A stretch of DNA of 64,000 nt from Cornus controversa (Eukaryota > Streptophyta > Magnoliopsida > Cornales > Cornaceae): the NCBI GenBank assembly GCA_026545225.1, contig CM048845.1:78854533-78918532 (forward strand), given 5' to 3'. A program made the translations under genes and the position numbers. Within the stretch, counting starts at the first letter, position 1. Each line of letters starts with the position of its first letter. Shown one piece after another: positions 1-64,000 of this stretch. The notes under the pieces were generated by a model. The model worked only from the letters and a program-made list of their open reading frames with translations. It did not search any database and was not told the origin of the DNA.

Positions 1-528
1 TCTTTTTTCTTTTCTGTCTTCTGTCCAAATTTGGAGGGATGAAATCATCTCTACCAAACGAAGAAAATTTGCTCCTTCCCTTCTATCTTCTCTCTATCCC
101 TTTTCCTTCATTCCTACCAAACGGAACATCAAAGTTTCCTTTATTATCTCTTAGATAAAACTTTATTACAAAGTTTATCTGACATCCCCTGTCAAAAATT
201 AACCCCTTGTTAAATTACTATTTTTCCCTCATTAAAAGTCTAAAAACTTGTAAACATATCAATTTACATTTTTACCCTCTCCAACATCCCTCTCTCTCTA
301 GAATCGTCTTGAACCCCCCAAACAACCAGGAATAGTCGAGTCTACTCCAAATAGCCAGTGTCGTTCTCCTATGTAGTGAACTCCAACCATGATCGAGCAT
401 GTCCTCCACCATGAAGCAAACTCAACCACCGTCGTCCATTGGCTGTCTATATCTTTGCCATAGAAGACCCACTGCATCAATTAGTCATCGAATCAAACCA
501 ATCCATCATTGTCGCCGATCACATCACC
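1..528. other. Intergenic left flank, no gene seen
   Basis: AT-rich, pyrimidine-rich sequence with only short chance open frames. A stretch near 136-170 (TTATTATCTCTTAGAT followed by AAACTTT) recurs in inverted orientation near 5845-5880, so both may be ends or fragments of the same repeat family. I see no exon or RNA gene. Confidence 0.6.
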
Positions 529-867
529 AATCATACCAGGGCTGGCCCTGAGATTCCAAAAATGCTAAGAGGTCCTAGGCAGACTTTCAAATGGGGGCCC
601 TTTCTACCTAAAGTCTCACTCGTGAATAAATTCTATAGGAGTGCAAATTTTTTATTAAAATGAGACGATAAGCAAATAAAATATATTAATGTTGAAAAAA
701 AAAACCCTGGTCTTGGTGCTTTTATAAATAGCATGATCCAGTTCAGATAAAAAAATTAAAAGAAAATATTCAACACACCTTAGTCACAAAAATCAAAATT
801 GAACTTCATATCAAAGTAAATGTGATCGTCTTGCTTTTTGAGCTGCAAAATTATCAATTAAAGTGCC

Positions 868-3206
868 CTAATCAAGTTTCTCTAACATATCTTTTTCAAT
901 AGATATCATAGCCAATCCATTCAATCTCTCCTGTGACATCATCGACCGTAAGTAAGATTTGATCAACTTCAACTTTGAAAAGCTTTTCTCAGTAGATGCA
1001 ACTGTAACTGGGATAGTCAATAATACTTGATATGTAATCCAAGTATTTGGAAAACAATAATCTAGCCTTTTTATAAAATCCAATACTTCAATTGCCTTTT
1101 TTGTTCCTCTTGGTAAAGCTTCTCTTAAGACTTTTAACTCTGAAAATAATTATATCCCATCTATATCAGAAACCATATTATGTTTTTGGAGATCTTTAAG
1201 GTTGTGACATGAACACTTCAAACTACCATTATCTACGTACTTCAACCTTTCCAAATTAAACAAAATTTCAAAAGAGTCATCATATTGTTGAAATTGTTCA
1301 AATCTACTCTAAAGTGAAGAAAGAGCTTGATCAACTACATATATGAAGTAATTAACTCTAAACGATTCTTCGGCCGATTGTGTGATCTCTTCATTAGCAC
1401 CCTTGTCAAATTGTTTCTTTCTACGAATGACATGTCTTTCACGAAATATAGGTTCAACTTCCATTTTAATTGCAATATCTTTAGCCTCAATCATAGTAGA
1501 TTCAAATCCATTTTCTCTATAAGTTTCAAAAAAAGAAATGAGTCATCTTAAGAGATCTATAGCAACATCAATCCGAATGTCATCTGTTTGCATGATTTTA
1601 CTTACTTTGTTAACATCATTCAATATATCAAACCAAATAACCATGCCAAGCAAGAACTCAAAATTTTCAATTTCATATGTTGCTAAACACTCAGCATTAC
1701 TCTTTGTCTTGGGATCTTTAGTAGTACTTGCAAAGTGAATTAATGCACCTCTTATATCTGGAGCTTGGAATCTTATTACTTTAACACTTTCAACTTGACC
1801 TTCCCAACATGTTTGTGATGGTGCTTTAAGTGTGAAACCTTTAACATTATCTGTGAGAACTTTTCACTACTTTGTAGAAGATGAAAACAATGAATACACA
1901 TGCTGCACAACTCCAAAAAAAGATAAAGCCTTAGAATAAGAGTTTGTCATATCACAAAGTGTAAGGTTAAGACTGTGACAACCACATGATGTGTAGAATG
2001 CTCTAGAATTTATCTATAGTAATCTTTTTGTACACCTTTGTGTTTTCCTTTCATATTAGACCTGTTATCATACCTTTGTCCTCTTACATCACCAATTTCA
2101 AGTTCAAGATATTTCAAAACATCTACAAGTTCACCAAAAAGCCCTTGACCCGATGTATCATCCACTTTTAAAAATTCTAAAAAGAACTCCTCTACATTTA
2201 TTGGACTTGCTGAAACATTCACATATCTTAATATAAGTGACATTTATTTTTCATGACTTGCATCCGGAGTACAATCAAGAATGACTGAAAAGTACTTTGA
2301 TTCTTTAACTCTTTTAATTATTACACCTTTGATCTCATCCGATATCCGAAGAATAAATTCATTTTGAATTTTGTGACTAAGATAATGATAATGAATTTTT
2401 TTCTCTTAAATTCGACGAATATGCTCTTGCATTGTTGGATCAAATTCGACAATCATTTCAATTATGCTTAAAAAGTTTTAATTATTTTCTTCATAAACTT
2501 CTCATTGTCTCCACGAAATGCCAAATTATTTTTAGCAAGATTTTTCACAACAACAATTATTCTCAACAATACTTACCTCTAATGTTCTCTATCTTTGTTG
2601 ATATGTTCTTCCACACTTTTATCAATTGTAGCATTTTTTTCGTAATCTAATTTCCAATTCAATCCAACCTTTCATGTTAACAATGTATTCACTGTTAGTT
2701 TCATGACTTTTAAGTCTGCCACTAAAATTTTTCCAGTCTTTGACTCCTTCATTTGTCAATTGAGTTTTATTTTCATCATGTTTGAATAACTTACAACAAA
2801 AGCAAAAGACCTTGTCTAAAGTACTTGAATAAATTAGTCATTTCCTATCATGCTTTTCACCATTTGACAAGTGCCAAATGTAATATACGAAAGAGAAATG
2901 TCTATTTTTTGAATCTTTAGGAAAATCTTCAAGTTTAGCATCTCTTGTAGGATCTCTTTCAACTAAAAAATCTCTCAATTTTTTATCAATATTTTTCCAA
3001 TTTCCTGGATCATTAATGTTCAAAGGAACATTATCATTCATATTCATATGTTCTTCATCTATCAAATCTTCATGTTCATTCAAATTTTCTTCATTTACCA
3101 AATCTTCATGTTTATTTAAATTTTCTTCTTCTTCATCTAAACTCTCTATTTGTATATTACTCTTAAATAAAAACTTATGAAGAACTCCTTGTTGAGATTG
3201 AATCAA
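868..3206 (-). pseudogene. hAT transposase remnant (TTF zinc finger, DUF4371, dimerisation domain)
   Basis: Read 5' to 3' on the minus strand, the family's domains appear in order. At 3206-2838 is a charged N-terminal region followed by the TTF-type zinc-finger start (DPGNWKNIDKKLRDFLVERD, then RHFSFVYYIWHLSNGEKHDRK). At 2243-2010 is a DUF4371-type RNase H-fold piece ([16 protein letters not shown]). At 1494-1309 is a C-terminal piece (RRKKQFD, SFRVNYFIYVVDQALSSL). At 1083-868 is the hAT dimerisation domain (VASTEKSFSKLKLIKSYLRS). These pieces lie in different frames separated by stops, so no functional transposase is encoded. It is internal to the element at 537-4126 and has no host promoter. 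Confidence 0.85.
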
Positions 3207-3822
3207 TTCTTCTTTTTTCTTTTTTTCATGCCCGATTGATATTTTCTAGTAGACATAATTCAAATATGCACCTATATAATATTTTTATAAGAGAATTTCA
3301 GTATAATAACAAATTAAAATATCAAAGGCCAAAAAAAAAAAAATAACATAGGCTACATGAGAACATATATATATATATATATATATATATAGATCGAGGG
3401 AAACTTTTGAAAGAGACCAAAATTTTAAAAATATACTAAACAGTTTATATCATGTTGTTAGTCTAACTTCTACCACAACCACAAATCAACTAACAGTCCA
3501 ACTTCAAACACTTAATTTCTAAAAAAAAATAATTTAAAACCCTAAATCCCAAATCAAAATATGATCAAACTCTAAAATATAGAACTAGAAAATTAAAAAT
3601 GAGAAAGAAACTTACCTAAACAAATTAGACTTTGGTGAACGGTTGGAATCTTGGATCACAATCTCCAAATGAAAGTTGTTGCCTTGCCAATGCCAGCTTG
3701 CCTGCTGCTACTCGTTGTGAAGATAGAAGAATAAATTAAAAGGAGTTCTGAGAAGGAACAAAGAAGAAAACGCCTAAACCTAGTTACCTAGGACAAATAG
3801 TTAGTAGTAAATTTTTTTTTTA

Positions 3823-3970
3823 AAATGAGGCCCAAACCAGAGTATTGGACTATTATCATTATTTTTTAAATGAGGCACAAACCAGTGTATTGTACTATTA
3901 TCATTATTTTTTAAATGAGGCCCAAACCAGTGTATTGGACTATTATCATTATTTTTTAAATGAGGTCTAG
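3823..3970. repeat. 45-bp tandem repeat, about 3.3 copies, inside the hAT element
   Basis: The word AAATGAGG recurs at 3823, 3868, 3913 and 3958, exactly 45 bp apart. The intervening CCAAACCAG and CTATTATCATTATTTTTT blocks are nearly identical. It lies in the subterminal region of the transposon, upstream of the transposase start. Confidence 0.9.
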
Positions 3971-4134
3971 TTGACTATTTGTTTCTAAATTTTGGCCCAG
4001 ATGTCCTGAGCTATTAGTTACTATTTTTTTTAAATAACATCTAGTGGACTTAGTAAAAATTGGGGGCCCTCAAAAATTAAAAAATTTGGGGGCCCTAGGC
4101 AATTGCCTAGGCCCAAGACGGCCCTGGATCATGC

Positions 4135-6540
4135 CCAATTCTCATCATCAATCTACAACCAAGTGTCACCACTAATTCAACATCAAATCTCATAAATTTG
4201 GGTAAAATCATCACCACCAATTCAATACCAAATCTCACCACCAATTTGGGCAAAATCATCACCACCGATGGCGGTCATCCATAATGCCACGTTGGACAGA
4301 CTTTATAGACTAGGTCCAACATTTCTGATGGAGCAAGAGATGAGGTGGTAGACACTCCAGATGGTGAAGTCAAAGGTGGTAGGTTGCTTTATGGTTGAAG
4401 TGGTACAGACACCCAGCGGACATGGGTCTTCAAATGTGGTGCTTCGATGATGATGGAGATGACTGTTGAAGGTTGAGACGGTGGTGGGTGAAGTTAGTGG
4501 ACGATGGTGTTTCATTGTCGGTGAACAGTACAGGTGTGCTTCGGTGTGGTCCTCGACAAAGGAGATAGCGGTGGTAGAGGACATGGTGGTTCATTGTGGG
4601 TCTTCTGTAGTGACGGGACAGAAGGTGGAGATGGTGTTCGGCGGACATGACCCGAATAGTAACGTTAGTGGTGAGCTTCGTCTGAAATAGCAAAGATTCA
4701 ACAGTGGTGGATCTTTGGTTTTAATGACTTTGGCCATGAAGAGTCGCATTAATACAAATAGGTCAATGCTTGCATCCTGTCGGAGCAAGGTGAACTTTTT
4801 CCTTTGATTGATATGGATCAATAGTATATCAACATCCGTCTAATTATTAAAAAAATAAAAAATGGGTCATACCCATGTTTTATGGTTAATCCAAAACACT
4901 TGATCCAAACTGCATATTTTCTCTCCCCCCCCCCCTCTATCTCGATTGGTTTTCTTCCCTACCTATCTTCCATTTGAAACCCTAATTTTTATCTTTCTTT
5001 TACAGATGAATAATGGTTAAAGGATCACTTCTCTTTTCTCCTCTTTCATGTCTCATTCTTTCCCCCTCCATGAAACCTTAATTCAACCTCAATCCAAACA
5101 AAGCAAAAACAAATTTACAATACCAAACAACAATCTCCACTCTGCAACCATCAAACTCATTATCCCAATTTGCTTATGCTCTTCTTTACTACACTTATTG
5201 CTCAAAGAAAGGGAAAAAAACAAAAGAACATGGAAGCAACCATTAGCTTTCTTCTGGAATGACCATTAGTTTTGTGATTATGCCAACAACTACAGAACAA
5301 CACCATGATTTACAAATCGGTCTTCTTCACCCCGTTATTGCAAAAGCAAGGTTATTTTTCTCTATCTTACTTCTGGGGTTTCTGTGTATTTAAATTTATT
5401 TTTGGTGTTTAGTGAAAATTTAGGGCATTTGTTGCACAAAATATGTAGATTGATCAAAATGAAGATTGGGTAGAAGTAGAGGATGGAGGTTTTGCTGGGC
5501 AGTAGAGAGAAGATGGAGAAGAACGATTTCATAATTCTGGGTTTTAATTTTGAACCGGGTTAACCCATTAAAATGAATAGATCTAATTTTCATTATTTTT
5601 TTTAGATTATTTAATATTTGGATAGGTGTTAAAATACTCTAATCCACGTTAGCTAGCAGGATGAAGTTCATCCTGCTAAGGCAGTACCCAAGGATTGTCT
5701 ATATGCAAATATAAGTGCATAATTGGTTAAAATGGTAATTTAATTACTTCAAAGGTAGTTTCAGCATTTAGAAAGAATTGACACACATGAGGGGTGATTG
5801 AAAATATTTGAACAAACCTCAAAGGAGGATGACTATCATTTTGCAAAAAGTTTCATCTAAGAGATAATAAGGCAAACTTCAGAGTTGGTTAGAGATATTC
5901 ACTCTTATAATTTTATCATTAATTTTTCTTGAGCAGTGTGATTCATTATGGCTAAACAAAGTGATTAAACAATATAAAACATAAGTGAAGTGACCAATAA
6001 ATTAACACATTTATACGAGTCCCTAGTGAGTCATTGATTCTATTAGTATTTATTGCAACTTTTACTGCTTAGCAAGGGAAGTTTTCACTTCAAAATTTTT
6101 CTCATTTTCTTTCTATAGGAATTAAAACCACACTCATCTATGTGCATCCACTCTACATTCTATGTGAAAAGTTGGTTTGATCGCGTACTGGTCTATCTAA
6201 TTTTTTCTTTTTAATTTTTGGCAATTCGTTACCTCAACTTTTTTGCTGCAGAACTTCTATAGTGAATTTGTTGTTTTCATGATAATCTTTATTTGGAGAG
6301 AATAATGTACACATATTTTAAATTTTTGTACATATTTATATATGGATGATAATTATGTGAATTTCCCGAGCTTACTTAAAAAGTTAAAAGCAATCTTGGA
6401 AGTAACCACCATACAAATTAGAAAAAAAGGGTTAAAATTTGAAGTTGTGTTAGGATTGAATAAGGATTTGACAATTACTTAATCGAAATCAAAGAATTAT
6501 TCATACGTTGGCCCTAGTTAAAAAATAATTATATTGGGTT
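4135..6540. other. Intergenic, no gene seen
   Basis: The first kilobase is GGTGGT/ATGGTG-rich and produces overlapping chance frames on both strands (4303-4821) with low-complexity H/T/P- or G/V-rich translations; I do not accept these as genes. The remainder is AT-rich. No splice-bounded exon, RNA gene or complete transposon end was recognised apart from the inverted fragment near 5845-5880. Confidence 0.6.
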
Positions 6541-6679
6541 GTTTAGAACAAACTCAATCGGTCAATCCGATCCGATCCAAACTGATAATTCAAGGATCGG
6601 ATCAAATTGTATTTTCACCAATCCGTAGTCCGCGGATCAGATTAGGTTATCTAATCCGATCCGATATTTTGTCACCCCT
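6541..6679. repeat. hAT-MITE-like terminus
   Basis: GGATC/CCGATCC-rich sequence ends in TTTTGTCACCCCTG, which reads CAGGGGTGACAAAA on the minus strand, a common end of plant non-autonomous hAT elements. I did not find a matching left end or a target duplication. It abuts the start of duplication copy A. Confidence 0.45.
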
Positions 6680-7051
6680 GATCTTTGCAGCCAATTGGCC
6701 TCAGTGGTAATCTTCAAGTTTACGAGTAGTGTCCCTCCTCAAGGTCACAGTGATGATGAACAACATCACTTGGCTCAAGCTCCAAATTTTATTTTTCATA
6801 CAACATTCTATTATCATCACCACCATCTTTATACCTATTTCACCATCAACCGTACCACAAGGTAGGATTTAAGTCCTTATAATTATTATGATCCAGTTGA
6901 AGGGTCCTCCCTTACCTTCTCTCAGTCGCTTGAACTCTTCCATATATAGACTGCCTTATGGGGGTCGAATCAAGGAGATATATTTTTGACACATTTCAAG
7001 TTTGAGTCGAGGACTATGGCATGCTAGCATACCTGATGAGCAAGAAATTGT

Positions 7052-7255
7052 TAAATCATACCGAGGGGAGTATTTTAGAGAGATAAGCTCTATCTTCCTC
7101 CTCTTTTAACTACTCATATGAACTTGGCCACTAAGGATTAATAAAAAAATAATTAAATCATAATGAGGGGAGTGTTCTAAAGAGATAAGCTCTTCCTCCC
7201 CTTTTGACTAATCATATGATTGGCTAATAAGGATTAATAAAACAAATAGTAAGTT
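7052..7255. repeat. About 102-bp tandem duplication within copy A
   Basis: The word TAAATCATA starts at 7052 and again at 7154. The following GAGGGGAGT, GAGATAAGCTC, CATATGA and AAGGATTAATAAAA blocks are repeated in the same order. Copy B has a single version, so this local duplication arose in copy A or was lost in B. Confidence 0.8.
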
Positions 7256-7454
7256 TATAATGAGTTTCAAAAGCAAAACTTTTGTGACATGAGAATGAAT
7301 CAAAATCATCTTCAGTATTTTGTGGTGTATTATAAAGGGCTAAGATCAATTTAGTAGTGGATTTCACTTGTTGGATTGATTTCAATCCTTCACAATGGAT
7401 GGCGAAATACAGGTGCACTGAAAAAGATGCTGGTTCAATTAGGATACCCTATTC

Positions 7455-7782
7455 TGTTAGGATTGCACACACACTATTAGCAATAAAATAGAAAAAAACA
7501 CACACAAATAACATAAGATTTATGTGGTTCGACAAATTACCTATGTCCACGGGCAAAGAATGACTTTCTTTACTTCAATACTTTGGTTACACACTTTTTC
7601 TCTCTTACAATTACTTCTCAACATCACCTCTATTTATAGAGTCTTCAAATTTAATTCCTTGTTGGACAAGAATTACAATTCCTTAGAACCCAAGATAACT
7701 TGAACTAAAAGAATTACTTATTAAAATACAACTATATATGGAAACCTAATTATATTAGAAATTTGAGCCATAATTCCTAACA
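7455..7782 (-). repeat. 3' LTR of the Copia fossil (left copy)
   Basis: The LTR has TGTTAGGA...CCTAACA ends, an internal CTATTTATAGAGTCTTC block shared with the right copy, and target duplication TATTC immediately to its left. The adjacent internal sequence ATCTTCACCTTGGCTCAAAT is shared with the short LTR element at 12712-13975. Confidence 0.9.
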
Positions 7783-8081
7783 ATCTTCACCTTGGCTCAA
7801 ATTCCATTAATGCGCTCCTCCATAACTCCACCTTGACTGAAGATTTCTCCACCTCAAACAAAACACCTTCTTTCTTCTTGTTGTTCTTTGCCATACCATT
7901 ACATTTACCTATTGTGAGCAAACTCCAAGTTCAAATAGTTGAACTTGGAATCTACTCTCACATCACCAAATTGAATTTTTCTTGCTTTTGAAATAAAGGT
8001 TGGGGTTCTTACAATCGTCAAGACTTCTTCATTCTCTTGTCGTTTTTGATTGGATACTCTAATAGATCTCAAAACAGGTTT

Positions 8082-10677
8082 TCATTCTGTCTTTGCAATT
8101 GCTCCACCTAGCATAGTATTTTCTAACAAAACATAGAGGTTGTTGACATTCCTTCCCAAAAGCATAACATGTGGCCCCTTTCTAATCTTCGTTAATCCAT
8201 TCTTCATTTCACACGAACAACCATTGGAATCCAATGCTCTCACAAAAATCATAATCCTTCTGATACTTGGAATATGGCGTACATTCATTAGGATTCTTGC
8301 CAAACCATTAGTTGTCTTGATTTTGATTATTCTAATTCCTATAACATCACAAGAAGCATTATTCCCCATAAATACCTCACCGCCTACAGGTTTGTAAGTA
8401 GCAAACCACTCTTTATGAGGACACACATGAAAGGAAAAAGCAGAATCAAGTATCCACTTCTTAGCCACTTCATTGTCATCAATAATTGATAATGTTTCAT
8501 CATCATCACTTTCTTCTTTCATAGCCTCTACCATAACAACATCAGTAGATGCACTCTCCTTCTTTTCTGGACAATACCACTGAAGATGCCCCTTTCTTCT
8601 ACACTTATAGCATCTTTTTTCTAATAATGGCACAAAACTTCTTGAAGCTCTAAACATTTTATTCTCTTGAGCAATAAGAGCTTGAGCTTGATCATTGTGA
8701 CTCTCTTCATCATTGAACTTTTCATTAGAGAACAAAGCACTTTTAACTTGCTCTATCGAAATGGTATCTCTTCCATAGAGCAAAGTATTAAATAAATGTT
8801 TATGGGTAGAGCGTACCGACATCAACAAAATAATTATTTTATCCTCATCACTCAACTTGACATCAACATTAGATAAATCAAAAATAATCTTATTGAACTC
8901 ACCAAGATGTTCTTGTAAGCTTACCCCTTCTTTTCTCCAAAAAGAATACAACTTTTGCTTCAAGACTAACCGGTTGGTGAGATTCTTCCCCATATATAGA
9001 TTCTCCAATTTCTTCCACATATCTGCTGCTAAAGCTTCTTCTATCGTATCATACACAATATCTTCCGCCAACGTCAATCGAATAGCACTCGTTGATGTTA
9101 TTTTAAAGTGTAAAATAACTCGCAAGTGTACGAATCTATTGAAGTATAGATCGGCAAGAACGAGGTCGAACCCAAGGGAATGCTTTGAGAAGAAAAACTA
9201 ATACAAATTCAAATTAATTTAAAACTAATCTAGTTTAAACAAAAGTTGGTTGATTTGAAAGAGATTAAACTAATATGCAAATAAAATAACACAATTGAAA
9301 TCAAATAGAGAAAATAACTAAGGTTTCGGATTCCACCACCATTAAATCCATGAAGCTTCTAATATCCATTTATTAATCCCAAAATTTAGAGTAGCAATCA
9401 AGAAATCAATCTATTGCTTACTCAAGATTTAACAATAAATCACTATAAAAAATATATTTAAAAGATAGATTTTTCTTCGATTTACTAGTGTAAAATTCTA
9501 AGCATCTAATGTATCCAATTTAATGAAAAACATAAAATTAAAGATTATCACCTTTAAGAAATACAAACCCAAACTTAGATTAATTATAATACTTTCTAAC
9601 TACCACATATACATGATATAGATGGTAAAAGAACTATAAAATAATTAATCACAAAAAGCGAAAATCATAAGCATTTAAATCATACACATGAGAATCAATT
9701 AATGAACAAAAGAACTTCACTTCATTAATGGAGGTTTCCTCCTCAACCCTAGTTGAGGAGTTTAGTTACATATAGTAGAAGAAGAAGATAACAAAATAAT
9801 AAAAGACATAATGAAATAAAATAGATAAAACTTGGATTGTGTCTGTCTTCTCTACTCTGGCCTTTCACTTCTTTTCTCCCCCTCAAAACAGCCTCCAATT
9901 CGCCACTTTATACCCCAAGAGAATACATAAAGTTCTAATCCAATTAGGAGATAAAGACCTAATCTAATTAGGAGATAATTAGGGTTTTTTCGCAGCACTA
10001 AACAGGTGGATTTTTCTGCTGATGTTCAGCCTAAGTTTTGACCCAGTAAAAGTCCGATTCATGAAATTTACGTGAAATACAAAAGTGTCCAGAATCGAAT
10101 TTCGTTCAACTTATTTAAAAATCAAGTCAAATTGACTCTTAGAAATAAGACTTTTGGTCCACTTTCCAAAACGGGATTAAAACTGGATTAAGTGCAGAAT
10201 TAGGCTTTAGGCCCATAACCTCCTTAAGCAGTTATAATTCTTTTGAACCATTTCCTTGGGCTAATTTGAGTTAAGATATGGAATTGAATGGATCCATTTG
10301 ATGTAGGCTTCATATAACCCTCTTGAATGTCTTCTTTAAAAGCTCAAAAATCATGACTTTAACTAAAATAATCATTAAAGCCCTAAAAAGACAGAAAATA
10401 CAAAAATAGAGTAAAATTACAAATAAACTATTACTAAAAGAATAAAATATGCAAATTAAGAGGCTATAATGAGTAACATTCAACGCCGATCACTCGTTGC
10501 CTTCGAGTTAATCTTCCCCCGCTGTTCATCTTCCATATTTTTTGGTTTCAAACCCAAAGCCTCTTTGAGACTATGTTGAATCAGTAAATCCCGCATTTGA
10601 ACTTGGCAAAGATTGAAATTCCTTCTTTCATCAAACTTTGTGACTATGTACTTTCCATCTGTAATAGTTGTCGCCAT
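8082..10677 (-). pseudogene. Copia gag region (fossil), split by an insertion
   Basis: This is the gag part of the fossil, read on the minus strand. It holds an N-terminal gag block (10677-10500), a UBN2/Copia-gag-like helical region, a CCHC zinc knuckle (CYKCRRKGHLQWYC, near 8590) and the beginning of a protease-like stretch. The 1396-bp element at 9095-10490 separates the N-terminal block from the rest. The remainder of pol expected for a Copia element is not seen. It is a decayed remnant inside the element at 7455-11076. Confidence 0.85.
9095..10490. mobile_element. 1.4-kb non-autonomous element inserted in the Copia fossil (MULE-like by TSD)
   Basis: A perfect 9-bp direct repeat CACTCGTTG flanks it (9086-9094 and 10491-10499), and the interrupted gag frame resumes on either side. 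A 9-bp target duplication is typical of Mutator-like elements, but I see no long terminal inverted repeats: the ends read ATGTTATTTTAAAG and, on the minus strand, ATCGGCGTTGAATGTTACTC, sharing only ATGTTA. There is no coding capacity. Class assignment is therefore inference; the insertion boundaries are seen directly. Confidence 0.8.
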
Positions 10678-10692
10678 AACTCTGATACCACT

Positions 10693-11076
10693 TGTTAGGA
10701 TCACACACATACTATTGGCAATAAAATAGAGAAAAAAACATACACACACACACAAATAACATAAGATTTATGTGATTCAGCAAATTACCTATGTCCATGG
10801 GCGAAGAATGACTTTCTTTACTTCAATACTTTGGTTACACACTTTTTCTCTCTCTACTCACCTCTCTCTCTACAATTATCTATCTCTTTCTTCTCTTCAA
10901 CCTCTTTTCTTAACCTCACTTCTATTTATAGAGTCTTCAAATTTAATTCCTTATTAGACAAGAATTACAATTCCTTATAACTCAAGATAACTTGTGCTAA
11001 AAGAATTACCTATTAAAATAAAACTCTATATATGGAAACCTAATTATATTAGGAATTTGAGCCACAATTCCTAACA
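10693..11076 (-). repeat. 5' LTR of the Copia fossil (right copy)
   Basis: It starts TGTTAGGATCACAC and ends TTCCTAACA. The PBS complement lies just left of it and the second copy of target duplication TATTC just right. It is about 56 bp longer than the left LTR because of a CT-rich expansion. Confidence 0.9.
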
Positions 11077-11136
11077 TATTCTTTGCGGTATCTAACATGA
11101 GTCCATCAATCAAAAGTACGTAATTGATCCAAGATA

Positions 11137-11884
11137 CTCCTTCCATCCCAACATAAGTGTCCACCTTTCCATTTTTGACTATTCCAAAATAATTGTCTTA
11201 TTTTAAAATCCAATGCACCATCTTTTTTTTTATATTCCTAATTTACCCTCCATTATGGACCCACCATAGAAAAACTTGAGTTCCCAAAAAGGGTGAATTT
11301 GAGAATTCATCCACTTTTCTTATAATAAAAAAAATATTAAACAATGCACTCTTAGGCTTCATTTGGATAGACACGAGAGAAAAGAAAATAAATGATAACA
11401 TTAGTTATGAGAGAAAAGAAAGGAGAGGAGATGATAATAATAAACTCTATTTGCTTGGATAAATAGAAGAGAAAAGAAAAAAAGGTGATAGTATTCTTGT
11501 TTGGATAAGATAGGGGAGAGAAATGATACCAACCAAATTACTATCATATCCTTTTATATTTATGGGGCATAGGTGGAATAACAATTTTTTCTTTTTAATT
11601 GTTGAGAGTAGTTTTGGAATTATGAAAGTACTACTTAAACACTATCCTTTCCCTCATAATCTTTCTATTTTTTAGATGATAGGATATGGGGGATAAAGAG
11701 GGATAACTATCCCTTCTTATCCCTCCTTATCCTTTCTTTTATTTTAATGATGTCTATCCAAGCACAACATGACCTATCCTCTCATTTCCTCCTTCTCCTT
11801 ATCTTTCCAAATCTCTCAATCCAAACGGAGCTTAAAAAGTTGAGTTCCCAAAAAGGGATTTTTTTTTTTTTGGAAAAGAGGGAG
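11137..11884. mobile_element. Stowaway-like (Tc1/mariner) element with nested MITE
   Basis: The left terminus CTCCTTCCATCCCAACATAA resembles the CTCCCTCCGTCCC terminus of Stowaway. The right terminus reads CTCCCTCTTTTCC on the minus strand. Both are flanked by the dinucleotide TA (11135-11136 and 11885-11886). Copy B has the unoccupied site (AAAATAGTAAACTTCACC near 16028). A Harbinger-type element (11355-11831) is nested inside, and TTGAGTTCCCAAAAAGGG occurs on both sides of that nested insert. Confidence 0.8.
11355..11831. mobile_element. PIF/Harbinger (Tourist-like) MITE nested in Stowaway
   Basis: The ends GGCTTCATTTGGATAG and, on the minus strand, GCTCCGTTTGGATTG are flanked by the 3-bp duplication TTA (11352-11354 and 11832-11834), the hallmark of Harbinger/Tourist elements. 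The body is purine-rich at the left and pyrimidine-rich at the right. A second copy of the same family is at 31561-31912. Confidence 0.82.
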
Positions 11885-12010
11885 TAATAAAATTCACTAA
11901 TTATTACAAGATGGTAGACCTTTACCAAAACACAACATAATATCATTTTATTAGTTACAACATCAGGTTCCATATAACAAAGCACATAATGAACCCTTAT
12001 ATGTTCGTAT

Positions 12011-12045
12011 TTGTGTGTGTGTGTGCGCGCGCGTGTGTGTGTGTA
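12011..12045. repeat. (TG)n/(CG)n microsatellite
   Basis: Alternating TG repeat with an internal GCGCGC block. The equivalent place in copy B (about 16150) has TATGTATGTATATATA instead, so the repeat expanded or diverged after the duplication. Confidence 0.85.
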
Positions 12046-12216
12046 TGAATATAACATACACCCAATACATATATAGATCCAAATTTCTTGTGGGATTATC
12101 ATAGAGTATAGTTGCTCATCAATTTTGAGAAGTGTGATCATATAGTCTAATTAAGGTTAGTTTCTCCAGCTGCACATGATCCACAACATAAATGGTTTAA
12201 TTTAATTTCAACTTGA

Positions 12217-12600
12217 TTAGTAGGGTCCATGATCTCTTGGAGTTATTATTTCTTGTTGTTGGAAATGGAAAATGGGAATGATGATGAGAGTAGGAATGGC
12301 TCCGAGAGTGTCACATAAGCAATGGAAAATGCATTGAATCAGATTTGAGAGCAAACCCAAGTCATACCGAGGGGATATGCATATGAGGACAAGGTATACA
12401 ATCCAAAAATGTGCTTGTGGCAACAAAATTGAGCAAAACAATGTAACAGCCAAGAGATTGGAGAAATCTCCAACTGTGAGACGGATGGGCTCAGTGGTGA
12501 TTGAGACTGCAAGAGGAAGCTTGATGGAAGTAAAGAGGAATAAAGTTAGGAAGAGAATGGAAATATTAGCAACTAAGATGAACTTGCTTTCAATGCGAAC
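12217..12600 (-). pseudogene. Remnant paralogue of the small membrane protein gene at 36019
   Basis: The open frame on the minus strand from about 12600 to 12217 translates to a hydrophobic protein that lines up without gaps with the middle of the 36019-36525 product. FTSIKLPLAVS matches FTSIRIPLTCS, VTLFCSILLPQAHFWIVY matches VSFIASLLFPQAFFWYAY, and LLSNLIQCIFHCL matches WLSNMFKSFLYWL. The frame has no ATG before the first upstream in-frame stop (12601-12603), and the expected N-terminal part (MPWDWDPF-like) is not seen. The short LTR fossil at 12712 lies about 110 bp upstream. It is probably a broken copy, though an unseen upstream exon cannot be excluded. Function is unknown, as for its paralogue. 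Confidence 0.7.
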
Positions 12601-12711
12601 TCAGAAGAGGTGGACCAACACTCACAATTGGAGTTTTTGAGAAAGAAAATGAGGATGTTGAAAAGTGGGGGAATTTCAAACTGGAGGACAATTGGTTATA
12701 ATTATATGTAC

Positions 12712-13975
12712 TGTTGGGGATTAATCATCATTCGTTCGACATAGCGAAAGCATATCATCACATCACAATCATACAAGCATATACGAAGATAACAATCAAA
12801 CACATCCACACACAACACAATATTTTATATGGCTCACCTAACTCTAGGGTTACGTCCATGGAGAAAGATATTTCATTATATTGAGAAGAAAATATATAAC
12901 ACAAGAAAAATATGCCTACCACACACACTCTTTCACTCTCTATTGACATCTTTTCTCTAGAATTACATATACTATTTTCTCTCCTTATAGCACTCACCAA
13001 TCCCTTACATCTTTCCTCTCTCTCAACCTTCTCACTCAACCCTATCTCTATTTATAGAGTCTAAAAACTCACCCTTGTTGCACAAGGATTACAATTCATT
13101 AAAGCACACGATAACTCGCCTAGCAAGAATTACCTATTAAAATACAACTCTAAAATTAAAACTAAATTACAATAAAAATTTGAGACACCATTCTTAACAA
13201 TCTCAACATTGGCTCAAATTCCATTGATGCGCTCATCCATAGCTTCACCTCGAACCAAACTCTATCACATCATCCCCATTGGTGTTCAATTACTCATGCA
13301 TGACAACTCACTAATCAATATATCAATCTTCTTTATATATTCATCTTGCCCTATATTGAAAATGAACATCCTTCGACTTGTCCCAAGACTTGTTCCTTAT
13401 AGACTTCACCATATCATCATCTTCGTGTTATCATTAGCTTTAATTATATCTTCATAACTCTTCACAGTCAACCTTCTGCTCTGACAAACCATTAGCTTGG
13501 ATACCAGTTGTTGGGGATTAATCCCCATTTGTTCAGCACAACAGAAGCATATTATCACATCATAATCATACAAGCATATATGGAGATAACAATCAAACAT
13601 ATTCACACACAACACAATATTTTACATGGTTTACCCAACTTTAGGGTTACGCCCATAAAGAGAATATACAACACACGAAAAACATGCCTACCACACACAT
13701 TCTTTCACTCTATCTTGGCATCTTTCCTCCAAAATTATATATACTCTCTCATTTCCTCATTTTTTGACTCACCAACCCCTTACATATTTTATCTCTCTTT
13801 ACCTTCTCACTCAATCCCATCTCTATTTATAGAGTTTCTAAACTCATTCCTTGTTGCACAAGGATTACAATTCCTTAGAGCCCAAGAGAATTTGTCCTCT
13901 AAAAATTACATATTAAAATACAACTCTAAAAGAGAAACTAAATTATAATGGAAATTTGAGACATAATTCTTGACA
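12712..13975 (-). mobile_element. Short Copia-type LTR element fossil (two LTRs, about 0.3-kb interior)
   Basis: Direct LTRs at 12712-13199 and 13509-13975 start TGTTGGGGATTAATC and end TTCTTAACA or TTCTTGACA. Near-identical 5-bp flanks (TGTAC, TATAC) form the target duplication. A Met-tRNA-type PBS complement (GGATACCAG) precedes the right LTR, so the element is on the minus strand. The interior lacks coding domains and shares GGCTCAAATTCCAT with the element at 7455-11076, suggesting a related, strongly shortened, TRIM-like family member. The LTRs are clearly diverged, so it is old. Confidence 0.88.
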
Positions 13976-14105
13976 TATACTTGATGTACATCTTAGGGGA
14001 ATTGTTTTTTTCCCAATAAGATCAATGTGTTAATCTCATTTTCATGTATTTTAATGTACTTTCCCTAATATTAATTGTCTTATTTTGTTCAAGGGCCATG
14101 CATGG

Positions 14106-14870
14106 TATATATGCTGAGAGCCGAAGGTCTGAATGAGAGAGAGGGGCATGGGTCCCACCACTAGGCATGCGCTTCACCCTTTGAGCATCTTTATTATTTG
14201 TCTAACATTGCATTGCTTACTTGTATTAGTTTTGAGTATTCAAGGAAGGGCAAATTACACCGACCTTCTCTCTGGTTAGAAAAATATACATTGACCTCTT
14301 TTATATTTAGAATAATTACACTTATCTCTTTGCAAATAACGAATGTTAATATCTGTTAATAGAACATATGAAATTACTACTATGTCCTTATTTTAATGAG
14401 TTTTTAACTCAAAAAATATCTGTCTCAAATGTTGTATATGCTCCAAGGGTCTTCTTCTTTCCCACCTCAATTGATCCGATTTTCCCACTTTTACGAGTCT
14501 CATGTGAGTCCATCCACCTCGACTTCGTCTTCTTCCTCAATATTGTGGCCCGATTTGTTTAGTATTAATAAAAAATTCATTACAACTATTATATTACAAC
14601 GCTATAGTTTGTAACTAATTGGTAAATATATACATTATAATAAACTTTTGTGGGGGCATTGATTGTAACATTGTCACTTTTGACACCTTGTGAGATTTGT
14701 TAAAAGTTTACAGTTGTATTTTGATAAGCACGACGTGCGCTTACACAAAATGAAGTGGGATCACTTAAAAGTTCAAAGAGTAACTTTATAATTTAAAAAG
14801 AGGACAATACATGTCCCTTCAAAATTGGAATACTATAAATGAATTAATAAATTGGGATGAGGGAGTAGTG
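14106..14870. other. Spacer between duplication copies, no gene seen
   Basis: AT-rich. It includes a TE-end-like sequence GGGCAAATTACACCGACC near 14249, similar in style to the MULE-MITE ends at 15304 and 56491 but without a visible partner. The sequence just before copy B (GGGATGAGGGAG, then TA, near 14854-14867) resembles one Stowaway terminus with no partner found. Confidence 0.5.
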
Positions 14871-15303
14871 GACCTTTGTAGCCAATTGGCCTCTGTGGCA
14901 ATCTTCAAATTTGGGAGCAATCGACCTCCTCAAACCTCACAGTTATGATGAACATCATCACTTGGTTCAAGCTTCAAATTTCATTTTTCACATAACGCTC
15001 CATTGTTTCCACCACCATCTTTATACCCATTTCATCATCAAACACAAGGTGGGATTTAAGTTATTGTTATTAAGGCAATTGCAACTCGGTATGGGGGCCT
15101 CACTTTTTTTTTTCAGTCGCCTACTTTCCATATATAAGTTATTTTATGGTGGGATCAAATAAAGAGAATGTGTGTTTTACAGTTTGAGTTCGGATCGAGG
15201 GCTCTGGCATGCCCATATACCTGATAAGCTATTTGTTAAATTATACCAAGGGGAGTGTTCTAGAAATATGAGCTCTTACTCCCCTTTTGAATAATTAATT
15301 ATA

Positions 15304-15740
15304 GGAGAAATTACTCTTACCTCCCTTGAGGTTTGACTTAATTACCCTTTAAATAAAACTAGTAAAAAAAGTTTGGTCAACCTCCCCTGAGGTTTGGTTG
15401 ACTTTACTCTGACCACCCTGCCTTTAATTAAATTAAATGTCAGTTAAATAAACAAATTAAAATGCCAAAACTACCATTCTTTTGTAGTAAAATGACAAAA
15501 GAACTTTGGCCACTATTTTAAATTACCATTTTAACCATAACTATTTGGACTAAAATGACCAAATGAACCTTGATGTCTTGTATAAATGTTTTGAATCTAA
15601 GGGCAATATGGTAAATTTATAGTTAGTGTTCACTTTTTTAACAGTTACTAACCCTGAGAGGGGTGTCAAAGTTATTTTTTAAAAACTTTAATGTGAAGGT
15701 AATTAAGTCAAATCTCAAGGGAGGTCAAAGTAATTTACCC
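15304..15740. mobile_element. Mutator-like MITE with perfect 9-bp TSD
   Basis: Terminal inverted repeats of about 43 bp pair across the element: left GGAGAAATTACTCTTACC, right (minus strand) GGGTAAATTACTTTGACC, both continuing TCCCTTGAG and TTTGACTTAATTACC. The flanking direct repeat TTAATTATA is perfect (15295-15303 and 15741-15749). Copy A near 7205-7222 shows the unoccupied site. Confidence 0.9.
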
Positions 15741-16423
15741 TTAATTATATGATCGACCACTAAGGATCAATAAAACAAATACCAAGTTTATAATGAGTTT
15801 CAGAAATAGAACTTGGGTGACATAAGAATGAGCAAAAATCTTCTTGACCAACCTATATACCAAGTGTACCAAAGAAAACTAAGATCAATCCAGTAGTGGG
15901 TCTCATGAGTTGATCTCAACTCTCTCTAGTGCACTGCGAAATACAAGTGCACTAGAGAGGACATTGGTTCCATAATGATACCTTCATCTAACACGAGTCC
16001 ATCAATTAATCAAGTAATTGAACCAAAATAGTAAACTTCACCAATTATTACAAGATGACAGACCTTTACAAAAACACTAACATAATATCATTTTATTAGT
16101 TACATCAGGTTCCATACTACAAAGCACATAAAAAACCCTTGTATGTTCATATTTTTATGTATGTATATATATGAATATAACATACACCCAATAATTGAAG
16201 TTAGGCTATGCTTGGTACGCAATAATGAAATGAAATGCATGTGGGAATGGAATGGAATGGTCATTCTCATTCTACTGTTTGGTTGCAAAAATGAAAATAT
16301 GTAGGAATAGAATGAAGTTCAAATTGAATTATCCAAAATACCCTTCTTTGTGACGAATAAATTAAACTAACAAAATAACATTCTTCTATAAATTTTTTAA
16401 AAAGAAATAGTGGTGTTGGTTGA

Positions 16424-16749
16424 AGGCGGCGGCAGTAGTGGTGAAAGGTGGTGGAGGTGTTGGTGGAAGGTGGCAACAGTGGTGGTGGTGGAAGGCAACA
16501 ATGGTGTAGGTGGTTGTGGTGGAAGACGGTGATGGTGGTGGAAGGCAATGGATGTGGTGGTGGTGGAAGTTGGTGGCGGTGGAAGACGATGATGGCGACT
16601 GTAGTGGTGGAATGCGACGATAGCGGTGACAATGATGGTGGAAGAAGGCGGTGATGGTGATGGTGGTGGTGGAAGGCAGTGGAGGTGGTGGTGGCGGTGG
16701 CGGTGGTGGTGATGGTGGTGGTGAAAGGCGGTAGTGGTGTAGATGGTGG
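16424..16749. repeat. Degenerate (GGN)n minisatellite, left part
   Basis: GGTGGT, GGTGGAAGGC and GATGGTGG units recur irregularly. The same kind of tract resumes at 17442-17670 on the other side of the nested hAT MITE, so it was one tract of about 550 bp before that insertion. Confidence 0.85.
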
Positions 16750-17441
16750 TAGGGGTGGGACTTGGGTGGGACAAACCCGAGCAACTCGAGGCCCGCCCGA
16801 AAATTTCACGGACATGGATAAGGTATTTGAGACATGGGACTGGGACTGGGTTTAAAATTTATAACTCAAATTTATTTTGAACGGGATTTGGGTAAATATT
16901 TTTCAACTTGAGTAACCCGAAGAACCCTAAATACAAAAAAAAGTTTATAATTATTATATATTCAAGGTGATATGCTGATTAGATAAAATAAAGTTAACTT
17001 AGATTAGTGTCATGGATATTCACCTTTTGACAAGCTTGCTTTAAAAATTCAAAGTAAAAAAATTATCTTAATTGAATTTTAATTAAGGAAACAAAATAAT
17101 AAAAAATATAAGATTTTGAATTCTTTCCAAATTCTGAATTTTATAGTCACAAAAGTTTTAAATATTTGTCATAAGATCATATTACACAATTTGGTTGATT
17201 TTGTTATAAGTGATTTTATTTCATGTCAAGTTTAGATAGTTATATATTTTATTTTTTTTGTAATATTTATTTATTAGTGGTTTATTAAAATTTGGGATGA
17301 CCCGAGAAACCCATAAAACCTGTGAGATAAGATGGGAGTTGAAATGCGACAGATTTCTCGGGACTTGGACTTGGCGTGGGATGAGGTGCTAAAACCTTGA
17401 GTTTGGCATGGATGTGGCCCACCCAACAAGTCCCACCCCTA
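16750..17441. mobile_element. Non-autonomous hAT element inserted in the GGN tract
   Basis: Terminal inverted repeat TAGGGGTGGGACTTG is present at both ends (the right one on the minus strand) and flanked by a perfect 8-bp duplication GATGGTGG (16742-16749 and 17442-17449). The subterminal regions are GGGAC/ACCCGA-rich. There is no coding capacity. Confidence 0.9.
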
Positions 17442-17670
17442 GATGGTGGCAATGATGGAAGACGACGGTAGTGGTGGTGGTGTATATGGTGGTGGTGGAA
17501 AGTGGCGGCGATGGTGGTGGAAGGCGGCGATGGTGATGGTGGAAGGTGGTGGCGGTGGTGATGGTGGAAGGCAACGGCGACAGCGGTGGTGGTGGTGGAA
17601 GGCGACGATGATGGTGGCGATGGTGGAAGGTAGTGGAGGTGGAGGTGGTGATGTGGTGAAGGGTTTATTG
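17442..17670. repeat. Degenerate (GGN)n minisatellite, right part
   Basis: Continuation of the tract at 16424-16749 beyond the nested hAT MITE, with the same GGTGGTGG, GGCGATGG and GATGGTGG units. Confidence 0.85.
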
Positions 17671-17880
17671 GAAACATTTATTTTTTTTTAATCTTAAAAA
17701 TGAAATGGTCATTCCATAGGTTTAACTATGAAATGAATTTTCCTTCTCAGAAATGAATTTTCATTACAAGGGAATGACCATTCTAACATTAAAATCTATA
17801 CTAAATAAAGAAACGATCCGAATTGGTATTCCATTTCATTCCATGCTTAAGTATCAAGCGCAACATTAATGTGTTTTTTA

Positions 17881-17881
<1 letters not shown>

Positions 17882-17914
<33 letters not shown>
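17882..17914. repeat. (TA)n microsatellite
   Basis: Uninterrupted TA dinucleotide run just right of the Harbinger-like element. Confidence 0.95.
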
Positions 17915-17917
<3 letters not shown>

Positions 17918-18205
17918 GTTGGTTTAAGGCTCCTATTTGTTTGATTAGTTCATTTTGTCACTGAATACTTCACTAATGAAAGCGACTTACAATCGTCTTT
18001 TTTCCTGTAATTATGAACTTTCATATGTGTGGGTGAGAACTTCAAAGGGCAAAAGAGAACGAATTGTTTTTTTCGATAAGATTCAACGTTCTAATCACAT
18101 TTTCATGTATTTTAATATAATTTCATTAATATTAAGTGTCTAACTTTTTCTTTTTGAGTAAAAGAAAATAATGGTCTTATTTTGTTCGGGGCCATGCACA
18201 TTGCA

Positions 18206-18865
18206 CAGTAGGAGTATCTGACCAGTGACCACCCTTGTAAAATCCGGTTCATCTCTACCGTTTGATCTCAATCACTCTGCATGATGCTGCATTTGATCAT
18301 CATACTGATCCACTACTCCAGAAAGAAGTCTAAGGTGCAGGAATATTTAATATGTCACCGTGTGTTCTCATCAGGCCTTGGGTGGCCACAAGAGGTGTCA
18401 TTGAAATTGCATTTGAATTGCAATTTTATGGGATTGGAATTTCACAAATTCAATTTCAAATCCACTATTTGGATAAGCTTTGAAATTTAAGTGTAATTGA
18501 ATTTCAATTTCAATTTTATTGTTTCAATAAACTATTGATATGAAATTGAATTAAAAATGATTAAATAGTATAAACACATGTATATAGACAGGTGCATATA
18601 ACATTATATGCACACATACAATAATATACATGATACATTTATATAGATTATAGACACACATATATAGAACTACATATATATACACACACACGTATAGATA
18701 TATAAAAACTCATATAGACATTTGTATATATCTATATGATTCACGTTAGATGCCTAGCAACACTTGAAATAATTAGGCTTCAAAGACATTAACCACTAAA
18801 AATAAAATAAAAAACAATTTAATTTTCTCAGATTTTCAGTAAGATGAAACTTACCGCTCATAATA
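18206..18865. other. Intergenic with AATTTCAATTT-rich repeat
   Basis: Between 18390 and 18560 there are many AAATT(G/T)CAATTT units, self-complementary enough to suggest a degenerate MITE, but I could not define ends. From 18590 to 18740 there is TATATA/CACACA-rich low complexity. No gene seen. Confidence 0.5.
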
Positions 18866-19562
18866 CAAGGGTGGGTGGTAGTTCGTGTCCGCATGTCGTT
18901 TCAATTTATGAGTATTTTACTAAAACAACTTAACTTTAATCCGATCCATTTAATAATTGTGTCAGAGACCCTTAATACTAACCTAACCCATTTATTAAAC
19001 GTGTTACCCGTATCAACCCGCGTAACTCGTTTAATAAACATATCCTATAATAACACGATTTGTTTAATAACCTTTTTAATCCGTTTAACTTATATCATAT
19101 GAGTTTCTCCAATCCTAAAAATCTCTATGAAGATCATATAAAAAATAAAGTACATATCAATACATAAATTCTAAAATCAAACTATATTATAAATTTTTGT
19201 ATCTATATATAAACTCAAAAACATAGATTCAACAACTGAGAAGACACCATAACAATCTCATCTTTGCATTTTATGGATACATTAGTCCTGTAAACAAACA
19301 AATAGATTACAAATAATTGTAATATATATAACTATGTATATATAATTTTGTATAAAAAACTATAATATATAATCGTGTCACGAATTAGACAGCTTAAACC
19401 TAAACCCAATCCAATTTTTGCGTGTCGTGTTCGTCTCAACCCATTTATTAAATGTGTCGGCTTATCTCAAACTGCAAACCCGCTTAACTTGTGTTGTGTC
19501 CAATTTGTTCAATTTTTGCATGTGTTCATGTCATATTGTCATGTACAATTTTACCACCCCTG
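18866..19562. mobile_element. hAT-like non-autonomous repeat
   Basis: The left end CAAGGGTGGGTGGTAGTTCG and the right end (minus strand CAGGGGTGGTAAAATTG) resemble hAT MITE termini. Subterminal AACCCA/GTGTC/ACACG motifs (GTGTCCGCATGTC, CGTGTCGTGTTCG) are typical of a widespread plant family. No matching 8-bp target duplication was found, so the ends may have eroded. Confidence 0.5.
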
Positions 19563-20039
19563 ATAAAAAAGGCACCAAACAAATAGCAGATCTTATAACA
19601 TATGTTGTAAAGCACATCAATGCATACAAAAGGAACAAAAAAGTTCTGGCTAAAGTCTGGCAGGGTTATTTTGTCTATAACAATTAGAGGGCAAATTTAG
19701 AGTGAAATCATGAAGATTTCAAATTGTTGAACCTGACACAGTGGCATGCAAAGAGCTGCTATTGTAAATAATGTTATTTGGAAATTGGAAGCCATAATAC
19801 ACAACCATAAAAAGCTAAAAAAATTGACAATTCACCAATGCTAGAATAAAAGAATACAGCAGTAAAAGTCCACTTCTCAATTCACAATTAACTTTAGGGG
19901 AAAAACAATTTCATCATATCTTATCCAATCCCATGTAACATCCATTAAAATAAAAAACATTACATCAAACACCATTCCAAGTTCCAAACACAAACTACCT
20001 ATAAACATCATAATAGCGCAAAAAAGGACAAAGCAAAAC

Positions 20040-21476
20040 AAGGAATACATCATAAATTTCATCTTCTTTGTTGATATTCAACAAACATTTCTGTGCTAGT
20101 GCGTCTCTTTGAGTCCATTCATTTGTTGTCCGGATTGTCCTAATACAATCTGTATTAGTTATAGGGATTGCGCCAGCATGGACATCAATTTCCTATTCAT
20201 CAACTTCCACATCATCACTATAATCACTAGATTGTCTTGCTAATTCAGTTTACATCTCAGCTAATAATGGGTCATTTGGCTTGTCAACTTGTATGAATTT
20301 GTGGAGGATGGCACATGCACTAATGATCTTGACTTGTGTTTCGATTTCAAAAAACAATGCGGTCGTTGAGATAGCCCAAATCCAAATGCTCTTTCAATCA
20401 CATTTCTAGCAATTGAATGTCTAAGATTAAATAGCTCCTTGTAAGTTCTTGGGTTGTTCCTGCTTGTTGATCACTCATTAAAGTGATAACGCGTACCTCT
20501 ATATGGAGCCAAAAATCCTGGGGCATTTGCTTACAACGCATCAACAAGATAATATTTTCCTACAATGTAAAGCTAAATTGTCAATATTTCATTGTAGACT
20601 AATATATTATTATTTACTTTAATTCATTCTAAAAAATACACATACCAGTTACCACAGCTAATGGATCTAGTCTCCCTAGGTGCATTTCACAAAACCTTAA
20701 CATCGGCAGCCGATCCTTCCCAACCACCAGGTAAAACATAAACAAATTTCAAGTCACGAGAACAAGCTCCTAAGACATTTGTTGCAACAAAATTCTTCCT
20801 GTTTCAGTACCTTCCTTGTTCTTCAAGTGGAACAGTTACAGGGACATGTTCCATTTAGTGCTCCAAGACAGTCCTATCATAAATAGGAGTGTCAATACAA
20901 TCTAGTATTATTTATAAACAAGTATCACCTAAGTACTAATAACTAAGATATATACCTGAAACCAAGCCCATTTCTCTGCTTCAAAATCTTCGTCTTCAAT
21001 TTCCAATTGGACTAAATAGTCTCTGCTTAATTTGATCACTGCTCTAAGCACTGCATCAAATGCCTACGTACTGTCTCCCCCGAACCCAAACGCACAAACT
21101 GGAAATTTTTCACCCGATTCTTCATATTATGGGCAAGGATGTATAAAAACATTGCAACTGCTTCTTCAACACAAACATGCATCGTATCACGAAACCCTAC
21201 CTTCACTCTCAAAATCATGCATAAATTTTCAAAGGTTTGCTTGCTAAGGCGTAATTGTTCAATGCAAGTTCTCTCATTCCCATAATAAAGACAGTGTAAA
21301 TATAATTCTCTTGCCCTTTTAAAATCTTGCGAGGGCTCCTTGACCATATGCTTCTCATGCCACCACACAGCTGCAACTACTGCCGTAACTACATAAAAAC
21401 CGAACATGTACTTCCTTTTTTTACTTCTCTCATTTTCATCAATATTAGATGTATGAACACCTAAATAGTTTTCCAT
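20040..21476 (-). pseudogene. PIF/Harbinger (HARBI1-like) transposase remnant
   Basis: Read on the minus strand, 21476-21036 encodes the N-terminal helical domain of plant HARBI1-like nucleases (CIEQLRLSKQTFENLCMILR, then VEEAVAMFLYILAHNMKNR and GSGETVRRHL). Downstream pieces in shifted frames correspond to the DDE nuclease: a GxLNGTHVPVTVPLEEQGRY-like stretch near 20875-20800, then [18 protein letters not shown]-like near 20755-20700, PGFLAPYRGTRYHFNE near 20525-20475, and the conserved RTYKELFNLRHSIARNVIER near 20450-20390. A C-terminal tail ends near 20060. Stops and frame changes separate the pieces, so it is inactive. The element's right end may be at 24482; the left end was not found. 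Confidence 0.85.
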
Positions 21477-22770
21477 TTATGTGACAAGAAACAACCAACG
21501 TTAACAAAAATACACAAATGTACCAATATCTGCAATTCAGCTGATATAAATGGGTAGTCGATTTTCTATTTTCCCTCAAAACAAACAGCTCCAAGGTAAA
21601 AATAAACAATGAGTATAGATATTCAAATTCAAAACTTGATATAACAAAAACACACAACATCTAATGAATTATATAACCAGCAAAAGCATATAAGACAGAA
21701 AATCAATCATAAAGAAAGGTGAACATTTATTAGAAGTTCACCAGCTAGCCATATACAAAGTAATTTCACTATACAATGATATACAAAGTAATTTCACTAT
21801 ACAATGACATTTAAGTGCTGTTGAAATAGCAAAATCAGCAACGACAGGAACTAATGCATTAACTCAGCAGCAACCGTTTCATCATCCGGAGCCAGAGAAT
21901 AACCAATCATCATCATCATCAAATGCAAACATATATATAGAAAAGAACTAAAACTCTCTCAATGAACTAAAACAAAAGCAGCAGGCTTTATATTGATTAA
22001 TGTAGAATTGACACAATTAGAATACATAAAACCATACGGGAAAAAAGGTGGAAAAAAAAAAAACTACATTGCTAGTATGGATTAGAATTGTATGCTCAAA
22101 ACAGAGTATTTTTTAAAACAAATAGAATTGACCATGCAACTAAACCTCAAAATAGAGTACTTTTTAAAACAGACTTAAATGCTCATTCTGGCTGCTAAGA
22201 TCTATAACTCAATACTTATGACCACCGCACCAGAATTTCCTTCTTTTTCCCCCATTTTCTTGGCAACCAACATAAGCATATTTCTCAAGAATATTAAAAA
22301 AACCAATGACCAGATTCTTGCAAAAATTATCACAAGTTCACTGATGCTTAAGTTACACTCATTATGCTCTTGCACTTGCATTCTATGAGTGTCATTATGC
22401 TCATAATTTAAAAAAAAAAAGAATTAAAGAATTGCATTAATCCATGTGAAGGAAGAAAGAAATTTTAGGACCCTTTTTAGTAGATACCATTAATTTGTTA
22501 GCCAAATATATATATATATAACTCAAATCAGCAAATTAGGGGTTAAATTCCAATTCCATGGCCTAGGTCTTATCAGGCTCAAGTGGATGCACAGCCCATC
22601 TGCAACATCTGTTTCATACAAACTACAAAGCTTTATTGGAAAAGATAGTTACTCTCTGTCTCTGTCTCTCAAAAGTTTTGCTACTAATTTTTCTTATATC
22701 AACATCAATTAATTTTTTATTATGAAAAATTTATAATTTTTTTGCTCTATTAGATTTAATCATTAGTATT
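21477..22770. other. Non-coding, contains a 28-bp tandem duplication
   Basis: ATATACAAAGTAATTTCACT occurs at 21751 and again at 21779, a 28-bp tandem duplication. The rest is AT-rich and probably belongs to the Harbinger element, since its transposase starts just to the left on the minus strand. No second ORF (Myb/SANT type) was recognised. Confidence 0.5.
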
Positions 22771-22785
22771 GATTTCATCTCATCT

Positions 22786-23209
22786 CAGAATTTTTTTTTT
22801 AATAAGTAAAAATATCATTGAAGAGTGCCCAAAAGGGGGACGCATCCCAAGGAACAACACAAGAAACAGGCCTTTACATCAAGACCTTAGATTATCTACA
22901 AAAGACAACAGGGACTCTGAAGATATACAAAAATAGCCCTCCGACCAAAAGAAGAGGGAACTAAGAACAGAACAGAGAATCTAAAGACTCCCCAAGGCTG
23001 CTCTTTATCTTCAAAGGATCTCTTGTTCCTCTCATTCCATAATGCCCACCATAAGCAATGAGGAGCAACCCTCCATGAATGTCGAATATCATGCCGCACC
23101 CGAAGACCATGCCACGCTAAAATGCAGCTCGCCACTGACTTAGGCATGACCCACTGCACACCAAATTCGCCAAAATGTGACCTCTCTTTCTTAGATTATC
23201 ATTGGTCAG
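22786..23209 (-). mobile_element. 5'-truncated L1-type LINE 3' end
   Basis: The minus-strand frame 23159-22896 ends the RT-associated zinc-binding domain (zf-RVT) typical of plant L1 LINEs (WVMPKSVASCILAWHG, then WWALWNERNKRSFEDKE). The 3' end carries a poly-A tail (T run at 22791-22800). A perfect 15-bp target duplication GATTTCATCTCATCT flanks it (22771-22785 and 23210-23224). Such 5' truncation is usual for LINE insertions. Confidence 0.9.
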
Positions 23210-23224
23210 GATTTCATCTCATCT

Positions 23225-24482
23225 ATTTCATCTCATCTATTTCATATTGTAGCCCTTTTCTTCGATATATTTTTGAATAATAACTGCAGACCAGCATTTA
23301 AACATGAAATACAAAATAAAGCCCATAGACATGGCAGAGAAAAAGTGGATGATTTCATTATATGACAACAACTACAAACTTAAATAAATACCAACTTTAA
23401 TACGAATGAAGTTTCAGATAGCAGAAACCGATCCAAAACCAGATTGTTCTTACAAGGAAAACTAAGTTTACCACAACAACATGACTTAATAGCACATTAT
23501 AACCAAGTTAACAGTAATGATGGACAAAAATGGTAACTAGAACAAAAATACGAGCTAATAGAAGAAAAACACTGAAAACCCAATTGAAATTTAGCTTGAA
23601 AAAGGAAGAGAAACAGCATACCGGAGTCATCGTGGAACAAGATGAACTGAGGATGCAATTCTAAATCAGATAAGGGAGCAAATGAAAATATTCTAGTTGA
23701 AATTTGAGAAAACAAGCTTTGAGAGTCAGGAACACCTGCAAAAAAAGAAAGAGGCCTCTGTTTTAGTTGAGTTTTACTAGACACTCTCACAACCTCTTAA
23801 GCATCTATAGATCAAATCCAGTTAAATCTTAGGCACCACAATGATCCATTGATGAAAAATAGATAATTATTAAAGAAAAATAATTATAATATCATGAACG
23901 ACTGTTAGACCCTAACATACATAAATAATACTGATCAATTAACAGTTGAAATCATGAGATCACTTGTTATATATACAATACATGATATATAACATGAATC
24001 AGACAAAGACGATTTACCAAGTTTTTGTTGCGGTTTCTTAATCTTCGGTTTCGAACTATTCTACTACTCATGAGAAAAGTCTTGTAACAGCTTGGAACTC
24101 ATTGCTATACTGGTTCGTCTTCAACTTCACGATTGATCTCGAGTTAGGGTTCCAAAGGACATGGAAGAGCTAAAATCGAGCTAGGGTTTGAGACGGAACG
24201 AGTGATCGAGAAAGCCATGTCAATTGTGTGGTGTGAGCAAGCGAGTGAGCAATGGAGAGATAGAGCGAGCGATCGAGAGAGAGAGAAAGAGAGGAGGTTT
24301 CTATTGGTTTAAGTTTCAGACTAATCCCACGTGGATTTGGTGTTAGAAATCACAGCCCATTCCGTCGGATTCAAATCGTTGAATTGGGATTTTTGGAATT
24401 AAAATGCAATCCCAAATCCGGATTACTTTGGAACATCCAATTCCAATTCCAAAGCTCCAATAAGGTGCTGCCAAACATACCC
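23225..24482. other. Non-coding; possible right end of the Harbinger element and one exon-like stretch
   Basis: At 24482 the minus-strand sequence starts GGGTATGTTTGGCAGC next to TTA (24483-24485), which fits a PIF/Harbinger terminus. Subterminal GGAATTGGAATTGG-type repeats follow. An exon-like piece on the minus strand near 23735-23626 has a TTTTTTTGCAG acceptor and a GTATGC donor, encoding VPDSQSLFSQISTRIFSF and HPQFILFHDDS. I do not recognise it. Confidence 0.45.
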
Positions 24483-24485
24483 TTA

Positions 24486-25592
24486 GTGTAATCCAAGTGT
24501 ATTGTTTTAGAAAAAAACAAAGATTTTTATGTGCTTGTTGAATTGAAACCGAAATCACATACCAAGCAAACAGTTTGATTTGGTTAGCTAAATTGCCCAG
24601 AACCAAAGCACCCCTTGTTCTTGGTGTTAAACAGCGATCTGTGTTGAGAATCAAGGATACCAAAGTAAGAAGAGTGATGGAAAAATAGAAATCCTCTAAA
24701 ATAAATCACTGATACATCTCAGTCTCTTGGTGTTTAGGAATAAAAAAATATACATACACATATATATAATCTCAAACCTATGTTGTTCTTGTGGGACCAT
24801 TTTTCCCCTGAGGAATCTATTGAAGAGGTTGTTATATATCATTCATGAGTTTCATTCGTGTTCCAAACTTGGTGGTTATTATTATTTTGAGCATAGTGGT
24901 ATTGTATTACTCAGACAAAAAATGAGTCTTTTATTCCAATATATATATATATATATATAAATTCAGGGGAGAAGTTATGCGAATATACAACTACAATCAG
25001 GTAAAAGAGAAACTGGAAAATATAAGTTAGCAATTAAATACTAGTAGACCTTCACCTCTAGGGTACTCAGACAACCAGGATTTCAGTTGTGAAGACATAC
25101 ACCCAATGTGAAGATGCCATTGACCTCAGAGCCATAGTTACCAACAGTTGGATGAGCTCAGATGGTGACCCTGTGCCTGTTATAGTTAACATGCTGGCAA
25201 ACCACAAGAGCACTTTATCTTCTAACCCCTTGGAAGAGAACTATATGGTGACTTCACCAAAACCATTTCATGAACAGAAAAATTGGATTACCACTTCAAC
25301 ACCACAAGAGACGGAGAGAAAATGCTCTCATATTTACGCAAGTTTCGTTTCAATTCTTTGTATATCACACTCCATATTCTTAACAAGGCAGGTCTTCTCA
25401 GAACATTCCCAGATTTCATGCCAGTGTGAAGTTCAACTACTCGTATTGTTTTCAACGAATTCTTAAGATATCAGGAGTGAGAAGTGGTTGGGCTTCCACA
25501 AAACTGGAATGCATATGTACATGTCAAAGAATGAGATGAAGAAGGCTAAGACATGAAGAACCAAACCATCTGCTTGAAAACTTTCAATGAAC
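24486..25592. other. 3' flank of the PPR gene, no gene seen
   Basis: Holds a (TA)n run near 24939-24959 and the likely 3' untranslated region of the minus-strand PPR gene. The 125-codon plus-strand frame at 25089-25466 starts only from GTG and lies antisense to that region; I do not accept it as a gene. Confidence 0.55.
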
Positions 25593-27758
25593 TTAATCAA
25601 TGCCAACCCACCGCCTAAATGCCCTAACATGCTCAAGCCTCTTGCTTTGAGCCTCATTTCTAGCTTCAGATGCTTTTAAGCTCCTGTAGAGATCCTTGTG
25701 AAACTTTAGGAACTCACTTTTATACATCAACTTGTCAGTGAAAATTCCATGCTCCTTCATGTAACCAATAATTTCCATCACCCTCTCAAAATAACCACCA
25801 CGAAGAAAATTCAATAGCAAGAACTCGGACAAATCCCTGTTAACCACAAAATTGCCATTCTCCATATTCCTCTTAATATCCCCCCACAAGATCGTGATTT
25901 CGCGATACATTTCCAAAGAAGAATATCCAAAAACCATACTGAAAAAAGTTTGCACCGTGGGCTGGATTTGCATCTCTTGCATTCTTCGGTATGTCTTCAA
26001 AGCATCTGCTATCATTTTGGCCTTCCAGAAGAAATAGATAGAAGAATTGAGTTCGTACACCACAGAAGGCACTGATTTCTCTTCTTCTCTCATCTCCCGA
26101 GTGATAGACTCAGCCATATCTGATTTGCCAATTGAAGTTATTGCTTTTGAAGTCAATGTGCTTTTATCTTCAATCTTTGAAAGATATGTTGAGACAACCA
26201 TCTCATCCGACATATCTACAACCAAACCAGCTTTCTTAATTTGTTTTAGCAGTGCCTCTGCTTCCCTAAACATCTTTCCCTTGTAATATGCTGTAAACAG
26301 TAATGCATATGAACTAGCACCCACAGGAGCCCCTGCCAGTTCCATGTCATCCAAAATGTCATGGGCAGTCTCCAGCCACCCCAAATGAATGCAAGCATCA
26401 ATCACATCAGAACACAAACTGTCTGTTTCTACTGAACACGACTTCTTTTGGACAGTACTTAAAAGCTTTGACAGCTCACTAATCCTCCCACATCTTTTGT
26501 ACTGAATGATGAGCTTGGCCAGTGCTTTGTTGCTAAGGACAAGTTTCCCATTCTTAAGCAGGACAAATCCCTGTTTACTTTCCAATTTGAGCACAGAATC
26601 CTTCTGCAGTAGCTCAGGTAAAATCTGCATTTTCAACCCTGTTTTGAGATTGCGAGATCCAATAGGAACAAGGCAAGGCTTCTGCGAGTCCCTTCCACCC
26701 TTTTGAGCTGCAAGAGACTCCTGACTTCTATACATATCCAATATAAGTCCAGCAGCAGCATCAATATCATTAAATTTGAAATGTAAGCTCAGCAAACTAT
26801 CATAAAACTGCTGATAGCGACAAACCAAAGGAAGTGAGACTTGATCAATATGGTCTTTAAATTTTTTTAAATCATCCCTCTGACCATTCATCTCGTGGAT
26901 CTGGGCAATAATAACAATAGTATGCACATCAGCTACAACCCCTATTTGTGCCATCAACTCTATAATTTGTTGGCCCTTAAAAGATGATCTAAACCTCACA
27001 CAAGCATCAAGAACAAGGTTGAAGAGCATCGTATCAGGTTTTATCAGCTTTTTAGACATGCCTTTGTTTGCACTTAAACTGTGAAAACAATTACAAATCT
27101 CAACTAAGATGTTTGATGCAAGGTATGTCCCAATATCTGTCTTCACCATATGCAGAATTACCATCCCTAAAATATTCAATGAGGGTAAGCTCTCTTTCTC
27201 TAGCATCATTCGGAGAATTATGGATGCAGGAACAGGCATTTGAGATCTCGCCAAGGAGAGGGAGAGTTTAGTCAGGGAGTCAGACCGAAGTAAATCCAAC
27301 TTCTCTTTGTGAATTAATAGAACTAAATCGCATGCCCTTTGAAGCCAGCGGGGCTCAGATGAGTAGGACAACTCAGTGATCAACTCACCAATGAGAGAGT
27401 GGTTAGGAAAACCATACAATCTTTTGAAATCATTAAAAGTTTCCCATGCTTCATCCACTTGATGATCCTTCAAAGCAACTTCAAGTTTTTTCAACAAAAC
27501 TGTGTGAGAGGATACTTCCCAACATATTCTTTCTGGATTGATACTTGTGGAGAAATATCGAAGAGGGGGATTCTGATACTTTTTATTGCATAGGCCCGAT
27601 ACTGGAAGCTTTCTGAAATTGTAGATAAGAACGAATTCCCTGTCATAGATTGATCTTAAGGCAGTCTTTTGGATAAATGGAGCCGCGCGAACAACTGATG
27701 AATAGCTCTTGATGAAGCAGGCACATAACAGGATAGCCTTTGTCACTGATTGCGCCAT
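25593..27758 (-). CDS. Pentatricopeptide repeat protein, probably organelle-targeted
   Basis: A single uninterrupted 721-residue frame starting at ATG 27758 and ending TGA or equivalent at 25593, intronless like most plant PPR genes. The N-terminus (MAQSVTKAILLCACFIKSYS, then RR/S-rich and few acidic residues) looks like a mitochondrial or plastid transit peptide. Degenerate PPR helices are visible around residues 240-310 (KPDTMLFNLVLDACVRFR), 445-520 (SSYALLFTAYYKGKMFREAE) and 575-650 (ADALKTYRRMQEMQIQPTVQ). The conserved WEVSSHTVLLKKLEVALKDH and EAWETFNDFKRLYGFPNHSL blocks recall the Arabidopsis At4g17616/At1g03100 group. It has no E, DYW or SMR tail, so it is P-class. P-class PPR proteins bind organellar RNA and affect splicing, stability or translation; the target cannot be read from sequence. 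A 5' leader exon with intron probably lies upstream (29251 and above). Confidence 0.93.
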   Translation of the reverse strand: MAQSVTKAILLCACFIKSYSSVVRAAPFIQKTALRSIYDREFVLIYNFRKLPVSGLCNKKYQNPPLRYFSTSINPERICWEVSSHTVLLKKLEVALKDHQVDEAWETFNDFKRLYGFPNHSLIGELITELSYSSEPRWLQRACDLVLLIHKEKLDLLRSDSLTKLSLSLARSQMPVPASIILRMMLEKESLPSLNILGMVILHMVKTDIGTYLASNILVEICNCFHSLSANKGMSKKLIKPDTMLFNLVLDACVRFRSSFKGQQIIELMAQIGVVADVHTIVIIAQIHEMNGQRDDLKKFKDHIDQVSLPLVCRYQQFYDSLLSLHFKFNDIDAAAGLILDMYRSQESLAAQKGGRDSQKPCLVPIGSRNLKTGLKMQILPELLQKDSVLKLESKQGFVLLKNGKLVLSNKALAKLIIQYKRCGRISELSKLLSTVQKKSCSVETDSLCSDVIDACIHLGWLETAHDILDDMELAGAPVGASSYALLFTAYYKGKMFREAEALLKQIKKAGLVVDMSDEMVVSTYLSKIEDKSTLTSKAITSIGKSDMAESITREMREEEKSVPSVVYELNSSIYFFWKAKMIADALKTYRRMQEMQIQPTVQTFFSMVFGYSSLEMYREITILWGDIKRNMENGNFVVNRDLSEFLLLNFLRGGYFERVMEIIGYMKEHGIFTDKLMYKSEFLKFHKDLYRSLKASEARNEAQSKRLEHVRAFRRWVGID

Positions 27759-29250
27759 TCAGATAACCATTTATGCAAGTATTTAATCCTCATGTCACTA
27801 ACATATCCTTTTGGTGGGCACAGGATTTACTATAACCCATGTGAGCACCAAACCTGTATTCTGTGACATCATCAAAACATAAACCGACACTAGTCACAAA
27901 CAATAATCACATGATCAGTGAGCCAATTCCAGAAACACTGTCCTTCCAGATCCTCTAGTGGAAAAATTCTGACCAATAATCTGTTTCAAGAGCTCAACTG
28001 AATAAGGCACACAGAATTGTAAGAAATAATAGAAGAGACACAAGAGTAACAGAAAATATAAAGCAATATGAGATATACATCACAATTATAACTTAGCAAA
28101 GACAGAAGATGAATCTTAATTATTACTTCATACTTCTACAAATATGCAAGAACACGTGTTCATATCTCAAAATATAAATATTAGTAGAAGCTTTCATCAC
28201 TCTCTCCATATTGAAGTGTCCAGTGTTACAGTTGTGTAAAGATCAATGACTTCAGTCATATAGAATTTAGATGCCACATAGCAATTTAAGGCCAAACAAA
28301 AAGTATGAAATATTTACCCATTTTGCATTTAATTGCATAACTTACAATATTAACAAGTCATGGATTCAGATCTAAACATACCTCAAATCAAAGTGGGGTA
28401 AAACTTAGGTGGAACAAGTTTGGCCTCGATACTGATAAGTCATACAGAACTTAGAATTTTTTTAACATAAAAAAAGGAAATAAAGTTAAAAGACAAGTGA
28501 ACTTCTTTCAAACCTTAAGTGATGGAGTTGAAATTAGGTAATTAAATTGTGATATATCCATATATATATATATATATATAGATGAAATTACACTTAAAAC
28601 CCAGGTTGCCAAAAGTCGGAAATAAAAATTGAATTCATACAAAAAATGGTCAAAATAAGGCCAAAAACAATAAAAATAAATATTCATCCACCAATTCATG
28701 AATCAGAAATGGGATACAAATTTTAAAAAAATTAAAAATAACAAAGTCCGCAGGTCCCAATAAGTATGCCCATAATAATTTGTATATACTGAAGAATATC
28801 TCCCTTCGTTTGTGTTTGAATTTCAAAAGATCATGAAGGAAAACAAGAAATTGGAGAATAAATCCAAGTCTCGTGAAGCTAACTAGTAGTGACCATGACC
28901 AGTCAACCGAAACAAATCGGCTGAACAAAGAAAAGCAGGCCTGTCAAGAAGAAAAGCTCAAGCTCAAGCTGTACCTCCTTGCTTAACCATTGAACAAGCA
29001 CAATCTTAGAAATGTCCATAAATAAACCATTATCTTATTCATCAAGGGAGGGGGAAAAACCCAAAACAGTTTCAAGCTTTTCACTTTAGTTTCTCGCATT
29101 CTTATGGAGAGAGTCTCTACCCTTTTAAAGCATTTATTTAGAGCATTTTCTCTTGCTTTATCTCATTCTTTATCAAGAACCAAACTTATGAAAGAAAGAA
29201 AAAAAAAAGTTTTCCCATGATTGAATTAATGTTAGAGAGAGATAGCTTAC
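27759..29250 (-). other. Probable intron in the 5' leader of the PPR gene
   Basis: A good minus-strand donor (CAATTAG, then GTAAGCTATC) lies at 29251/29250. Candidate acceptors (for example TATGTTAG) lie within about 60 bp upstream of the PPR ATG. No coding frame fills the gap. It contains a (TA)n run near 28558-28580. The exact acceptor is not determined. Confidence 0.45.
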
Positions 29251-29259
29251 CTAATTGAA

Positions 29260-29289
29260 TCACAGTGATGAGATAACATCAGACACCAT
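29260..29289 (-). promoter_or_regulatory. Nine-codon upstream ORF in the presumed PPR leader
   Basis: ATG at 29289 in the context GGCGATGG, a favourable plant start, opens MVSDVISSL followed by TGA at 29262-29260, nine bases before the splice donor. If this exon is part of the PPR leader, the uORF could lower translation of the main frame. Confidence 0.4.
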
Positions 29290-29899
29290 CGCCAGAATGT
29301 CAATTCTTTCTTCAAGAACAGAAATGGAGTGTGGAGCCACTGGGATCTGTTTGTTAGCTAAGACCAAAAAAAAACCCAGAAAGAGAATGGGTATAGAAAA
29401 CCCTAACCTGGTTTAAAACACTGGTTATAGCTCGTTTATGTTTCGATTCTTTCTCTCTCTAAAAACAAATTCCAACCAGTGGAAGCTCAAGAATATATTT
29501 CGATTTCATATATTCAGAGCTAATTTCAAAAGAGAGCAGAGTTGAATATACAATACCTTTTGATTGTAGTTGCCTCAATTTGTCGCCCATCTAAGTTGAC
29601 CACACAATGATTAACCACACCTCCAGAGCTCGTCTTCTTCGATTGTTTGGCCCGATTACTGAGAAAAATCCAAAATCCAAAACCATTGATGACTACACAA
29701 TTGAAATTGGGTGTATAATTTTCGGTCACGAGAGCATTTGTGAGACGGTTTGTAATGAATGTTAAAATGGGAGTAGAGAATCAGAATAGATATCAGAATG
29801 TGTAAAAAATTTCCAGTTTTATGACGTGGGTTTTTGATTAAAAAGACAAGATTGAAAGAAGAAAGGCATTTTTTCATGAAGAATACATGGGAGATGAGT

Positions 29900-30075
29900 T
29901 CATGGACTCTCAGCACAAAGAGGGCCAAACGAACGAGGGGCAGCCCGGCATGCTTCGTGCGCCACTTGATTGGCCGTCCTCGGAGCCCATTGCAGATGAA
30001 CCATACAACCTCGACCAAGCAAGGCCTTACAATCCTCCATAATCGAGTTCAACGCTTCTTGCAATTAGCCCTTTA
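29900..30075 (-). pseudogene. RNase H-like (RVT_3) domain fragment
   Basis: The minus-strand frame near 30060-29900 reads LQEALNSIMEDCKALLG, then VHLQWAPRTANQVAHEACR. The W-x-P-R-x-x-N-x-V-A-H signature belongs to the C-terminal part of plant RNase H-like domains, found in LINEs and in many captured host copies. Stops close it on both sides and no reverse transcriptase is adjacent. It lies in the region upstream of the PPR leader. Confidence 0.7.
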
Positions 30076-30249
30076 CTATGAAAACTTTTCTTGTTCACTC
30101 GATCGTCCAATGCCAATGCAGAGAAGACAATTCAAATTCGTAAAACAATTTCACATAGAATGTCCCATTCTTTACTTGTTACTGCCTTATTCAGCAGCTC
30201 CTCGACAAATGACAAAAATCTCTTTTGTTAATCACTCAATTTAGACCAT

Positions 30250-31560
30250 TTTTGAGTTAGAGTAATGCAACTACGAGGGGCTCTCAACACACACACACAC
30301 AAAAAAAAATTGCAAAAAATATATCATTACATGGTCCATACTAACAAATATAATAAATTGAATTTACAGAGGAGATGGTGAAAGTTTGATGTAAAAAAAT
30401 GTAAAGAAAATAAAGATATAAAACTTTGACTGTCTTCTATAAATTCAATTTATGATTGTTTTCGCGAGAAGATTTTAGTATTGGCTACACGATAATATAT
30501 ATATTTTTTAATCTTTTAATAAATCTCTTAAGTGTTGTGAATAACCTTTTCATGACAAAAATCATGAGCTCTCTTCGTTAATCCCTAGATTCATTCAGAC
30601 AATCTTTGAATTATTCGAAACGTTAATCGGATCTTTAAATAAATCTTTTAATCCAAGAGTCAACAAGAAAATCTTATAACACTTGCCATGTGAGTATTCT
30701 CTTAATCACCTTACCCTTTATATGGAGCTACAATTTACTCCATTTCATAAGTACTTGTCATCAACTTAAGAAGGGAACTTTATGGTAAAGTACCCAAGTA
30801 TTTCATGTGGTCCTCGATTTTGTTCAAAAGTATCAAAACTCTCTCTCTCACACACACAATGTCACATGAGAGCTTCTTTTATTCGAAAGTATCTTAATTC
30901 TTTCACTTACTCAGCTGTAAATTTACATAATAGCTTCTTTTATTGTTCATGTTTCAAGTGAAAATTATATTTTATTTCGTTTTAAATTCATATTTGAAAT
31001 ATAAATAAAATTATGTTCATGTTTGAAGTGAAAATTATATTTTATTGTAAATTCATATTTGAAATATAAATAAAAATTTGATGTATTAAGTTCTTACTGT
31101 CTTATAATATTTCTGCAAGTTCCCTAACAATCTAAAGTCCAATGCTCTTAGTAATTAAGCAAAATCTATTTAATTAAGACTATTTGCTTCAAAGGAAAAC
31201 CATATTGTAGAACTGTCAAAAGGAATATGTCTTGAGCTCTTTACAAAGGAAGCTTAATATAAAAAATAAAATAAAATAGCATGTGAACACTGAACACTAC
31301 CAATTCAATTGGAGAAGATTTTGATACTAGCCCCTAATAGCAGGTAACTCTCAAGTCTGCTTTCCTTCCCAACCAGAGCTCTTGTATGATCAACAAAATA
31401 AAGATTATATAGAATTTAAATTATTAATAGAATTTATTTGGTCTCAACACTATTAATTTATAGAATTTAAATTATTAATAGAATTTATTTGGTCTCAACA
31501 CTATTAATTTATAGAGATTATATTTTAAGTACAATTACATTTTTAAATGTCTCAATCTTT
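30250..31560. other. Intergenic with two tandem duplications
   Basis: A 70-bp unit starting GTTCATGTTT recurs at 30945 and 31015. A 51-bp unit starting ATAGAATTTAAATTATTAAT recurs at 31409 and 31460. Otherwise AT-rich with no gene seen. Confidence 0.7.
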
Positions 31561-31912
31561 GCTCCGTTTGGATAGACATGAAAGAAAAGAAAGGAGAGGA
31601 TAACATTAGTTATGAGAGAAAAATGAGAGGAGATGATATTAATAAACTCCATTCATGTTTGAATAAATTGGAGAGAAAAGAAAAGAGATAATATTATTCT
31701 TGTTTGGATAAAATAGGAGAAGAGAAAGGATAACGACCAAATTACTATCATATCCTTTTATATTTATAAGACATGAGTGGAATAACAATTTTATCTTTCT
31801 AATCCTACTTAAGCAATATCATTTACCTCCTCATTTTTCTATTTTTTGGAGGATAGGATATGAGAGATAAGGAGAGATAATTCCTTTCTTTTCTTTTAAT
31901 GATGCCTACCAA
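31561..31912. mobile_element. Second copy of the Harbinger/Tourist-like MITE
   Basis: It begins GCTCCGTTTGGATAGACATG and follows the same internal order as 11355-11831 (GATAACATTAGTTATGAGAG, then ACCAAATTACTATCATATCC, then TTAATGATG). The right end is eroded, so no clear TTA duplication can be shown. Confidence 0.75.
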
Positions 31913-32283
31913 TAGACATTTTTACATTTATAAGCATTAAATGGGTATATAGCATCCACAAACTAGTTTTTAGGAGGTGGTATAATTAAGGTCATTAAAA
32001 ATGACATGAATAATGTCCCAATCAGTTATATATGTTACGAACACTGCAACAATTTCATGGACCGCCTCTACCGTGCACTCGTCCAAGCTTGATCCATAGC
32101 AGGTTCGAAAATCAAAGGGGAGCTCTTGTAGAAGCATTTGCGCGACACCAGGAACAGTTCGATTGTGCCCAGGTAAGAAAATGGAGGGACAAATTTTACT
32201 GTTAGAAAAAATGGTTGTTTTCAGGTAAATAAATATAGTGAATTAACATGATTTAACGGTTTGGGACGCAACACAACTAGCGC
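31913..32283. other. Short non-coding stretch, no gene assigned
   Basis: Around 32035-32185 the GC content rises and both strands carry short open pieces with a GTAAGA donor-like site at 32172, but I cannot match them to any family. Confidence 0.35.
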
Positions 32284-32400
32284 GGTAAACGAGCCGAGCC
32301 AAGCTTTGGGGTGTTCAGGCTCGGCTCGCGAATGGAATGCTCGAGCTCGTACGAGCCTTGATTGCTTACGATCTCGAGCTGCTCGTTTATTCATACAATC
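32284..32400. repeat. GAGCTCG-rich hAT-like repeat arm (left)
   Basis: TAAACGAGCCGAGCC, GGCTCGGCTCG and CTCGAGCTCGTACGAG are characteristic of a widespread plant hAT-like repeat. An arm of similar composition is at 33015-33208. No target duplication was found. Confidence 0.45.
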
Positions 32401-32581
32401 CTACACTAAAGACTCAAAAACAACCTGCATATATGAATCTATATGTATAGATATACCAACATATCTTGACTTCTGTTTCTTCAGTAGTTGATCTCAAAAT
32501 GCAACTCCCGATTTCGAGCATTCATGTCAATATGAAGAGAATACACAGTGAGATTAGATGAGATACAGAGAGTGCACTAAC

Positions 32582-32665
32582 CTGAGAGAAAGGTGGTTTT
32601 GCTTTTTCAGTCACCGTCGCACCGATCAGAACCACAACTGCAACACGTTTCACCTTTTTAGTCAT
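32582..32665 (-). CDS. Orphan first-exon candidate, 28 codons
   Basis: On the minus strand an ATG at 32665 opens MTKKVKRVAVVVLIGATVTE followed by KAKPPFSQ, ending exactly at a CAG/GTTAGTGC donor (32582/32581). A pyrimidine-rich leader precedes it. No matching downstream exon was found on the minus strand before the next repeat. It may be a real first exon of an unrecognised gene or a captured or broken fragment, as it lies between two GAGC-rich repeat arms. Confidence 0.25.
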
Positions 32666-33014
32666 TATTGTGTAGCCGTAATCGACGGTTTTCCGGTTTG
32701 GCTTTGTGAATTGTGAATGGACAGAATAAGAATAAGAACAAAACGTAGGGTTTAGATTGATGATATGGGGAATGGGCTTAGTTAGTTTTATTTTAACAGA
32801 GAAGAATATTGGGTTGAGTTGGGTTATTGGGCTGGAACTTAAAATAAATTTAAATGAAAGTGTGCTGGATTATTATTTTTAAATAGATAATAATAAAACA
32901 AATTGGGTTGGGTTTGGTTGTTGGACTGAGACTTAAAATAAATTGAAATAGTTATAATATCTATTATCACATAAAAATATGAAATTGTAAAAATATATAC
33001 ATATATGTGTGTGT

Positions 33015-33208
33015 TCCCGAGCCCTAAAATGAGCCTATTCACGAACAAACTAGCTGAACAGAGAAGTATTTGAGTTTGGCTCGTTTAATAAATGAGCCTA
33101 AGAATTTTTTTTAAGCTTGGTTCATTTACTAATCAAACGAACATGAACCAATACCTTATCGAGCCGAACTTGAGTTGTTCGTCGAAAGCTTGATTCACTT
33201 ATAGCCCT
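33015..33208. repeat. GAGCC/GAACTTG-rich hAT-like repeat arm (right)
   Basis: It ends on the minus strand as TAGGGCTATAAGTGAATCAA, a hAT-like end, with GAGCCGAACTTGAGTTG and GGCTCGTTTAATAAATGAGC inside. It may be the partner of 32284-32400 or an independent fragment. Confidence 0.45.
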
Positions 33209-34599
33209 AAACACAACTATCTATTGAAACCAAATAGTTACGTGAATGAGCCTGTACTCAATAGACACTAAGCCACTTAGTGACTACATGAATGGGTACA
33301 TACTAAATAGACAGTGTTAATGAACTATTATGTCTCAATAAATAGATGCCTATTTTAGAATTCTTCTTTTCTCCCTCCTCGTACATATACTAAGCCAAGC
33401 CAAGTGAAGTGTAGTCTAGTCTAGTCTTACTTTATCCACCGAGTCAGGGTTGAACCCAATAGGTCAAGTGTATCGTGTCAAATAAGAGAGTACTAATCCA
33501 AGTTAGTTCGCTGAAGCAATCAAATTGAAGTGTTGATTTTGATCGGTGAGAAATCGTTGTATCTTGGGAGACGAGCGCTATTGAGTGCAATTGTCTCAAG
33601 GACATAGAGTCTAATTTTATCCTCGATCTACAATTTTTCAGTATTTATTATATTTATGCTAAATTACAGAGTAAGATAATATGCATGAGTTATTTGATTT
33701 TATTGTGTTATAATACATGTTAATATAATTTATGTGATTTAGCATATTAGTATAATTGTTTTATAACTTAAATAATATTATATATGCATATATTTTCCAA
33801 CATTTACTAGATTAATTGTTTACTGATATTGCAAATTTGTCTGGCTAGAAACTAAGGGTTTTGAGAAAGTACATAGTAGATTTGGCCCATATTTGGTATC
33901 CAACAACCTTTGACAATTTGAATTGTTGTAGAACATACAATCGTGTGAAAAAAATGTTAATATGTGTAATCAAGACCTTTGTCTTGACAGATGCGCTTGT
34001 ATGATGGATCACACTTAATAAAATTTACTTTTTATTTGGTGGAGGTAGATTGTATGGGGTTTGTTCGAGTTCTCTCCTCCGATGTAGTGCGTGTTTGTGT
34101 GCACGTGTGCTTGTGAATTTCATTCTCCTATGTTACTTCTAACATTGCAACCAAAAACATATATAAGCAATTCCATTCGGATGTAACGACAAAGCAAACA
34201 AATTTGTCTATCTCCAGAATTTTCTTCAAATAAGGAATTATTTTTGGAGGAAAAATACGTATAAATAAAATAAAAGTTGAGAGAAAAAAATGGAGGTGAA
34301 AAAGAAAAGTAAAGAAAATGAAGGAGAGAAAGAAAAGAAAGAAAAATCGTTGGGTTGTGAAAAAAAAAGGAAAGAAAAAAGACCAAGTCGTCTTTTTAAC
34401 TATTAAGAATCAAAAGAGATGGCAACGAGACGAGTTTGCCTAAATCTACTTATCCAATTACAAAATTATTGTCAATACTCGTCTCGAACTCGGGATGGGG
34501 TTTGTATCCCCAACCCAACCCTAACCATAACCTCATCTTGACAAATGAACCAAAACTCTTACAGCCCCGCACGATTATATATAGATTTAAACATAGAAC
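33209..34599. other. Intergenic, no gene seen
   Basis: AT-rich. It includes a purine-rich GAAAGAAAAG tract (34270-34380) that gives a chance F/S-rich frame on the minus strand. Confidence 0.6.
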
Positions 34600-34611
34600 A
34601 ATAGAAAATCA

Positions 34612-34714
34612 CCACCGGCCTCTGTGGCCGAGTGGTATCTCCCGGCCTTTCCATAGGAATGGTCCACTAGGTTCCACTCTTCCTAGATGAGAGCTTACCA
34701 GGCTAAAAAAAAAA
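34612..34714 (+). mobile_element. tRNA-derived SINE with 12-bp TSD
   Basis: A box-A-like TGGCCGAGTGGTATCTCC (34627-34644), a box-B-like GGTTCCACTCT and a terminal A run mark a tRNA-derived SINE of about 100 bp. The perfect direct repeat AATAGAAAATCA flanks it (34600-34611 and 34715-34726). Confidence 0.85.
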
Positions 34715-34729
34715 AATAGAAAATCATAG

Positions 34730-34736
<7 letters not shown>

Positions 34737-34769
<33 letters not shown>
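34737..34769. repeat. (TA)n microsatellite
   Basis: Pure TA run just downstream of the SINE's target duplication. Confidence 0.95.
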
Positions 34770-34773
<4 letters not shown>

Positions 34774-34799
34774 GTCAATCATGTAAAGTCATTTAAAAA

Positions 34800-35090
34800 C
34801 AGAATTCAACCGAGTGCTCACCATCGCTCTCTTGACAATGTCATTTTTGAAGGAGATTACAGTAACATCATGACTCTTTCTCCCACAGATGATTTATCTT
34901 CTGTGTTATCATGGAAGACATTAAATCTCTTCTTGTTGACCAGGACCACACAGGTTGGATCCTCAAATGGGCTTCTTTCTATAAAATGCATGAGGGTGTT
35001 TGGAGAGTTTGGCCTCAGTGGCTGTCTCAAGCCTGTGATGATGAGCTCTCCACCACTCCTTGCTTTCCCTTGTGTCAGGAACAAAAAATA
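34800..35090 (+). pseudogene. Possible RNase H-like domain remnant
   Basis: Plus-strand pieces in two frames, NVIFEGDYSNIM near 34838-34873 and MEDIKSLLVD followed by WILKWA near 34911-34970, resemble the EGDS and EDIKxLL parts of plant RNase H-like (RVT_3) domains. The match is weak and no longer frame is present. Confidence 0.35.
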
Positions 35091-35099
35091 AAATAAAAT

Positions 35100-35937
35100 A
35101 AAATGAGAAAGTTCTCTCTCTCATTGGACGCTCGGTTGAATTATTTCTCATATGAAAAATTGTTTTTTTCAGTAATGTCTTGACAATTCTACATCTGTCC
35201 ATGTGTCAATTTAATTACTCTACATTTGTGGGGGCCAGTGAAGGGACAAGAGCTTATACTATTTTATATGAATGGCTGAATGCAGATAAAGATAATTTAC
35301 ATGCATAGAATGGATGTCCTATGCACTTTAGGAGGACATGGCCTCCCATTTTAGGTTTTATTAAATGTTGACCACATAAACGGACTTGAAAAGTTACCAA
35401 CTACCATGGCTATGATTTGGTTTCCACTTACCAGGGCCATGATTTGATGGTTTTTATTTTTTAACTCCATGTTTAATATTTTTTTTTTTAAAAAAAAAGA
35501 AAGAAAAAGAAGAATAAAATAATATAACAATGGCTTTAAGATATTTAGTGATTTTTAAATTAAAAGCATGCAGGCAACTGTAAACTTCTTGTGGCCATCC
35601 CACTTTCTTTGCAATTTCTCTTGCGCAGTGGGTTGCCTCAATTCAACTATTAGATATACTCAATCAAGAATAAAAATGTCCTCTTTGAAAGGATAAGCTT
35701 TTTCCACCATAATTACTAATTAGGTCATCATCATTTAAGACATTAATTTCTCAACTATGGGGCTAACATTAGAATTCATAACCAGACAAAAAATAAAAAA
35801 TTCAAATAAGTTCATCATCCTACCTTCTGAATATTAAATGAGACAAAAAGTGAGTATCACAACTGTTTGGGGTCACATATTGGTTTTATTTAATATAAAA
35901 AAAAAAACTGAACTGTACTGTACTGTCAATGGTCTAT
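35100..35937. other. Upstream region of the 36019 gene, no gene seen
   Basis: AT-rich non-coding sequence with A runs near 35490 and 35899. No repeat boundaries were recognised. Confidence 0.55.
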
Positions 35938-35945
35938 TATAAATA
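35938..35945 (+). promoter_or_regulatory. TATA box of the small membrane protein gene
   Basis: TATAAATA lies 74 bp before the ATG at 36019. That leaves a leader of about 45 nt if transcription starts some 30 bp downstream, a normal plant arrangement. Confidence 0.5.
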
Positions 35946-36018
35946 GTTAGACAATGGTTCAAGCATTATCAACTAAGTCATTACACTCTCCTGATTCTGC
36001 AAGAAAACCTAGGTGAGG

Positions 36019-36525
36019 ATGTACTACTTTGATCTAAGGTATGCTGTCCTATTTGTGATAAACCTCCTAAAATCAGAAACAAGCATGCCATGGGATTGGG
36101 ATCCATTTGACACAATTGGTCACCTCACTTGGATAAGATTTTGGCTTCTCACCATTCTCTTCACTCTATTCTCCTTTACCTCCATCAGAATCCCTCTAAC
36201 TTGTTCAGCCAATACAGGACACATATACCTACAAATCAAAGATTTCTCTGTCACCCTCACTGTTTCATTCATTGCCTCACTTCTCTTCCCACAAGCTTTC
36301 TTCTGGTATGCCTATCCCATTATCATTTTGCTTTCTTTATGCTCTGTTTGGCTTTCCAATATGTTCAAGAGCTTCCTATATTGGTTGCAAGCTATCCTCT
36401 CAACACTTCCTGATTTATACATATTCATCACTGCAACATATACTAATGGGTCAACCATGGAACCACCACATGTGGATCAAGGATTTTTAGGGCATAATTT
36501 GGAGGATGGAGGCGCACAAGTCTGA
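36019..36525 (+). CDS. Unrecognised small four-pass membrane protein
   Basis: A 168-residue frame from ATG 36019 to TGA; a second in-frame ATG (residue 23, MPWDWDPFD) is an alternative start. I do not recognise the family. Hydrophobic segments at residues 41-60 (FWLLTILFTLFSFTSIRIPL), about 77-90, 93-112 (AFFWYAYPIIILLSLC) and 119-139 suggest four membrane spans, with a short hydrophilic tail (EPPHVDQGFLGHN). A TATA box lies 74 bp upstream. The best support that it is a real gene is homology to a second, broken copy at 12217-12600, conserved at FTSI(K/R)(L/I)PL, L(L/F)PQAxFW and LSN(L/M). No intron is needed. Confidence 0.6.
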   Translation: MYYFDLRYAVLFVINLLKSETSMPWDWDPFDTIGHLTWIRFWLLTILFTLFSFTSIRIPLTCSANTGHIYLQIKDFSVTLTVSFIASLLFPQAFFWYAYPIIILLSLCSVWLSNMFKSFLYWLQAILSTLPDLYIFITATYTNGSTMEPPHVDQGFLGHNLEDGGAQV

Positions 36526-37219
36526 GAAATTATTACATGGTTTGGGACTACATATTCCCTGCCAATCACAGAAAGACAAGGGTCCTTTAACAAAATTATC
36601 ATGCTCATCTCCGTACTACTGCAAAGTTTCTCTAATTGGTCAAATAATATGTTTTTCATATACTTTTTATTTTATTATATTCTAGCTTTCTGTTATTTTT
36701 CTAGGTTGTCATGTCTGGTTACTTTGAAGGACATTGTATGTACACTATGTTGAATGAGAAAAAAGAAATCTTTGGACAAAGAATGGCTTTCCAAGAAATT
36801 GGCTGAAGACACCACTTCCTGCCTGGCTACCTTTATTGCAATCAAAATACCCACAACTATAAAGTTACACTTACCATTCAATTCCAGGAAAGGCATTAAT
36901 GCTGCGATATCAAGACTAACAATTTCAAGCCAAGCTTTGTGCTTGAACTCGTCTTATAAAATCATCTCACATTAAATCACACTAATGACACACATAAGGG
37001 CTAGTAAATGCCAGTCAAAAGAACTTTACAATTGAGATAGAGATGATAATTACACTTGGCCACGAAATTGTTAATCACTGCAGGTAGCTTTTGCCTTCCC
37101 ATCACAAGTGTACTCTCTCTCTCTCTCTCTCTAATGCAATTTTTTTGTTTCAAAGGAAAAAAAAAAACACAAATGCCTTTCACACTAAGAGTATATAATC
37201 CCTATGCTATGTCTTTCTA
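36526..37219. other. Spacer between the 36019 gene and the CBL gene
   Basis: Carries the two genes' converging 3' flanks, with a (CT)n run at 37113-37132. Short frames here lack support. Confidence 0.55.
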
Positions 37220-40200
37220 TTATGTGGCAATCTCGTCGACTTCAGAATGGAACACAAAACTTGGAAATGTTGTCGTTATATCCCTGCATTTTTGTAACAA
37301 TAAAAGCATTTCCCAAATGTCAAAATAATGAAGTGCTTGATATATGAATGTGAGACAACTAAAATATATATACCACCTTAGATACGGAAGCGTCATGATC
37401 TTCAACAATGAAGGATTTTGGGTCACAAAATTCTGCCATTCAGATTTATCTATCTTTCCATCTTGATTTACATCTGCGTCTGAAAATGTCTGTTCACAGA
37501 ATTTAAAAACCAAGCATCAACTAGTTGTTTCCAGGAAACACCAGCCAAAAGGAAATCTTGAAGGGTTAAAAAATGAAATACTTATGGGAGGTACTTCATC
37601 ACAACTACATAGACAAGTGACAGAAGGTTCAATGTTTATCTAAAATCACAGCATATCACTTGGAACTGCTCCCCTTATTTCTTTCTCTCAAATGACAAAT
37701 CAAATATATAATTTCAATGAAATCAACTTTCTTAAACAGACAATTTCAAACCATCAAACTTACGGATGCCTTTTTTGGGGGTCGGACTCAAGACCAAGTG
37801 AGACAGGTACGTCTCAGACACTCAAGCAAGATAAGAATCTAAGTTATAAGGTGGTAAATGAAAGCTCTGATAGCAATTGATGTAGGAGGAGAAAAAAAAG
37901 AAGAGAACAATGGAGAAGAAGAGGGGGAAGAGTTTGTAGCAACAGAGAAAAGCTTGAAATCTGACTAGGTCTCCAATAAGAATAATGATTATATGCCTCC
38001 CATTACATAAAGCCTTGTTTGCTAGGCAAATTCTAATTACTAAATAGTCCAGAAGATTAATACTACAAATAAGTTAAATACCAGATAATCTAATCTCTGT
38101 CCCTAAAAATAAGATAACCCTAAAGTCTATCTCTTGTTCGACCTGATATAGGTGCAAAACCTGCGTGTCAATTGGGTTTTATCCTAATTCCCATCATAAG
38201 GTTGTTAGCTGAATAGTCCTAACAAGGAGATATTGGAGCATGTTTTTGAAATTTCCCAAGAGATGTACAGGATAACTTTAACCTCAAGTATCTGCAATCA
38301 GTAACAGAATTTACCTTGTCTAATATAATCTCAATGGTATCATCAGTCAACTTCATTTCAGACTCACATAGAAGTGCAATCAACATTTGCTTGACCTGCA
38401 AAAACCACAGAAAATGAAGATGCCTGCATGTAGGTTTATGATTGAATTAATGCACAAATCTGAATGTGTTCTGCAATGCTTTATCATCAAATACTCATCC
38501 ATGGACTATGTTTTAGAAGCATATAAACTAACAAAGACTAAAATAATTAAGCTCTCAGAAGAAAAGTTTCTAAACTTGAGAAAGAACAATGCCCCTAGCA
38601 TGATGCCCTATAATCATCTCAAAAGAGAACAGAGAAAAAAAAATAGAAAAGAGTGCACAAGGTATTGCATAGGAAATGAGAAACAAATTTACTGTTGTAT
38701 TTCTAAAAAGCTATAGTATATAGAATCAACCGAAAAACACTCTTCCAACTAAATAAATGAATATCTGAATGAACTCAGGGTTAATGCTTGATGCAACAGT
38801 AAAAAGCATGGCTGATGAGTGCAACGCAGATTCAGATATGACAGTGGCAACCACTTCTGACAAACAATGTCAAAGGTTAGGTTTGCATCTGATCTACCTC
38901 TCCCAGCCCTCTGCATTGACAGCATCAGCAGTGGAAAATGGCCTTCTTATACAACTATATTCCCCAAAGGATCAATAAGTAAAGGCCAGAACGTAAATGC
39001 TCAGCAATCAGCATATCACTAAAACAGAAAGATTACCATTCCAGGTTGATATGTTTGAGATCAACAAGACAATGAAAGTCATCTCTACACACACACACAC
39101 AGAGAAAGAGAGGTGTCCTTGGGAAGCAATATCAATTGGTGAAGAATAAGAGCACCAAGTCAACAATACATGTATATCTAAATAAGGGAAAAGGAGATAT
39201 ATAAACAAATTATCCAACATAATATAGTTAAATGTCAACAAAAGCAGATAATGATTCATGACAATGTCATGGGATTAATACTATTGCATAAAATAATGCT
39301 CATTATATGCAGCATTTATGACTCTATTTTTTCATAAGCATTGTATTAAAAGCCCCAAATGAGATGCAACCCATGTACAGACAGTGTACAGAGCAAAAAC
39401 TAAGCTCTTGGACATCCAAAAAATGAAAAGAATTGAGCATCAAGTTCCAAATGACTTTTCCAGTCCTGTAAAGGGAACACACCAATTATACACATCCCGA
39501 GTCCAGATTGATATATAATATCTCACCCACCCATAAGCATTTTTTCTTGAAAATGAGAATAATAAAGGTCCTATAATTCCTTTCACAGACCATACAATAA
39601 AAAAAAAACTAATACGAACATACCTCATGTCGCTCAATAAACCCAGTGCCATCCAAATCATAAAGCCTAAATGAAACTGCAATTTAATGCAACTTATTAG
39701 GCACAATTACAATTGTATAGCACTGCAATTTTTGTATGCAACTCTAGTTTATGCAATCTAAGAAAATTATGATATTTCGACTCACAATTGATCTTTTCTT
39801 CTTGTGGGGCATTTGGGTGGAAGACATTGAGTGATCTAACAAAGTCACCAAAATCAATGACTCCCTTTCTCTTAACATCAAACAGATCAAATATCTGCAT
39901 GCAAAAAATCCCAATAGAAAAATGATTGCTTAAAATTGTAAATATGAAATAGGACTCTTACAATAAATTTTAACCACCTTGATAGACAGATAGATGTAGA
40001 GAGAGACGTGTTCACGATTAGTGGACATTAAGTGATCTGTATGAGAATATGGTTTGTGTTTCTCTTCAGCTTACCACATCAGCTTAACATCCAAATATCT
40101 CCGTACCCTCAATCAAGTCCAACTTCATATCTTAGTGCCTAATAGACCCATGTATCCCATATAAATGATCCAAAATCAGAAACTAGGCTATAACTCAACT

Positions 40201-43200
40201 TCTTGTAAATACAGCTATATATACATAAATATATGCATATATATGTGTGTGTGTGTGTGTGTGTATGTGCATTCATACACACATCTTTGTGTTTTGTACA
40301 TGGACTCTTACATAAGAACTATTATCAAACCTCATAACATTCAAGCCAACTACGAAAAGATCTCATTAGTGCAGTGCAGGCATGTATATTTTTAGTACAT
40401 AAAAACTTCTTCATCAAAGCTAGATGGTGATTCAAATTAGTAGTTCAGAACCAAAATAACACCTAAAATCAATTTAATCTCAATTGAACACAACTTATAA
40501 AACATCGTACCCGGTTTGCAAAGAGATTCTCCTTCTTTCTGTTCTTGAACAGAGCCAAGTGAAACTCTTCCTGCATATTCAACAGGAAAATATAATATCT
40601 TCCAATTTAGTTGCACAAAGAAGAACACATTAACAAATTAGATTATCAGTGATCTCCTACATGAAGATAAGCATATGTTGTAGCTCAAAAATTGAATACA
40701 TTGAACGCGTTGCTACACTAATAGTTTCTATTTTTTTATAAGGTTAAAATAACATCTGAATGAGTCAACAATAGAACAAAAAAAAGGAAAATAACATTAT
40801 CAAAGAATAATCAATGAAAGCAAAATATCAAAATCATGAGTCGTCATCATCCTTGCCTTAATCCTAAATGAATGGAGTCAATCACATGAATTCTCTTTTT
40901 TCTTTTCTTTTTTTATTACAAACTCTCTCTCCTATAATGTTTAACTTTTTAAAATTATTTCTAATAATTCATGTTAATTTCGGTAGCTCTCTGTCTCCTA
41001 CTTTTTATGCAAATTAGTCTTCCCCTTCTTACCGATGCATCTATAGGCCTTCTTTGCCTAAGTCCACTTTTTCTTATTTTATCACTAATAGGCGCCAATA
41101 CTAACTTCACTCTCACATTTTGATTAGTAACCCTATCTCTTCTAGTCACTCCTATCATCCATCTTAACAACCTCAACTCCGCTACATTAGTTTGTTGTGC
41201 CTGTTTCTTTTTTAAAGTCAAACACTCTGCACCATATAAAATAGTTGGCCTTGTAACTGTTTTATAAAAAAATTCTTTTATTTATTTGTTATCCTTTTAT
41301 TGCATAAAGCACTACTAGTCTGTCTCCATATATTCAGATTTAGTCTGGCTAGCTTTTAATCCTTTAGATTCTAATGCATTTATCCACATTTCTAATTTTA
41401 TTGCTAAATTTTCTAAAGAAATATCCAGTAACAATATGTCATCAGCAAAAAACATACACTATGGAATGTATCCTTGCAAGTTTTTTGTAATTTCATCTTA
41501 GTGTTGACCCGATGCAATCCCAAGTTTATAAAAAAATCACTAGTCTTACAGCATGCAGTAAGAACTCTAATTTCTGTATTCACATACATATCCTGAATCA
41601 TGAGTCATCCTCGCCATTTAAAAGGCAACCGCCATGATAGAATTTTTGGCACTTACCACAACATTAATGGAAATTATTTTGTGCACTTCACAATCTTATC
41701 ATGTTTTCTCATTGTCTCCCCACCATCCTTAATCAAAGAGGAACATGTGGTACTAGAAAAGTCGATCAGGAATTTTTTTTTCCTGATAAAAGCCAGAATG
41801 AACAAGATCTTCTTTCTACCTTTTTGAACAAATATTTCCCAAAAATCTTAAGATGCTAATTACTCTTAAGTCTTTAAGAAAACTGTCATCAAGGACAGAA
41901 AATACGAATGTCATTATTCAGTTCAAATCCCTAGTACTAAAACTTTTCCATACAACCACCCTTTATCTTGCGGATATTGACTTCAACCTGCTTTCACATG
42001 TTATTCAGTATTCATACCTCATGTGAGTTTCAAGAGAACTAATCATTTTGAAAGGAAAAAAAAAGGAGCCACTCGTCAAAGTTTTCTCGATTTCTCTACA
42101 TCAGCAAGACAGACAATGAGATGTCTATTGTCTAAGAGTTACTGAGAAGTTGGAGCAGAAGAGAATTAAATAATTTGGACTCAGAACACATCTTTATTGA
42201 TTATCCAGGTCACCTCCTATCCAAACAAAACATTGCTGTGGGTCTCTATCAATATCCAGTTACTTTAGTGAAGATTGAAGACGAACTGATAATCTTCAAA
42301 GACAAGAAAAAAATAAAAAATTGACACTAGCATAACACTAGAGAAGAAAAAGACACATAAGAAAAAATGGGGGAGAGGCAAAATCAAGGTATGACTAGAT
42401 AAATAAATGAATCTTTTGGAGTAAATGCAATGCTGCAGAATAAATAAATAAAAAGCCTTGGTTACAGTGCTGTACTCATTACCTTGTTTATTAGCCCATC
42501 ATCAATCACGGAACTGCTAATGCTCTTGTACAGTTCAAACAGTGCTTCAACTTCACTAACACTAACTGAAGAAACAAGAAATTTGAAATAAACAAGCTGT
42601 CCGTAGGAAAATCAAAATAAACATAAAGGAAAAGAGGTTGTGAAGACATTGAAAGCAAGAAATAAAGTGACAGACATGAGTGACAGGCAGAAAATGGTAT
42701 ATTCAAAGATGAATAACATGAAAATGCAGTGGTTTCTATAATTCATCTAAAATTAGAAATTTCTTCGGACAATCTGGCCAAAACAAGGATTCATTCTTTG
42801 GGTGATTACAGTAGTATGAATAAATCATCTTTCTAATGTTAATCCAGATGCATAATCAAACAGATTTAAGGCCAAGGGTAAGGGGTTTACTCAATAAAAA
42901 AAGAGAGGTAATATTCGCACTCCCCTTTCTTATAAATGCACTCCTTTTTGTCTTTTTCTTAATGCAAATGACAAAAATGCCCCAATACTTGATCTCTTAT
43001 TTTGTACATTAAGGACAATATCGTCATTTCACTTTAAAAGTGGAGTGCATTTATCACAAATGAGAGTGTGAATATCACCTCCCTAAAGAAAATACAAACA
43101 CTTGAAGGTTATATGCAGCATTCCAAATAGCCAGAAGTTAAGAGAAACTAGATAACATTTTTTCCTGGGAATAGATCAACAATGTGAAAGCTATCAAACA

Positions 43201-44163
43201 ATTTAGTCAATACCTTAATTATCCTTGCTTGTGGTGGCATAAATCTGTGTATCTTTGAATGTTTTGTGTCATTTTTCCAAATTAAGCGTGGACCAGATAC
43301 TCTTAAGACATGCATACTTTTGCTGCTAGTGCTAGCACTGTTTGGATTGCTGCTTTGTTCATTTGTCATGTGCAATTAAGAAGGGAGATAACCTCCAGGG
43401 CTGACTAGTCCCTCTTTTTTGGTTTATGTTCGTTGTTTGTTCTGGTATGATATATTAAAAAGAAATCCCCCGTGGTCTATACATCATGCTTCATGCTGAT
43501 ATATGGAGTGTACATTATACATACATAAAACAAACCCACCCCAACCCCAATTCCCCCCTCCTCCTTCCCTCTTTCTATATAGCAAGCGCAGATTGGATAC
43601 ACTTCTTCTATATAGTAAGCGCAAATTGGATACACTCTTAGAAAGACATCGTTCACAAACTACAATTATAGCATTCCATAGTTCCAATTGCCAAATTTAT
43701 CATGCATGTATGATCCCTACAATAGAGTCAGTCTGAGAAAGATATAGAGAGAACATAGAAAGCTTGAGGCATATCATGGTCATCTTGATGGAAACTCTAT
43801 TTTTTTTTTTCAGTTTTTCCTATCCCTTTTCCAATTCATTGCGAGCTCTAAAATGATCATAACCAACTCATGGGCTAAAATTTTTGGCATGAACAAAGCA
43901 AAAACTCAAATTGAATAAATCAACAAGGGGTGATTTGTAGCAGAAATTCTATATTCACAGTCACCATCTACTTGGAAACATATACACTTGACTGAGGAAA
44001 CTCTGATAGTTATCAAATTGAATGAGAGAATAAAACCACACCAACACTGACAGCATAATAAGAAATTGAACAACTTACAAGCTGTCTGTGAAGCTAGAAT
44101 TACTGCGTTCTCCTGTCCAGGATATTTCTTTCTTCTTTTTACCTTTGATTGAAAACAGCCCAT
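37220..44163 (-). CDS. CBL1: Calcineurin B-like calcium sensor, CBL1/CBL9 type
   Basis: Eight coding exons on the minus strand, all with GT/AG junctions and consistent phase: 44163-44079, 42565-42483, 40570-40511, 39894-39786, 39676-39624, 38395-38315, 37489-37377 and 37283-37220 (TAA at 37222-37220). The product is 215 residues, close to the 213 of Arabidopsis CBL1. The N-terminus MGCFQSK carries Gly2 and Cys3 for myristoylation and palmitoylation, which target CBL1/CBL9 to the plasma membrane. Four EF-hands follow: a variant EF1 at about 43-58, EF2 at 82-94 ([13 protein letters not shown]), EF3 at 119-130 ([12 protein letters not shown]) and EF4 at 163-174 ([12 protein letters not shown]). 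The C-terminal FPSF motif (201-204) holds the serine phosphorylated by CIPKs. CBL1/9 activate CIPKs controlling K+ and nitrate channels and stress responses. CBL1 and CBL9 cannot be told apart here. An unusual basic KVKRRKK follows the acylation site. Confidence 0.95.
37881..38196 (-). repeat. LTR with PBS remnant in a CBL intron (Copia-type fossil)
   Basis: On the minus strand the unit runs TGATGGGAATTAGG to CCTCCTACA, followed by a near-match to the Met-tRNA primer-binding site (TGCTATCAGAGC at 37864-37875) and about 100 bp of interior. No second LTR was found, so it is a broken, truncated fossil. It lies in the intron between CBL exons 6 and 7. Confidence 0.7.
40945..41600 (-). mobile_element. 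RTE-type LINE remnant in a CBL intron
   Basis: Minus-strand pieces match the end of the plant RTE reverse transcriptase: MIQDMY followed by GLHRVNT near 41600-41500, an FADDILL-like piece and [20 protein letters not shown] near 41440-41360, and [20 protein letters not shown] near 41180-41110. The frames are broken and the 5' part is missing. It lies between CBL exons 2 and 3. Confidence 0.85.
42902..43084. mobile_element. MITE in a CBL intron
   Basis: The ends pair as inverted repeats over about 45 bp: left AGAGAGGTAATATTCGCACT, right (minus strand) AGGGAGGTGATATTCACACT, both reaching ATAAATGCACTCC. The flanks are A-rich and no clear target duplication was read. The ends are related to those of 51014-51798. 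Confidence 0.8.
43574..43640. repeat. 33-bp tandem duplication in CBL intron 1
   Basis: TCTATATAG(C/T)AAGCGCA(G/A)ATTGGATACACT occurs twice, 33 bp apart. Confidence 0.9.
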
Positions 44164-44166
44164 TTC

Positions 44167-45430
44167 CTGAAGAAAGAGAAGCTACTTCAGTGCACTGCCA
44201 GACAGTACCTGGTGCCTAGACTTCACTACTATATATCATCAAAACAAAACCATCTTAACCTTGCAAATTACAAACCCAAATTCCAACACACCATACAAAA
44301 TAATCAGTAAATAAATAAACATCAAAATCAAACACAGATTCCCCAATTCCCAAACCAAACAATGAAGAAACTAAAATAAAATCGGAGATTCAAAACTTAT
44401 TCAAGAGTATAAAGCTGAAAAAATGAACTGAGAAGAAATTAATATTTGATCTTCCTGACAAAATAAAGAGATACCCCGAAAACAAGAACCCAATCAGAAG
44501 AGTCATTCAATGAAATTGTTTGCGGTCACACAGACACACACTTACACTTATATGTGTTAGTGCTTTGATTGGTTAAAGGAAAAGGTGGAACATTAACATG
44601 GTCAAAGAATTGGCCTCGATGCCTAAGCATCTGGAAGCAGAAGGTTATGATTTCGATTCCCCATGATCTACCTGGATTTAGTCAAACTAATGTCGCACTT
44701 CGTTAACGAAAAATAAAAGGTAGAAATTAAAAGAACATAAAAATCAGTACTTCATAATTTTTCATTGTTCTGGTTGAGGAAGCAAAATAAAAGAAACAAA
44801 TAAAAAAAAAATCAATGAATTTGTGAATGAGAAAGTTGCATAGCCGACTATATTAGAGTTTTCTGGTTTCATGGGAACCAAACATCAGAAAAAAGAAAAA
44901 AAAAAAACCCTTTTGGGTCTCCTTCAATTTTCAGGGGAACCAAACAGGACCTGTTTGGTAGCTTAGGGGGAAAATCCAACTTTTTATGTCCTCTTTTCTT
45001 CTCCTTTATTTCTCAGTTACCAAAAACAGAATACGAAGGCAAAAGTAATATATATGTGTGTGTATAAACCATATTAAGCAATCAAATCGAGCCCAAAAAC
45101 TCAAAACAACGAAAATCCTGGAATTCTACAATTATACAATTCAATCAACATCAACGTGTAATTGAATGAACTATTCAGACCCAAGAAAATGACACCCCGT
45201 TACTTACCGACCAGAAAGGCGGCCGGAAAATGCCGTTTTCAGATGAAAAAGTTAGAGAGAGAGAGAAAATTTAGAGAGAGAGATAGAGTGCAAGAACAGA
45301 TGAGGAGGTTAAGGGGTTTATGAAATTTTCGGAAAGGAAGAACTGAGAGCAACGATTTCCATAGTTTTGATCGGACGGCTGTTGGTAGATTCTTCACAAA
45401 CCGAACTTCACGCTGTTCTGCTATAAAGAA
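44167..45430 (-). promoter_or_regulatory. CBL 5' leader: first exon and leader intron
   Basis: On the minus strand a donor GTCG/GTAAGTAAC at 45208/45207 and an acceptor TTCTTCAG just before GAAATGGGC (44167/44166) define an intron of 1041 bp in the 5' leader. The leader exon runs from 45208 up to roughly 45430. It is CT-rich with CTCTCT tracts, typical of plant leaders. The exact transcription start is not visible. Confidence 0.6.
44597..44714 (+). mobile_element. SINE-like element in the CBL leader intron
   Basis: tRNA-like boxes (TTGGCCTCGATGCCTAAG and TTTCGATTCCCC) are followed by GTCGCACTTCGTTAACG and a short A-rich tail. Imperfect direct repeats flank it: AAAAGGTGGAACATTAA at 44580-44596 and AAAAGGTAGAAATTAA at 44715-44730. 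Confidence 0.6.
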
Positions 45431-46437
45431 GATATATATATATATATATGAGAGAGAGAGGAGAGAGAGCGCAGAGAGTGGAAGCGGGGAAGCGAAGCCA
45501 CAAGAAAGGTGACAATAAAAACAGTTTTGGAATAAACTACCGGAAAAACAATAAACAGGAAAAACACTTTTGGAAGACTGAATACACGCGTCGTTTGAGC
45601 GCGGTTGGTGTACCGAATACTCCCAAGTCCAAACAGAACTCACTAGGTAAGGTAAGTAACTACTATTATGGTTTATTTTACAGGAAAAAAAATAAACTTT
45701 TTATGGTTTATTCTGTTATGTTTCTGAAATAAACAATATAATTTGAAATCCTTTGTGGCCATTTTTTTATATTTAAACAAAAAAAACTCTAATTATCATA
45801 GACTCCAAGTTCTGACACGTAATAAAAAAAAATAAAAACAAAAATTGGATTTGATTCGAGATTTTTTTATCAGGCTTGTTTTAGAATTTTAAATTTAAAT
45901 TAGACAAGGTTAAATTTTATTGTTTTTCTAATCATTATGTCCATTTCTTATGGTATTTAAAATATATGCCAAACGAAATATTCTTATATTCTAGATAAAC
46001 GAATTTTTTAGTAAATTTGATGTCTCTTAAAACTAAAGAATCCGCCAATGCGATAATAAGTTATGTTTGATCCGGAAATTGATCCTTTTCAACCGCATTA
46101 ATATACTAATTCATTTGAGATTATTCATTATTTGTATAAATTGATTGTGTATTTTGTCACTAATGCTCTGATTGGTTGGTAGGATAAAAAATGGATGGGG
46201 GATGAAGCATCCCGTAGAAAAGAATTGTATCTTCCTCATTTTATTTATTTATTTTTGTTAGATAAAAGAGATAGTAGAAAAGATGGATAAGCGACACTTT
46301 TTATTATTATTATTGTTGGAAGGAAAGGAATGAGGGTTTTTATATTTTTTTACTAATATATCCTTATTAGATAAACTTATAAAAAGTAAATATTCATTCC
46401 ATATTTAAATAAGGAAAATTCTATTAGACTATTATTA
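45431..46437. other. Intergenic; CBL promoter side and a possible MITE
   Basis: A (TA)n run sits at about 45432-45449 next to the presumed CBL promoter. Near 46165-46400 a sequence beginning CTGATTGGTTGGTAGGATAA looks MITE-like, but its right end was not found. No gene seen. Confidence 0.45.
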
Positions 46438-46438
46438 G

Positions 46439-46831
46439 GCCAACTATGCTATATGGAGTAAAGTGTCGAGCTTTAAAAAAGAAACAAGAACAAGTCTTCA
46501 TGTATTGGAAATGATAATATTAAGTTAGATGATCGGAACGGCCTTATAAGAGAAAAATTAGGTGTGGCACCCATCAACGAGGAAATAAAAAATAGTAGAC
46601 TTAGATGATTTGGGCATATACATTGGAGATTTATAGATGCACCTATGAGAGTAGGAAGTTTAATTTTTATATAAAGAAGACTAAAAATAACATGTAATGA
46701 AGTTATTAGAAATTACTTTAAAAAGTTAAACATAACACTTGATATGTTAGGTAATAGAATGAAATGGAGACAGAGAATTGAATTCACGTAGCTAACACAT
46801 TCATACAGGAATAAGGGAATGATGATGATGA
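46439..46831 (+). mobile_element. RTE-type LINE 3' end
   Basis: Plus-strand translation shows MLYGVKC, IGTALIREKLGVAPINEEIK, FGHIHWRFIDAPMRVG and a closing MKWRQRIEF. This is the conserved order at the C-terminus of plant RTE-clade proteins (GVAPI, WFGHV, DAPVRR, WRKRI). It ends in a GATGATGATG tail typical of RTE elements. Frames are broken and the 5' part is absent. Confidence 0.85.
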
Positions 46832-46919
46832 AAGTGATTTTTGTAAATTTTTGAAAGTTATAATTGTTATTACATATTTATAGGGTAATTTTTCTTTCTC
46901 ACCCATTTTTTTAAAAACA

Positions 46920-46983
46920 AGAGGGACAAACCCAGTGCACGAAACTCTCATCATTGTATAGTCGGGAGAGGGTCAGATGTACG
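46920..46983 (+). repeat. SINE 3'-domain fragment
   Basis: AGAGGGACAAACCCAGTGCA through GGGAGAGGGTCAGATGTACG resembles the conserved 3' region shared by many angiosperm SINEs (GGGTCAGATGTACGCAGCC). Only this part is recognisable. Confidence 0.5.
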
Positions 46984-49890
46984 TCCAATTTTGAATGGAT
47001 AAAAAATATGGGTTAGGAGGGATGACTTCTTGCTTTCTCTCTCTCTCTCTCTCTTCCATTCGGGAAAGTATTCTCTCCGGCCAAATCCCCATTTCCGCAT
47101 ATTTCAATTATGTAATTCATATTCAGTCACCTGATCATCTTGTTTAATTTTAGTACTTATCAATTCAGTTGTAATAAAAATTTTAAATTTGAATTTAACA
47201 AGATGATGATGTGGTTGAATCTAAACCACAAAATTGAAATATGCAGAGTTGAGGAGAGATTTGACCAGAGAAAATCTTTGTCCCTTCCATTCATTCCAAT
47301 CAAATAAGGAAAGCTTCTTCTATTCTTTCACTTTTCCATCATTCTTCAATCCTTCCTCTCAACCAAACATATAGCATAAGACTCTACTCATTGTATAATT
47401 TGAATATAACATGTATTTACAAGCATTCATTCCATTTCTTAACCCCATCACATGTTCACTAATTTCCTTACATATTATTACTTTTTGTGAGGTTTGAATA
47501 TTTAATTGTTTTGGCATTAAAAAGTTTAAATTTGTTCCATGTCGTATGGGCTAGGCCCATAATTAGATGCTTGCCACGATCCAATCTATCGCATAATTTA
47601 TAATAAACTCAATGATTTTTTTAAAATTTCATATTAAGATATGGCCCAAGTGATCACATGATCTTGTTTGCTTACTTTACCAATGTTGAATGGTGCATAT
47701 GTATCCTCTATTATTCTATGCCTTAAACATGATTTAACATTATTACATATGAAAATGCTATGAAAAAAAAAATGCTTAAATTATGAGTTTTATAATATTT
47801 TGGAGAAACCTGTGCACTGCTCACACCCTATCACCTAATAACAAACTTGTTATTGTCATTAATTATAATTAAACTACATTAATAAAATTAGGTTTTGTCA
47901 CTAATAACAAAATTGTTATAGTCACTAATTAACATTAAACTACTTAAATAAAATTAGGATTTCGCAAGGCTATCTAAAAAAGGAAAATAAAAAATAAAAA
48001 GTGGGGTTATCCATAAAGATGAAAAAAATATTAAAAAAATGAATGTCAATGGCTGGGTTTTCTGACTTCCTTTATTTTTGTTTAATTTATAACAACAGTT
48101 TGAATTTAGATGATAAAGTCAAACTCGGAAAATATATTTTATCGTCAATTATCAATAAGTTGTTGAATAATAGTGTCTCGGATTGGACTTTCCTGATGTT
48201 TCAATGTATACTCTTCTTATTTTTGTCATCACTGCCAAGTTCCGCGCGCGCGCACATATATGATATATCTATATTGACGAAGCTATTGCCAATTGTTTTA
48301 TTAGATAATGTTATCTACAGATGTCTAAGTGGCAAATAATGATTCTTATAATTAAATCAGCTTCCAACTACCAATCAAATGACGCAGGGAATTGAAATTT
48401 TATCCAAACATTAGACTAACCTTCTTTCATATTTTGTCATATTATACTGACATTCTCTCTTGTTTGTTAAATTAAACTGATATCTCTTAAGATTTGAGTG
48501 TTTGTAACACTGTATTCTCTTTTCTTAACTTTTGTTGACATATGTAACCCCACTTGTTCAAATGGAATTACACAAATTTTGTTATTGTGATGTTAAAAGC
48601 CTGAAACTCTACAAATTGAGTTTACAAACTTTTCTCTCTCCCTCTTATCTTTCTCTCTCTATCTCTCACTCTATTTACAAAGCTTTTGGGTCTGCAAATC
48701 TGGATATATATATATATATATATTCCTCTAATTATAAGTCTTTTCGATTTGCAAAAACTTTAATAGTATCTTTATGCCACATCAATATCTTTATTTTACA
48801 CAATCATATATGTATTGGTCTTGAATTCTATGTACAAGTATGAAAACTAAGAAAATCACATGTGCAGAATCTTTAGTCCACCTCACTAATTATTCTTAAC
48901 ACAAAGTTACTGATCATATGGTAAGTTGGTAACATGTGCATAAGGAAACTCTCAAATCCTTGATACGAACCATTGGTATGAACCTTCAAAGTGCTACCAA
49001 CAACTAGAAATCGAACCCTAAAACACCAAAATCAAACACATTAACTCAAACTCAAACCTTTTATACGAACTCCAACTAAAATTCTCAATACGAACCATCA
49101 AAAAATATATTTAGTCAAAAATCTGAAATAAAACCTTCAATACGAACACTCGATACAATGATTTAGCCTACCAATCTTCAAGTATTCAATCCTAACAGAT
49201 ACGAAATACAATCCTAATTAATAGAGAGATGGAGAGAATAACGTAAATGGTAAGTGAAAAGTTTATTTAATAATGGTGATTTGACATATCGGCATTTTGG
49301 TCTTTAAAAAAAATTATGTTTATTATAATAAAATAATATATATAATAAGGGTAAAAACATAATTACACAATAACCGTTAACAGATTCCGCAAGACAACTT
49401 TGACAGGGGAGATCAATGAATTTTGACAAACAAAAGGGGATGTCAGTGTAATATGACGAAACTTCAAGAAAGGTCAGTATAATTTGCCCTATATTTTTAT
49501 ATATTTCGTAATTCGTATGTAAATTAGATTTTGCTATTTTTTGTTGCGATTAATTATACTTGCACTTCTTAAATTCAGCCTTTATTACGTAGAGATGTTA
49601 TATATGAAAAAAACTATATGTGAAATGTCATTTTGTTCTTTTAAAAAAAGGAACATGTGAAAAAAAACAAGTCATTTTGTTCCCAACTTTTTAATGCCTT
49701 TTCTACTAAAAGAAATAAAAATGTTAAATGATTTAAATGTCCCTACAATAATTAGTTTATTTTAAATTGAGGATCAAACACACTCATTACTTCAAAATAC
49801 AACTTCAAAATACAACATATTACGTTGAGATGTAACATTGCAATACTGTCAAATCGAGAATATGTTGGGTGGTATTGCATTTTTAATTTA
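46984..49890. other. Intergenic, no gene seen
   Basis: AT-rich with a (CT)n run near 47037-47053 and a (TA)n run near 48707-48722. A TE-end-like sequence (minus strand GGGCAAATTATACTGACC) lies near 49490 without a visible partner. The 98- and 103-codon frames at 48043 and 48532 are low-complexity, with no family resemblance. Confidence 0.55.
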
Positions 49891-50812
49891 TGCAAAAGTG
49901 CAAAAAACTCTTGAACTTTTCTCTATGTGCAAAAACAACCCCTAAACTATTTTTTGGAGCAAATCAGTCTATCATTTTATAAAAGTAGATAACTTGACCA
50001 TCTGACAAAATTATAATGACATATATATACCTTTTACTATGACCATTATGCCTTTCTCTCTATAAATAGTGTTTTTAAAAATAAAAAATAGCTAGATAAA
50101 TTTCTAAATAATAAGTTTCGAAACATAAAAAATAAAAGGCTAATAGAACTTTATTTAAGATTTTTTTTATAAAAAGTATAACTATCATATATACTCTTTT
50201 CTCTACTAGTATAGTCAATAGTGTTTTCTAAATAAAAATTTTAAAAATAAAGAATGAGTTTGATAAAATTATCATTGAAAATATTTTTTCTTTGATTTGC
50301 TAACTATAATAGGAAGAACTACTCTAATAATAAAAAATAATTAGAAACATAAAAAAGTAAAAGACCAATAAAATTTTATTTCATAATTTTATCAAACTAT
50401 TTTTTTTAAAAAAAAAAATTGGAAAATATTATATTAATAAAAAAAAATGTCGTATGGACAAAACTCCACGCTTGAGTAGGTTCTGAGAGAGATGGATGTC
50501 AGTAAGCCTTACCCCCATTAAAAAAAAATTTAAATAAAGTTCTATTAGTCTTTTATTTATTTTTTTATGTTTTTAAACTTATTATTTAAAAATTTCATCT
50601 AATTATTTTTTATTTTTTAGAAAATCTTGTATTTATAGAGAGACGAGCATAATGATCATAGTAAAAGATATATATATGTCATTATAGTTTTGTCAGGGGG
50701 TGAAGTTGTCCACTTTTATAAGTTGAATGACTAATTTGCTTCAAAAAATAATTTAAGAAATATTTTTGCACATTGAAAAAAATTCAGGAGAGTTCTTTTA
50801 TCTCTTTCTTGC
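49891..50812. mobile_element. Large foldback (long inverted repeat) element
   Basis: The left arm (about 49891-50162) and right arm (about 50524-50812) are inverted copies, alignable over some 275 bp. Examples are TTTGGAGCAAATCAGTC against TTTGAAGCAAATTAGTC, and AATTATAATGACATATATAT against ACTATAATGACATATATATA. The loop contains a partial third copy of the inner arm sequence and a SINE fragment. There is no coding capacity and no target duplication was read. A transcript across it could fold into a long hairpin. Confidence 0.8.
50461..50517 (+). repeat. SINE 3'-domain fragment in the foldback loop
   Basis: GAGTAGGTTCTGAGAGAG followed by ATGTCAGTAAGCCTTACCCC matches the style of the angiosperm SINE 3' domain. 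It is the second such piece in the window, and an A run follows. Confidence 0.45.
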
Positions 50813-50881
50813 AAAAAAAAAATAAACGAAAAAAAAAGAAGAACTCTTCACATCAACAAATCCCACGGCCAATATGATGGT

Positions 50882-50883
<2 letters not shown>

Positions 50884-50915
<32 letters not shown>
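50884..50915. repeat. (TA)n microsatellite
   Basis: Pure TA run between the foldback element and the MITE at 51014. Confidence 0.95.
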
Positions 50916-50917
<2 letters not shown>

Positions 50918-51013
50918 CTTGGCAACATTATGAATAAATTAGGATTTATCAACATATTCCATCCTTTTAACATTATTTGCACGATGATATATAATAAATG
51001 AAGATTATAATTA

Positions 51014-51798
51014 GAGAGACGATATTCATACTCCTATTTTTTACAATTGCACTCTACATGTTTTTTTCTTTTAAAAGAAATGACAAAAAAAGTTTCTAAA
51101 GTTTCTTATTTTACAATACCACAACTACCCTTTATATTATAAACTTAAACCTTTTTAGCTTCTTTACTTTATTTATTACCATTTTTATTTTTATCCCGTC
51201 AAATGGGATAATTTATTTAACAAAGATTACTTTTTTTTTTGGTCCTTCCAAAAGAGATAATTTCTTTTTTTGATCATATCAAAAGAGGTAATTTATTCAA
51301 TAAAGATACCCTCTTTTTGAGTCCTCTCAATGGAGATACTTTATTTAACAAGAATATTTTTTTTTTAGGTACTTTGTTCTTATATCCTGTCAAAAGATAT
51401 AATTTATTCAACAATGATAACTTTTTTTTTTGTTACTTTTTAATTTTTGGTTTCTATTAAAAAAGATAATTTATTTAACAGAGATAATTTTTTTTTTGTC
51501 TTGTCAAAAGAGATAATTTATTCAACATAGATAACTATTTTTTGGGTCCGATAAAAATAAAGAACCTTTTTTTTGGGTTATTTTTTTTTTTAGTATTTTT
51601 TTTTGGATATTTTTTGTATATCATGTCGAAAGAGTCCAAAAACATTAAAAATTGGAGAGAGAGATGACATATCTAAAAAGGTAATTTAGTATTTTGAAAA
51701 AAAAAATCATTTACATGTGAAATTAAGATTAAAAGTGATATTTTATTTAAGACGAGAATGCAACTGAAGAAAAGGAGAATACAAATACCGCCTCTCTC
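51014..51798. mobile_element. Non-autonomous DNA element carrying a minisatellite
   Basis: The ends pair as inverted repeats (left GAGAGACGATATTCATACTC, right on the minus strand AGAGAGGCGGTATTTGTATTC), flanked by TAATTA (51008-51013 and 51799-51804). The termini resemble those of 42902-43084, so they may be one family. The interior holds the tandem array at 51190-51560. Confidence 0.75.
51190..51560. repeat. Degenerate tandem array of about 50-60-bp units
   Basis: About seven units share the core (A/T)CAAAAGAGATAATTTATT, then CAA(C/T)A(A/T)(A/G)GATAA, then a T run. The spacing varies and there is no coding sense. Confidence 0.8.
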
Positions 51799-51804
51799 TA
51801 ATTA

Positions 51805-54800
51805 TTCATACAATAATACATTTTGAATTGAGTTTGGAATCTTGGTATGGTGTTTGTAACTTTTCCAATTGGGCTTTTTCTGTTTGTCTTAGTTGGGTCT
51901 CATTTGTTTGTTTTACATGCTTTAACGTCACTATCAAATAAACTTTCCAGCATGTTGTTAATGGCTCTTTAGAATTTGCTAGCAAGGCCATTTAGGTTGA
52001 CATTGATGCAAAGTGTGAAGTAGTTCACACATACATTATCGCATAGCTCAAGAAGGGAAAATGTACTGGGTACTCTGAATATCGTAGGCTCGGCTAATCA
52101 TAAATTGTTATTGAGTACTTCGAATATTCATATGCTCGGTGAATGATAAATTGTTACTCCGTACTGTACTTTCTATTATTAAATAAAATTGAGAGTTTTC
52201 ATTAATTGAAGTGCGGTGTATGAGAATATTCGATTATCTAGACTAATATAAGCTTCTTATTTGTAAGACTTTAAATAAAATGGGTTTGATTTGAAATGGA
52301 AATTGGGTATAGATGTTATGAAATAGATAAGTATTTATACAATATTTGATCCAAATCAAGTATATTATTTATAAAAATCCTGTTTAAATTATTTTGATTG
52401 AATATAGATTATGCTCATAGAATTCGATTTGAATTTGGATTTGGATATGAATCCTGACATTAAATATGGATTTGGACTTGAATCACGTGAATCAATTCAT
52501 CACACCATTTCAAGCCCTAAAAACTTCATAAGTTGCCATTTAACTTGTCATAAAGTAAAATGATCATTATTTATTTATTTATCATTTCATGGATCAGTGA
52601 TAGAAAGGATAAAAAATACTTGCCAAAAAAAAAAAGGGTCAAACCTGAATTATATTTTAAATCTGAATGCTCATCATGCCTAAAATAGAAAAAAAAACCA
52701 ATAAATTAATTAGAATAATTTTTCAAAATATATTTGATGAAGATAAAGATGATTCACGGAGTATTTAAATTTTTTTTCCTTGAAATACAACCATTTTGAA
52801 ACAGGCAAATTATAGTAAAGAGCCTCTTTTGATAAATAAAAGAAAAATGTTGTCACATAATTTTTCTAAAAGAGTGTTGCTCTCGCACTCTCGCTTTGCG
52901 CTCCAAACACGCTCCGCACTAGGAGAAATTGAAAAAGAGAAGCCATGACAATTTATCCATGAAGCCATAGTTTTGTCCATGGGCCTGCTGTTCCAACAAT
53001 CATGAAAAACTCTTTAAGAAAAAAACAGGGTCCAGTGTTTAGTGACCAGCCCGTTGGGCTGGACTGTCTGGACGGGTCCTAATCCATTTTGTAAATTAAA
53101 GACTAATCTTATGGTAACATGACTAACCGGTTGGGCTGGGTGGGCCAATTCGATCCAATTTGAACCTAACTCGGTTTCCTAATGGTTTTAGAGGGTTCTT
53201 TCATTTCTCGAGTTGTGGGCATGAATTGGTATTAAGGTCTATTCAATTCACTTCAATTCAAGCCTAATTTAACTTTTTATCTTGTGTTAAACATTTTTCC
53301 TCCGAGTGGTGTTTGGTTTAATAAATTTTCAATTGGGCCTTTAGTTGGACCTAGGTTTGGGTTACTCTCAGGGGAGATGTTGGGTAATTCTGGTATATAA
53401 ATTCTCTTTTTCTATTAAATATCATGTATTCTTTTAAATTTAATTTTTTGAAATATTTTTAATTAGTTCATCCCAAACTCAATAAACTAATTTATTTAAA
53501 ACTTAAACAATCTATAAAATGTATACACACTTATAATATTGCCATTAATAGAGCTCGAACACTCGTTAAAAAATAGAGATCATGCAATCATGCCAATTTA
53601 TCATCATTATTATTTTTTCATTAAAGTAATGATACGCTATTTTTGAATAAATAATTGAATATCTATTTCTAATGAAGGGTAAAAAGTAAAATATCTGAGG
53701 AATAAAAAAGTATTTTAATTTTTATTAGGTGAAAACTTTAACTAACTAGTTTACTTGATTTGACTGGCGCGTCTCTGTATCTTTAAGATTGAAATTAAAA
53801 TTTTGATACTTGTGAAAGCGTGAGATTGACTCTCGGTCCAATCTTATGGAGTCATGTTGCACGCCCTTGCTTAAAGTAAAGTTTTACTCGCATCTGAACA
53901 GTGAATTTGATTCATATCAACATCAAACTAGAGTGCCTACGTCATTCATACGATCAAAACAAGTATGTGATGCAACCCTTTGATTATGATCCTAAGAGGA
54001 GAAGAACATCGAACGGTGTAGATTTAAGGAGTGTTTACACCTCAGACAAACATAAATAGTTCCCCAACAGAATGAAAGCTGCCCACCAACCAATAACCAA
54101 AAAGTGGGATCCACCCAAAAGATAGCCCCATGCGGCCTTTCTTTGTCCAAATTAAGCAATGAAATGCTAATCATACACGCACTTAACGCCTGTGGATTGT
54201 AAAAATTCGAAATGTAAAAAAAAAAAAAAAAAACTCCACTGTATAAAAAATGTGTAAAAAAATATCCTTATTATTTGGAATATATTCTCTATAATTTCAA
54301 ATTTTGGAATAAATTTTTTTCTATTGCATATGATGTCAGAATTTTTTTTAAAAATTCAAAAGTACCCTTTTTATTATTTCACATTTTAGCTTTTTTTAAA
54401 TAAAAAATTTCATAAAGTAAAAGTACTTTAGGTTCAATTTTTCGCAAATTGAAGATTTGTCTTTATTTGCACAAATTAAAAAATGTAAGATTTTTGCACA
54501 TTTTTCATATAGCGGAGTTTGTGTTGCACTTTACCTTGTTATTAAGTACTTTGTATTCTTTTAGATTGAATGAAGAGGTTTTTTTTTTTTTAAAAAAAAA
54601 ACTTTTATCTTGGATCCTTTGGGAGCTTCACTGATTCACTATGACATTTTTTCATTAATGACGTAATAAGATTTTCTTCTTGTTGAGTTTTGATTACCTT
54701 GGCTGAAACTGAATGAAAAAATTATTAGAATTTGTAAAATTAACAACTTAAATTGAAGGAATTAAATTTTTGATAAAGACAAATTTGACAAATTTGCCAA

Positions 54801-56481
54801 ATTTAGTAACAAAGTTGAGAAATCAAGTTCACGTCTTGAATATTTTTAATATTCATTATTAACAAAATCTCTTTTCTTAAAGAATTTCGCTATCAAGTAC
54901 TCATTTATAATTTTTAAGGAAAATATATTTTTAATGCAACTAAATAAATCACAACCAACATATTCACATAGACTTCACATAAATGCATCCAATTATGGCT
55001 CAAAGTAGGATCCAATGATTGTGATTAAATAATTCTTAAAAAAAAAAGAAAGAGAGATCTGTCTAGTTCAGTTATTTGAAAATATTAAAAAAATCAAGAA
55101 TTACAATAACATTGTTATATGAAACTATGGCTTTCCTAAGCTCCTCTTCGAGAGAACAACTTCTAAAAAATTATCAGTCAAATAAAATTTTAAAATGTTT
55201 TCTATTTTTTGATCTTATGAAAACAAAAAATTATTTTGAAGACAGTGAACCAACCTAAAATCTGACTTGCCTATTCCGCACCTAATAGAAATGACTTTGT
55301 TGTATTAGAATCAGATTAGGAGCAAGTTTTGAAACGAGAGTTAAAGTCCGTTCGTTTAGTTTAAAAAGTATACATAAATGGATATGTCATTATTTTGTAT
55401 TTGTTCTATGCATTATTTATGAAGATATTTTTGTCTTGTAATCACAAAAGTTAACGAATTTAATGATTATTTATTGTGAAATATTTTACTATATATACAA
55501 TTTTAAAAAAAAAAATATTTTTCTTGAATTTATTTAGAATTATATTGAGTTGTTTAAATTATGCATATAAGAGAATGTTGAACTCGTTAGAACTTAGAAG
55601 CATGAAAAAGTGGTTAATTGATATGTGAAACAGGTTTGGGATCGAGACACTTGGTATCATACCAAAGTTTTGTGTAGGCAACTTAGATGAGTTGGAGGTA
55701 TAATTCGAGTTCAACCCGACATATAAGATGTTCGAGCTTAACTCAATCAGAACCTGACTTTCAATCCAAACTATTCAACTTGAGGCTGACTCATTCTTAA
55801 AATTTTAAATTCATGTTGAATTCTGGTTTACAACTCAAAATGAAATTTTGGATTAAAAAGTCGGGTTAGTTCGGGTTCATAAATATATATTACTTTGAGA
55901 AAATGATAAGGTGTATTGTGGTACATGAATATTTATTAGAAACTATCTCTCAATATGCAAGCAATACAAATATATATTTACACTAGTGTATTGCCCGTGC
56001 TTATGGGCTTTGGCACTATAAAAAAAATTTGTTGGATTGAATCATTTTAGGGTTGTGAGGGTAGGTGGACGTGTATATGAATTTAGATGTGCATGTAATG
56101 GGTGAATCATGACCATTAAATTTAAGATAGAAAAAGTTATTTTAGACTATAAATATGTATATATATTTTGAATCTTAAGATTAGGTTTTTAAGCATTTTT
56201 TACTGTTAGAATTTTTTTTTTGAGAGAGATTAAAACACAATGCTTAAATATAATATATATATTACATATAATCAGGTTTTTCGGGTTAGCTAATTGGGGA
56301 CGAGTTCGGGTTGGGTTTTGAGTTACCCAACACATTAACCCAAGCCTGTGCCAAAATGAATTCAGATTCCTCTTTTTCAATCCAAGTTTGAATTGAATTT
56401 CATATAACATTGCCTAAGTCCAAAAATTTTAGGATTGGGCTCAGATTAGTCTGCCCAAGTTGCGGCTCCACCTTTGTGTGA
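51805..56481. other. Long gene-poor AT-rich stretch
   Basis: A tandem pair of about 45 bp (GTACT(C/T)(T/C)GAATAT, GGCTCGG or TGCTCGG, AT(C/G)ATAAATTGTTA) lies at 52070-52160. Short GGCTGGACTG-type sequences occur near 53060. No splice-bounded exon, RNA gene or clean transposon was recognised. Confidence 0.55.
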
Positions 56482-56490
56482 AAATAAATA

Positions 56491-56852
56491 GGGTAAATAT
56501 CACTGACACTTCCTGAGGTTTGATGTATTGACACGCGGCTATAACTTTATGAATTTTCGTCACTAACACCATCAGTTAGCTTTTTCATTTTTTCAATATG
56601 TGAAATGTTTTTATTGCACCTGATTATTTAAATGTATTTTAGTATAAAAATATCAGAATAGAAAAATGACCATAATACCCTTTTATGATAATATGCATTG
56701 GCAACTAATTTTTTATTTTATGTTAATATTATTATTTATGGAAATAAATAATTATATATATTATAGTGTGTATATATATATATAGAGTAAAAGAAAGAGA
56801 ATTTTAATTACTTTTTTTATTTTATGTTAATATTATTATTTATAAAAATAAA

Positions 56853-56891
<39 letters not shown>

Positions 56892-57140
56892 AGGGGTATT
56901 TTGGCCTATTAGACATAGTTAAATGGATAAATTTAGTGTTCAAATGAATTTGATTAGAAGTTAAAGGACAACATGATTATTTCACCGTTAAAAAGTGTTC
57001 TGATAGAGTGTACTTTTGACAAGAGAGAGTGTATATAATATACGACACAAATCACAAAGAATATTAGTGACAAAAATTCACAAAGTTGTAACCGCATATT
57101 AATACATCAAATTTTAAAGAAATGTTAGTGATATTTTTCC
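56491..57140. mobile_element. Mutator-like MITE with about 80-bp TIRs and perfect 9-bp TSD
   Basis: Left GGGTAAATATCACTGACACT pairs with right (minus strand) GGAAAAATATCACTAACATT, and similarity continues through TTTGATGTATT and TTTGTCACTAA for about 80 bp. The direct repeat AAATAAATA flanks it (56482-56490 and 57141-57149). A 52-bp block (TATGTTAATATTATTATTTA) is repeated internally, and a (TA)n run lies at 56857-56888. It lies about 0.6 kb upstream of the SnRK2 start. Confidence 0.9.
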
Positions 57141-57440
57141 AAATAAATAAAAGAAAAATAGAGCGTGCTCTTCGCTGATTTAAGGAGCGCGTAAAAGCAG
57201 CAGCTAGGTCGGTAGCTTATGATTGATTTGGTTGTACTATTCTCTTACAAGTACATGGAACCCAGAACTTCATACTGGGAGCCACAAGGAGCACGCTAGC
57301 ATAGAGACAGCGACTTATCCTGCGCCCCTTCCTTGAAGGGTAAAGGCTGGCTTTAAACATCCCTACAAGTGTCATATACAGTCTTGTATTGTTAACATCA
57401 GAGTATTTAAAGGCCGACCCACAGTCACACTTCGCTATAT

Positions 57441-57450
57441 ACACGTGTCC
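57441..57450. promoter_or_regulatory. ABRE/G-box upstream of SnRK2
   Basis: ACACGTGTCC contains the CACGTG G-box and the ACGTGTC ABRE form recognised by ABF/AREB bZIP factors. It lies about 290 bp before the ATG at 57742. ABA or osmotic control is inference. Confidence 0.45.
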
Positions 57451-57741
57451 TTCCATATATATATATATATATAAATATATATACACACATAGATAACTCG
57501 TTAGATATATAGTTTATACTTCATGAATCATTATTGAACTTTTATTTTTAATGAGACCTTAGACTAAGATCAGTAAGACTTAAAAAGCCCAACTTTCTTT
57601 GTGGGGAAGGTGGTCTTGTTATTTTGAAACAGTCTCTCTTTCTCTGATCTCTAACTTTTGTGTTTCTTCCTTTCAAAATTTTTGGTGGGTTTTGAAGTTT
57701 TAATTTGAGTTCTGTTGCTTGTTAATTTGGGGTGGGTTGGG

Positions 57742-60700
57742 ATGGAGGAAAAATATGAGCCATTGAAAGAACTTGGTTCTGGGAATTTTGGGGTGGCAAG
57801 GCTGGTCAGAGACAAGAAGACAAAGGAACTTCTTGCTGTCAAATACATAGAAAGAGGGAAAAAGGTAATATTCTAGTCAAATAGATCAAATTTATGTATA
57901 ATATTCTGCAGGAGATTGTGTGTGTGTGTGTGTGTGTAATTGCATATGTAGATAAATTGCTTCTTTGTATGTTATTTATATTGGATGAACTAAAAATTTG
58001 AAATGAGTTTATTTATCAATTGATATCTTGAAATGGGTTAATGGGCTTTGTCTGAATTTGAGTTTTCTCTTGTCCCAATTTGGAACTGTCATAGTTGCAG
58101 CATATTGAGCATTGCTCTCCTGGGTTTTGGGGGTGGTCAAAAGACTCAAAACTAATAACAAGTGCTTTTCATATTCTTCTTTCATGGAAAAGTATTTTCC
58201 ACCATGGAGGGTCTGTGTGGAGGAACTAAGAAGCCAATACTGACTTGAATTGCTTTTTCATGTGAAGAGAGATAATTTAGGTTGCCACTTTGTGGTGGCT
58301 TGGCAAGAAATTTTGGCATTATGTGGAAAATTAGAAGAAAAAAGAAAAATTTTGGAGGAGATTTTAGAGGGTTGGTTCTCTCTCTTGTTTCTTTGCACAC
58401 ATAGGTGTGGTCCAATGTTGATTAGGTGGCACCATAGCTTCATTATTGTGCATATTGAGTGGAGGTGTTGAGGCAATGCTGCTAGTGGAGCAGCATTGTG
58501 GATTTATGGAGTTGGGGGAAATAAGGGGTGTTGAATTGAAATGAAGGGTAAGATTACTATACAGCGGCAGGTTTATAGATGCAGAAAGTACGTTTTTTAT
58601 TTGGGTGATAAATACTAAATTCTATTCCCTTTCAATTTCCCCCTCAATTAGTGACATTTCTATTTGTTATATCGTCCCAATCTGCAGCCCCATCATGTGT
58701 GATTCATGCAAATCACTGATTTATGTTGTGTAATTTGTGATATCTTTTTCTTTTTCTTCTTTTTTTATTTATTTTTTGTTCCTATTTGGCCCTAGTCTCT
58801 CTACCTTCATTAGCACATTCTTGCAAAAAATCCTTATATGATCTCCTTGGATTTATTGGATCAAGAAAATTGTCAATGTTGAGTGCTTTATATATCTGAT
58901 AACCATAGTTGAAGTGGCAGGCCTCACTATAACAACTGGTGTCAGAACTTCTGTGTGGTGCTTATATTTATTTGGGTGTAAAGTTGTGTTAGAAATAAAG
59001 AAAGAGAATTGTATATATTAAATTGATATTAATATCTGAACAATACATAAAGGTCTATTTATAGGCACATAATCTTGAAGGCTAAATAAACTTAGGAGAC
59101 AAGAAATCCTAGTCCTAGATGGTTTAGAAGAAGGTGTAAGAAACCTATGCATTTTTTTTTAGTGCAAAATTGAATTGAAAAATAACTGGTTTTTGGTTTG
59201 AGTAGTTAGATGACTCACAAGAATTTTTGACTTCATAGTTCGTGATCTCTTGCTGGTTAGGGATGTGAAATACCTTTGGGAGGGAGCAAGATGCTGAATC
59301 TGGTTTGTCTATCTAACTGTGCCTAGCTGATGAGGTTTAATTTAGCATGGTGAAAAACAGCTGTTTGGCTGTGATAAATATCTCTGCATCAATCAACCAA
59401 ATTGCCTGAAAAGAATGTTAAATTCTTTAAGAATAGCTAAGGTTAGAGCAATTTGAACACTTAAATATTTAAAATGACTTCCTTGTTAAGTACAAAGTGT
59501 TGATGTGATGACAGAGGAGGAAGACAAGATGGTCATCCTGTTATGCATTGACAACTTGGTGATGACTTTCGGTTGTTCTGAAGATGATACACTGACACCA
59601 GGAATGGTAACTGCTGTATTAATTGACAATTTATTATGTAGAAGGGTCACTTTGGCAATTGAAGGGAGACCTATAAAAACTCAGAAATCTGACTGGTTGC
59701 TTAGTAAGTCGGCTTTGGATATGGTTCCAAGCCCATAATTAATTGTTTTCTTAGGCTTTTAACTCAAATGACAACTTAGGACATAATTCTAATCAACAAG
59801 AAAGTTATGAGAGAATAATATACTAGAAAGGTATATAAGAGGTTACCTGTAAATTACCAAAAAAATGTGTTACTTTGTAAACTATTTTGGATTCTGTATA
59901 TGTGGTCACGAGCTGACCATTACTTGGCTGGAGCTAATGCATACTGTTCCGAAACATCAAGCTAAATAAGCTTGGCTCAATAGAAACCACTGTGACAGAG
60001 GTTTCTTTTTATCAATCATGAGCAGAGTATATTAAATGAACATCTGAATATGTCCAAGCATTAAAGGTATTCAGTAAAGCTTTGAACCAACATCCAATAT
60101 GTCAAAATAGTAATCTGAACACTTCTATAACTTGACATATTATCCAATAGAGTTCAAGTCTAAAAACCATGATATGTCTGACAAGAGTGCTGATGGTACA
60201 GTGAACTCATTTCGCTTTCGGTTGGTAGGTAGGTCACTGCTATATGACTTGTTCGATTGCTCAAATACTGAAGAAGGCAACTTGCCATGTGGCTGCTGAA
60301 AGTGTAGTGAAATCCCTTACTGATAAAGATGAATGAATGTAGTGATTGTTCACTGAGAATAGAATGTAGAAAATACAAAAGCATATGAAAAAATTAAGTT
60401 AGTTCCATGATGAACCTTATTATATGAGGTGGGGGATAGATTTGTGTGTGGAAGCAGGGAAATGCTTTCCTTAGGAGGTGCAAGTGTGCATTTATATTTA
60501 TATTTTTTCTAAATTATTAAGGATGAATTCGAGTTTGATTAACAATCAAAACAAAATTGGGACTTTTTGAATATTTTTACTTATAACTAAATAACAATCA
60601 AATTTGAGGGATATTCCATTTTCAAATTACATATAATTAGATGATGGCTCCTTAGTTTAATTTTAAAATTTGAGGAAATAGTAGTTGTTGCTTTCATTTA

Positions 60701-63700
60701 TCTCTTTTTCATTCTGAAGTCAAAAGTTAAATTGTCCTTGGTTTCAGGGGCGAGGCTAGAGGGGGAGGGCCATGGCACCCCTAATATTTTTTTTTTCAAA
60801 TTTCTATTTATTTTTACCTATTAATGGTGGGTTTGCAAAAGAAAATTACATGTAATTTTAATTACATCTCCAAATGAATATCTCTGGCTCTGCCCCTGCT
60901 TGGTTTATTTTCTTTTACTTTTAGCTATTTAGTGCAGGGATATTATTGAGTTTCCCAATTTTTTGGACTTTTGTCAAGTTACTTCAAGTTTCTATCATGA
61001 TGGAGCTACAGTTTTTTTCAGTAGAGGACCACAGTTTTCACGAAGTCCTAATTAGGAAGCACATAATCCCTGTTGTAAAGTGGGAGTTCATTTCATGATC
61101 TCAACTAATTACCTTCTCCTGATAGTTCCCAGTATAGAAATTCTTCTTTTTTGCTTTTGGTAATTGCAATCCTCTTTTATGGATGAGTTCAACATCTGTC
61201 AATCAGTAGACCCTTGAGGGAAGAGAAATGAGTTAATTCCACGTTATGATGCAACAAAATAATAGAAACAAGCTCCAAAATTTGCCAATTACTTGTATTT
61301 GATAGACATGCCATTTCTAGAAATTTTCCCACTCCAGATATAGAGAAGTATCCATGTAGGATATATGTGAAGGCTATAGCTATTCAAATTTCAGTCTTTT
61401 CAAGGTTTTTATGCCCAATATGTGTTTTTCATGTTCCTAGTGTTGTCTTCTATTCCTTTTTGTTTCTTTCCTCTTTCTTCTTCTTCTTTTTCTTTTTTTC
61501 TTAATCTCTTGATATGGATGTAGTTTTAGTTGTTGTTTTTTTCTTTTTCCTTATTTTCTTGAAGGTCATTTTTGTTTTGTTTCAGATTGATGAGAATGTT
61601 CAGAGGGAAATCATAAATCACAGATCATTGAGGCATCCTAACATTGTCAGGTTCAAGGAGGTAAGCATCATACTTGTTTTGTTGCTCAATTGTATTGGCA
61701 TTACGGTCATGAGAATCATTTAAGCTTTTTGGGTCTTCATATAATAAATTGATGGTTTGTGGTTTATGGCATATCTAAACTTGCGAACTTAGTCAGACAA
61801 CTTTTAGCAAGCAATTATTGGTGGCAGTTGTCCAGCAAACGTTTGATCAGTAAGTCGGCCTTGATTTTGGGCTTTGATATTGAGTGAAGGTTACCAGTCG
61901 ACCTCCATACTTCCAATGTTGCGCCTGAATGACCTCATTACAAGTTTTTTATAAAATTATAAATAATTTTGCTTTCCTGGTAATTCAGTTTTATTTTAGT
62001 TTTATATACATATATATATATCCTACTTGTATTATACGTGGAAGTTTCACTTATAAACTTTTGGGTGCTTTGTAATCAAGAAAAACAAAAAAAAGCTGCT
62101 TGCATCTGAGACACTACTGCACCTTAGATAGCTCATATTTATTTTAAGGGTATTGAATCTAGTATCCCACATCGCAAAATAATGAGTTGGCTCAAGATTT
62201 AGGGTATAAGATTTTGTTTGCTGTCTATGTAGTTGCTTTAAACATGAAAATTGTAAGTTTGTCAATGGCAATAAATATTAGTTCTATCCAGATGGTCTAT
62301 ATCCATTTTTTTGGTGAAGTAATGCTTAGCTTAATGTCTGGACGATAATTTGATGAAGAAACCACTGAAGGTGGGATTAGATTGTGATTGGATTAGTGCC
62401 TTGTGTTTGCAATGGAACTTATATGAGCATGTGCTTCTGAAATATTGGGATATGTTGTCAACAATTTGGACGCATGCTAGAGGCAGTGTGCCATGCTGTT
62501 TCTTGAATATATTTGACATCACTTCACTTTCTGAAAAACCGTTTTTGGTGAACAATCTTCACTAGCTGTTCAGCACTTCAGCCTTGTTCCTGGCCTAGGT
62601 AAAAAATTTGCTTTCACTAGCTATTGGTCACTATTTTGACAGTCAGACCCAAGATTTTATGATGCCTTAGAATTTAGAAAGCAAACAAAATAAGATGAAC
62701 TTCAAAAAAATAAAAAGGTAGAGAATGTTCCTTCATATTGGTACAGTAGTGACCTTGGGCAACTATGAATTTGATCTCTTCCATTTATATTGTGTATTCA
62801 CATATAAGAATATTGCAACATTTATAAGTTTAAAACTTGTGCTTTTGAAAAAGGTATCATCCAATTCCGGTCTTGTCAATGTGACTAGCTGGGTGGACTG
62901 GGTACAAACCCAACAATTAGCTTTATTCACATGGAGTGGTTGCCTTTGCAATCACATGCATTGTCATGCTCGAGCTCGACAGTCCACTGAACTTTAACAG
63001 TTACACAGCTTAACTTAGTTGATATTTTTTTAATAGACAAGCAATTAATATAAGAAAGAAAGTCATTACAACTACAAGGAACATACCCCAGGGAACAATA
63101 CGGCATGAAAACCCTAGCACCACTAAAGGAAAAGCTATAAAAAATACATCCAAGACAAGGAAGAAGAAATACAAAAGTACAACAAGAATGCCCTATAAAA
63201 GGAACATTTAGATCCTCATAACAAGACAACCAAAAACTATTGCTAAAAGAAACAGCAAACAATTAACTCAGCAATAGGATGAGCATTATGATATACAGCC
63301 AGAAAAGTTATATGCAAACATACAGGTACATGTTTGCATATGAAAACAACTCAACTTAGTTGAATTTTTGTTCTTAAGAATCAAAAGAAAGAAGTGAGAA
63401 ACTTCATTTTTCCCCAAGTTTTTCTTGGCAACCAAACTGGTACTTGAGTCATTAAGTTGACCTGACGTGAGGTTTGTTGAGATATAAAGATGATAATAAA
63501 TAATTAGACCCGGCCTCCCCAAATATTTGAAGTCTGGCTCTCTTGGGCCTTGGCTAGAAAAAATATTAAATCACAAGAATAACTGTGACTGCAGGTTTTG
63601 TTGACTCCAACACAGTTAGCTATAGTAATGGAATATGCAGCTGGCGGTGAACTCTTTGCAAGGATATGCAGTGCTGGTCGATTTAGTGAGGATGAGGTTG

Positions 63701-64000
63701 TAAATGCATAACTTGCATTTCTATTTTCATTAGACTTTTTAAGTTGTTTTTCCTTCTCTTCAGTGCAAATAAAGGTCCTATATTGACATTTGGGTTGCTA
63801 TTGTTTGTTCATTGAAAATCCCTTCTACAACAGGCACGATTTTTTTTTCAGCAGCTAATATCTGGAGTCAGCTACTGTCATGCCATGGTATAATTATTTA
63901 AATGATCTTGTTTAATTTTTTTGCACTATATTCTTCTTCTTACATCACTCTTTTTACTGTAGGAAATTTGTCACAGGGACCTGAAACTGGAAAACACACT
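57742..64000 (+). CDS. SnRK2 family Ser/Thr protein kinase, 5' part (runs off the window)
   Basis: Five exons are visible: 57742-57864, 61586-61660, 63595-63696, 63834-63887 and 63963 to the window edge, all in phase with GT/AG junctions. The product starts [20 protein letters not shown]. It shows the glycine-rich loop (residues 12-19), the ATP-binding Lys34 in [10 protein letters not shown], the conserved [13 protein letters not shown], the hinge [10 protein letters not shown] and the catalytic-loop start HRDLKLEN (122-129). [10 protein letters not shown]...[12 protein letters not shown] is diagnostic for SnRK2. The N-terminus resembles rice SAPK3 and related ABA-independent or weakly ABA-responsive SnRK2s. 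The class-defining acidic C-terminus is outside the window, so the subclass is open. SnRK2s phosphorylate ion channels and bZIP factors in osmotic stress and ABA signalling. Intron 1 is 3.7 kb and contains a hAT MITE; intron 2 contains a LINE end. Confidence 0.95.
60745..60898. mobile_element. hAT MITE in SnRK2 intron 1, perfect 8-bp TSD
   Basis: The left end CAGGGGCGAGGCTAGAG and right end (minus strand) CAGGGGCAGAGCCAGAG are flanked by the direct repeat CTTGGTTT (60737-60744 and 60899-60906). Total length is 154 bp with no coding capacity. Confidence 0.93.
63023..63352 (-). mobile_element. 5'-truncated LINE fragment in SnRK2 intron 2
   Basis: A perfect 11-bp direct repeat AACTTAGTTGA flanks it (63012-63022 and 63353-63363). 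The left side begins with a T run, the complement of a poly-A tail, so it inserted on the minus strand. The short coding content is too decayed for a sure clade; its style is L1-like. Confidence 0.75.

Follow-up and report, generated by a model that had tools for sequence, protein, structure and literature searches.

To read transposon insertions from empty sites in paralogous DNA is established practice. The RESites approach of Le et al. (Related to Empty Sites), in its application to PIF/Harbinger elements in Medicago, documents an insertion by element-free paralogous sequence (PMC2213677). At the maize p1/p2 locus a tandem duplication dated to about 2.75 mya preceded nested retroelement insertions dated to 1.4-0.2 mya (PMC3014980). 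The program REANNOTATE orders and dates nested repeats, taking relative order from nesting and ages from LTR pairs (PMC2672092).

The locus described here lies in a stretch of 64,000 nucleotides from Cornus controversa (the window) and consists of two copies, A and B, of a decayed intergenic unit. It resembles the RESites cases in its use of element-free paralogous sequence as documentation, but here the two sequences are adjacent, serve as controls for each other and record several element classes at one locus. As in maize, a tandem duplication appears to precede nested insertions, although p1/p2 as described comprises studied genes and alleles. The inference of relative order from nesting and of ages from LTR pairs is shared with REANNOTATE as described, whereas the tandem copy yields an order for un-nested elements as well. 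We consider it very probable that the locus arose by direct tandem duplication, followed by independent transposon gains in A and B.

Results

Copies A and B are direct, collinear and adjacent, with shared blocks that begin at 6680 and 14871 and a start-to-start spacing of 8,191 bp. An earlier note on this DNA had proposed direct copies with ordered blocks from these two positions, and self-BLAST bears this out with E values between 1.5e-17 and 6.7e-60 for the pairs 6680-7107/14871-15288 (72.8%, E 6.7e-60), 7209-7448/15742-15982 (70.7%, E 3e-26), 11885-12067/16029-16193 (79.3%, E 7e-41) and 13999-14086/18061-18147 (83.1%, E 1.5e-17). Once the inserts are excised, the A/B alignment runs unbroken across the sites of the Copia, Stowaway and MITE elements described below. 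The shared unit comprises the following parts:

6681 to 7449, plus strand: copy A block 1 (self-BLAST, insert-excised alignment)
11082 to 11133, plus strand: copy A block 2a, the Copia-to-Stowaway interval (insert-excised alignment)
11887 to 12067, plus strand: copy A block 2b, lowest divergence of the blocks (K2P 0.139 over block 2)
13999 to 14104, plus strand: copy A block 3, right end (self-BLAST)
14765 to 14870, plus strand: copy B left part, counterpart of the DNA left of A's hAT-type element (L059 match)
14871 to 15303, plus strand: copy B block 1a (self-BLAST)
15741 to 16193, plus strand: copy B blocks 1b and 2 (insert-excised alignment, genome search)
18061 to 18200, plus strand: copy B block 3, right end (self-BLAST)

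Block 1 of A contains a local tandem duplication (7042-7143/7144-7264) with a single counterpart in B. Between blocks 2 and 3, A 12068-12711 plus 13976-13998 has no homology to B 16194-16202 plus 17873-18060 (score below the shuffle mean, with 160 of 200 shuffles as high), and none was found to the right of A and B. The 50 kb of flanking DNA holds no further copies of the unit, save A's own left continuation.

This continuation lies beyond a transposon. A hAT-type element has its right end at position 6680, which the earlier note had taken as the start of A, and the duplication continues past the element, outside the window:

1 to 6680, transposase pieces on the minus strand: hAT-type element, right part (8-bp duplication, domain)
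14872 to 14879, plus strand: B's empty site for this element, ACCTTTGT (joined-flank alignment)

The whole element measures 7,177 bp (C1:78854036-78861212), 497 bp of it left of the window, and is bordered by an exact 8-bp target-site duplication, ATCTTTGC, at L059 9496-9503 and window 6681-6688. An open reading frame at 868-1149 encodes the hAT dimerisation domain PF05699 (E 4.3e-18), DUF4371 is present below threshold in 2013-2243, and this interior may be part of the same element or of one nested within it. The right end has 43 non-self genome rows, of which 21 end at 6677-6690, 22 end earlier and none extends beyond; both end regions lie close together in all four relatives fetched. Visual comparison of the two ends shows agreement at 8 of their first 14 bases, and the automatic alignment did not show inverted repeats. 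On the far side of the element A/B homology picks up again: L059 9406-9502 matches window 14765-14878 (70%, E 4.6e-11), so that B's unit starts at 14765 or earlier, and the left-continuation alignment scores 284 against a maximum of 167 in 1,000 shuffles. Window sequence to the left of A, compared with the inter-copy spacer, gave an equivocal score, reached by 3 of 200 shuffles. The hAT-type element is the largest insertion at the locus and was missing from the earlier note.

The other insertions, together with the empty site of the MITE, are:

7455 to 11076, minus strand: short Copia-type LTR element with gag, host to a nested insertion (TATTC duplication)
9095 to 10490, unstranded: 1,396-bp element nested in Copia (9-bp duplication CACTCGTTG)
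11136 to 11884, unstranded: Stowaway-like MITE with a nested insertion (TA duplication)
11355 to 11831, unstranded: Tourist-like (PIF/Harbinger) element nested in Stowaway (TTA duplication)
12712 to 13975, minus strand: short LTR element with LTRs at 12713-13199 and 13510-13975 (self-BLAST)
15304 to 15740, unstranded: Mutator-like MITE in B (9-bp duplication TTAATTATA)
7208 to 7216, plus strand: A's empty site for B's MITE (alignment with the MITE excised)
16204 to 17865, unstranded: Harbinger-like element in B with a GGT-rich interior (TTA duplication)
16750 to 17441, unstranded: hAT-like element inserted within the Harbinger-like element (inverted ends TAGGGGTGGGACTTG, 8-bp flanks GATGGTGG)

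The Copia element carries the domains gag_2 and Pol_BBD. Its non-self genome rows, at least 45 from the best 40 of 2,164 candidates scored, all start at window 7446 or later, and the same short layout recurs in all seven relatives fetched; we take TR-GAG-like Copia (LTRs around gag, no pol) as a candidate for its type. The 1,396-bp element is missing at that point in each of these seven copies and is presumably Mutator-like, judging by duplication length, its class being uncertain. Relatives of the Tourist-like element occur at window 31561-31893 (76%) and L061 7690-8182 (69%), and a relative of B's MITE in L059 (87.6% over 315 bp). The LTR of the short LTR element is akin to that of Copia; a clean duplication is absent at this element, whose flanks end in TGTAC and begin with TATAC. 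The flanks of the nested hAT-like element have to be read with caution, GATGGTGG being present 11 times in the GGT-rich tract of the Harbinger-like element. The three nested insertions, in Copia, Stowaway and the Harbinger-like element, were not listed in the earlier note.

For four elements, Copia, Stowaway, the Mutator-like MITE and the hAT-type element, the partner copy lacks the insert and retains one copy of the target. Since the copies are otherwise collinear, each serves as unoccupied-site control for the other. B's empty sites are located at about 15980-15986 for Copia and at 16029-16030 for Stowaway. The Copia site falls within a length difference (a 10-nt alignment gap, 11 nt by exact boundaries) and is therefore a good but not a letter-perfect empty site; with this qualification the alignment agrees with the earlier note, according to which B keeps the Copia and Stowaway sites and A that of the MITE. 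The segment without detectable A/B homology contains or adjoins the short LTR and Harbinger-like elements, so that their sites are not preserved. Thus, of the insertions proposed in the earlier note, those of Copia and Stowaway into A and of the MITE into B stand on duplication plus empty site, and those of the short LTR element into A and the Harbinger-like element into B do not.

Dispersed relatives exist for two internal patches of the unit: 14982-15221 in B block 1a resembles an old dispersed repeat (five other loci, 68-87% over 52-217 bp), and 15905-15961 has matches in a tandem array on C1 and at a locus on C4. The idea that one dispersed repeat inserted independently at A and at B could draw on these patches, but the matching rows stop short of the unit ends in every case. 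In searches of the 771.7-Mb home genome, which skip very common words and miss diverged copies, long matches of the four shared blocks, including blocks 2 and 3, were confined to A and B, and this counts against the idea, as does the continuation of the unit beyond the hAT-type element. We regard it as highly improbable. As an explanation of the whole unit a dispersed repeat is rejected within the reach of these searches; it is retained for the two internal patches. Blocks that are copies of one dispersed repeat with the same ends elsewhere, which the earlier note had named as refuting a duplication, do not appear among the genome matches listed. Retrieval of the 71-73% diverged partner copy provides a built-in check of sensitivity; the L059 piece, detected by local comparison, is absent from the genome-search listing. 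For block 3, where uniqueness is based on the A-side query, the sole other row is B. A 48-bp piece of 14765-14870 also matches C2, and the gap between the copies holds a piece of a dispersed repeat family:

14236 to 14444, unstranded: dispersed repeat family piece (25 of 28 genome rows at query 261-469)

In A the segment without counterpart in B contains a gene fragment:

12217 to 12600, minus strand: gene fragment truncated at its 5' end, small membrane-like protein family (37% amino acid identity to ORF 36013-36525)

Neither the fragment nor its relative matched a Pfam family; Rfam gave no match at gathering thresholds, and tRNA genes were not found. The family is arrayed on another chromosome (11 genome rows at C2:93.48-93.81 Mb). 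These rows and the open frame at 36013-36525, together with the differing divergence of the blocks, would suit an origin of the blocks as remnants of a longer small-protein gene array with intervening copies deleted, A and B not necessarily having been neighbours at birth. Yet ten family loci with 1.5-kb flanks resemble the A/B blocks outside the gene only in simple repeats and in pieces of at most 31 bp, and none of the genome rows listed for the gene lies in B. We consider such an origin unlikely and retain direct tandem duplication.

The K2P divergence between A and B is 0.286 overall (0.247-0.330) and exceeds that of the Copia LTR pair (0.085, 0.054-0.120; p 1.6e-10), a comparison proposed in the earlier note that comes out with A/B the higher. 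Because of the empty site and this difference, it is well supported that the duplication predates Copia. By block, A/B divergence amounts to 0.325 (block 1), 0.139 (block 2) and 0.388 (block 3), with p 8e-5 for block 1 versus block 2, and block 2 alone is not significantly above the Copia LTR pair (p 0.10). This unevenness weakens any single duplication date. In both copies, block 2 shows less than half the divergence of either neighbouring block and adjoins the gene fragment. Tentatively, block 2 (11089-12067 without Stowaway, with 15985-16193) might be a conserved non-coding element under selection, of which an old 3' flank is a possible instance, or might have been homogenised through gene conversion between A and B.

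Divergence also bears on the short LTR element, which may have predated the duplication and been lost from B along with the gene fragment. B lacks a counterpart of 12068-13998, the site is unpreserved, and the divergence of the LTR pair (0.196) is not below that of block 2 (0.139; p 0.17, not significant); it is, however, below that of A/B overall (p 0.007) and of block 1 (p 0.0009). An early arrival is conceivable, but we do not favour it over a gain by A after the duplication.

Discussion

The ancestral unit would have been low-copy intergenic DNA, in A also with a small-gene fragment, that was duplicated in direct tandem, probably by ordinary unequal exchange or misrepair. A would then have gained the hAT-type element, the short gag-bearing Copia, the Stowaway and probably the short LTR element; its Copia would later have been struck by the 1.4-kb element and its Stowaway by the Tourist-like element. 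B would have gained the Mutator-like MITE; it probably also took up the Harbinger-like element, which would later have been struck by the hAT-like element. We infer that the DNA elements were inserted rather than cleanly excised from the other copy, and any absolute ages would likewise be inferred ones. The claim that the order of events is readable thus holds for duplication followed by Copia, Stowaway and MITE; given two unpreserved sites and uneven divergence it does not extend to the whole order.

The locus is biologically ordinary and unusually legible: four insertion sites, of four element types, have a natural unoccupied control at one locus. It also illustrates that a transposon sitting exactly on the edge of a duplication can mask the true extent of that duplication. 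Knowledge of transposons is unchanged by it, and its value is that of a worked example on which insertion-annotation software can be tested.

A tandem duplication with insertions in both copies

Self-comparison of the window returned four direct, collinear matches between copies A and B with starts at 6680 and 14871, exactly those given in the earlier note for two direct copies with ordered blocks, and after removal of the inserts the alignment of A with B runs unbroken through the Copia, Stowaway and MITE sites. The A/B duplication is therefore real, far beyond chance. The same alignment contains the empty sites claimed for the Copia and Stowaway elements in B and for the MITE in A. Duplication, reciprocal insertions and empty sites are thus real; boundaries and insertion list needed correction, a hAT-type element having been missed.

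Insertions in copies A and B (window positions)
7455-11076, short Copia in A; TATTC duplication, gag and Pol_BBD domains
1,396 bp, element nested in the Copia; 9-bp duplication, absent at the same point in 7/7 fetched Copia relatives
11136-11884, Stowaway in A; TA duplication
11355-11831, Tourist-like element nested in the Stowaway; TTA duplication, relatives at window 31561 and in the fetched genome stretch L061
12712-13975, short LTR element in A; LTR related to the Copia LTR
15304-15740, MITE in B; 9-bp duplication, relative in L059 (C1 DNA just left of the window)
16204-17865, Harbinger-like element in B; TTA duplication
16750-17441, hAT-like element nested in the Harbinger-like element; 8-bp flanks, weak evidence since the repeat tract around it has 11 occurrences of the flank word

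The classes of the MITEs, the Harbinger-like and the 9-bp elements are assigned from end motifs and duplication lengths rather than from a library match. A frame adjoining copy B (21036-21476, minus strand) has no Pfam match and resembles the start of a Harbinger-type transposase.

A hAT-type element at the left edge of copy A

Directly left of the window, L059 contains a relative of the spacer end, and A/B homology resumes there (9406-9502 versus window 14765-14878, 70%, E 4.6e-11; score 284 versus a maximum of 167 in 1,000 shuffles). Between this homology and window 6681 lies a 7,177-bp element with the exact 8-bp duplication ATCTTTGC on both sides; when its flanks are joined they align seamlessly with B, where the empty site reads ACCTTTGT. 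The element contains a hAT dimerisation domain and a DUF4371 match under the curated cut-off, and its two ends are inverted only loosely, the first 14 bases agreeing at 8/14 by eye. Among 43 non-self genome rows for its right end (40 of 588 candidates scored), 21 end at window 6677-6690, 22 earlier and none beyond, so this end is fixed independently of the 8-bp duplication. In all four fetched relatives, which were picked from the better rows and whose stretches start inside the element, sequences from the two end regions lie at most a few hundred bases apart; both end regions therefore belong to one element. Its putative exact left terminus rests on the 8-bp duplication and the alignment with B, and the long interior may be its own sequence or a later insertion. 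Further left, A carries a 76-bp tandem array (L059 8966-9328).

Duplication versus dispersed repeat

The shared blocks might instead be copies of one dispersed repeat with the same ends elsewhere, and dispersed relatives of two stretches inside the unit do exist (14982-15221 and 15905-15961, the latter recurring in a ~97-bp tandem array on C1). Four shared-block queries were run against the whole 771.7-Mb home genome, in which the window occupies C1:78854533-78918532; the genes and transposons of the window are of plant character. B 15742-16199 gave seven rows, of which one was B itself, two were parts of A and the other four were short matches (41-63 bp). For B 14871-15295, three of the nine rows were B and A (A twice), the other six (52-217 bp) lying at five further loci. 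A 11885-12711 gave 34; apart from A and B these were a 79-bp coding match on C2 and 31 rows confined to a microsatellite rich in TG. Of the 28 rows for A 13976-14870, 25 fell within window 14236-14444 and one, of 48 bp, at 14765-14812; the remaining two were the query itself and block 3 of B. No third locus with the unit or its ends is among the rows listed, which speaks against the dispersed-repeat reading. As the search passes over very common words and one weak match detected locally is missing from its list, this result is strong, not absolute. In a search including the head of A (40 of 2,164 candidates scored), none of the 45 non-self rows begins before window 7446; they lie in the Copia, and the head is not cleanly covered.

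The C1 array (L055 2161-4313, C1:53.043 Mb) has ~97-bp units with a 57-bp motif common to window 15905-15961. In another fetched stretch (L018 1309-1560) a ~126-bp unit of the old dispersed repeat that window 14982-15221 resembles is tandemly repeated at 99% identity.

Order and timing of events

Copies A and B differ by a K2P of 0.286 (0.247-0.330). The Copia LTR pair is less diverged (0.085, 0.054-0.120, slightly inflated by three alignment columns beyond the LTR; p 1.6e-10), as is the short LTR pair (0.196, 0.153-0.246; p 0.007); compared with block 2 by itself, neither pair differs significantly (p 0.10 and 0.17). A/B divergence is uneven (block 1, 0.325; block 2, 0.139; block 3, 0.388), and block 2 (11089-12067/15985-16193) is significantly less diverged than blocks 1 (p 8e-5) and 3 (p 2e-4). 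Since LTR elements are not expected to depart cleanly, B's empty Copia site independently supports duplication before Copia insertion. DNA elements could in principle have been excised from the other copy; no duplicated target was seen at their empty sites in the A/B alignments. Assumed rates of 6.5e-9 to 1.3e-8 per site per year would put the duplication at ~11-22 and the Copia at ~3-6.5 million years, as a scale only. Between block 2 and block 3 no A/B homology was seen, hence no empty site is preserved for either the Harbinger-like or the short LTR element. The order of events, which the earlier note calls readable, is demonstrated in part only.

The empty-site reading takes the same, already known approach as RESite logic (PMC2213677), and PMC3014980 describes a studied precedent in maize, a tandem duplication followed by nested insertions.

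Nature of the duplicated unit

Nothing found here points to the A/B arrangement as such having a function. Copy A carries part of a gene family.

12217-12600, minus strand, 5'-truncated protein-family fragment in A; 37% identity to frame 36013-36525
36013-36525, plus strand, related open frame of a small membrane-like protein family

The family matched none in Pfam. A genome search with the frame gave 16 rows, including itself and A's fragment, with 11 on C2 and none in B. The C2 rows form a loose array (C2:93479931-93813491, 93.48-93.81 Mb), two with internal stops. Elsewhere in the window, 25593-27758 (minus strand) holds a 721-aa open frame with pentatricopeptide-repeat matches. The family fragment and the C2 array indicate that the unit is decayed DNA adjoining a tandemly duplicating gene family.
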